Positions 1-33,031 of a stretch of DNA of 33,031 nucleotides are shown in pieces. A program made the position numbers and the translations under genes. The stretch spans positions 1 through 33,031 of the forward strand of contig NZ_JABFRA010000089.1 in NCBI RefSeq assembly GCF_013141425.1, written 5' to 3'. The notes under the pieces are model-generated. The model did no database searches. It was not told where the DNA came from and saw only the letters and a list, made by a program, of their open reading frames with translations. This stretch comes from Methylotenera sp. (lineage in GTDB: Bacteria; Pseudomonadota; Gammaproteobacteria; Burkholderiales; Methylophilaceae). How positions within the stretch are numbered: the first letter of the stretch is position 1; each line of letters opens with the position of its first letter.

Positions 1-410
1 TTAAAGAGTTTCGTAGCAACCGGAATCACATTGCCATTGTGGTGGACGAATACGGCGGCGTAGCCGGCATGGTTACAATTGAAGATGTATTGGAGCAAAT
101 CGTCGGCGATATTGAAGATGAATACGACTACGACGAAGATGAGGATAACATCATACAAAACGCCGATGGTCAGTATCGCGTTAAGGCATTAACAGAAATC
201 ACTGACTTCAATGAGGCCATTGGCACGACACTTAGCGATGAAGAGTTCTCGACAATAGGCGGCTTGGTGGTGCATCAGTTCGGTCATTTACCCAAACGCG
301 ATGATGAAATCGTCCACAATGGCTTACTTTTTAGAGTATTGCGAGCCGATAGCCGCCGTTTGCACACACTAATGGTTAAGGTGCTTTCGGATTCAATAGA
401 ATTAACTTAA
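1..410 (+). CDS. corC: HlyC/CorC family protein, C-terminal part (5' end outside window)
   Basis: The reading frame is open from the left edge (codons from base 3) to a TAA at 408-410, so only the last ~136 residues are present. It shows the end of a second CBS domain ([19 protein letters not shown]), an acidic linker rich in D, E and Y, and then the CorC/HlyC transporter-associated domain ([19 protein letters not shown]). Family members are cytoplasmic or membrane-associated proteins tied to Mg2+/Co2+ homeostasis; E. coli CorC (YbeX) lies directly upstream of lnt. Here lnt is 9 kb away, with a lipid gene cluster in between. A DUF21-containing paralogue cannot be excluded because the N-terminus is missing. 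Confidence 0.9.
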
Positions 411-442
411 CTGACATTCTTCATATTCAATAATTTTTTTAC

Positions 443-470
443 TGATTGTAGAACCCATTCCCAATAAGAC
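443..470 (+). promoter_or_regulatory. possible ECF-type promoter of the lipid cluster
   Basis: The 103-bp gap between corC and the first cluster gene contains TGATTG (443-448), 16 bp, then TAAGAC (465-470). No good sigma-70 pair is visible. The pattern resembles, from memory, the TGATCC / TAAG-type promoters of the RpoE-ChrR group that control related fatty-acid genes in Rhodobacter. This is inference from a short, weak match. Confidence 0.25.
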
Positions 471-513
471 TGTCCATTCATTAGCTTAAAAATAAAGTTA
501 AATAAGGAATGCT

Positions 514-1572
514 ATGCAGTTTGCAGGTGGTGCGATTCAACTCGCAGAAAAGGGGTTAATACCAGATGTGGCAATTAGATTAGGTATTCGACAGTTAAGC
601 AAAATACGATTAAGTGAAATAGCAGCGACAGATTGTGAAGCCAGCGCGCAAATCCTAGCCAATTTTATTACGGCAATGAATCAATCGCCAATTGCATTGT
701 TGCCCGATTTAGCCAATGCCCAACATTACGAATTACCCACGGAGTTTTTTGCACTTTGTTTGGGTAAACACCGTAAATACAGCAGCTGTTTTTGGCTGCC
801 TGGGACCAAAAGTTTAGATGAAGCAGAAGCCTTTGCGCTGCAAATGACTTGCGAACATGCTGACTTGTATGATGGCCAGCGTATTCTCGAGCTTGGTTGC
901 GGTTGGGGTTCGCTCACCTTGTGGATGGCAGAGCACTATCCAAAAAGTCGCATTACCGCAGTATCAAATTCCAACTCACAACGTGAATACATTACGCAAA
1001 CGGCACTGGCGCGTAGCTTAAACAATATTCAAGTAATAACTTGCGACATGAATACCTTTAGCCCCAGCGCTTTTGCAATTGATGCGCCATTTGACCGCGT
1101 TGTGTCGGTTGAAATGTTTGAGCACATGCGTAACCACCAGGTGTTATACGGAAAAATTCATGACTGGCTGGTACCAAGTGGCAAGTTCTTAATGCATATC
1201 TTTGTGCATCGCTTAACGCCTTATGCGTTTGAAGTGCAAGGCAAGGATGATTGGATGAGCGAATTTTTCTTTTCAGGTGGGATGATGCCAAGCGATGATT
1301 TACCGCTTTATTTTCAAGAAAAACTTAAATTTAAGCAACGCTGGCGTTGGGATGGCACCCATTATGAAAAAACCGCCAATGCCTGGCTTGCCAATATGGA
1401 CAAGCATCTGGCCTTGATTACACCGATTTTGGAAGCCACTTACGGTGTAATTGAAGCAACTCAATGGCGTAATCGTTGGCGCATATTCTTCATGGCGTGC
1501 GCAGAATTATTTGGCTACAACCAGGGTCAAGAATGGTGGGTTTCACACTATCAATTTGAGCGGCCAAGCTAA
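514..1572 (+). CDS. SAM-dependent methyltransferase, CFA-synthase/coclaurine-N-methyltransferase-like
   Basis: A 352-residue protein. SAM motif I (ILELGCGWGS) lies near residues 124-133, and a YSSC element at 89-92 aligns with the YSC region of E. coli Cfa. MFEHM (201-205) and LMHIF (226-230) supply the Glu and His found at the bicarbonate site of cyclopropane synthases. It is shorter than Cfa and lacks most of the N-terminal lipid-binding region, which resembles the COG2230 subgroup related to plant coclaurine N-methyltransferase. It is the first gene of a nine-gene same-strand run, with an AAGGA ribosome site just before the ATG. A role in methylating an unsaturated or furan acyl chain is inferred from context; a small-molecule substrate is also possible. 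Confidence 0.85.
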   Translation: MQFAGGAIQLAEKGLIPDVAIRLGIRQLSKIRLSEIAATDCEASAQILANFITAMNQSPIALLPDLANAQHYELPTEFFALCLGKHRKYSSCFWLPGTKSLDEAEAFALQMTCEHADLYDGQRILELGCGWGSLTLWMAEHYPKSRITAVSNSNSQREYITQTALARSLNNIQVITCDMNTFSPSAFAIDAPFDRVVSVEMFEHMRNHQVLYGKIHDWLVPSGKFLMHIFVHRLTPYAFEVQGKDDWMSEFFFSGGMMPSDDLPLYFQEKLKFKQRWRWDGTHYEKTANAWLANMDKHLALITPILEATYGVIEATQWRNRWRIFFMACAELFGYNQGQEWWVSHYQFERPS

Positions 1573-1587
1573 ACGTTAGATCTCACA

Positions 1588-2133
1588 ATGAAGCGATTGA
1601 TTAATTTCATTTTATTCCAAGTTTCTTGGTTTTCTTGCGTACTAGGGGCTACGAATAATCTGACTTGGTTGGGCGTGCTGGTGACTTTTATGGTGATATT
1701 TTGGCACCTTTATCAATCTAAGATTATTCAGCCAGAGTTGATGCTGATGTTCACCGTGCTGGTGATAGGCGGTTTATTCGACCAAGCCCTGTTGGCAACT
1801 GATTTGGTTCAATATGTCAATCATGGCTGGAGTAGCGCAGTGGTACCAGTTTGGATTTTAGCGTTATGGCTTGCGTTTGCCAGTATACTCAGTGTGAGTC
1901 TGCGCTGGATGCGCAGCAAATATCTACTGGCTGTGACTTTTGGCGCAATAGGCGGCCCGTTAGCGTATTTGGGTGCTGAAAAATTAGGTGCGGTAACGTT
2001 AAATGGCACAAATGCGATGCTCACTTTATCTATTGGCTGGGCAGTCATTACGCCAATCTTATTTGTGCTTTCTAAACATTTTGATGGCGTTGGTAATGCT
2101 AATGTCGCACTACCATGTCAAGATAGGTCATGA
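1588..2133 (+). CDS. DUF2878 family integral membrane protein
   Basis: A 181-residue, very hydrophobic protein with about five membrane segments. The N-terminus (NFILFQVSWFSCVLGA) has the NF-LFQ--WF--VLGA look of DUF2878. No catalytic motif is visible. It starts 15 bp after the methyltransferase gene and its stop overlaps the next start (ATGATG), so translation is probably coupled. Members of this family occur in proteobacterial clusters with DUF1295, DUF1365, FAD oxidoreductase and CFA-like genes, so a membrane-lipid role is likely. The biochemical function is unknown to me. Confidence 0.75.
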   Translation: MKRLINFILFQVSWFSCVLGATNNLTWLGVLVTFMVIFWHLYQSKIIQPELMLMFTVLVIGGLFDQALLATDLVQYVNHGWSSAVVPVWILALWLAFASILSVSLRWMRSKYLLAVTFGAIGGPLAYLGAEKLGAVTLNGTNAMLTLSIGWAVITPILFVLSKHFDGVGNANVALPCQDRS

Positions 2134-2903
2134 TGGATTGGCAGCAGTATTTACATGGTTTAGCCTCAATCAGCACATTGGCTTTTGCTGGCTGGCTATT
2201 AAGCTTAGTCAGAAATAATGTTACACACGTGGATAGTCTTTGGAGTTTGTTTATAGCATCAGCAGCCTTTGCTTATGCTTTGAATGCAGACGCGCCGACC
2301 CCTCGCACTTTTTTAGTATTATTCTTAGTCACGCTTTGGGCAGTGCGGCTAAGTGCCTATTTAACTTGGCGTAATTGGGGCCCGCATGAAGACCATCGCT
2401 ATGTGGCGATTCGCAAGAATAATTCACCGCATTTCTGGCTAAAAAGCTTGTATATCGTGTTTGGCCTGCAGGCCGTGTTGGCCTGGGTTATTTCGCTGCC
2501 TTTACTGGGTGCTATCGAAGCAAGCGTTGCGCTAACTCGATTAGATTTATTGGGGGCGTTGCTATTTACCTTTGGTTTTGTCTGGCAAGTCGTTGCAGAT
2601 TGGCAGTTAAGCCTTTTTAAAGCAAATGCCAGTCATCGCGGTCAGGTACTGCGCAATGGGTTATGGCGTTACAGCAGGCATCCCAATTACTTTGGTGAAA
2701 GTTGTATATGGTGGGGATTTTATTTAATAGCACTGGCGGCAGGTGCATGGTGGAGTGTGCTATCACCAATGCTCATGACCTTACTTCTACTTAAAGTGAG
2801 TGGAGTCGCGCTGTTAGAAAAAGATATTGCTGAGCGGCGACCTGATTACGCCAGTTATCGTAAAAACACGAACGCATTTTTCCCTTGGTGGCCAAAAAAA
2901 TGA
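2130..2903 (+). CDS. DUF1295 family membrane protein (steroid 5-alpha-reductase-like)
   Basis: A 257-residue polytopic protein of the DUF1295 / 3-oxo-5-alpha-steroid 4-dehydrogenase-like fold. The diagnostic C-terminal stretch (RYSRHPNYFGESCIWWGFY, about residues 180-198) matches the RHPNYFGE signature shared by isoprenylcysteine methyltransferase, sterol reductase and DUF1295 proteins. That region normally binds SAM or NADPH, so a reductase or methyltransferase acting on a lipid double bond is plausible. The start overlaps the DUF2878 stop, and the end overlaps the next gene as ATGA. Its substrate cannot be read from sequence. Confidence 0.85.
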   Translation: MMDWQQYLHGLASISTLAFAGWLLSLVRNNVTHVDSLWSLFIASAAFAYALNADAPTPRTFLVLFLVTLWAVRLSAYLTWRNWGPHEDHRYVAIRKNNSPHFWLKSLYIVFGLQAVLAWVISLPLLGAIEASVALTRLDLLGALLFTFGFVWQVVADWQLSLFKANASHRGQVLRNGLWRYSRHPNYFGESCIWWGFYLIALAAGAWWSVLSPMLMTLLLLKVSGVALLEKDIAERRPDYASYRKNTNAFFPWWPKK

Positions 2904-3547
2904 CAAATACAAAGCAACGTTGCTTCACACTGAGTTGCGCTTTAGTTACCGCAACGTTTTCAGAATTTACCTTGGCTAAAGAGTGGCTGTTTGATGTTTA
3001 TCTAGATCAATCCAAAATCGGCCAGCATTATTTTAACTTAAGCGATGAAGGCGTATTGACCAGCACGGCAAAATTTAATGTAAAAGTGTTATTTATCAAC
3101 GCCTATAAATATGACCATCAGGCCGTTGAGTGGTGGCGCGGCGATTGTTTAGAAAAGTTAGAAGCGCAGACGCTGGAAGATAAGATGAAAACAAATGTTA
3201 AGGCGCAGTTGTCTGAGCAGCATTTGTTGGTAGATGACGGCAAAAAACAACAAACATTGCCGCATTGCAGTATGACGTTTGCCTATTGGAACCCAAAGAT
3301 TACTGAACAGTCGAATTTGCTGAATCCACAAAATGCAGAATGGCTTGAAACAAAGTTTACGTCACTTGGCACTGAAAATATTACGGTGAAAAATGAAAAA
3401 ATAAGCGCGGAGCGATACAAATTAGAAGGCCGCCTCGCAGGAAAGCCAAAACTTAATATTGAGCTTTGGTACAAAGGCGGTAGCGATTGGGTAGCTCTCA
3501 AGTCAATGACCCCAGAGGGCTATACCATTCGATATCAGCTACGTTGA
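2900..3547 (+). CDS. exported DUF6134-like protein
   Basis: About 215 residues from the ATG at 2900, chosen over an upstream start at 2885 because it gives a classic ATGA overlap with the preceding stop. A basic start (TNTKQR) and a hydrophobic stretch ending near TLAKEW look like a signal peptide, so the mature protein is probably periplasmic. The mature part opens with FDVYLDQSKIGQHYF and is beta-rich, like DUF6134 proteins; the family name is from memory. Co-location with a lipocalin suggests lipid binding or transfer between membranes, but no enzyme motif is seen. Confidence 0.65.
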   Translation: MTNTKQRCFTLSCALVTATFSEFTLAKEWLFDVYLDQSKIGQHYFNLSDEGVLTSTAKFNVKVLFINAYKYDHQAVEWWRGDCLEKLEAQTLEDKMKTNVKAQLSEQHLLVDDGKKQQTLPHCSMTFAYWNPKITEQSNLLNPQNAEWLETKFTSLGTENITVKNEKISAERYKLEGRLAGKPKLNIELWYKGGSDWVALKSMTPEGYTIRYQLR

Positions 3548-3559
3548 GGTGAATTCAAT

Positions 3560-4123
3560 ATGAAACTTAATTTTTTAAAAAGCGTATTTTTAATGACATT
3601 TTTAGCGAGTCTTTTAAGTGCTTGTGCAACACAGAAACTTGCCGACATTCCAACTGTACCACAGGTGGATTTGCCTAAATTTATGGGTGATTGGTATGTG
3701 ATTGCTGCAATTCCAACTTTGATTGAAAAGCAATCGTACAACGCGATTGAAAATTATCAGTTAAACCCAGACGGCACGATAGCGACTACCTTTACCTTCA
3801 ATAAAGGCGGTTTAGAAGGTGAATTTAAGACCTATCAACCCCGTGGCTTTGTGGTGGAAAACTCTGGTAATGCACTGTGGGGCATGCAGTTTATCTGGCC
3901 TATTAAAGCTGAATATAGAATTGCTTACTTAAACGCAGACTACACACAAACCATTATTGCCCGAAACGCGCGTGACTATGTGTGGATAATGGCGCGCACG
4001 TCTACCATTAGCGATGCCGACTACAATGCACTGACAGCAATCATTGCATCGTATGGCTATGATTTAAGCTTGTTGCGCAAAGTACCGCACAATGCTGCGT
4101 TAAACCATAACTACGAAAATTAA
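3560..4123 (+). CDS. blc: outer-membrane lipocalin (Blc-like lipoprotein)
   Basis: A 187-residue protein with a lipoprotein signal peptide; the lipobox LLSAC places the acylated Cys at residue 22. The lipocalin GxW signature is GDWYVIA (about 43-49), followed by a typical bacterial-lipocalin barrel (KGGLEGEFK, then GMQFIWPIKAEYRIAYL). E. coli Blc binds lysophospholipids and fatty acids at the outer membrane. Within this cluster it could store or move modified or damaged acyl chains. A ribosome site (TGAGGTG) precedes the ATG at 3560. Confidence 0.9.
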   Translation: MKLNFLKSVFLMTFLASLLSACATQKLADIPTVPQVDLPKFMGDWYVIAAIPTLIEKQSYNAIENYQLNPDGTIATTFTFNKGGLEGEFKTYQPRGFVVENSGNALWGMQFIWPIKAEYRIAYLNADYTQTIIARNARDYVWIMARTSTISDADYNALTAIIASYGYDLSLLRKVPHNAALNHNYEN

Positions 4124-4147
4124 AGTGCTTAAAATTTATAGAATAAT

Positions 4148-5095
4148 ATGTGGTTAAAAAAACTCATTAAATGGCTAGACAATGATGTGGTACAAATCGC
4201 TAGCGCTCAGTCAAATCAGGCGGATTGGCGTCAGATTGACTTGTGGCGCGTGGTTCCCTTTGTGTTGTTGCACCTTGCCTGCCTAGCGGTTTTTTGGGTG
4301 GGGTTTAGCTGGTTTGCTGTTGGTTTTGCGGTTGCACTTTATGCCTTGAGAATGTTTGCCATTACGGGCTTTTATCATCGTTATTTTTCACATAAAACTT
4401 TTCGCACTTCGCGGGGGTTTCAATTTTTAGGGGCTGTTGCTGGGGCGACAGCAGTTCAGCGTGGACCGTTGTGGTGGGCGTCACACCATCGAAATCACCA
4501 CGTAAATGCCGATGAATTAGCGGATGCACATTCCCCCGTTCAGCATGGGTTTTTGTGGAGTCATTTAGGCTGGTTTTTATCGAATCAACATTTCGCAACA
4601 CGAACCGAGCGTGTAAAAGAATTAGCAAGGTTTGCTGAGTTACGATTTTTAGACCGTTTTGACGTAATCGTGCCAATTTTTTTTGCAATCAGCATTTATT
4701 GGTTTGGCGTATGGCTTGAAAATGATTTTTCGCACTTACACACCAATGGCCTGCAATTATTGGTTTGGGGGTTTTTCATTTCAACGGTGGTGTTGTACCA
4801 CGCCACTTTTACGGTAAATTCACTTGCCCACGTTTGGGGCAAGCGGCGTTATGCCACACGTGACCACAGTCGAAATAATGTTTGGATCGCTTTTTTAACG
4901 CTGGGCGAGGGCTGGCATAACAATCATCACCATTTTCCTGGTTCAGCGCGCCAAGGTTTTTACTGGTGGGAAATCGACCTTACCTATTACGGGCTTAAAT
5001 TGTTATCCGCATGCGGCCTGATTTGGGACATACGAACCGTATCAAAAGAAATGCGCGAATCAAGAAAAATTAACTCACATGACGCAAAACAATAA
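4148..5095 (+). CDS. membrane fatty acid desaturase (acyl-CoA/lipid delta-9 type)
   Basis: A 315-residue membrane di-iron desaturase. All three histidine boxes are intact: HRYFSH (77-82), HRNHH (114-118) and HNNHH (257-261), as is the family motif TVNSLAHVWG (222-231). Hydrophobic helices occur around residues 35-70 and 170-220. The family uses O2 and electrons from ferredoxin or cytochrome b5 to insert a double bond. Its place between lipocalin and FAD oxidoreductase genes suggests it acts on membrane acyl chains, possibly on an already methylated chain as proposed for UfaD in furan fatty acid synthesis (inference). The stop overlaps the next gene by 17 bp. Confidence 0.92.
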   Translation: MWLKKLIKWLDNDVVQIASAQSNQADWRQIDLWRVVPFVLLHLACLAVFWVGFSWFAVGFAVALYALRMFAITGFYHRYFSHKTFRTSRGFQFLGAVAGATAVQRGPLWWASHHRNHHVNADELADAHSPVQHGFLWSHLGWFLSNQHFATRTERVKELARFAELRFLDRFDVIVPIFFAISIYWFGVWLENDFSHLHTNGLQLLVWGFFISTVVLYHATFTVNSLAHVWGKRRYATRDHSRNNVWIAFLTLGEGWHNNHHHFPGSARQGFYWWEIDLTYYGLKLLSACGLIWDIRTVSKEMRESRKINSHDAKQ

Positions 5096-6365
5096 GCCAT
5101 TAAAAATTGCTATTATCGGTAGCGGTATAGCGGGCAATACGATTGCCTACCATCTGCATGCTCAGCACGATATCTCAGTGTTTGAGGCTGAAAGCCACGT
5201 TGGCGGACACACTCACACCCACACTATTCATCATGAAGGGAAAGACTATCAGGTAGATACGGGGTTCATTGTATTTAATGACCGTACTTACCCAAACTTT
5301 ATTGCCTTGCTAGATGAATTAAAAGTGGTTTGGCAGCCCAGTGCAATGAGTTTTAGCGTGAAATGTGAAAAAACAGGATTGGAGTACAACGGTACGACTT
5401 TAAATAGTTTATTTGCCCAGCGTAGCAATCTGTTTAAGCCATATTTCTATCAAATGATTCGCGACATTCTGCGCTTTAACAAAAGTGCACTTGAACTGCT
5501 AAATGAAGGCAGTGAAATTAAGCTGGGGGACTATTTGCGCGCGGGGAATTACTGCCAAAAGTTTATTGATTACTACATTATTCCAATGGGTTCTGCAATT
5601 TGGTCAACCGATGCAGCGCAGATGTTAGAGTTTCCTGCGCGATTTTTTGTACGCTTCTTTCACCATCATGGCATGCTCACCGTTAATGATAGGCCGCAAT
5701 GGCGCACCGTGACAAATGGTTCGGCAAGTTATGTTACAGCAATGACCGAACCATTTAAACATCGCATCCAGCTTAAAACACCGATAGAAAATGTGCGGCG
5801 CACCCAAAGTACCGTGTACGTGAGACCTAAACATGGTGAAGAAATAGCCTTTGATTATGTTTTTTTTGCCTGCCATAGCGACCAAGCGCTGAAGATATTA
5901 AGCAATCAAACTGCCGCGGAAACTGAAATACTAAGTGCTATCCCATTTCAAGAAAACAGCATTTATTTGCACCATGATGCAACGTTGATGCCCAAGCGCT
6001 CACTAGCATGGGCCGCATGGAATTACCATGTCACCAAAATTCCTATGAATCGTGTTGCGGTAACGTACAACATGAACATTTTGCAAAACTTGCAAAGTAG
6101 GGAGCCACTTTTAGTTACATTGAATCATGTAGGGGGTATTAACCCAGCCAAAGTGATTAAACGCCTAACTTATACGCACCCCGTCTATACCTTGGCAGGT
6201 GCTGCCGCACAGGCCAAACATGCAGAAATTAGTGGCAAAAACAGAACCGGATTCGCCGGGGCTTATTGGCGCAACGGCTTTCATGAAGATGGTGTGGTGA
6301 GTGCTTTAGAAGCATTAAAGCACTTTGATGAGGCCCTGAAATCAGGGATTCTCTGTGCCAAATAG
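5079..6365 (+). CDS. FAD-dependent oxidoreductase (COG2907-type amine-oxidase fold)
   Basis: A 428-residue flavoprotein. The N-terminal Rossmann motif is GSGIAG (15-20), the ribose-binding acid follows in SVFEAESHVGGHTHT, and the C-terminal FAD segment is GFAGAYWRNGFHEDGVVSALEA. This belongs to the NAD/FAD-binding proteins often annotated as cyclopropane fatty acid synthesis proteins. As I recall, a Rhodobacter homologue (RSP1091) is needed to make furan fatty acids from the methylated precursor. The gene overlaps the desaturase gene by 17 bp and DUF1365 by 11 bp, a strong sign of co-expression. The exact reaction is not proven by sequence. Confidence 0.88.
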   Translation: MTQNNKPLKIAIIGSGIAGNTIAYHLHAQHDISVFEAESHVGGHTHTHTIHHEGKDYQVDTGFIVFNDRTYPNFIALLDELKVVWQPSAMSFSVKCEKTGLEYNGTTLNSLFAQRSNLFKPYFYQMIRDILRFNKSALELLNEGSEIKLGDYLRAGNYCQKFIDYYIIPMGSAIWSTDAAQMLEFPARFFVRFFHHHGMLTVNDRPQWRTVTNGSASYVTAMTEPFKHRIQLKTPIENVRRTQSTVYVRPKHGEEIAFDYVFFACHSDQALKILSNQTAAETEILSAIPFQENSIYLHHDATLMPKRSLAWAAWNYHVTKIPMNRVAVTYNMNILQNLQSREPLLVTLNHVGGINPAKVIKRLTYTHPVYTLAGAAAQAKHAEISGKNRTGFAGAYWRNGFHEDGVVSALEALKHFDEALKSGILCAK

Positions 6366-7131
6366 CGCGATTTACGAGGGATTTGTCACGCATCAGCGCT
6401 TTAGCCCTAAACCACATGGTTTTCACTACCAGGTATTTATGATGTACTTAGATTTAGACGAGCTTCCAACAGTCTTTGGCGGCATGCGGTTCTGGTCGTA
6501 TGAAAGTAAAAACTGGGCATGGTTTAAGCGCGCTGACTACTACGGCAATCCTGAAGAACCGTTAAAAATAGAAATTACCAAGTTGGTGAAGCAAGCGACA
6601 GGCCATGTTCCACGCGGTGCAATTTGTATGCTCACCAATATGCGTTATTTGGGGCATTGCTTTAACCCAGTGACGTTTTACTATTGCTTTGAGCCTGATG
6701 GCAAAACCTTGCAGGCGATTGTGAGCCATATTACTAATACGCCTTGGGGTGAAGATTATGCTTATGTGCATGATTTTAATGCAGAAAAAACCATAAAAAG
6801 TATAAAGCATGGCGACATTACTATTTTTAAATTAGACAAACACTTTCACGTTTCGCCCTTTATGCCTATGAATATTCAATACGACTGGTCCTTTAAGCTT
6901 GAGGGTAATCAACTGCTGGTACATATGAAAAGTTTACAGAATGGCGAGCAATTGTTCAATGCCACCTTGGCGCTACAACGAAAAGAAATAACTGCGTCAA
7001 CACTCAATCAATTACTACTGCGTTACCCATTGATAACCATTAAAGTAGTGGTTGCCATTTACTGGCATGCATTGTTGCTTTGGCTAAAGCGTGTTCCTTT
7101 TTATGCCAACCCGTCACAAATTACAAAATAA
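6355..7131 (+). CDS. DUF1365 family protein (COG3496)
   Basis: A 258-residue protein with the DUF1365 signatures: HQRFSPKPHGFHYQVFMMYLDLDEL near the N-terminus, and MRYLGHCFNPVTFYYCF in the centre. Start is GTG at 6355, supported by AGGGA six bases upstream, and overlaps the FAD gene. DUF1365 is almost always encoded between a COG2907 FAD protein and a CFA-like methyltransferase, exactly as here, and is presumed to act on the same lipid. Its fold and reaction are unknown to me. A hydrophobic C-terminal segment could touch the membrane. Confidence 0.9.
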   Translation: MPNSAIYEGFVTHQRFSPKPHGFHYQVFMMYLDLDELPTVFGGMRFWSYESKNWAWFKRADYYGNPEEPLKIEITKLVKQATGHVPRGAICMLTNMRYLGHCFNPVTFYYCFEPDGKTLQAIVSHITNTPWGEDYAYVHDFNAEKTIKSIKHGDITIFKLDKHFHVSPFMPMNIQYDWSFKLEGNQLLVHMKSLQNGEQLFNATLALQRKEITASTLNQLLLRYPLITIKVVVAIYWHALLLWLKRVPFYANPSQITK

Positions 7132-7161
7132 TCAGACCATAAATTCAGTCAAAAAATAAAA

Positions 7162-8445
7162 ATGTCGAATACCTTACTTATACAAGAAACGCTCACCAGA
7201 GCGTTAAAACAAAAAAGTCGCGCAAAGTGGGTGGCTAATTTTGCTAAAGCGCAAATAGTCAAACGGCTGCAATCGTTGCAAAAGGGCAGGTTAACAATTA
7301 TTGATGGAGCGTCACAACATACCTTTGGCCAAACCGAAGACATACGCGCCACGATTACCATTCACGATCCACGCTTTTATGGTGAAATTGCCTTTGGCGG
7401 CAGCATTGGTGCTGGTGAGGCCTATATGCTGAGTTACTGGACGGCAGACAATTTAACCAACGTAATTCGAATCATGTGCCTCAATCAGTCGGTGATGGAT
7501 ACCATTGAAGGCGGTTATCAATGGCTGACTAAGCCGTTTATGCAGCTGTTACATTGGCTCAATAGCAATACCACAGAAGGCAGCCGCAAGAATATTGCAG
7601 CGCATTACGACTTAGGCAATGCCTTATTTGCCATGTTTTTAGATGAAACCATGATGTATTCCAGCGCGATTTTTAATGATCGCACGGATACGTTAAAGGC
7701 TGCATCTGAACTCAAACTCAAGACCATATGTGAAAAGCTAGATTTAAAAAGTTACGACCATGTGATTGAAATTGGCACAGGTTGGGGTGGTTTTGCTATT
7801 TACGCTGCCAAGCATTATGGCTGCAAAGTCACCTCCACCACCATTTCACAACAGCAATATACTTTAGCCAAGGCCAAGGTGGAGGCGGCTGGCCTGCAAG
7901 ATAAAATCACATTGCTGCTAGACGACTATCGACATTTGCACGGCCAGTTTGATAAGTTGGTTTCGATTGAAATGATTGAAGCGGTCGGGCATCAATTTTA
8001 TGACACTTATTTTGCAACAGTAAGCGCGTTATTAAAGCCAAACGGGCTCGCACTCATTCAAGCCATTACCATTACTGACCAGCGTTATGAAAGCGCAAAA
8101 AATTCAGTTGATTTCATTCAGCGCTATATTTTTCCTGGTTCTTGCATTCCGTCCAATACCGCTATGCTCAATAGCATTACCCGCAAAACTGATTTACGAT
8201 TATTCGACTTAGAAGATATTGGCCTCCATTACGCCACCACTTTAAAACTTTGGCGAGAGAATTTTTTTGAGAATATTGAAGCGGTACGCGCACTTGGTTA
8301 TTCAGAAGAATTTATCAAAATGTGGGAATTTTATCTTTGTTATTGTGAGGGTGGTTTTGCAGAACGTGCGTTGGGCGACGTACATTTATTGCTCGCAAAA
8401 CCTGACAACAGACGTGCCGCATTAAACAGTAAAATCACCAAATAA
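7162..8445 (+). CDS. CFA-synthase-family acyl methyltransferase (UfaM/CfaA-like candidate)
   Basis: A 427-residue COG2230 protein with the full N-terminal region, AAHYDLGNALFAMFLDETMMYSS (about 146-168), and SAM motif I VIEIGTGWGG (201-210). Two residues that hold bicarbonate in E. coli Cfa appear changed: the Cys of YSC is Ser168, and the His of LLHTIG aligns with Gln300. The Glu is kept (MIEAVG, Glu273). A methylating rather than cyclopropanating enzyme, as described for UfaM in Rhodobacter, is therefore plausible (inference). It is the last gene of the cluster, 30 bp after DUF1365. Classical cyclopropane synthesis is not excluded. Confidence 0.9.
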   Translation: MSNTLLIQETLTRALKQKSRAKWVANFAKAQIVKRLQSLQKGRLTIIDGASQHTFGQTEDIRATITIHDPRFYGEIAFGGSIGAGEAYMLSYWTADNLTNVIRIMCLNQSVMDTIEGGYQWLTKPFMQLLHWLNSNTTEGSRKNIAAHYDLGNALFAMFLDETMMYSSAIFNDRTDTLKAASELKLKTICEKLDLKSYDHVIEIGTGWGGFAIYAAKHYGCKVTSTTISQQQYTLAKAKVEAAGLQDKITLLLDDYRHLHGQFDKLVSIEMIEAVGHQFYDTYFATVSALLKPNGLALIQAITITDQRYESAKNSVDFIQRYIFPGSCIPSNTAMLNSITRKTDLRLFDLEDIGLHYATTLKLWRENFFENIEAVRALGYSEEFIKMWEFYLCYCEGGFAERALGDVHLLLAKPDNRRAALNSKITK

Positions 8446-8465
8446 AGTCTAGGTGACACCCACGC

Positions 8466-8498
8466 CTCTGGGAGCCATATAAATAGGGTCTTCCAGAG
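8466..8498 (+). terminator. imperfect hairpin after the lipid cluster
   Basis: CTCTGGGAGCC (8466-8476) pairs with GGGTCTTCCAGAG (8486-8498): about 11 pairs with one G-T and one bulge, over an AT-rich loop. It lies 21 bp after the last cluster stop but has no clean T-run after it, so it may be a weak terminator or an mRNA-stabilising 3' hairpin. Confidence 0.35.
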
Positions 8499-8898
8499 CA
8501 TTTAAAAAGTGGGTATTAGAAAAACACGCAAAATCGATATTGATTAACACGCTAGGTATCAACTCCTTAAAAGACCGATTGGCTTATAGAAATACTGAAG
8601 TAAATCACCAAAAAATGTATGTGAATGTCATTCACAAATTTAATATGTCGCAAATCATTGCTCAATTTGGCGAACCGCCAAAGCCGATGACGTAAAAATC
8701 AAAGGGACACAAAAAGTAGTTGCTTCTATCTGGCAGTATCTCCTTATCAATACTGCTACCGATGGCTCGTATTATGAAACGACCGAAATAGATTTTGTTG
8801 ACGATAAAGTTGTGACTGTTGAATTCATGCATAACGATGACTCAGAAAGCGAATATAAAGGCCAGTCTTACCAAATTCCAAGCACACCCACCATATAA
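8483..8898 (+). pseudogene. frameshifted remnant of a small exported or BamE-like protein
   Basis: Two reading frames join into one protein-like sequence. Frame 2 is open from 8483 (after TAA 8480-8482) to TAA 8693-8695 and ends ...MSQIIAQFGEP. Frame 1 continues AKADDVKIKGTQ... through YETTEIDFVDDKVVTVEF to TAA 8896-8898. The simplest repair is one G restored near 8677 (CCG/GCC). No ATG exists upstream in frame before 8615, so the 5' end is probably also lost. The IAQFGEP plus W-Y plus FVDDKVV pattern recalls SmpA/BamE-type domains, a tentative match. It accounts for most of the gap 8446-8974. Confidence 0.7.
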
Positions 8899-8928
8899 AC
8901 TGAACGTTAATACTAAAATATAGGCAAT

Positions 8929-8954
8929 AAAAAAGGGCTTTTAGGCCCTTTTTT
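8929..8954. terminator. bidirectional rho-independent terminator
   Basis: AAAAAAGGGC (8929-8938), loop TTTTAG, GCCCTTTTTT (8945-8954): a perfect 10-bp stem with an A-run on one side and a T-run on the other. It sits between the plus-strand remnant and the minus-strand mscL stop, and can end transcription from both sides. Confidence 0.9.
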
Positions 8955-8974
8955 ATAGTGCAAACTATGCAAAG

Positions 8975-9397
8975 CTATTTTTTCAAAGAATCTCGAATTT
9001 CACGTAACAACACTACATCTTCTGGGGTAGGTGCAGGAGGTGGCGCCGGTTCCGCTTTTTTCAATCGATTAATTTGTTTCACCGCGAGAAAAATAACAAA
9101 CGCTAAAATTAAGAAATTCAGAAAGATAGTGATGAAGTTACCATAAGCTAACAATGGAACGCCTGCCGCTTTTAATGAGGCATAAGTTCCAGCATTTCCC
9201 GCTGGCACATCCGCTAAAGTAATAAATTTATTGGTAAAATCTACGCCACCTGTGACTTTTCCAACTAGTGGTAACACAATATCACCCACCAATGAATCAA
9301 CTATCTTTCCAAATGCTGCGCCTATAATCACACCCACAGCCAAATCGACTACGTTACCTTTTATTGCAAACTCTTTAAATTCTGATGCAATGCTCAT
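8975..9397 (-). CDS. mscL: large-conductance mechanosensitive channel
   Basis: A 140-residue MscL with all hallmarks: N-terminal helix [21 protein letters not shown], first membrane helix [17 protein letters not shown] with the pore-lining pattern, periplasmic loop, second helix [19 protein letters not shown], and a Pro-rich linker before the C-terminal bundle ([10 protein letters not shown]). It opens under membrane tension to release solutes in osmotic downshock. A GGGAG ribosome site lies six bases before its ATG. It is a single gene, divergent from lnt and closed by the terminator at 8929-8954. Confidence 0.97.
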
Positions 9398-9528
9398 ATT
9401 TTTCTCCCAAAAATTACTCGGCTAAATTCACTATTAAACTTTAATATTAATACGTGGCTAAATATAGGTCTTTAGCGCGTAGCCTGTCAACTGAGTACCC
9501 AACTAAAAAACGAATACAATGTAAATTT

Positions 9529-9556
9529 TTGTTATCTACCACTATCAAGCTACAAT
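9529..9556 (+). promoter_or_regulatory. sigma-70 promoter of lnt
   Basis: TTGTTA (9529-9534), 16 bp, TACAAT (9551-9556). Transcription should begin about seven bases later, at or next to the lnt ATG (9564), which would give a leaderless or nearly leaderless mRNA. The gap 9398-9563 shows no other clear element. Confidence 0.55.
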
Positions 9557-9563
9557 CCTGTCC

Positions 9564-11087
9564 ATGCCAATAATTTCTAATAACCACTATACCAAGTCAC
9601 TTACTTTATTTTTAATGGGGGCCTTGTGTGTGCTGGGTTTTGCCCCTTATTATTTTTATCTCGCCAGCCTCTTATCACTGATTGGTTTATGTTACTTTTG
9701 GTATCAAAGTAATTCTGCCAAGCAAGCCGCAATCGATGGCTTTATATTTGGCTTGGGATTATTTGGTGCAGGTATTTATTGGATATTCATCAGCCTGCAT
9801 GATTTTGGCAATATGCCGAGTTTTATGGCTGGCTTAGCGACTTTTTTGTTATGTGCATTTATGGCCCTTTTTCCTGCACTTACTGGTTGGTTAAGTGTTC
9901 GTGTTTCAAATGCAAAATCGCAGCAATTGCTGATTACTATTCCGATTTTTTGGGCATTGGCAGACTGGACGCGAAGTTGGATTTTCACGGGTTTTCCGTG
10001 GCTCACTATCGGCTATAGCCAAGTGCCGCATAGCCCACTGTCGGGATTCACGCCTATTCTAGGGATATATGGCATTTCTTTATTGTCCGTATTTATAGCA
10101 AGCTTGATTGGCTTCTGGCTTGTAAAGAAGCCAAGTTCGGTTATATGGAAACGCAATTCTATTGCGCTATTGGTGCTTATTTTGGTTACTGGTAATTTAT
10201 TAAAACTGGTGGAATGGACTTCGCCAAGCAACAAACCAATTTCAGTTGCATTACTGCAAGGCAATATCCCGCAGGACCTCAAGTGGGCGCCAGAAATCGC
10301 TGATCGCACATTAAACAAATACCTTAGCCTTGCGGAAGCAAGCCAAGCTAGACTCATTATTCTGCCTGAAACTGCACTCCCCGTGCTATCCAGTGAGCTA
10401 CCGGTAGAACTTACAACACGCCTGCAACAACTTGCCAACAAGAATCAAGGCGCAGTTCTCGCGGGGTTAATCGAGCGCGAAAATGGCGAATATTTCAACA
10501 GCATGCTCAATATTGGCAAGGCTAATCCTGAAGCTTATCGTAAATCGCATCTCGTTCCTTTTGGCGAATTCATTCCATTAAAAGTCGCTTTCGGTTGGAT
10601 TTATCGCGATTTACTTAACATGCCACTCAGCGACTTATCGCGTGGTAGCCTTCATCAACAACCCATGGATATTGCAGGCGAAAAAGTCGCCATTAATATT
10701 TGCTATGAAGATGTTTTTGGTGAGGAAATAATTCGTCAACTGCCTGCCGCTACGCTATTAGTAAATGCCAGCAATGATGCATGGTACGGGCAATCCAATG
10801 CCGCGTATCAACATATGCAATTCTCGCAAGCACGCGCGCTAGAAACGGGGCGCACGGTCTTGCGGGCAACTAATACCGGCGCGACCGCTATTATTGACCC
10901 ACATGGCAATGTGCTAGCGCATGCGCCTCACTTCACCGAATCTACGCTTAATGGAACAGCGCAAGGCTATAGCGGTAGCACGCCTTATGTGCATTGGGGC
11001 AATTGGTTTTTTCTAGCTATTTGCTGGGTTGGCCTTATTGCAATCTGTTTGCCCAATTTTTTGGCAAGTCGGCGTAAAACAAAGTAA
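9564..11087 (+). CDS. lnt: apolipoprotein N-acyltransferase
   Basis: A 507-residue inner-membrane enzyme that adds the third acyl chain to the N-terminal Cys of lipoproteins using phospholipid as donor. About six membrane helices occupy residues 10-215, followed by the nitrilase-like periplasmic domain. The catalytic triad is visible: Glu269 (ILPETALP), Lys327 (YRKSHLVPFGEF) and Cys380 (INICYEDVFG). One more helix lies at the C-terminus. No Shine-Dalgarno is seen before the ATG. In many proteobacteria corC immediately precedes lnt; here the lipid cluster and mscL intervene. glyQ follows after 85 bp. Confidence 0.97.
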   Translation: MPIISNNHYTKSLTLFLMGALCVLGFAPYYFYLASLLSLIGLCYFWYQSNSAKQAAIDGFIFGLGLFGAGIYWIFISLHDFGNMPSFMAGLATFLLCAFMALFPALTGWLSVRVSNAKSQQLLITIPIFWALADWTRSWIFTGFPWLTIGYSQVPHSPLSGFTPILGIYGISLLSVFIASLIGFWLVKKPSSVIWKRNSIALLVLILVTGNLLKLVEWTSPSNKPISVALLQGNIPQDLKWAPEIADRTLNKYLSLAEASQARLIILPETALPVLSSELPVELTTRLQQLANKNQGAVLAGLIERENGEYFNSMLNIGKANPEAYRKSHLVPFGEFIPLKVAFGWIYRDLLNMPLSDLSRGSLHQQPMDIAGEKVAINICYEDVFGEEIIRQLPAATLLVNASNDAWYGQSNAAYQHMQFSQARALETGRTVLRATNTGATAIIDPHGNVLAHAPHFTESTLNGTAQGYSGSTPYVHWGNWFFLAICWVGLIAICLPNFLASRRKTK

Positions 11088-11172
11088 AATCACCCCTTTG
11101 CTAATAATACGGCTGAAGCTTGTTCAGCTTAAATTTATAGAACCATTTAGAATCGAACCTTAGAATCAAATC

Positions 11173-12096
11173 ATGGCGCTTACTTTTCAACAAATTATTC
11201 TTACTTTGCAAACCTACTGGAGCGATAAAGGCTGTGCGCTGCTGCAACCTTACGACATGGAGGTAGGAGCAGGCACCTCACACACAGCAACCTTCTTGCG
11301 TTCATTAGGACCAGAACCCTGGAAAGCCGCTTACGTGCAACCAAGCCGTCGTCCAAAAGATGGTCGTTACGGTGAGAATCCAAACCGCCTGCAACATTAC
11401 TACCAATTTCAAGTTGTGCTAAAACCAGCGCCAGCTGACATTCTTGAGCTTTATTTAGGCTCACTTGAAGCGCTAGGTTTTGACCTTAAAAAGAATGATA
11501 TTCGCTTTGTTGAAGATGACTGGGAAAACCCAACCTTAGGCGCATGGGGCTTAGGTTGGGAAGTTTGGTTAAATGGCATGGAAGTCACGCAATTTACCTA
11601 CTTTCAACAAGTGGGCGGCATTAACTGCAAGCCAATTACTGGCGAAATCACTTATGGTTTAGAGCGTTTGGCCATGTATCTACAAGGCGTAGATAATGTT
11701 TACGATTTAACTTGGACAGACGGTTTAACTTACGGTGATGTCTATAAACAAAATGAAGTTGAGCAATCCACTTACAACTTTGAACACTCGGATGCTGACT
11801 TCTTATTTACTGCATTTTCTGCGCACGAAAAACAAGCTTTGCATCTTATTGAAGCCAAACTGGCATTACCCGCTTACGAGCAAGTACTAAAAGCCGCACA
11901 TACATTCAACTTGCTAGACGCTCGCGGCGCAATTTCTGTGACAGAACGCGCAGGTTATATTGGACGTATTCGTAATCTAGCACGTTCAGTTGCCGCAAGT
12001 TACTTGGATAGCCGCGCTAGACTTGGCTTCCCAATGGCACCAAAAGATTGGGCAGATGAAGTATTAACAGAATTAGCTAAGAAAGCCGCAGCATGA
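11173..12096 (+). CDS. glyQ: glycine--tRNA ligase alpha subunit
   Basis: A 307-residue catalytic subunit of the bacterial alpha2-beta2 glycyl-tRNA synthetase. It contains the class II motifs seen in Gly[18 protein letters not shown] at the N-terminus, [19 protein letters not shown] in motif 2, and [20 protein letters not shown] in motif 3. The stop overlaps the glyS start (ATGA), coupling the two subunits. A short hairpin (11112-11128) lies upstream but lacks the features of a terminator or riboswitch. Confidence 0.98.
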
Positions 12097-14192
12097 GTAC
12101 GAAAAATCTATTAGTAGAACTATTTGTTGAAGAACTACCACCAAAAGCCTTAAATAAACTAGGCGAGGCATTTTCAGGCGTTTTGTTTGAAACACTTAAA
12201 TTACAAGGCTTAGTAGCTGATAGCTCGGCAGTAACTGCTTACGCTTCACCTCGTCGTCTTGCTGTACATGCGACAAACATACTTGCTGTTGCTCCAGATA
12301 AAACTTCTACGCAAAAGCTTATGCCTGTGAGCGTGGGTTTAGATGCTAGCGGCAATGCAACCCCAGCCTTAATCAAACGCCTAAACGGTATGGGCTTAGA
12401 CGAAAGCGCGGTTAAAAACCTAACTAAGCAAGCTGACGGTAAAAATGAAGCTTTGTTTTTAGATGTGATGCAAAAAGGCGTTTCACTAAAAGATGGTGTG
12501 CAAAGTGCATTGAACGAGGCGATTGCTAAATTACCTATTCCAAAAGTGATGACTTATCAATTAGCTGATGGTTGGAGCAGCGTCAACTTTGTGCGTCCTG
12601 CGCATAGCTTGGTCGCATTGCATGGTGATGAAGTAGTTGCTGTCACGGCACTTGGTTTAAATGCTGGCAACGCAACGCAAGGCCACCGATTTGAAGCGGC
12701 TGTTTCACCTGTTGTGCTGAAGAGTGCAGACACCTATGCAGCGCAATTAAAAACTGAAGGTGCAGTGATTGCGAGCTTTGCAGAACGTCGTGCAGAAATT
12801 GTGAGTCAATTAAATGCAGCTGCAGCAAAACAGAATCTGAAACCGATTGAAGATGAAGCGCTTCTCGATGAAGTCACTGCACTTGTTGAGCGCCCAAATG
12901 TATTGCTCGGTCAATTTGAAGAAATTTACCTAGAAGTGCCGCAAGAATGTTTGATTCTAACCATGAAGGCAAATCAAAAATACTTCCCGCTACTAGATGC
13001 AAACGGCAAGCTAACCAATAAATTCTTAATCGTTTCTAATATTAATCCAGCTGATGCCAGCGCAGTGATTGGTGGTAATGAACGTGTTGTTCGCCCTCGC
13101 CTAGCGGATGCTAAATTCTTCTTTGATCAAGACCGTAAGAAAACTCTTGAGAGCCGCTTAGAAGGTTTAAATAAAGTGGTTTACCACAATAAGCTAGGCT
13201 CTCAAGGCGAGCGCAATCAGCGCGTCGTGAAAATCGCCGCTGAAATCGCTAAGCAATTAGGTGACGCTAGTTTTGTATCTAAAGTTGAAAAGGCTGCTCG
13301 CTTATCTAAAACAGATTTAGTCACTGATATGGTGGGTGAATTCCCTGAGTTACAAGGCATCATGGGGCGCTACTATGCACAACATGAAGGCTTAGATGAT
13401 GATGTGGCTTTTGCGATTGAAGACCACTACAAACCACGCTTTGCAGGTGATACATTACCTCGCAGCCTAGTAGGTGTTTGTGTTGCATTAGCTGACAAAC
13501 TAGAAACTTTAGTTGGTCTATTCAGCATTGGTGAAAAACCAACTGGTGACAAAGATCCATTTGGCTTACGTCGCCAAGCGCTTGGTGTCATTCGCATGCT
13601 AATTGATAGCAAATTACCAATTCAATTTAATGCACTCATACAAATGGCGTTATCTCAATTTAATGGTGACAACTCTGCTGCTCAAGCGGTTCAAGAGTTT
13701 AGCTTAGACCGACTAGCCGTTAATCTGAAAGAGCAAGGCGCCAGCCCACAAGAAGTAGATGCGGTGTTAGCACTTAACCCTCAATTATTAAGTGAAATTC
13801 CACAACGACTATCAGCAGTTCGTGCATTCTCTTCGCTAGATCAAGCCCCAGCCTTAGCCGCAGCAAACAAACGCGTTGGCAATATTCTGAAAAAAGTTGA
13901 AGGCGAAGTGAAAGCTGAAGTAAACACTAACTTACTGCAAGAGCCAGCTGAAATCGCTCTCAACGCAGCACTAAGCAATGTGAAACTTGAAGCTGATACG
14001 CTATTTGAAAGCGGCGATTACACGGCATCACTTAAGTCGCTAGCTGCATTAAAAGCACCTGTTGATGCATTCTTCGATAACGTGATGGTTAACGCTGACG
14101 ACCCTGCGCTTAAGACGAATCGTTTAGGATTATTGGCTACTTTGCATCAAGCCATGAACCGCGTTGCGGATTTATCTAAACTAGCTAGTTAA
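12093..14192 (+). CDS. glyS: glycine--tRNA ligase beta subunit
   Basis: A 699-residue beta subunit, the usual length. It begins [15 protein letters not shown], contains the family block [12 protein letters not shown] and the HD-like region [19 protein letters not shown]...YYAQHEG, and ends with a DALR-type anticodon-binding segment ([17 protein letters not shown]). With GlyQ it charges tRNA-Gly. It overlaps glyQ by 4 bp, and the downstream gmhB starts 19 bp later, so the run probably continues as one operon. Confidence 0.98.
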
Positions 14193-14211
14193 CTGACAAA
14201 GCGAGCCACCT

Positions 14212-14772
14212 ATGAAATTAGTGATTTTAGATAGAGACGGCGTAATCAACCAAGATTCTGCCAACTTCATCAAAAGTCCTAATGAATGGATTCCGATTCC
14301 AGGTAGCTTAGAGGCCATTGCTCTATTGAATCAATCAGGGTATAGAGTAGCCGTAGCCACCAATCAATCTGGTATTAGTCGCGGCCTGTTTGACATGACG
14401 ACGCTTAACAGCATTCATGACAGGATGCATCGCGAATTGGCGCAATTTGGAGGTCGTATCGATGCGATTTTTTATTGCCCCCATGCGGCCGATGAGCATT
14501 GCCATTGCCGCAAGCCTGACACGGGCATGATAGAAGAAATCGGTAATCGTTTTTCCTTAGAACTGCAAGATGTTCCTGCGGTGGGCGATGCCTTACGCGA
14601 CCTACAAGCCTTTGCCAGCGCCGGATGCCAACCCATTTTAGTCCGTACCGGCAAGGGTGAGGCAACTTTGGCCGCTGCTGAGATCGATAAAAACAAAGCT
14701 CTACCTGCCAACACATGGGTTTGCGCGGATTTAGCGGAAGCCGTGCAACGCATTCTTGATGAAAAAGCTTAA
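14212..14772 (+). CDS. gmhB: D-glycero-beta-D-manno-heptose-1,7-bisphosphate 7-phosphatase
   Basis: A 186-residue HAD phosphatase. HAD motif I is ILDRDGVIN (nucleophile Asp8 with Asp10), motif II is in VATNQSG, and the zinc-binding loop CPHAADEHCHC is complete. GmhB removes the 7-phosphate during ADP-heptose synthesis for lipopolysaccharide inner core. The glyS-gmhB-plsC order is common in betaproteobacteria and links it to envelope synthesis. Its 3' end overlaps the plsC start. Confidence 0.93.
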   Translation: MKLVILDRDGVINQDSANFIKSPNEWIPIPGSLEAIALLNQSGYRVAVATNQSGISRGLFDMTTLNSIHDRMHRELAQFGGRIDAIFYCPHAADEHCHCRKPDTGMIEEIGNRFSLELQDVPAVGDALRDLQAFASAGCQPILVRTGKGEATLAAAEIDKNKALPANTWVCADLAEAVQRILDEKA

Positions 14773-15484
14773 GTTAATGCTACTTTTACGATCCTTGTTG
14801 TTTTTTATTGGGCAAGCGATTACCGCGCCTATTTTTACTTTAATTGCCTTACTTGCAATGCCACTTAACCCGATTTTACGCAATGATTTAATCTCGGGCT
14901 GGGCGCGTAGCATGTTGTGGTGGTTGCGAGTGACTTGCAATATCCGCCATGAGATCACTGGCTTAGAAAATATCGGTAATTCACCTACCATCGTGCTTTC
15001 TAAGCATCAATCTGCCTGGGAAACGCTAGCGTTTCAAGCGATTTTTCCTACGCAAGTTTATGTACTAAAACGTGAGTTATTGTGGATACCTATTTTTGGC
15101 TGGGGTTTAGCCATGTCATCGCCCATTGCCATTGACCGCAGCGCGGGGCGTGAAGCCTTGAAAAAATTGGTCACCAAAGGTAAGACAAGATTAGACCAAG
15201 GCTTTTGGGTAGTGATATTTCCAGAAGGCACGCGTATTGCACCTAGTGAACGCAGTAAATATCACATTGGTGGCGCGTGGTTGGCAACTCATACAAAAAC
15301 CCCTGTATTGCCTGTGGCGCACAATGCAGGCGTGTATTGGGCGAAAAACACCTTCATCAAAAAGCCAGGTGTGATTAAAATGCATATTGGCAATCTCATA
15401 CAAACGGCCGAGCTAAAAGCTGATGCATTGAACCAGCAAGTGGAAAGTTGGATTGAAGCAGAGATGCTTGCATTAGATAAATGA
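14759..15484 (+). CDS. plsC: 1-acyl-sn-glycerol-3-phosphate acyltransferase
   Basis: About 241 residues from the ATG at 14759; a TTG three bases upstream is in frame but less likely. An N-terminal membrane helix is followed by the acyltransferase motifs HQSAWE (83-88) and FPEGTR (154-159). Motif I is HX4E rather than the canonical HX4D; I recall the same KHQS-WET form in other betaproteobacterial homologues, so this is probably lineage-typical. The enzyme makes phosphatidic acid from lysophosphatidic acid at the inner membrane. It overlaps gmhB by 14 bp and ygjP by 4 bp. Confidence 0.92.
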   Translation: MKKLKLMLLLRSLLFFIGQAITAPIFTLIALLAMPLNPILRNDLISGWARSMLWWLRVTCNIRHEITGLENIGNSPTIVLSKHQSAWETLAFQAIFPTQVYVLKRELLWIPIFGWGLAMSSPIAIDRSAGREALKKLVTKGKTRLDQGFWVVIFPEGTRIAPSERSKYHIGGAWLATHTKTPVLPVAHNAGVYWAKNTFIKKPGVIKMHIGNLIQTAELKADALNQQVESWIEAEMLALDK

Positions 15485-16185
15485 GTTACTCGCTCACCCT
15501 GCCAACTGGCGACCAACTCCATTACCAATTAAAACGCCGCCAACGCCGTACCGTTGGTTTAAAAATCACTCATAGTGGCTTGGTGATTCATGCGCCCAAA
15601 CGCATTTCACAATCGCAACTAGATGACATCATTTTACAAAAGGCTGATTGGATACGTAAAAAGCTAACTTCAATTACTGCAAATAAAATTCCAGATATTC
15701 AATGGCAACATGGCGAGCAGTTGTTGTATCTAGGTAATCCGCTAACACTGACTATTGAACATGATGCTCGCTCTAAAGCGGTAGAATATGAACCTGGTTT
15801 TTTGCTATTGGCCATGCCGAATAGCGAACCTACCCTAATAGCACGCAAAGTAATCCAATGGTACAAAAAAAAAGCATTGTCTGACTTTACCAGACGCTTG
15901 GAGATTTTCTCAAGCAAGCTTGGCGTAAATTTTACCTCGCTCACGTTATCCAATGCCGCGTCGCGCTGGGGAAGCTGCAATTCAAGAAAAGAAATCAGGC
16001 TCAATTGGCGCTTGCTACAAGCCCCGCCACACATCATTAACTATGTAGTGTGCCATGAGCTTTCGCATATTAAAGAAATGAATCATTCAGCTAAATTCTG
16101 GGCAACCGTTGCAAGCATTTACCCAGACTACAAAGCAGCCGAAAAAGAGCTGAAAGCGCTTTCAGCGAAATTGCATCAAATTTAA
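15481..16185 (+). CDS. YgjP/M48-like metal-dependent hydrolase (DUF45)
   Basis: A 234-residue protein of the YgjP/SprT-like zinc metallopeptidase family. The zinc motif HELSH (192-196) is followed by NHSAKFW with a third His at 202, and the characteristic SRWGSCNSRKEIRLNW (161-176) precedes it. No signal peptide is seen, so it is cytoplasmic. It is translationally coupled to plsC (ATGA) and ends five bases from the convergent SCO gene. The physiological substrate of the family is poorly known. Confidence 0.88.
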   Translation: MSYSLTLPTGDQLHYQLKRRQRRTVGLKITHSGLVIHAPKRISQSQLDDIILQKADWIRKKLTSITANKIPDIQWQHGEQLLYLGNPLTLTIEHDARSKAVEYEPGFLLLAMPNSEPTLIARKVIQWYKKKALSDFTRRLEIFSSKLGVNFTSLTLSNAASRWGSCNSRKEIRLNWRLLQAPPHIINYVVCHELSHIKEMNHSAKFWATVASIYPDYKAAEKELKALSAKLHQI

Positions 16186-16189
16186 AACC

Positions 16190-16777
16190 TTAAAGTATCT
16201 GCTTAATATCGTTTGCAATATCAGCTGGTTTTTGCCCATAATCCACATATAGTCTTATTTTTCCTGCTTTATCAAACACATACACGCCTGCGCTATGGTC
16301 TATGGTGTATCCGCCTTGACCTTGCGCCTCTACTTTTTTTGCATATATTTTAAACACAGCTGCAGTGGCTGCCGTTTCGGCCTCACCGCCACGCAACCCA
16401 ATAAAACGTGGGTCAAATGAGGGCACAAATTGAGCCAATAACTCCTGTGTATCACGCGCTGGGTCTAGGGTTACAAATAACACTTGTACTTGATCGGCCT
16501 TATCGCCTAATAAATTCATGGTAAGTTTCAGGTCATGCATAGTTGTTGGGCATACATCGGGACAATGTGTATAGCCAAAAAATAAAGTGACGACCTTTCC
16601 TTTAAAATCCGCCATGGTTCTTGGCTTGCCAGTATGGTCAGTCAGGTTAAAAGACTGCCCAAAGTCAGCCCCAGTAATATCTGTTGCCACAAACTTACCG
16701 CCTTCTGCGGCAGGTTTACAAGCCGATAAAAAACATATGAATAGAATTGCAAAAAAGGTTTTTAGTAAGTGTTGCAT
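16190..16777 (-). CDS. SCO1/SenC-family copper chaperone lipoprotein
   Basis: About 195 residues from the ATG at 16777, chosen over 16825 because GGAG lies eight bases upstream and the protein then starts with a lipoprotein signal peptide (lipobox LSAC, Cys20). The thioredoxin-like fold carries the copper-binding motif CPDVCP (Cys72, Cys76) and the distal His161 (DHSAGVYVFD). Family members deliver copper to the CuA centre of cytochrome oxidase at the outer face of the inner membrane. No oxidase genes are nearby. It diverges from ilvE. Confidence 0.93.
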   Translation of the reverse strand: MQHLLKTFFAILFICFLSACKPAAEGGKFVATDITGADFGQSFNLTDHTGKPRTMADFKGKVVTLFFGYTHCPDVCPTTMHDLKLTMNLLGDKADQVQVLFVTLDPARDTQELLAQFVPSFDPRFIGLRGGEAETAATAAVFKIYAKKVEAQGQGGYTIDHSAGVYVFDKAGKIRLYVDYGQKPADIANDIKQIL

Positions 16778-16892
16778 GAAAAACTCCAAATAAGCTTTAA
16801 ATTTATACGGTTTTGATTTTAACATGCGACAAGAAATCCGCCCTTTAGTTTACAATAATGCTTTTACTTTCATTCGTTTAAAAGGTAGCTAC

Positions 16893-17825
16893 ATGGCAAT
16901 TCCAACATCAATGGCAGATCGCGACGGCGTAATTTGGTATGACGGCAAACTAGTTAACTGGCGCGATGCTACAACGCACGTTTTAACACACACTTTGCAT
17001 TACGGCATGGGCGTATTTGAAGGCGTGCGCGCGTATAAAACCGATAAAGGTGCGGCCATTTTCCGTTTGCAAGACCACACTGACCGCCTGTTTAACAGCG
17101 CGCATATTTTGCAAATGAAAATGCCTTTCTCTAAACAGGAAATTATAGATGCACAAAAAGCTGCAGTGCGTGAAAACAATTTAGATTCAGCTTATATCCG
17201 CCCAATGGCGTTTTACGGTGCTGAAGCAATGGGTATTGCTGCAAAAACCTTAAGTACACATGTCATTTGCGCAGCCTGGAGTTGGGGCGCCTATATGGGT
17301 GATGAAGCCATCACCAAAGGCATTCGAGTAAAAACATCCTCTTTCTCACGTCACCACGTGAACATCACCATGTGTAAGGCCAAAGCCAATGGTAATTACA
17401 TGAACAGCATTCTTGCACACCAAGAAGCGGCGCAAGATGGTTACCAAGAGGCTTTACTTTTAGATGTGGACGGCTTTGTAGCTGAAGGCTCTGGCGAAAA
17501 TATTTTTATTGTGCGTAAAGGCAAGCTCTACACACCAGATTTAACCAGCGCGCTAGAAGGCATCACCCGCGACACAATAGTAACGCTTGCCAAAGAACTT
17601 GGCATTGAAGTGATAGAAAAACGCATCACGCGTGACGAAGTTTATACCGCAGACGAAGCCTTCTTCACAGGCACTGCGGCTGAAGTAACGCCGATTCGCG
17701 AGCTTGATAACCGCGCCATTGGTGCTGGAGTGCGTGGTCCAATTACTGAAAAATTACAGGCATTGTATTTTGATGTGGTTAAAGGCAAATCAGCTAAACA
17801 TGCGCATTGGTTAACATTGGTTTAA
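16893..17825 (+). CDS. ilvE: branched-chain amino acid aminotransferase
   Basis: About 310 residues from the ATG at 16893, chosen because AAAGGTAG precedes it by a few bases; the frame is open upstream to 16824. It is a fold-type IV PLP enzyme: N-terminal VIWYDGKLVNWRDATTHVL, HYGMGVFEGVRAYKT, the PLP-lysine region (CKAKANGNYMNS), and the phosphate-binding block FFTGTAAEVTPIREL. It catalyses the last step of Val, Leu and Ile synthesis. A TACAAT at 16851-16856 may be its -10 box, but the -35 is weak. A zf-CHCC gene follows, as often in betaproteobacteria. Confidence 0.96.
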   Translation: MAIPTSMADRDGVIWYDGKLVNWRDATTHVLTHTLHYGMGVFEGVRAYKTDKGAAIFRLQDHTDRLFNSAHILQMKMPFSKQEIIDAQKAAVRENNLDSAYIRPMAFYGAEAMGIAAKTLSTHVICAAWSWGAYMGDEAITKGIRVKTSSFSRHHVNITMCKAKANGNYMNSILAHQEAAQDGYQEALLLDVDGFVAEGSGENIFIVRKGKLYTPDLTSALEGITRDTIVTLAKELGIEVIEKRITRDEVYTADEAFFTGTAAEVTPIRELDNRAIGAGVRGPITEKLQALYFDVVKGKSAKHAHWLTLV

Positions 17826-17846
17826 TCGCTGAAAGTATTAAATGGG

Positions 17847-17866
17847 ATTCCCGCTTCTGAGGGAAT
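17847..17866 (+). other. small hairpin in the ilvE-zf-CHCC leader
   Basis: ATTCCC (17847-17852) and GGGAAT (17861-17866) form a 6-bp stem with an 8-base loop, between the ilvE stop and the AGGAG ribosome site of the next gene. There is no T-run, so it is unlikely to be a terminator. It could mark processing or attenuate readthrough. Confidence 0.3.
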
Positions 17867-17892
17867 TTCCAAAATTAGGAGTCATTTTAGAT

Positions 17893-18081
17893 ATGTCCAA
17901 CGCTCAAGAAATCGAAGTTTCAGCAAAAGACCTACCGCTACACTGCCCCTCACCTGAGGTTGCGCTTTGGTCATCTCACCCACGTGTATTTTTAGACGTG
18001 GCGAAAACTGGGCATGTGGCCTGTCCTTACTGCGGCTCAAAATATAAGCTTAAAGCAGGTGAAGTGCCTAGTCACCACTAA
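17893..18081 (+). CDS. zf-CHCC zinc-finger domain protein
   Basis: A 62-residue protein from the ATG at 17893 (AGGAG at 17877-17881); the frame is open from 17842, but the upstream part encodes a leader hairpin. The C-terminal VACPYCGSKYKLK, with an upstream Cys and a His in LHCPSP and TGHVACPYC, matches the zf-CHCC family related to the mitochondrial complex I subunit NDUFS6. The ilvE-zf-CHCC pairing is a recurrent betaproteobacterial arrangement. Its bacterial function is not established. Confidence 0.88.
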   Translation: MSNAQEIEVSAKDLPLHCPSPEVALWSSHPRVFLDVAKTGHVACPYCGSKYKLKAGEVPSHH

Positions 18082-18165
18082 CGCCACTACAATTCTCTTT
18101 TTGCTGCACATTTAGTTTCATATTCGATCTAAGGCATAGTTCTAGCGGTTAGATTTTTTCTTATT

Positions 18166-18573
18166 ATGGTATTAGCATTGGCTATCACTGCTTGTAAAAA
18201 TCATTCTTCCGCTGATCGTGCTGCTGACGCTCAAACTACGCATACCAAACCCACTTGTGAGAAATTGCAGAAATTACCCGATTATATTGAAACGCAAACC
18301 TGCGTATTCCATACAAGCTCATTTCAATCAGCTTATACGAAAATAGTAAATGAGCTAAACGCAAGCCAAGGTAAAACAAGCAAGTTGCGGTCTGAACTAC
18401 CCGTAAGCGATTCAGAAGATAGCTTTGAAGAATAGCAACTATGGGCAACATGCCAATGGTTGAACAAAACCGAAGTGATGGTAACAGTAACAACTGAGGG
18501 CGAAGAAATTGAATTTTTTCTCAAAGAAGTAAATGATGAAATCGAAGTACGAAGAACGCGTGCTCTGCAATAA
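18166..18573 (+). pseudogene. small lipoprotein gene interrupted by an in-frame TAG
   Basis: The frame starts ATG 18166 and encodes a lipobox-like LAITAC, then a hydrophilic Cys-containing domain to TAG at 18433-18435. The same frame continues open (QLWATCQWLNKTEVMVTVT...EVRRTRALQ) to TAA 18571-18573, with a normal protein-like composition. A single nonsense change (for example CAG or GAG to TAG) would explain this. The signal peptide is short from 18166; in-frame codons from 18136 (ATA) would extend it, so the true start may also be lost. No family was recognised. The gap 18082-18165 shows nothing clear. Confidence 0.65.
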
Positions 18574-18578
18574 AATGA

Positions 18579-19415
18579 TTAGCTAGTAAGCGCCACATCA
18601 GGTGACAGCATGCTGATATTCGCCTTAGCGCCCCACATCAGTTCAATCACCTGTGCGGCATTCTCAATTTCACTATTGGTCCAGAACTGTACAGCGGCAG
18701 ATTGCTGATTATTTGAAAGCAGATTATGTGCTTGCAACTGTTGTTTTAAATGTTTAGCAACTGCCGCACCCGTATCAATTAGCGCCACTTGCGACCCAAC
18801 CACTTGCTCAATCAATTGACGTACAAAGGGATAATGCGTACAGCCCAACACGATGGTATCGGCGCCTTCTGCCAGTAAGGGTGCACAATAGTGCTTAATT
18901 AGAGCCTTCGTAGCATCGGCATTCAACTCGCCTCGCTCAATGCATTCCACCAGCCCAACACAGGCTTGCGTAACAACCTTTACATTTCGCCCATAACTTT
19001 CTAACAGACCTGCAAACTGCGCGCTTTTAAGTGTTCCAATTGTCGCCAGCACGCCAATAATGCCATTTTTGGAAGCTTCAGCCGCGGGTTTAACGGCCGG
19101 CTCCATGCCTATAATGGGTAAGGTATACTTTTCGCGTAAGACATCAATTGCGGCGGCTGTGGCAGTATTGCAAGCCACCACCAAGGCTTTGGCGTTTTTT
19201 TCGATTAAAAAATCTGCAATCTCAAAACAGCGCGCTTGAATTTCAGCGGCAGTTTTGTTGCCATAAGGCGCGTATTTGCTATCTGCCACGTACAGCAGTT
19301 GCTCATTTGGCAATAGTGCGTGAATATGCTTTAAAACAGAAATCCCGCCCACGCCAGAATCAAATACCGCAATCGGCCGATGTTGAAAATTACAAATGTC
19401 AGATTGAGCCGTCAT
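18579..19415 (-). CDS. murI: glutamate racemase
   Basis: A 278-residue cofactor-independent racemase that supplies D-glutamate for peptidoglycan. It shows the family blocks AVFDSGVGGISVLKHI, YVADSKYAPYG, the first catalytic Cys82 (VACNTATA) and the second Cys192 (LGCTHYPF). The gene is convergent with the broken lipoprotein gene (6 bp apart) and divergent from the cobalamin adenosyltransferase gene across 58 bp. Confidence 0.97.
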   Translation of the reverse strand: MTAQSDICNFQHRPIAVFDSGVGGISVLKHIHALLPNEQLLYVADSKYAPYGNKTAAEIQARCFEIADFLIEKNAKALVVACNTATAAAIDVLREKYTLPIIGMEPAVKPAAEASKNGIIGVLATIGTLKSAQFAGLLESYGRNVKVVTQACVGLVECIERGELNADATKALIKHYCAPLLAEGADTIVLGCTHYPFVRQLIEQVVGSQVALIDTGAAVAKHLKQQLQAHNLLSNNQQSAAVQFWTNSEIENAAQVIELMWGAKANISMLSPDVALTS

Positions 19416-19473
19416 AGCATGCAGTCATCAGTTACAATATGTCGATTATAGATTAATTCAACGTAAGCAAGAT

Positions 19474-20022
19474 ATGGCAAATAGACTGAGTAAAATTTAC
19501 ACCCGCACGGGCGACGATGGCACCACGGGGCTAGGCGATGGCAGTCGCATTAATAAAGACAGCCTACGTGTAGAGGCCATGGGCGATGTAGATGAGCTAA
19601 ATTCCGTCATCGGCATTTTGCTAACGGAAGCCGTACCAGACATTTTGCGGCCCACACTTATTCAAATTCAGCATGACTTATTTAATGTCGGTGGAGAAAT
19701 CTGCATTCCTGGTTACGTGATTTTGCATCAAGAACGTATTGAAAATTTAGAAGAGATTATCGACGCACTCAATGCCAATCTTGCGCCTTTAAAAGAATTT
19801 ATTTTACCCGGCGGCACAAAAGCTGCTGCCTATTGCCACTTAGCTCGCACAGTTTGTCGGCGCGCGGAGCGTAAATTGGTAGAGCTTCACCGAAACGAAA
19901 AAGTAACAGATATCTCCTTACAGTATTTAAACCGCTTATCAGATTTGTTATTTGTGATGTGTCGCATCATTAATAAAGAGGCGGGTATAAATGACGTTTT
20001 GTGGAAGAATGAGCACGATTAA
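19474..20022 (+). CDS. ATP:cob(I)alamin adenosyltransferase, PduO type
   Basis: A 182-residue protein of the PduO/MMAB family. The N-terminal ATP-binding motif is IYTRTGDDGTTGLGDGSRI, followed by VEAMGDVDELNSVIG, and the C-terminal RTVCRRAERKLVEL and YLNRLSDLLFVMCR helices are conserved. It makes adenosylcobalamin from cob(I)alamin. No B12 biosynthesis genes lie nearby, so it may serve salvage. The 58-bp leader is too short for a cobalamin riboswitch. The 89 bp after it show nothing notable before the pcnB promoter. Confidence 0.95.
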   Translation: MANRLSKIYTRTGDDGTTGLGDGSRINKDSLRVEAMGDVDELNSVIGILLTEAVPDILRPTLIQIQHDLFNVGGEICIPGYVILHQERIENLEEIIDALNANLAPLKEFILPGGTKAAAYCHLARTVCRRAERKLVELHRNEKVTDISLQYLNRLSDLLFVMCRIINKEAGINDVLWKNEHD

Positions 20023-20111
20023 ATATAACGTTTGAATCTAACACTTGAATTTACCTCCAAAATTTGCGCTTTAAACATTGGCATGACAAGCGTTCAGGCA
20101 ATTAATTTTTT

Positions 20112-20138
20112 TTGGCACCTCACACAGTACGTTATAAT
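20112..20138 (+). promoter_or_regulatory. sigma-70 promoter of pcnB
   Basis: TTGGCA (20112-20117), 15 bp, TATAAT (20133-20138). The -10 box is perfect and the -35 matches 5 of 6, with a short spacer. The expected start of transcription falls at the pcnB ATG (20145), suggesting a leaderless mRNA. Confidence 0.5.
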
Positions 20139-20144
20139 TCGACC

Positions 20145-21593
20145 ATGATTAAAAGACTGCTCGATAGAATTTTTAAACCCAAACACGCTAAACCAGAACA
20201 TAGTCAAGTTACGCCTGCTAATACGCAACACCATCACTCGCACCGCGCTGTATTAAGTACAAAAAAACCACGTCATAAAAATGCCGATTCCGTCAATCAT
20301 GGCGCGCTCACCATTCCGCATAAAACCCATAAAATTGACCGCAATCTATTGAGCAATGCCGCACTCAAAACCACAGAAGGGCTACACAAAGAGGGTTACC
20401 AAGCCTTTATAGTAGGAGGCGCAGTGCGTGATTTGCTACTAAATCGCGTCCCAAAAGACTTTGATGTAGCTACCAATGCCACCCCTGAAGAAGTCAATCG
20501 CATTTTTCGTCGCTCACGTCTAATCGGCAAACGCTTTCGATTAGTGCACGTCTTATTTGGGGATGAAACCATCGAAGTTTCAACCTTTCGTGGCAGTCAC
20601 CTTGAAGACAGTAGCGATGCGAAAGTGGCAGAATCAGGACGCATTATCCGCGACAATGTCTTTGGCTCGATTATCGATGACGCTGTACGCCGTGACTTTA
20701 CGGTTAACGCTTTGTATTACGACCCTTCCAGCCAAGAGGTATTAGACTTTCATGACGGTTATGCCGATATAAAAGCGGGCTTACTACGCATGATAGGCAA
20801 GCCAGAAACGCGCTATGCGGAAGACCCAGTGCGAATGCTACGTGCAGTGCGACTATCCGCCAAACTAGGCTTAAAGATAGACGCTGCAACACAAGCACCT
20901 ATCGCAAAAATGGCAGACTTACTGCAAGACGTGCCGCCAAGTCGCTTGTTTGACGAGATGCTAAAACTATTTCTTTCGGGTCATGCCATGGAAAGCGTCA
21001 ATGCTTTACGCGAGCAACACTTGCATCATGGTTTATTGCCGATGTTAGATGTTGTGCTGGAACAACCCATGGGTGAACGTTTTGTCATGCTGGCGCTAAA
21101 AAACACCGACGACCGCATACTTTCAGGTAAATCAGCCAACCCAAGTTTTTTATTCGCCACTCTGCTTTGGCATGAAATGTTAGCCGCATGGGAAACTTAC
21201 AAAGCGGATGGTCATCATGCGATTCCCGCACTTCACATGGCGATGTCAGAAGTGATTGCCACGCAGGCTGAAAAACTGGCGATACACAACCGCTATACCG
21301 CGACTATGAAAGAGATTTGGGGCTTACAACCGCGCTTTGAACAACGTGCTGGCAAACGGCCGTTTAGCTTGCTCACGCACCCACGCTACCGTGCAGGCTA
21401 TGATTTTTTATTACTGCGCTGCGAATCAGGCGAGTTGCCGATGGAACTTGGTGAATGGTGGACAAACTTTGCAAATGCAGAAGGTGAAACACGGACAGCG
21501 ATGTTGCAAGCGGACACCTCCCCTAAAAAACGTAAAAAAAGAAACCGCAAAAAAGCGGCTGGCACGAGTGCTGTTAACAACGCCGCCGAGTAA
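20145..21593 (+). CDS. pcnB: poly(A) polymerase I
   Basis: About 482 residues from the ATG at 20145; a TTG at 20112 is in frame but forms the promoter -35. A basic, His-rich N-terminal extension (1-65) precedes the class II nucleotidyltransferase core: FIVGGAVRDLLL (89-100), the metal-binding DFD (105-107), the RRDFTVNALYYD block, and the RNA-binding helices. The C-terminus ends in a Lys/Arg tail (KKRKKRNRKK), typical of PcnB and useful to tell it from CCA-adding enzymes. It polyadenylates RNA 3' ends for decay. folK starts 11 bp later. Confidence 0.94.
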   Translation: MIKRLLDRIFKPKHAKPEHSQVTPANTQHHHSHRAVLSTKKPRHKNADSVNHGALTIPHKTHKIDRNLLSNAALKTTEGLHKEGYQAFIVGGAVRDLLLNRVPKDFDVATNATPEEVNRIFRRSRLIGKRFRLVHVLFGDETIEVSTFRGSHLEDSSDAKVAESGRIIRDNVFGSIIDDAVRRDFTVNALYYDPSSQEVLDFHDGYADIKAGLLRMIGKPETRYAEDPVRMLRAVRLSAKLGLKIDAATQAPIAKMADLLQDVPPSRLFDEMLKLFLSGHAMESVNALREQHLHHGLLPMLDVVLEQPMGERFVMLALKNTDDRILSGKSANPSFLFATLLWHEMLAAWETYKADGHHAIPALHMAMSEVIATQAEKLAIHNRYTATMKEIWGLQPRFEQRAGKRPFSLLTHPRYRAGYDFLLLRCESGELPMELGEWWTNFANAEGETRTAMLQADTSPKKRKKRNRKKAAGTSAVNNAAE

Positions 21594-21604
21594 TTAAGCG
21601 TTTT

Positions 21605-22141
21605 ATGAAACAAGCCTTTGTCGCAATCGGAAGTAATTTGGAGAATCCAGTATCGCAGGTAAATTCTGCTTATGTTGCGCTAAACAATATTCCGAATACT
21701 CGCGTCATTAAAACGTCCTCTTTGTACCAAACTGCACCTATAGATTGTATAAATCACCCACAAAATCCTGTGCCTGACTTTATAAACGCGGTGGCAGAAC
21801 TTGAAACCGAATTATCACCGTTAGAATTATTAGAAGCATTATTTGCGATTGAAAACCAAGCTGGGCGTGAGCGACCATATCAAAACGCCCCAAGAGTGTT
21901 GGATTGTGATTTATTACTGTATGAAAATACTTGCATGAATACCGCCAGACTCACGTTGCCGCACCCGCGCATGCACACGCGTGGCTTTGTATTATTGCCA
22001 TTATTTGAAATTGCACCAACGCTATCAATACCAAATCATGGCAAAATAGCGGAATTGATTCGCGACAACCATTTTATCGGCGTAAATCGATTATCCGCCT
22101 CAGCCAAACAGAGTGAAACTACAGGTAAATCAGTTGCATGA
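21605..22141 (+). CDS. folK: 6-hydroxymethyl-7,8-dihydropterin pyrophosphokinase
   Basis: A 178-residue HPPK of folate synthesis. The N-terminal AFVAIGSNLENP, the SSLYQTAPI loop, FINAVAELET, and the ATP/Mg site in RVLDCDLLLY followed by LPHPRMHTRGFVLLPLFEIAP are all present. It overlaps the dgk start by 4 bp (ATGA). The pcnB-folK order is common in beta- and gammaproteobacteria. Confidence 0.96.
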   Translation: MKQAFVAIGSNLENPVSQVNSAYVALNNIPNTRVIKTSSLYQTAPIDCINHPQNPVPDFINAVAELETELSPLELLEALFAIENQAGRERPYQNAPRVLDCDLLLYENTCMNTARLTLPHPRMHTRGFVLLPLFEIAPTLSIPNHGKIAELIRDNHFIGVNRLSASAKQSETTGKSVA

Positions 22142-22785
22142 GCATTTTTAACAAATACCCCTATATCGTTGTTGAAGGCCCGATTGGCTGCGGAAAAACC
22201 ACGCTGGCCAAAATGTTGGCGGATCGTTTTCCGGTTGATTATTTATCTGAAAAAGCTGAATCCAACCCATTTTTGCCGCGTTTTTATCAAGATGCACAAC
22301 GCTATGCGCTACCGACCCAGTTGTTCTTTTTATTTCAGCGCGCGAATCAGATTAAAGATTTAAGCCAGCGTGACATGTTTGCCAAGCCGATTGTGGCGGA
22401 TTTTTTCTTAGAAAAAGATCCCTTATTTGCACGGCTGAATTTGGACGATGAAGAATATGCGCTTTATCACAACATTTACACGCATTTACAGCTCAAAGCA
22501 CCTAAACCCGACCTAGTCATTTACCTGCAGACTCCCATCGACGCTTTGATGGATCGCATTGAAGAGCGCAGCGTGAGTTACGAACAAGACATTCCGCGGG
22601 AATACATCGAACGCTTAGCCAATGCCTACAGTGAATTTTTTCATAATTATGACGCTTCACCCGTATTAATTGTAAACAACGAAAAACTGAACGTGCTCAA
22701 GAATCCAGACGCGTTAGACTTGCTACTGAACCGAATCTTGCAGATTAAAGGTCAGCGCGAATTCTTTAATCCAAACTTTGATTAA
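22138..22785 (+). CDS. deoxynucleoside kinase (deoxyadenosine/deoxyguanosine kinase family)
   Basis: A 215-residue P-loop kinase with Walker A GPIGCGKT (14-21), the deoxynucleoside-binding segment around YLSEKAESNPFLPRFYQD, FFLEKDPLFARLNL, and the LID-like RIEERSVSYEQDIPREYI. It phosphorylates deoxynucleosides for dNTP salvage; the preferred base cannot be read from sequence. It sits between folK and panB, a frequent betaproteobacterial arrangement, with panB starting 12 bp later. Confidence 0.9.
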   Translation: MSIFNKYPYIVVEGPIGCGKTTLAKMLADRFPVDYLSEKAESNPFLPRFYQDAQRYALPTQLFFLFQRANQIKDLSQRDMFAKPIVADFFLEKDPLFARLNLDDEEYALYHNIYTHLQLKAPKPDLVIYLQTPIDALMDRIEERSVSYEQDIPREYIERLANAYSEFFHNYDASPVLIVNNEKLNVLKNPDALDLLLNRILQIKGQREFFNPNFD

Positions 22786-22797
22786 ATTAGAAACTGC

Positions 22798-23610
22798 ATG
22801 AAATTAGCTCAACTAAAAAAAATGGCGGCTGATGGCGAAAAAATCGCCATGCTCACCTGTTATGATGCCTCCTTTGCCAAACTCATGGAGTTAGCGGGGG
22901 TGGATATATTATTAGTGGGCGATTCGCTTGGCATGGTATTGCAAGGCGCCGAGAATACCTTAAACGTAAGCATGCACCACATGACCTACCATACCAAAAG
23001 TGTTGCTACGGGGGCACCTAATACTTTTATTATTGCCGATATGTCACTGGGTAGTTATGAGCATGACAATGAAGCAGCCTATAAAAATGCAGAGTGGCTG
23101 ATTCGATCTGGTGCGCACATGGTGAAATTTGAAGGTGGCGGCAGTAAAGTTAAAACCGCACGTTACTTAGTTGAGCGCGGCATTCCTGTCTGCGCACATT
23201 TGGGATTTACGCCGCAGTCTGTTAATCAACTGGGCGGGTATAAGATTCAAGGTAAAACCGATGAAAGCGCACAACAAATCTTGCATGATGCCATCGCCAT
23301 GAGTGAAGCAGGTGTCGGTTTTATTGTGCTGGAAATGGTACCGGCGGCATTAGCCAAAAAAATCACCGACGCCATTAAAACACCCACCATCGGCATTGGT
23401 GCCGGGGTTGATTGCAGTGGACAAGTGTTAGTCACGCAAGACTTGCTGGGTATCTATACAGGCCCAGCCCACAAAAACCCGACTGAGTTCAAATCTCCGC
23501 GTTTTGTGCGTAATTTCTTAAAAGATACCAACAGTGTACAAGCCGCTGTCGAATCCTATGTGAAGGCCGTCAAAGATAAAAGCTTTCCTGCGCTTGAGCA
23601 TAGCTACTAA
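22798..23610 (+). CDS. panB: 3-methyl-2-oxobutanoate hydroxymethyltransferase
   Basis: A 270-residue PanB, first enzyme of pantothenate synthesis, transferring a hydroxymethyl group from methylene-THF to 2-oxoisovalerate. Family blocks: MLTCYDASFAKLMELAGVD, LLVGDSLGMVLQG (metal Asp), FIIADMSLGSYE (second Asp), and VCAHLGFTPQSVNQLGGYK. The 2-oxoisovalerate substrate is also the keto acid handled by IlvE, encoded 6 kb upstream. panC follows after 17 bp. Confidence 0.97.
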   Translation: MKLAQLKKMAADGEKIAMLTCYDASFAKLMELAGVDILLVGDSLGMVLQGAENTLNVSMHHMTYHTKSVATGAPNTFIIADMSLGSYEHDNEAAYKNAEWLIRSGAHMVKFEGGGSKVKTARYLVERGIPVCAHLGFTPQSVNQLGGYKIQGKTDESAQQILHDAIAMSEAGVGFIVLEMVPAALAKKITDAIKTPTIGIGAGVDCSGQVLVTQDLLGIYTGPAHKNPTEFKSPRFVRNFLKDTNSVQAAVESYVKAVKDKSFPALEHSY

Positions 23611-23627
23611 ATACGTCCCTTCCCCCT

Positions 23628-24476
23628 ATGCAAATCATTAAAACCATAGACGAATTAAGAAGCGTCTTAAAAAACCACAGCAATATCGCCTTTGTACCGA
23701 CCATGGGCAACTTACACGCGGGGCATATTCAATTAGTTGAAGTAGCTAAGCAGCATTCTGAATGTGTGGTTGTAAGTATTTTTGTGAACCCACTCCAATT
23801 TGGGCCAAATGAAGACTTGGCCAGTTATCCACGCACACTGGAGGAGGATTGTGAAAAACTAAAAGCCGCAAGAGCTAACATCGTCTTTGTCCCCACTGTT
23901 GAAGAAATGTATGCCGATTTTGATGGTAAAAGCCTGCATCAAACCATGACCATCACGCCGCCGCCAATCGCAAGCGAGCTATGTGGTGCCTCACGGCCAG
24001 GTCACTTTGCTGGCGTTGCTACAGTGGTATTGAAACTGTTCAATATCGTGCAGCCCAATATTGCGGTATTTGGTCAAAAAGACTTTCAACAATTGCTCAT
24101 TATTAAACAACTGGTTAAACAGTTTAATCTGCCCATTCAAATTATTGGCGTGGATACAGTACGCGAGCCAAGTGGCTTAGCCATGAGTTCTCGTAACTGC
24201 TATTTAACTGATGCGCAACGTGTCTCTGCAAGCCAATTAAATAGCGCCCTGCAGGGCATTGTTAAATCTATAAACGCGGGTAAAACAGATTACCATCAAC
24301 TTGAGCAGCAAGCCAAAACAACACTAACTAGCCAAGGCTGGCTGGTAGACTATATTTCGATTCGCTCTAGCCTAACGCTATTGCCTGCCACAGATGCTGA
24401 TAATCAATTAGTGGCGCTTGGCGCGGCAAAATTAGGCAATACCCGACTGATTGATAATATTGAATTTTTGCGCTAA
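23628..24476 (+). CDS. panC: pantothenate synthetase
   Basis: A 282-residue pantoate--beta-alanine ligase. The nucleotide-binding PTMGNLHAGH (24-33) holds the HxGH motif, VFGQKDFQQLLIIKQLV is the pantoate/ATP region, and AMSSRN replaces KMSKS. It joins pantoate with beta-alanine made by PanD. The -35 box of the panD promoter overlaps its last codons. Confidence 0.97.
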   Translation: MQIIKTIDELRSVLKNHSNIAFVPTMGNLHAGHIQLVEVAKQHSECVVVSIFVNPLQFGPNEDLASYPRTLEEDCEKLKAARANIVFVPTVEEMYADFDGKSLHQTMTITPPPIASELCGASRPGHFAGVATVVLKLFNIVQPNIAVFGQKDFQQLLIIKQLVKQFNLPIQIIGVDTVREPSGLAMSSRNCYLTDAQRVSASQLNSALQGIVKSINAGKTDYHQLEQQAKTTLTSQGWLVDYISIRSSLTLLPATDADNQLVALGAAKLGNTRLIDNIEFLR

Positions 24477-24496
24477 GTGCTTGAAAAGACTATAAT
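24468..24496 (+). promoter_or_regulatory. sigma-70 promoter of panD
   Basis: TTGCGC (24468-24473) overlaps the panC end; after 17 bp comes a perfect TATAAT (24491-24496). The predicted start is near 24503, leaving a leader of about 23 bases before the panD ATG. This gives panD-rsfS-rlmH expression independent of panBC. Confidence 0.55.
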
Positions 24497-24525
24497 GCAG
24501 TCCCTTTTTAAAAACGGTTATGCAC

Positions 24526-24906
24526 ATGCAAAGAACAATGCTTAAATCTAAGCTTCATCGCGTACATGTGACTCACAGCGAACTTCATTATGAAGGCAGC
24601 TGTGCGATTGATGAAAACTTGCTTGAAGCCGCTAATATTAGTGAGTATGAGCAAATTCATTTGTATAACGTAACCAACGGCGAGCGCTTTAGCACTTATG
24701 CAATTCTTGCTGAACGTGGTTCTGGCATTATCTCAGTCAATGGCGCTGCTGCCCACAAAGCGGCACCTGGCGACATTATGATTATTGCCAGCTATGCCAA
24801 TTATAACGAATTAGAACTACAAAAATTCTCACCCCAACTCGTGTATGTGGATGAACAAAACCGTATACAATCGCAACGTAACGCAATTCCAGCACAGGCC
24901 GCTTAA
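24526..24906 (+). CDS. panD: aspartate 1-decarboxylase (proenzyme)
   Basis: 126 residues from the ATG at 24526, chosen because the start [13 protein letters not shown] then aligns with E. coli PanD; another ATG lies six bases upstream. The self-cleavage site HYEGSCAID places Gly24-Ser25 exactly as in the E. coli enzyme, where Ser becomes the pyruvoyl group. GERFSTYAI and ISVNGAAAH are also conserved. It makes beta-alanine for PanC. The stop TAA abuts the rsfS ATG. Confidence 0.97.
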
Positions 24907-25284
24907 ATGACACTTGATGTAACAGCAGTAAACTATTTAGACACCATGAAACAAGCGGTTGTTGACGCAATTGAAGATATTAAAGGCTTCGATATCAACG
25001 TAATGGACGTGCGCAAACTGACCAGCATGACCAGCTATATGATTGTGGCTTCTGCCAACTCAAGCCGCCAAGCCAAAGCCGTGGCAGACAATGTACGTGA
25101 GAAGCTTAAAGAAAAAGGTTATCACATTCGCGGTACAGAGGGCGAAAAAGAAGGTGAATGGGTGCTAGTCGATTTAGACGACATCGTTGTACACATTATG
25201 GTGCCAACCACGCGTGCCTATTACAACCTAGAGCAATTATGGGGCGAAGCTGAAAGCCGCCGCGGCCATATTAAAGCCGAGTAA
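24907..25284 (+). CDS. rsfS: ribosomal silencing factor RsfS
   Basis: A 125-residue RsfS (Iojap/YbeB) that binds ribosomal protein uL14 and blocks subunit joining during starvation. Family landmarks: FDINVMDVRKLTSMTSYMIVASA, GTEGEKEGEWVLVDLDDIVVH, and YYNLEQLWGEA. In many bacteria nadD precedes it; here panD does, immediately abutting. rlmH follows, which is the usual order. Confidence 0.96.
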   Translation: MTLDVTAVNYLDTMKQAVVDAIEDIKGFDINVMDVRKLTSMTSYMIVASANSSRQAKAVADNVREKLKEKGYHIRGTEGEKEGEWVLVDLDDIVVHIMVPTTRAYYNLEQLWGEAESRRGHIKAE

Positions 25285-25314
25285 GTTACTATCATTTGTC
25301 CACAGAGGTAATGC

Positions 25315-25782
25315 TTGAAACTTCGTATTATCTCTGTCGGCCACAAAATGCCAAGTTGGGTTGATGCCGCTTGCGCAGAATACACCAAGCGCATGCCGCG
25401 CGAACTAACCATTGATGTTATTGAAATCAAGCCCGATAAACGTGCCGATGGCAAAAATAGTGCGGTGGTGCAAGAAGCCGAAGCCAAGCGCATTTTAGAG
25501 GCTACTGGCAAAGATTTTTTAATCGCCTGCGATGAACGCGGGCAAGAAGTCAGCACTTTGCAACTGGCTGAAAAATTGCAGTTTTGGCAAGGTTTAGGGC
25601 GCGATGTGAGCATTGTGGTTGGTGGCGCAGATGGCCTGCACGCAAACCTTAAACAGCAAGCAGATTGGCTTTGGGGCTTATCCAAGCTGACCTTGCCACA
25701 CGCTTTTGTTCGCGTGTTGTTGTGTGAGCAACTTTACCGAGCGCATTCGGTCAATCTGGGACATCCCTATCACCGCGAGTAA
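25315..25782 (+). CDS. rlmH: 23S rRNA (pseudouridine1915-N3)-methyltransferase
   Basis: A 155-residue SPOUT methyltransferase. It starts with KLRIISVGHKMPSW, has the SAM-knot VGGADGL and ends with the diagnostic LLCEQLYRAHSVNLGHPYHRE. The start is TTG at 25315: AGAGG (25304-25308) lies six bases upstream, and the nearby ATG at 25311 is out of frame. It methylates pseudouridine 1915 in helix 69 of 23S rRNA. The photolyase ATG follows the stop by one base. Confidence 0.96.
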   Translation: MKLRIISVGHKMPSWVDAACAEYTKRMPRELTIDVIEIKPDKRADGKNSAVVQEAEAKRILEATGKDFLIACDERGQEVSTLQLAEKLQFWQGLGRDVSIVVGGADGLHANLKQQADWLWGLSKLTLPHAFVRVLLCEQLYRAHSVNLGHPYHRE

Positions 25783-25783
25783 T

Positions 25784-27223
25784 ATGCGTTACGATAAATC
25801 TCTCGTTTGGTTTCGGCGTGATCTGCGTGACTATGACCACGCCGCGCTTTACCATGCACTTAAATCCTCAAATAAGGTACTTTGCGTCTTTGTGTTCGAT
25901 ACCGACATACTGGACCAACTGAATGATAAAGTAGACCGTCGCGTAGAATTCATCTGGGAAAGTGTGCGCGAGCTAAAATCCGCCCTGCAATCCAAAGGTG
26001 GCGATTTAATGATACTACATGGTAGTGCGCGAACACTTATTCCAGCCATTGCCCTGCAAGCCAATATCCATGGGGTGTTTGCCAACCATGATTATGAGCC
26101 AAAGGCGATTGCGCGTGACACAGAAGTAGCGGCAACTTTAAGCAAAAACAATATCGCTTTTCATCATTTCAAAGACCATGTAATTTTTGAAAAAGACGAA
26201 GTACTCAACCTTGCGGGCAAGCCTTATGGCGTGTTTACGCCATATAAGAACGCTTGGCTAAAAAAAGTAAATGATTTTTTTGTGCAGCCTTATCCTGTGG
26301 ATGCTTATATTCATCATTTAGCGCAAACTTCGCCCACAGAATTACCTAGCCTTGAAAGTTTAGGCTTTGTGCGCACCAATCTCGCCAATATGCAGCTTCC
26401 TACAGGCATGAGCGGCGGCTTGCAGTTATTTTCAGATTTTGAAAATCGTATGGATAAATACAAAGAAGCACGCGATTTTCCTGCAATTAAAGGCGTTTCA
26501 TATTTATCGGTGCACTTGCGCTTTGGTACAGTTTCCATACGCCATTTAGCAAGGCACGCTAGAAGCCACGCCAATACTGCACCGCAGAGCATTGGTGCTG
26601 AAACATGGCTTAACGAGCTTATTTGGCGTGATTTTTACGTGCAAATTTTGCATCATAATCCGCAAGTGGCTTTTGGTAAATCTTTCAAAACGGAGTTTGA
26701 AAGGCTAGCTTTTCTAAACAACCAAGCGCTTTTTCAAGCATGGCGTGAGGGAAACACGGGCTATCCACTGGTCGATGCCGCCATGCGCCAACTCAACCAA
26801 ACAGGTTTTATGCACAATCGCTTGCGCATGGTAGCAGCTAGTTTTTTAGTAAAAGATTTGCTCATCGACTGGCGTTGGGGCGAACAGTATTTTGCAGAAA
26901 AACTCATTGATTTTGACTTAAGCGCTAACAACGGAGGGTGGCAATGGGCGGCCAGCACGGGTTGTGATGCACAACCTTGGTTTCGCATTTTCAACCCTAT
27001 CACGCAAAGTGAACGCTTTGACGCCCAAGGCAAATTTATTCGTAAGTATGTGCCTGAATTGGCAAAATGCAATGACAAAGAAATTCACGCACCTTGGCTT
27101 ATCGCGCCATTGCGGCTTCAAGAAATCAATCTAGTCATCGGTAAAAACTACCCCGCCCCGGTGGTTGACCATTCAAGTCAGCGTGTAAAAGCACTCAATT
27201 TATATAAACAGCAATCAAAATAG
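25784..27223 (+). CDS. phr: deoxyribodipyrimidine photolyase (class I CPD photolyase)
   Basis: About 479 residues from the ATG at 25784, directly after the rlmH stop; the frame is open further upstream inside rlmH but that part is a shadow. The N-terminal photolyase domain starts SLVWFRRDLRDYDH. The FAD-binding domain contains WLNELIWRDFYVQI, GYPLVDAAMRQLNQTG, MHNRLRM and DFDLSANNGGWQWAASTGCD, with QPWFRIFNP after it. It repairs UV cyclobutane dimers with blue light. In Rhodobacter a photolyase shares the singlet-oxygen regulon with CFA-like genes similar to those at 514-8445; here they are 17 kb apart. Confidence 0.95.
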   Translation: MRYDKSLVWFRRDLRDYDHAALYHALKSSNKVLCVFVFDTDILDQLNDKVDRRVEFIWESVRELKSALQSKGGDLMILHGSARTLIPAIALQANIHGVFANHDYEPKAIARDTEVAATLSKNNIAFHHFKDHVIFEKDEVLNLAGKPYGVFTPYKNAWLKKVNDFFVQPYPVDAYIHHLAQTSPTELPSLESLGFVRTNLANMQLPTGMSGGLQLFSDFENRMDKYKEARDFPAIKGVSYLSVHLRFGTVSIRHLARHARSHANTAPQSIGAETWLNELIWRDFYVQILHHNPQVAFGKSFKTEFERLAFLNNQALFQAWREGNTGYPLVDAAMRQLNQTGFMHNRLRMVAASFLVKDLLIDWRWGEQYFAEKLIDFDLSANNGGWQWAASTGCDAQPWFRIFNPITQSERFDAQGKFIRKYVPELAKCNDKEIHAPWLIAPLRLQEINLVIGKNYPAPVVDHSSQRVKALNLYKQQSK

Positions 27224-27265
27224 TGGAATATCGCTTTTTATATTTAACACCATGCGGTTCATTAC

Positions 27266-27296
27266 AACCACCACATGGCTGAAATAAACCACCACA
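27266..27296 (+). repeat. perfect 10-bp direct repeat with 21-bp period upstream of fecI
   Basis: AACCACCACA occurs at 27266-27275 and again at 27287-27296, so the copies lie two helical turns apart on the same DNA face. The first copy also forms part of an imperfect inverted repeat (CCATGCGGTT at 27250-27259 against AACCACCACATGG). The location, about 95-125 bp before the predicted sigma-54 start site, suits an activator binding site. The rest of 27224-27425 is very AT-rich. Confidence 0.6.
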
Positions 27297-27364
27297 ATTT
27301 AATAAAATCACACCGAAAATTTAATTTAATAATAAAAATCAATTGGTTATAAAATATTTAAAAG

Positions 27365-27380
27365 TGGCATTATTTTTGCT
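27365..27380 (+). promoter_or_regulatory. sigma-54 (-24/-12) promoter of the fecI-like gene
   Basis: TGGCA at 27365-27369 and TTGCT at 27376-27380 with GG and GC exactly 12 bp apart: the consensus TGGCAC-N5-TTGCW, departing only at the C and G that follow TGGCA. Predicted transcription start is near 27391, 35 bp before the ATG. No convincing sigma-70 pair or Fur box was found here. RpoN with an enhancer-binding protein would be required. Confidence 0.6.
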
Positions 27381-27425
27381 AATCTAAATATCTATCTAAC
27401 GAATGTATAGAATAAACGCACTCAA

Positions 27426-27974
27426 ATGACAACTTTTCAAAGCTCCGGTAGTTTTCAGTTGCCTAACAGCCATATTTTGGATGTTGGTGATTTATACGCG
27501 AGTAATCACCCTTGGCTACTGACTTGGTTATCAAAAAAATTAGCCTGCCCGTTTGATGCAGCAGATTTGGCGCAAGAGACTTTTATTAAAATTGCGCACT
27601 CAGCCAACGTAGAAGTCATCAAAACGCCACGGGCTTTTCTTACTACCACCGCCACGCGCTTACTTATTGATTTATTGCGCAAACGTAATATAGAACGCAA
27701 ATATTTAGAAGCTCTCTACCAGCAACAAGCCAACAACTTTATTGCCACTCCCGAGCAGATAAAAGAATCCATCGAAACGCTCAACGAAATTGCTGCGCTA
27801 CTAGAAGGCTTACCAGAGAAAGTCTATCGTGCATTTTTATTGTGTCGCCTAGATGGCTTAAGCTACGCGGAAATAGGCAAAGAATTGGGCGTGTCAACTA
27901 GCATGGTTAAGCAATACATTGCCCGTGCCATGGTACATTGTTACCAAGTGGCTTATCCAGACCAAATCCGCTAG
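27426..27974 (+). CDS. FecI-like ECF RNA polymerase sigma factor
   Basis: A 182-residue ECF sigma factor. Region 2 spans about residues 22-88 (DAADLAQETFIKIAHS, then TPRAFLTTTATRLLIDLLRKR), and region 4 about 115-170, with the helix-turn-helix LSYAEIGKELGVSTSMVKQYI. This is the iron-starvation/FecI type, normally activated when an outer-membrane receptor signals through FecR. fecR and a receptor with an STN domain follow on the same strand. No clear ribosome site is seen before the ATG. The regulon probably includes the receptor gene downstream. Confidence 0.93.
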   Translation: MTTFQSSGSFQLPNSHILDVGDLYASNHPWLLTWLSKKLACPFDAADLAQETFIKIAHSANVEVIKTPRAFLTTTATRLLIDLLRKRNIERKYLEALYQQQANNFIATPEQIKESIETLNEIAALLEGLPEKVYRAFLLCRLDGLSYAEIGKELGVSTSMVKQYIARAMVHCYQVAYPDQIR

Positions 27975-28018
27975 AGCATAATAGATTTGATACCAGCGAT
28001 CACTTTATTTAGTTCAAC

Positions 28019-29005
28019 ATGACTGAAAATACTATCCCTAAAAGCATTATTGAAAAAGCTGTAGAGTGGCATCTGCAACTGCACTCTGCTTCAGCAAGCG
28101 CGGCAGACTTTGCTAATTTTTCCGCGTGGCAACACCAAAACCCTGCGCACGCCTTAGCTTATCAGCGCATCGAATCCATGTGGGGTAAATTTGGCGACAT
28201 TGAACCAAACGCCGCAAAAGCCAGCATAGAATCTGCCTTAAAATCTGGTAAATCCATTAAAAAAATCGCACAACATGGCAAAGGCATCACACTTGGTTTG
28301 CTGGCCTTAGTTTCTAGTTATTCCGCTCTACAAACCCAACCCGCACAAGTTTGGTTAGCCGAGAATAAAACTGCGATTGGCGTACAACGTAGTATTGTTT
28401 TGGCCGATGGCAGCACACTCATGCTAAACACCAATACCGCGCTGGATATTGACTTTAGCGGCCATCAACGCTTAATTAAACTTTACCAAGGTGAAGTGCT
28501 AATCACCGTAGCAAAAGACAAATCTCGCCCGCTGATTATTGCTACCGAGCAAGGCACTGCCCAGGCATTGGGCACAAAATTTAATGTTAAAACAGATGCA
28601 GAAGCCACCCAAGTTGCAGTGGTTGAATCTAAAGTTGAAGCCTGTACTAAACCTAGCTTATTTAGCTTTAACCATAAAACCTGCATTACTTTGCACCCAA
28701 ACCAAAGTACAACGATGCGTTCCAAACACATCGATTCAGCGCGCAATGTAGATGCAGAAAGTATTTCCGGCTGGTCAACTGGTACCTTAGCAATTGATAA
28801 CCAAGCGCTCGATCAAGTGCTGGTAGAACTGCAACGCTATAGCTCAGTGCAAATTCAATTCAACCAAGCTGAAATCAGCCAAATGCGGGTTTCGGGCGTG
28901 TTACCGCTCCATAATATTGAGCAAAGCTTGCACTTGCTGGCTGACAAGTTACCCATACAAATACGCAAACCACAGAACAATGTAATGATTGTTCAGGCAA
29001 AATAA
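28019..29005 (+). CDS. FecR-like transmembrane anti-sigma factor/regulator
   Basis: A 328-residue FecR protein. The N-terminal cytoplasmic DUF4880-type domain (AVEWHLQLHSASASAADFANF...W) binds sigma. One hydrophobic segment at about 88-104 (GITLGLLALVSSYSAL) crosses the membrane. The FecR domain follows (QRSIVLADGSTLMLNTNTAL), and the C-terminus has an STN/DUF4974-like domain (LDQVLVELQRYSSVQIQF...). It relays substrate binding from the TonB receptor to the ECF sigma. It lies 44 bp after the sigma gene. Two Cys in the periplasmic part (EACTKP, HKTCIT) could form a disulfide. Confidence 0.93.
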   Translation: MTENTIPKSIIEKAVEWHLQLHSASASAADFANFSAWQHQNPAHALAYQRIESMWGKFGDIEPNAAKASIESALKSGKSIKKIAQHGKGITLGLLALVSSYSALQTQPAQVWLAENKTAIGVQRSIVLADGSTLMLNTNTALDIDFSGHQRLIKLYQGEVLITVAKDKSRPLIIATEQGTAQALGTKFNVKTDAEATQVAVVESKVEACTKPSLFSFNHKTCITLHPNQSTTMRSKHIDSARNVDAESISGWSTGTLAIDNQALDQVLVELQRYSSVQIQFNQAEISQMRVSGVLPLHNIEQSLHLLADKLPIQIRKPQNNVMIVQAK

Positions 29006-29019
29006 TTTTTATATTTCAC

Positions 29020-29046
29020 TGTCCCTTTTATATTCTCATGCGTCAT
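29020..29046 (+). promoter_or_regulatory. possible ECF-sigma promoter of the TonB receptor
   Basis: The 74-bp gap after fecR contains TGTCCC (29020-29025), 15 bp, CGTCAT (29041-29046). A CGTC-type -10 is typical of ECF promoters, and the receptor is the expected target of the FecI-like factor. The -35 assignment is inference. Confidence 0.35.
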
Positions 29047-29079
29047 ATAGAGTGAAAGTAAAATTAAGGGATATTTTGC

Positions 29080-32000
29080 ATGAAAAAGATTCAACCCGCT
29101 ATACTCGCTTCTGTTTGTAGCTTAGTTTGCTCGCTAACCAGCAACTTGGCCATTAGCCAAACCGTTGATGAAAATATAACTAAAAATTTAAGTAAAAATC
29201 AAACAGTTATTAGCGACGCCAGTAGCGCGTACCAACAAGCGCAAAAACCTAAAAGTTACAATATTGGCGCTGGCTCACTCACCCAAGTTCTAAACCGCTT
29301 TGCCCAACAAACTGCTGTAGTATTGGTATTTAACCCAGACCTGACAGAAGGTAAAGCCGCAATCGGCTTAAACGGCCAATACACCACACAAACTGGCTTT
29401 GCGCAAATACTAAAAGGCACAGGCTTAGAAGCCACCAGCAACGCCAATGGTGGCTACTCAATAATAAAATCAGCACCTCCAGCACCCACTAAAGAAATTA
29501 AACTCGACAAAGTAGTTGTCCGCGCCAAGCGCTTCTATGAAGTTGGCCCTATGCCTGGCTTAGGCTTAACCAAAGAAGAAATCCCCGGTAACGTACAAAG
29601 CATTAGCGCCAAAGAGATTAAAGAATCACACGCATTAAGCTTAACAGATTTAATGAACACCCATTTGCAATCAGTCAATGTCAACGACTACCAAGGCAAC
29701 CCTTTTCAGATGGATGTGACTTACCGTGGCTTTACCGCATCACCACAGCTAGGCACTGCGCAAGGTATTTCAGTGTACTTAGATGGTATTCGCGTGAATG
29801 AACCATTTGGTGATGTGGTGAACTGGGACATGATTCCCATGAACGCACTTAAGAGTTTAGATGTGTTTCCAGGTTCTAACCCACTCTTTGGCCTAGGCAC
29901 GTTGGGGGGTGCACTTTCTATGCGCACCAAAAGTGGCTTTGATGGTAAATCACTAGATGCAGAAATTCTTGCAGGCGCTTACGGACGCAAACAATTACAA
30001 ATATCTGCGGGTGATACTAACGGAGTCATTGCAGGCTTTGCCTCAGGTAACTTCTTTTTAGAAGATGGCTGGCGTGATAACTCCCCTAGTAAAGTCAACC
30101 AAGTGTTTGGTAAAGCCGAATGGCGTAATGACCAAGTACAATTGGGTTTATCTATGCTGTATGCGGGTAACAAGCTTACAGGTAATGGTTTATTACCTAC
30201 GCAAATGGCTAATGAAAACCGTAGCCAAGTATATACCTCGCCCGATGAAAGCAAGAACAACTTACTGCAATTTCAACTCTCTGGAATTTGGGATGTCACA
30301 GATACGTTTAACGTGACTGGGCAAATTTACAACCGTAATAGTAAGCGTAAGTCTAAAACTACTGATGTGAATGAAGAGTTTTATGGAGCCGCTTCTCCAA
30401 AAGACCTAGGTGCAGGCAAACAGATTTTGGCAGGATTTTCTGATGTAAACCGCGATGGATTGCCTGATTACAATGACTTCGCAGCCAATATTGCAGCTGA
30501 TGCTGCAGGCAATGCATTAGCTTATGAAAGAGTGGCCGGCGTGCTAACTGGAGGTATTATCACTTGTACTGACCCATTAAATGCCTGCGTGAACGATTTA
30601 GTGGTCGGAACAAATTTTTCTGACAACACAGATTTGTCAGCAGCAGTACAAGCCGCACAAGGGCGAATAGCTCCGGTAACCGATGTAAATGGTGTACCCG
30701 TAGTATCAGGCACCATTCTCAGCTGGACTTTAGACCCCCGTGTAAGCGCTGACTCTCTGCAATTGGACTTTGCAACGCCCTCTACTTTGCCTGGCGTGTT
30801 TAATAGTGGTGCAACCAATGGCAGCAACTTACCAGCTCAATATTATCAATTCGCCTTACAGCAATGGAAAGATAAAATATTTGCAACTCAGAATGGGGCA
30901 AATATCGCAAACTATGGTGGTCTGCACCCAGGCGGCGCCTACAACACAGGTGGAGATTCTAGCAGTAATGTATTTTTCCCAGATGAGGTTAATCGTTATT
31001 ATATTGCCAACTATACTGATAGCAATGGTTTTTATCACGGATTAACAATATTAGATTCGGTGAATCTTGGTTCTGGTAACCCTATGCCTGAAATTGCTCG
31101 TATTCCTCGCGCTGTAAGATCTGGTTTTCAGTATGTAGTGCTTGGTAGTGATGGTCTTCCAATTTCTAGGGATGGTGGCGTTGTCTCAGCATATACTGGT
31201 GGATATGGTCAGGGTTCTGGCTATATTGACGGCACGCCAACAGCGCTCATTACGAATACGCAGATTGACCAAATTGGCACAGGTGGCTCATTACAACTTA
31301 ATTGGAACTTAGATCAGCATAAATTAATGGTGGGTGGCTCAGTCGATATGGCCGATGCCAAGTATGCTAGCTCAGAATATTTAGGTGTGCTAGATAGTCA
31401 GCGTAATGGCCGTGCTGCGCCAGAGTTTTTAGGTTATGAATATTACGCAAGAGACGAAGCGCATGCCATTAGCTTAAATGACTTTAAAGGCGATTCAAAC
31501 ACCAGCAGCTTATACGCCAGCGAAACATGGGCACCAACAAAAAGTCTTAACATCACTGCTGCAGCTCGCTATAACTATACCACCGTGAACAATGTGCTAG
31601 CCGTCACCAATGCGGGCAAATTTAACCGCGATGCCAACTCTTTTTTAAACTTATTAGAAATCTTTCAATTATGCACAGGCGCTATAAATCCTGCCACAGG
31701 TCTGGTAGATGGCAGCTTTTGCCCAACAGGTATAGCGCAAGGTATAACCCCTTTTTCTCCAAGAACTGCCATTATACGTGGTCAGAAAAATGGCCTCGGC
31801 ACACTGACTGCAGATGCAAAAGAGACTTTTCATTATCGCTCATTTAATCCATCTCTAGGAGCGAGCTGGCAAGCGAAAGAAACTCTTAACTTGTATGGCA
31901 ACTGGAATCGAGGCGCTAGAACGCCTACTGTGATTGAGTTGGGTTGTGCTTATGATGATACGCTTATTAAGTTGGAAGGGACTGACCCCGTGCAATATCA

Positions 32001-33031
32001 AGAAAGATCACTAGCAGAAAGACGTAGTTGTAATTTACCTAGCACAATGTCTGGTGATCCATACTTAAAACAAGTACGTTCAGAAACCTTTGAGTTGGGA
32101 GCTAGAGGCAACTGGACAAATGATTTTGAGTGGAATGCCAGTGTTTACCGCACTGACTTGAAAAATGATATTTATTTTGTAAGTGTTAGCCCAAGCAGAA
32201 GTTTTTTTCAAAACATTGGTGATACCAGCCGTCAAGGGCTAGAAATGGGACTCAAAGGTAAGCTAGGCAAAGCACGGTTTGGCCTTAATTACTCACTTAC
32301 GGACGCGAAGTTTCAATCATCATTTAAGTTAGATAGCCCAAACAACAGTTCAGCAGGTGCAAATGAATTAGACGAAAGAGAAGTCATAGAAAATGGGGTG
32401 TTTATTAAACGCAGTGACTTTGGCAAAATTAACGTGAGCCCTGGTAACCGTATGCCAGGTATCCCTTTACATAACTTGAATGCTAATTTTAGTTACGACG
32501 TCACCAATAAGTGGGCGATAGGCCTCAATGCGGTGATGCACTCTAACGCTTTTGTACGTGGCAATGAGAATAATGCCCACAAAGCAGGCGCAGCAACTCC
32601 TCTACATACTACATGTTATTTTCTTCAGCCTGATGGCACTTATCAACCTAGTGAGTGCGATGTTCCACGGGCGGATTTTGGCAGTGGAAAGTCTGCTGGC
32701 TATACAGTATTTAACTTGCAAAGTAGCTATAAATTTAACCCTGAATGGACACTAGGTTTACAAATCAATAACTTGTTTGATAAAAAGTATGCAAGCGCAG
32801 GGCGTTTAGGTTTAAACGCTTTCTCAAAAGGTCCAAATGGTGCCATTGGCGACAGTGGCTTTAACTACAACAGCAGCGAGTGGCAAGGCACCAGCTTTTT
32901 AGGCTTGGGCGCACCACGCTCTACCTACTTGACTCTCACTTACCAGTTTGCTTCTGATGAAAAATCAAGTACAAGTGAAGCAGAAGCTATAACCGTAGAT
33001 CTGCCATTACCTAGCAGACCACTTGATAAAT
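29080..33031 (+). CDS. very large TonB-dependent receptor with STN signalling domain (3' end outside window)
   Basis: The frame is open from ATG 29080 (AAGGGA eight bases upstream) to the right edge: 1317 codons without stop. A signal peptide (about 1-27), an STN domain (about 58-128), a TonB-box-like LDKVVVRAK (143-151) and the plug (about 165-285: GISVYLDGIRVNEPFGDVV, GTLGGALSMRTKSGF) precede a ~1000-residue barrel region, well above the usual ~600. An insertion (about 430-740) holds an EF-hand-like DVNRDGLPDYND (455-466). A typical barrel end TYLTLTYQF is at about 1282-1290, yet at least 27 more residues follow. It partners FecI/FecR. The substrate is unknown: iron chelate, other metal or organic ligand. 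Confidence 0.93.
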   Translation, partial: MKKIQPAILASVCSLVCSLTSNLAISQTVDENITKNLSKNQTVISDASSAYQQAQKPKSYNIGAGSLTQVLNRFAQQTAVVLVFNPDLTEGKAAIGLNGQYTTQTGFAQILKGTGLEATSNANGGYSIIKSAPPAPTKEIKLDKVVVRAKRFYEVGPMPGLGLTKEEIPGNVQSISAKEIKESHALSLTDLMNTHLQSVNVNDYQGNPFQMDVTYRGFTASPQLGTAQGISVYLDGIRVNEPFGDVVNWDMIPMNALKSLDVFPGSNPLFGLGTLGGALSMRTKSGFDGKSLDAEILAGAYGRKQLQISAGDTNGVIAGFASGNFFLEDGWRDNSPSKVNQVFGKAEWRNDQVQLGLSMLYAGNKLTGNGLLPTQMANENRSQVYTSPDESKNNLLQFQLSGIWDVTDTFNVTGQIYNRNSKRKSKTTDVNEEFYGAASPKDLGAGKQILAGFSDVNRDGLPDYNDFAANIAADAAGNALAYERVAGVLTGGIITCTDPLNACVNDLVVGTNFSDNTDLSAAVQAAQGRIAPVTDVNGVPVVSGTILSWTLDPRVSADSLQLDFATPSTLPGVFNSGATNGSNLPAQYYQFALQQWKDKIFATQNGANIANYGGLHPGGAYNTGGDSSSNVFFPDEVNRYYIANYTDSNGFYHGLTILDSVNLGSGNPMPEIARIPRAVRSGFQYVVLGSDGLPISRDGGVVSAYTGGYGQGSGYIDGTPTALITNTQIDQIGTGGSLQLNWNLDQHKLMVGGSVDMADAKYASSEYLGVLDSQRNGRAAPEFLGYEYYARDEAHAISLNDFKGDSNTSSLYASETWAPTKSLNITAAARYNYTTVNNVLAVTNAGKFNRDANSFLNLLEIFQLCTGAINPATGLVDGSFCPTGIAQGITPFSPRTAIIRGQKNGLGTLTADAKETFHYRSFNPSLGASWQAKETLNLYGNWNRGARTPTVIELGCAYDDTLIKLEGTDPVQYQERSLAERRSCNLPSTMSGDPYLKQVRSETFELGARGNWTNDFEWNASVYRTDLKNDIYFVSVSPSRSFFQNIGDTSRQGLEMGLKGKLGKARFGLNYSLTDAKFQSSFKLDSPNNSSAGANELDEREVIENGVFIKRSDFGKINVSPGNRMPGIPLHNLNANFSYDVTNKWAIGLNAVMHSNAFVRGNENNAHKAGAATPLHTTCYFLQPDGTYQPSECDVPRADFGSGKSAGYTVFNLQSSYKFNPEWTLGLQINNLFDKKYASAGRLGLNAFSKGPNGAIGDSGFNYNSSEWQGTSFLGLGAPRSTYLTLTYQFASDEKSSTSEAEAITVDLPLPSRPLDK

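Follow-up and report, generated by a model that had tools for sequence, protein, structure and literature searches.

A nine-gene operon of Methylotenera sp. predicted to make furan fatty acids on membrane phospholipids

The window analyzed here, a 33,031-nucleotide stretch of Methylotenera sp. DNA, carries nine forward-strand ORFs near its left end (Table 1). A first-pass annotation had described them as a closely packed operon with several overlaps, and we find all nine on that strand and in the same place, adjacent genes being separated by 12 to 30 bases or overlapping by 4 to 19. Gene 8 opens with GTG. The earliest possible start of gene 4 is TTG 2885, but the more probable start is ATG 2900, which shares bases with the gene 3 stop codon. 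Every product scores above the Pfam cut-offs, genes 1 to 5 for CMAS, DUF2878, DUF1295, DUF6134, and Lipocalin_2 and genes 6 to 9 for FA_desaturase, Amino_oxidase/NAD_binding_8, DUF1365, and CMAS. Left of gene 1, just 513 bases of the contig remain. On the right, the conserved unit ends at 8445, where the first pass had also drawn its border, since 21 of the 23 other genes of the window show no linkage to DUF1365 loci.

Table 1. Genes of the operon, with predicted roles and the evidence for each
Gene and assignment	Coordinates	Strand	Evidence
Gene 1, FufM counterpart, CNMT-like branch of CFA methyltransferases; second furan methyl predicted	514..1572	+	47% identity, clade
Gene 2, DUF2878, small hydrophobic, presumably membrane	1588..2133	+	Pfam 8.9e-42
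Gene 3, DUF1295, membrane protein, steroid 5-alpha-reductase fold; FufM partner	2130..2903	+	predicted structure
Gene 4, DUF6134, probably exported	2885..3547 (ATG 2900 likely)	+	Pfam 2.3e-45, signal-like N-terminus
Gene 5, Blc-type lipocalin, probable outer-membrane lipoprotein	3560..4123	+	Lipocalin_2 2.7e-36
Gene 6, SCD-like acyl desaturase with three His boxes, not UfaD	4148..5095	+	PDB 4ymk 1.2e-28
Gene 7, UfaD counterpart, COG2907-type, FAD-binding; diene formation predicted	5079..6365	+	41% identity, adjacency
Gene 8, UfaO counterpart, DUF1365; O2-dependent furan closure predicted	6355..7131	+	Pfam 9.3e-79, 28% identity
Gene 9, UfaM counterpart; SAM-dependent methylation of cis-unsaturated phospholipid chains predicted	7162..8445	+	40% identity, clade

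The proposal that UfaM, UfaD, UfaO, and FufM are all matched in this one locus is borne out by homology and by the clades. Gene 9 is 40% identical to R. palustris UfaM over 418 residues, gene 7 is 41% identical to two Rhodopseudomonas UfaD proteins over 414 to 417 residues, and gene 8, whose DUF1365 domain scores 264.8 bits (curated cut-off, 25) and whose structure model has a pLDDT of 94, is 28% identical to R. palustris UfaO over 261 residues. Gene 1 is 47% identical to the FufM-like protein of R. palustris JSC-3b over 339 residues and 25 to 27% identical to UfaM. The three-His-box desaturase had been taken as evidence for the desaturase step. However, UfaD is described in the published pathway as an NAD/FAD-binding, phytoene-desaturase-like protein and UfaO as a DUF1365 protein (PMC7380195); therefore, UfaD corresponds to gene 7, a COG2907/FAD protein, and UfaO to gene 8. 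Gene 6 was thus rejected as UfaD and is an extra, SCD-like desaturase outside the known pathway, while the DUF1365 protein is, on homology, the predicted oxygen-inserting step. As FufM references in place of CGA009, we used Rhodopseudomonas strains JSC-3b, AAP120, and B29, whose proteins we call FufM by family and identity pattern. In alignments of the CFA family in these genomes, the FufM-like proteins are 27 to 28% and the RPA3082-like proteins (found in two of the three) 29 to 37% identical to UfaM, much as in the published split, where FufM and RPA3082 are 26 and 38% identical to R. sphaeroides UfaM (PMC7380195).

Gene neighborhoods were surveyed at 100 loci with DUF1365 outside the organism's family (the phylum sample), at 40 loci within it, and in 398 genomes. 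The gene 7 family occurs in all 100 phylum loci, adjoining the gene 8 family in 98, and adjoins DUF1365 in 40 of 40 family loci; the gene 9 family is present in 85 phylum loci and adjoins gene 8 in 81. The families of genes 1 to 6 occur in 14, 23, 16, 10, 8, and 6 of the 100, and since most phylum UfaO loci lack them nearby, the core pathway does not require them. The nine-gene order is kept in 28 of the 40 family loci, and the partner genes turn up again in other orders in other bacteria. When the 23 other window genes were searched in the same way, 21 were found in 0 or 1 of the phylum loci and in no family locus; the exceptions were a photolyase (36/100 and 1/40) and a FecI-like gene (52/100 and 9/40), the profile of which also catches ECF sigma factors at large.

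The survey also covered DUF2878, DUF1295, and DUF1365, whose neighborhoods the first-pass annotation had singled out, and it revealed a recurrent association with furan fatty acid (FuFA) genes. DUF1295 adjoins a FufM-like gene in 59 of 80 named loci. DUF2878 scores above the cut-off in 72 genomes, 71 of which hold DUF1365, against 153 of 398 overall. With the same background, FufM-like genes are present in 33 of the 398 genomes, 30 with DUF1365 and 3 without (Fisher 9e-11, kinship ignored). DUF1295 and FufM, and likewise DUF2878 and UfaO, are thus strongly tied, and both links are new. DUF1365 itself was found in 88 of 120 genomes of the family, including two genera with genomes of 0.9 to 1.4 Mb.

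We regard it as highly improbable that the locus is a cyclopropane or methyl-branched fatty acid operon, in which gene 9 would form cyclopropane and genes 7, 8, and 1 would carry out other chemistry with no furan made. The best PDB matches of gene 9 are indeed solved cyclopropane synthases (6bqc, 2.9e-57), with no UfaM structure among the matches listed. Plant cyclopropane synthases belong to the same UfaM-like branch, so that membership in the UfaM clade is no proof of product, and the cyclopropane-making plant enzymes share the EMIEAVGH motif. In addition, Halomonas UfaM produced in E. coli is reported to give the methyl-ene, with cyclic chains also detected (PMC12089945). Nevertheless, gene 9 groups in the tree with R. 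palustris UfaM (support, 99/95), separate from E. coli Cfa, and reaches 282.6 bits on the Cfa equivalog model NF008686, below its cut-off of 400 (controls: R. palustris UfaM, 277.7; E. coli Cfa, 701.9); gene 1, at 128.5 bits, is also below it. At the position of E. coli Cfa His266, which we take to be part of the bicarbonate site, glutamine is found in 21 of 21 rows of the UfaM clade (Q300 in gene 9) and histidine in all three Cfa rows. Moreover, the UfaO counterpart adjoins gene 9, and a FufM counterpart is also present. The latter assignment bears on another reading, in which the operon would stop at monomethyl FuFA and gene 1 would methylate amines or other small molecules, like the plant coclaurine N-methyltransferases. 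Among solved structures, gene 1 does match such an enzyme best (1.1e-67), and FufM is reported to be 38% identical to Arabidopsis AT4G33110 (PMC10940516). Yet the identity of gene 1 to FufM, its place in a tight FufM clade (support, 100/100), and the co-occurrence of its family with DUF1365 make this reading very unlikely. The first-pass annotation would have been contradicted by ordinary Cfa enzymes or delta-9 desaturases as closest characterized relatives; this is not the case for genes 1, 7, 8, and 9, whereas the closest solved relatives of gene 6 are of the ordinary kind.

For gene 3, the predicted structure aligns with steroid 5-alpha-reductases across most of the chain, and its fold resembles those of PbSRD5A (7c83), SRD5A2 (7bw1), and the delta-14 sterol reductase 4quv, albeit at an identity of just 16 to 19% in the structural alignment. 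It is unlikely to be a membrane methyltransferase of the ICMT/PEMT kind: the reductase matches reach Z scores of 15.4 over 207 residues, 15.1 over 227, and 13.7 over 199, against 12.6 over 168 for the rival fold, and the profile search finds PbSRD5A (1.2e-5) and SRD5A2 (1.6e-4) before the chloroplast protein AtTam46 (4e-4) and ICMT (1.6e-3). Furthermore, D157, N186, and E190 are invariant or almost so and align with the Asp, Asn, and Glu residues of the reductases, presumably the NADPH contacts of SRD5A2.

Among the other partners, gene 2 is presumably a membrane protein. The signal-like stretch of gene 4, read by eye, suggests that its product is probably exported; its family lies near ufaDO in the 10 phylum loci given above and is present in 10 of 80 fufM loci. 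Gene 5, with a lipobox-like LSAC seen by eye in the translation, is a probable outer-membrane lipoprotein. The His boxes of gene 6 read HRYFSH, HRNHH, and HNNHH; it is the sole FA_desaturase match of its genome, and its closest solved relatives are ordinary acyl-CoA desaturases.

The operon very probably makes mono- and dimethyl FuFA on existing phospholipid chains, with the aid of service genes. This reading is based on the four-for-four homology to the Rhodopseudomonas set, the separation of the UfaM and FufM clades with gene 9 under the Cfa cut-off, and the survey (FufM-DUF1365 co-occurrence, nine-gene order, ChrR and photolyase neighbors), as well as on the report that R. palustris RPA2569-2571 and FufM yield 9M5 and 9D5 (PMC7380195). 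Judging from homologous enzymes that others have tested, gene 9 would methylate a membrane acyl chain at its cis double bond to give a trans-ene. The flavoprotein gene 7 would then desaturate the chain once more, yielding a conjugated, methyl-branched diene, on which gene 8 would act with O2 to close the furan, and gene 1 would add the second ring methyl. Omega-7 16:1 is common in such bacteria, and the predicted products are 7M5/7D5 from this substrate and 9M5/9D5 from 18:1. We speculate that gene 6 supplies unsaturated chains aerobically, that gene 3, the partner of FufM, acts as a reductase on a C=C bond in a furan precursor or in an oxidation product, that genes 4 and 5 deal with modified or oxidized lipid in the envelope, and that gene 2 has a link to the pathway.

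The most likely purpose of the operon would be defense against light-generated singlet oxygen, which destroys the furan chains, so that the membrane would be protected or its damage reported. ChrR lies in 55 and photolyase in 36 of the 100 phylum DUF1365 loci. In the Methylotenera sp. genome (99.5% complete), ChrR (TIGR02451) gave no match at E 0.001, unlike in the Rhodopseudomonas and Rhodobacter FuFA systems, and at two loci of the same genus, proteins resembling the ChrR cupin that are encoded close to the operon score far under the TIGR02451 cut-off. No RpoE-type box was found in the window (0.6 expected by chance alone). Singlet-oxygen control is therefore only putative in this organism. 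A renewable trap, in which DUF1295 would reduce the oxidized furan and the ring would re-form, seems quite unlikely. On this view, the (di)methyl furan would be opened by singlet oxygen, giving an unsaturated diketone whose C=C gene 3 would reduce with NADPH, and UfaO or spontaneous closure would bring the furan back. The resulting saturated 1,4-diketone would have the same formula (C19H34O4 for 9M5) as the adduct of diene and O2, from which UfaO must remove water to form the furan. UfaO would work here without a reductant, the step from diene and O2 to furan and water being balanced (C19H34O2 + O2 = C19H32O3 + H2O), as a lipid-holding beta-barrel with no obvious cofactor site.

FuFA synthesis has so far been worked out in two alphaproteobacteria. 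Our survey names five partner families, giving genes of unknown function a pathway and a test. The retention of DUF1365 in genomes of 0.9 to 1.4 Mb suggests that its function is worth the cost in streamlined bacteria, and if the hosts are planktonic methylotrophs, as we infer, they may be a source of furan fatty acids in aquatic environments.

The window operon has four enzyme families in common with R. palustris, where RPA2571-2569 are ufaD-ufaO-ufaM and RPA0924 is fufM, and two Rhodopseudomonas loci keep its ufaD-ufaO-ufaM order. It differs in holding the four enzymes and five more genes together, whereas in three Rhodopseudomonas genomes fufM lies elsewhere, behind DUF1295. In R. palustris this neighbor is presumably RPA0923, for which a deletion strain is listed (PMC7380195). 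In R. sphaeroides, ufaM (RSP2144) is apart from ufaD (RSP1091) and ufaO (RSP1090), and fufM was introduced from R. palustris (PMC7380195). The pmlR1/ufaM cluster of Pseudomonas mendocina combines UfaM with a FAD oxidoreductase, a photolyase, and ORFs lacking annotation in a light-induced polycistron region, but it differs by its LitR/LOV control and short-chain dehydrogenase, and FufM is not named in the available text of that report (PMC9758184). A predicted operon of Aeromonas salmonicida has cfa, COG2907, DUF1365, and DUF2878 adjoining (genes 9, 7, 8, and 2), with no FufM, DUF1295, lipocalin, or desaturase among the genes listed; as far as the available text goes, only a role in fatty acid metabolism was proposed (PMC10012899). 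Finally, the SAK1-dependent singlet-oxygen regulon of Chlamydomonas includes induced CFA1, CFA2 (also named coclaurine N-methyltransferase), DUF1365, and DUF1295 (PMC4067076). By family name, rather than by sequence, these correspond to genes 9, 1, 8, and 3, and they form a eukaryotic regulon rather than a cluster. This likeness suggests that one membrane-protection module may be common to bacteria and plants.

The nine-gene operon is real and represents a consolidated variant of the known furan fatty acid (FuFA) pathway. In that pathway, as set out in the accessible portion of PMC7380195, UfaM puts a methyl group on phospholipid-bound cis-vaccenate; the NAD/FAD-binding protein UfaD, which resembles phytoene desaturases, yields 11Me-10t,12t-18:2; UfaO, a DUF1365 protein, forms the furan with O2-derived oxygen; and FufM adds the second methyl. 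Using Rhodopseudomonas loci as the comparison set, we found counterparts of all four enzymes (see the table). The pathway proposed by the first-pass annotation is upheld by the four counterparts, their identities and the methyltransferase tree, but its enzyme assignments needed correction: gene 7 corresponds to UfaD and gene 8 to UfaO. What is new is the set of partner genes and the gene-level predictions.

Operon genes and neighboring features; identities refer to R. palustris JSC-3b
Feature	Position	Pfam family or note	JSC-3b counterpart
CorC/CBS-like gene fragment (name inferred)	end at 410	upstream of operon	
Operon, nine ORFs in a single direction	514-8445	overlaps of 4-19 bases, gaps of at most 30 bases (ORF reading)	
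Gene 1		CMAS	FufM-like, 47%, 339 aa
Gene 2		DUF2878	
Gene 3		DUF1295	fufM-adjacent DUF1295, 33%, 251 aa
Gene 4		DUF6134	
Gene 5		Lipocalin_2	
Gene 6		FA_desaturase	
Gene 7		flavin amine oxidase	UfaD, 41%, 417 aa
Gene 8		DUF1365	UfaO, 28%, 261 aa
Gene 9		CMAS	UfaM, 40%, 418 aa
mscL, reverse strand	529 bases downstream of gene 9		
Photolyase gene	25706-27223	17 kb downstream of operon	
FecI-like sigma factor, FecR-like regulator, long TonB-dependent receptor	27426-33030	names from sequence; probably an iron-uptake unit	

The two methyltransferases separate in a 39-row tree of the CFA family, with a UfaM clade of 21 rows (support 99/95) and a FufM clade of 15 rows (100/100). E. coli Cfa groups with two RPA3082-like proteins (93/84), at a node where the program warned that long branches meet; among three Rhodopseudomonas genomes, AAP120 and B29 carry one RPA3082-like gene apiece and JSC-3b none. 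At the position of E. coli Cfa His266, a residue of the bicarbonate site, all 21 UfaM-clade rows have Gln, and His is found in 15/15 FufM rows and 3/3 Cfa rows. The genome itself (2.48 Mb in 142 contigs, 99.5% complete) has a single DUF1365 copy and a single FA_desaturase copy, both within the operon, which also contains the genome's two strong CFA-family genes, scoring 280 and 118 bits; a third CMAS match, on a different contig, scores 36 bits, and FabA is present outside the operon.

Judged by gene content and genome sizes, the family is probably Methylophilaceae. DUF1365 occurs in 88 of the 120 family genomes and in 153 of the 398 phylum genomes. Among 40 loci of the family, the full set of nine genes in the window's order is found in 28; two more follow this order as far as the contig end reaches, two lack DUF6134 alone and the other eight are shortened, split or truncated. 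Among genomes of 1.3-1.4 Mb, just genes 5-9 are present in two loci of one genus (L122, L123), while gene 4 alone is absent from two loci of a second genus (L118, L119), which thus keep genes 1-3 as well; the first set is predicted to yield the mono-methyl furan and the second the dimethyl form. Beyond the family, gene order varies: three loci from the same class read 6-7-8-9-2-3-1-5, and the orders 6-7-8-9-3-1-5, 3-1-5-7-8-9 and 1-2-3-4-5-7-8-9 are each seen in one locus, while an Acinetobacter plasmid has lipocalin-desaturase-ufaD-ufaO-ufaM-DUF1295-fufM. This retention of the same partners through reshuffling argues for shared function over shared descent alone. The control was a set of 23 other window genes, of which 21 were found in 0 or 1 of 100 phylum loci and in none of the 40 family loci; the exceptions were photolyase (36/100 and 1/40) and the FecI-like profile (52/100 and 9/40), which picks up ECF sigma factors generally.

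That plasmid, NZ_CP048660 of Acinetobacter piscicola (L145), is mobilizable and 184 kb long, and its cluster also includes photolyase and nudC. Six other Acinetobacter plasmids are among the best 40 matches listed for gene 1.

Partner genes were also compared by co-occurrence. DUF2878 exceeds the cut-off in 72/398 genomes, 71 of them with DUF1365 (Fisher 5e-34). The gene 1 profile matches 33/398 genomes at 455-595 bits (next match, 154 bits), 30 of which have DUF1365; these counts carry no correction for kinship. Of the 14 phylum loci with gene 1, DUF1295 directly adjoins it in 11, as it does in 11/12 loci of the genome family with Rhodopseudomonas-like genera. A further set of named, mostly alphaproteobacterial loci comprised the 80 best of 585 for a gene-1-like query, so that gene 1 is present by construction; DUF1295 is its direct neighbor in 59 of them. 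Since DUF1295 immediately precedes the fufM-like gene in three Rhodopseudomonas genomes, RPA0923, for which the available text of PMC7380195 names a deletion strain but gives no phenotype, is probably DUF1295. Against this tie, DUF1295 is missing in 21 of the 80 loci, including eight of Bradyrhizobium (L168, L174, L177, L178, L185, L187, L188, L206). Three genomes of genus g132 (G154, G483, G502) have a FufM-like gene with no DUF1365 match; in these genomes and the eight Bradyrhizobium loci, a second role of the FufM-like methylase is therefore possible. FufM alone suffices for the dimethyl form 9D5 in R. sphaeroides (PMC7380195, in part), and DUF1295 is thus dispensable for that step there.

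In the phylum sample, the neighbors of UfaO include a short-chain dehydrogenase (68/100), ChrR (55/100), an ECF sigma factor (47-51/100), SnoaL-like (42/100) and DUF3833-like (41/100) proteins and photolyase (34-36/100), the dehydrogenase, SnoaL-like and DUF3833-like names being taken from sequence. The family departs from this pattern: within the fetched stretch, 11 of 40 family loci have a co-directional ECF sigma factor upstream, with an RskA-type anti-sigma factor between it and gene 1 in seven (the pair lies directly upstream in L110, L111, L130, L131, L132, L136 and L137). Another two of the 11, from the window's own genus (L105, L140), have a ChrR-cupin-like protein and the ECF gene about 3 kb upstream. 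An RskA-type gene is directly upstream in two loci outside the family (L014, L033). Pfam tests covered six of these regulatory proteins. The window is an entire contig, and its corresponding upstream side lies beyond the contig end; TIGR02451 ChrR has no match in the genome.

In the available parts of the literature, the FuFA genes belong to the core singlet-oxygen regulon of R. sphaeroides and furan fatty acids are destroyed by singlet oxygen (PMC6852236), and light induces ufaM about 25-33-fold in Pseudomonas mendocina (PMC9758184). Our search, which covered few subscription papers, found no paper joining "furan fatty acid" with DUF1295, DUF2878 or DUF6134; judged by titles and abstract starts, only the SAK1 paper on Chlamydomonas, among those on DUF1295, has a title near the topic. 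In its accessible text, the singlet-oxygen genes requiring SAK1 include CFA1, CFA2/coclaurine N-methyltransferase, DUF1365, DUF1295, DUF2177, SOUL, a fasciclin-like gene and an MSR gene (PMC4067076), and a 2021 Chlamydomonas review states that testing for such lipids was under way (PMC8491031). A Mesorhizobium terrae plasmid (NZ_CP044217, L146) carries, side by side, ufaMOD, rpoE-chrR, DUF1295-fufM, DUF2177, fasciclin, SOUL, lipocalin and msrPQ, and has many protein families in common, by name, with the algal SAK1 regulon.
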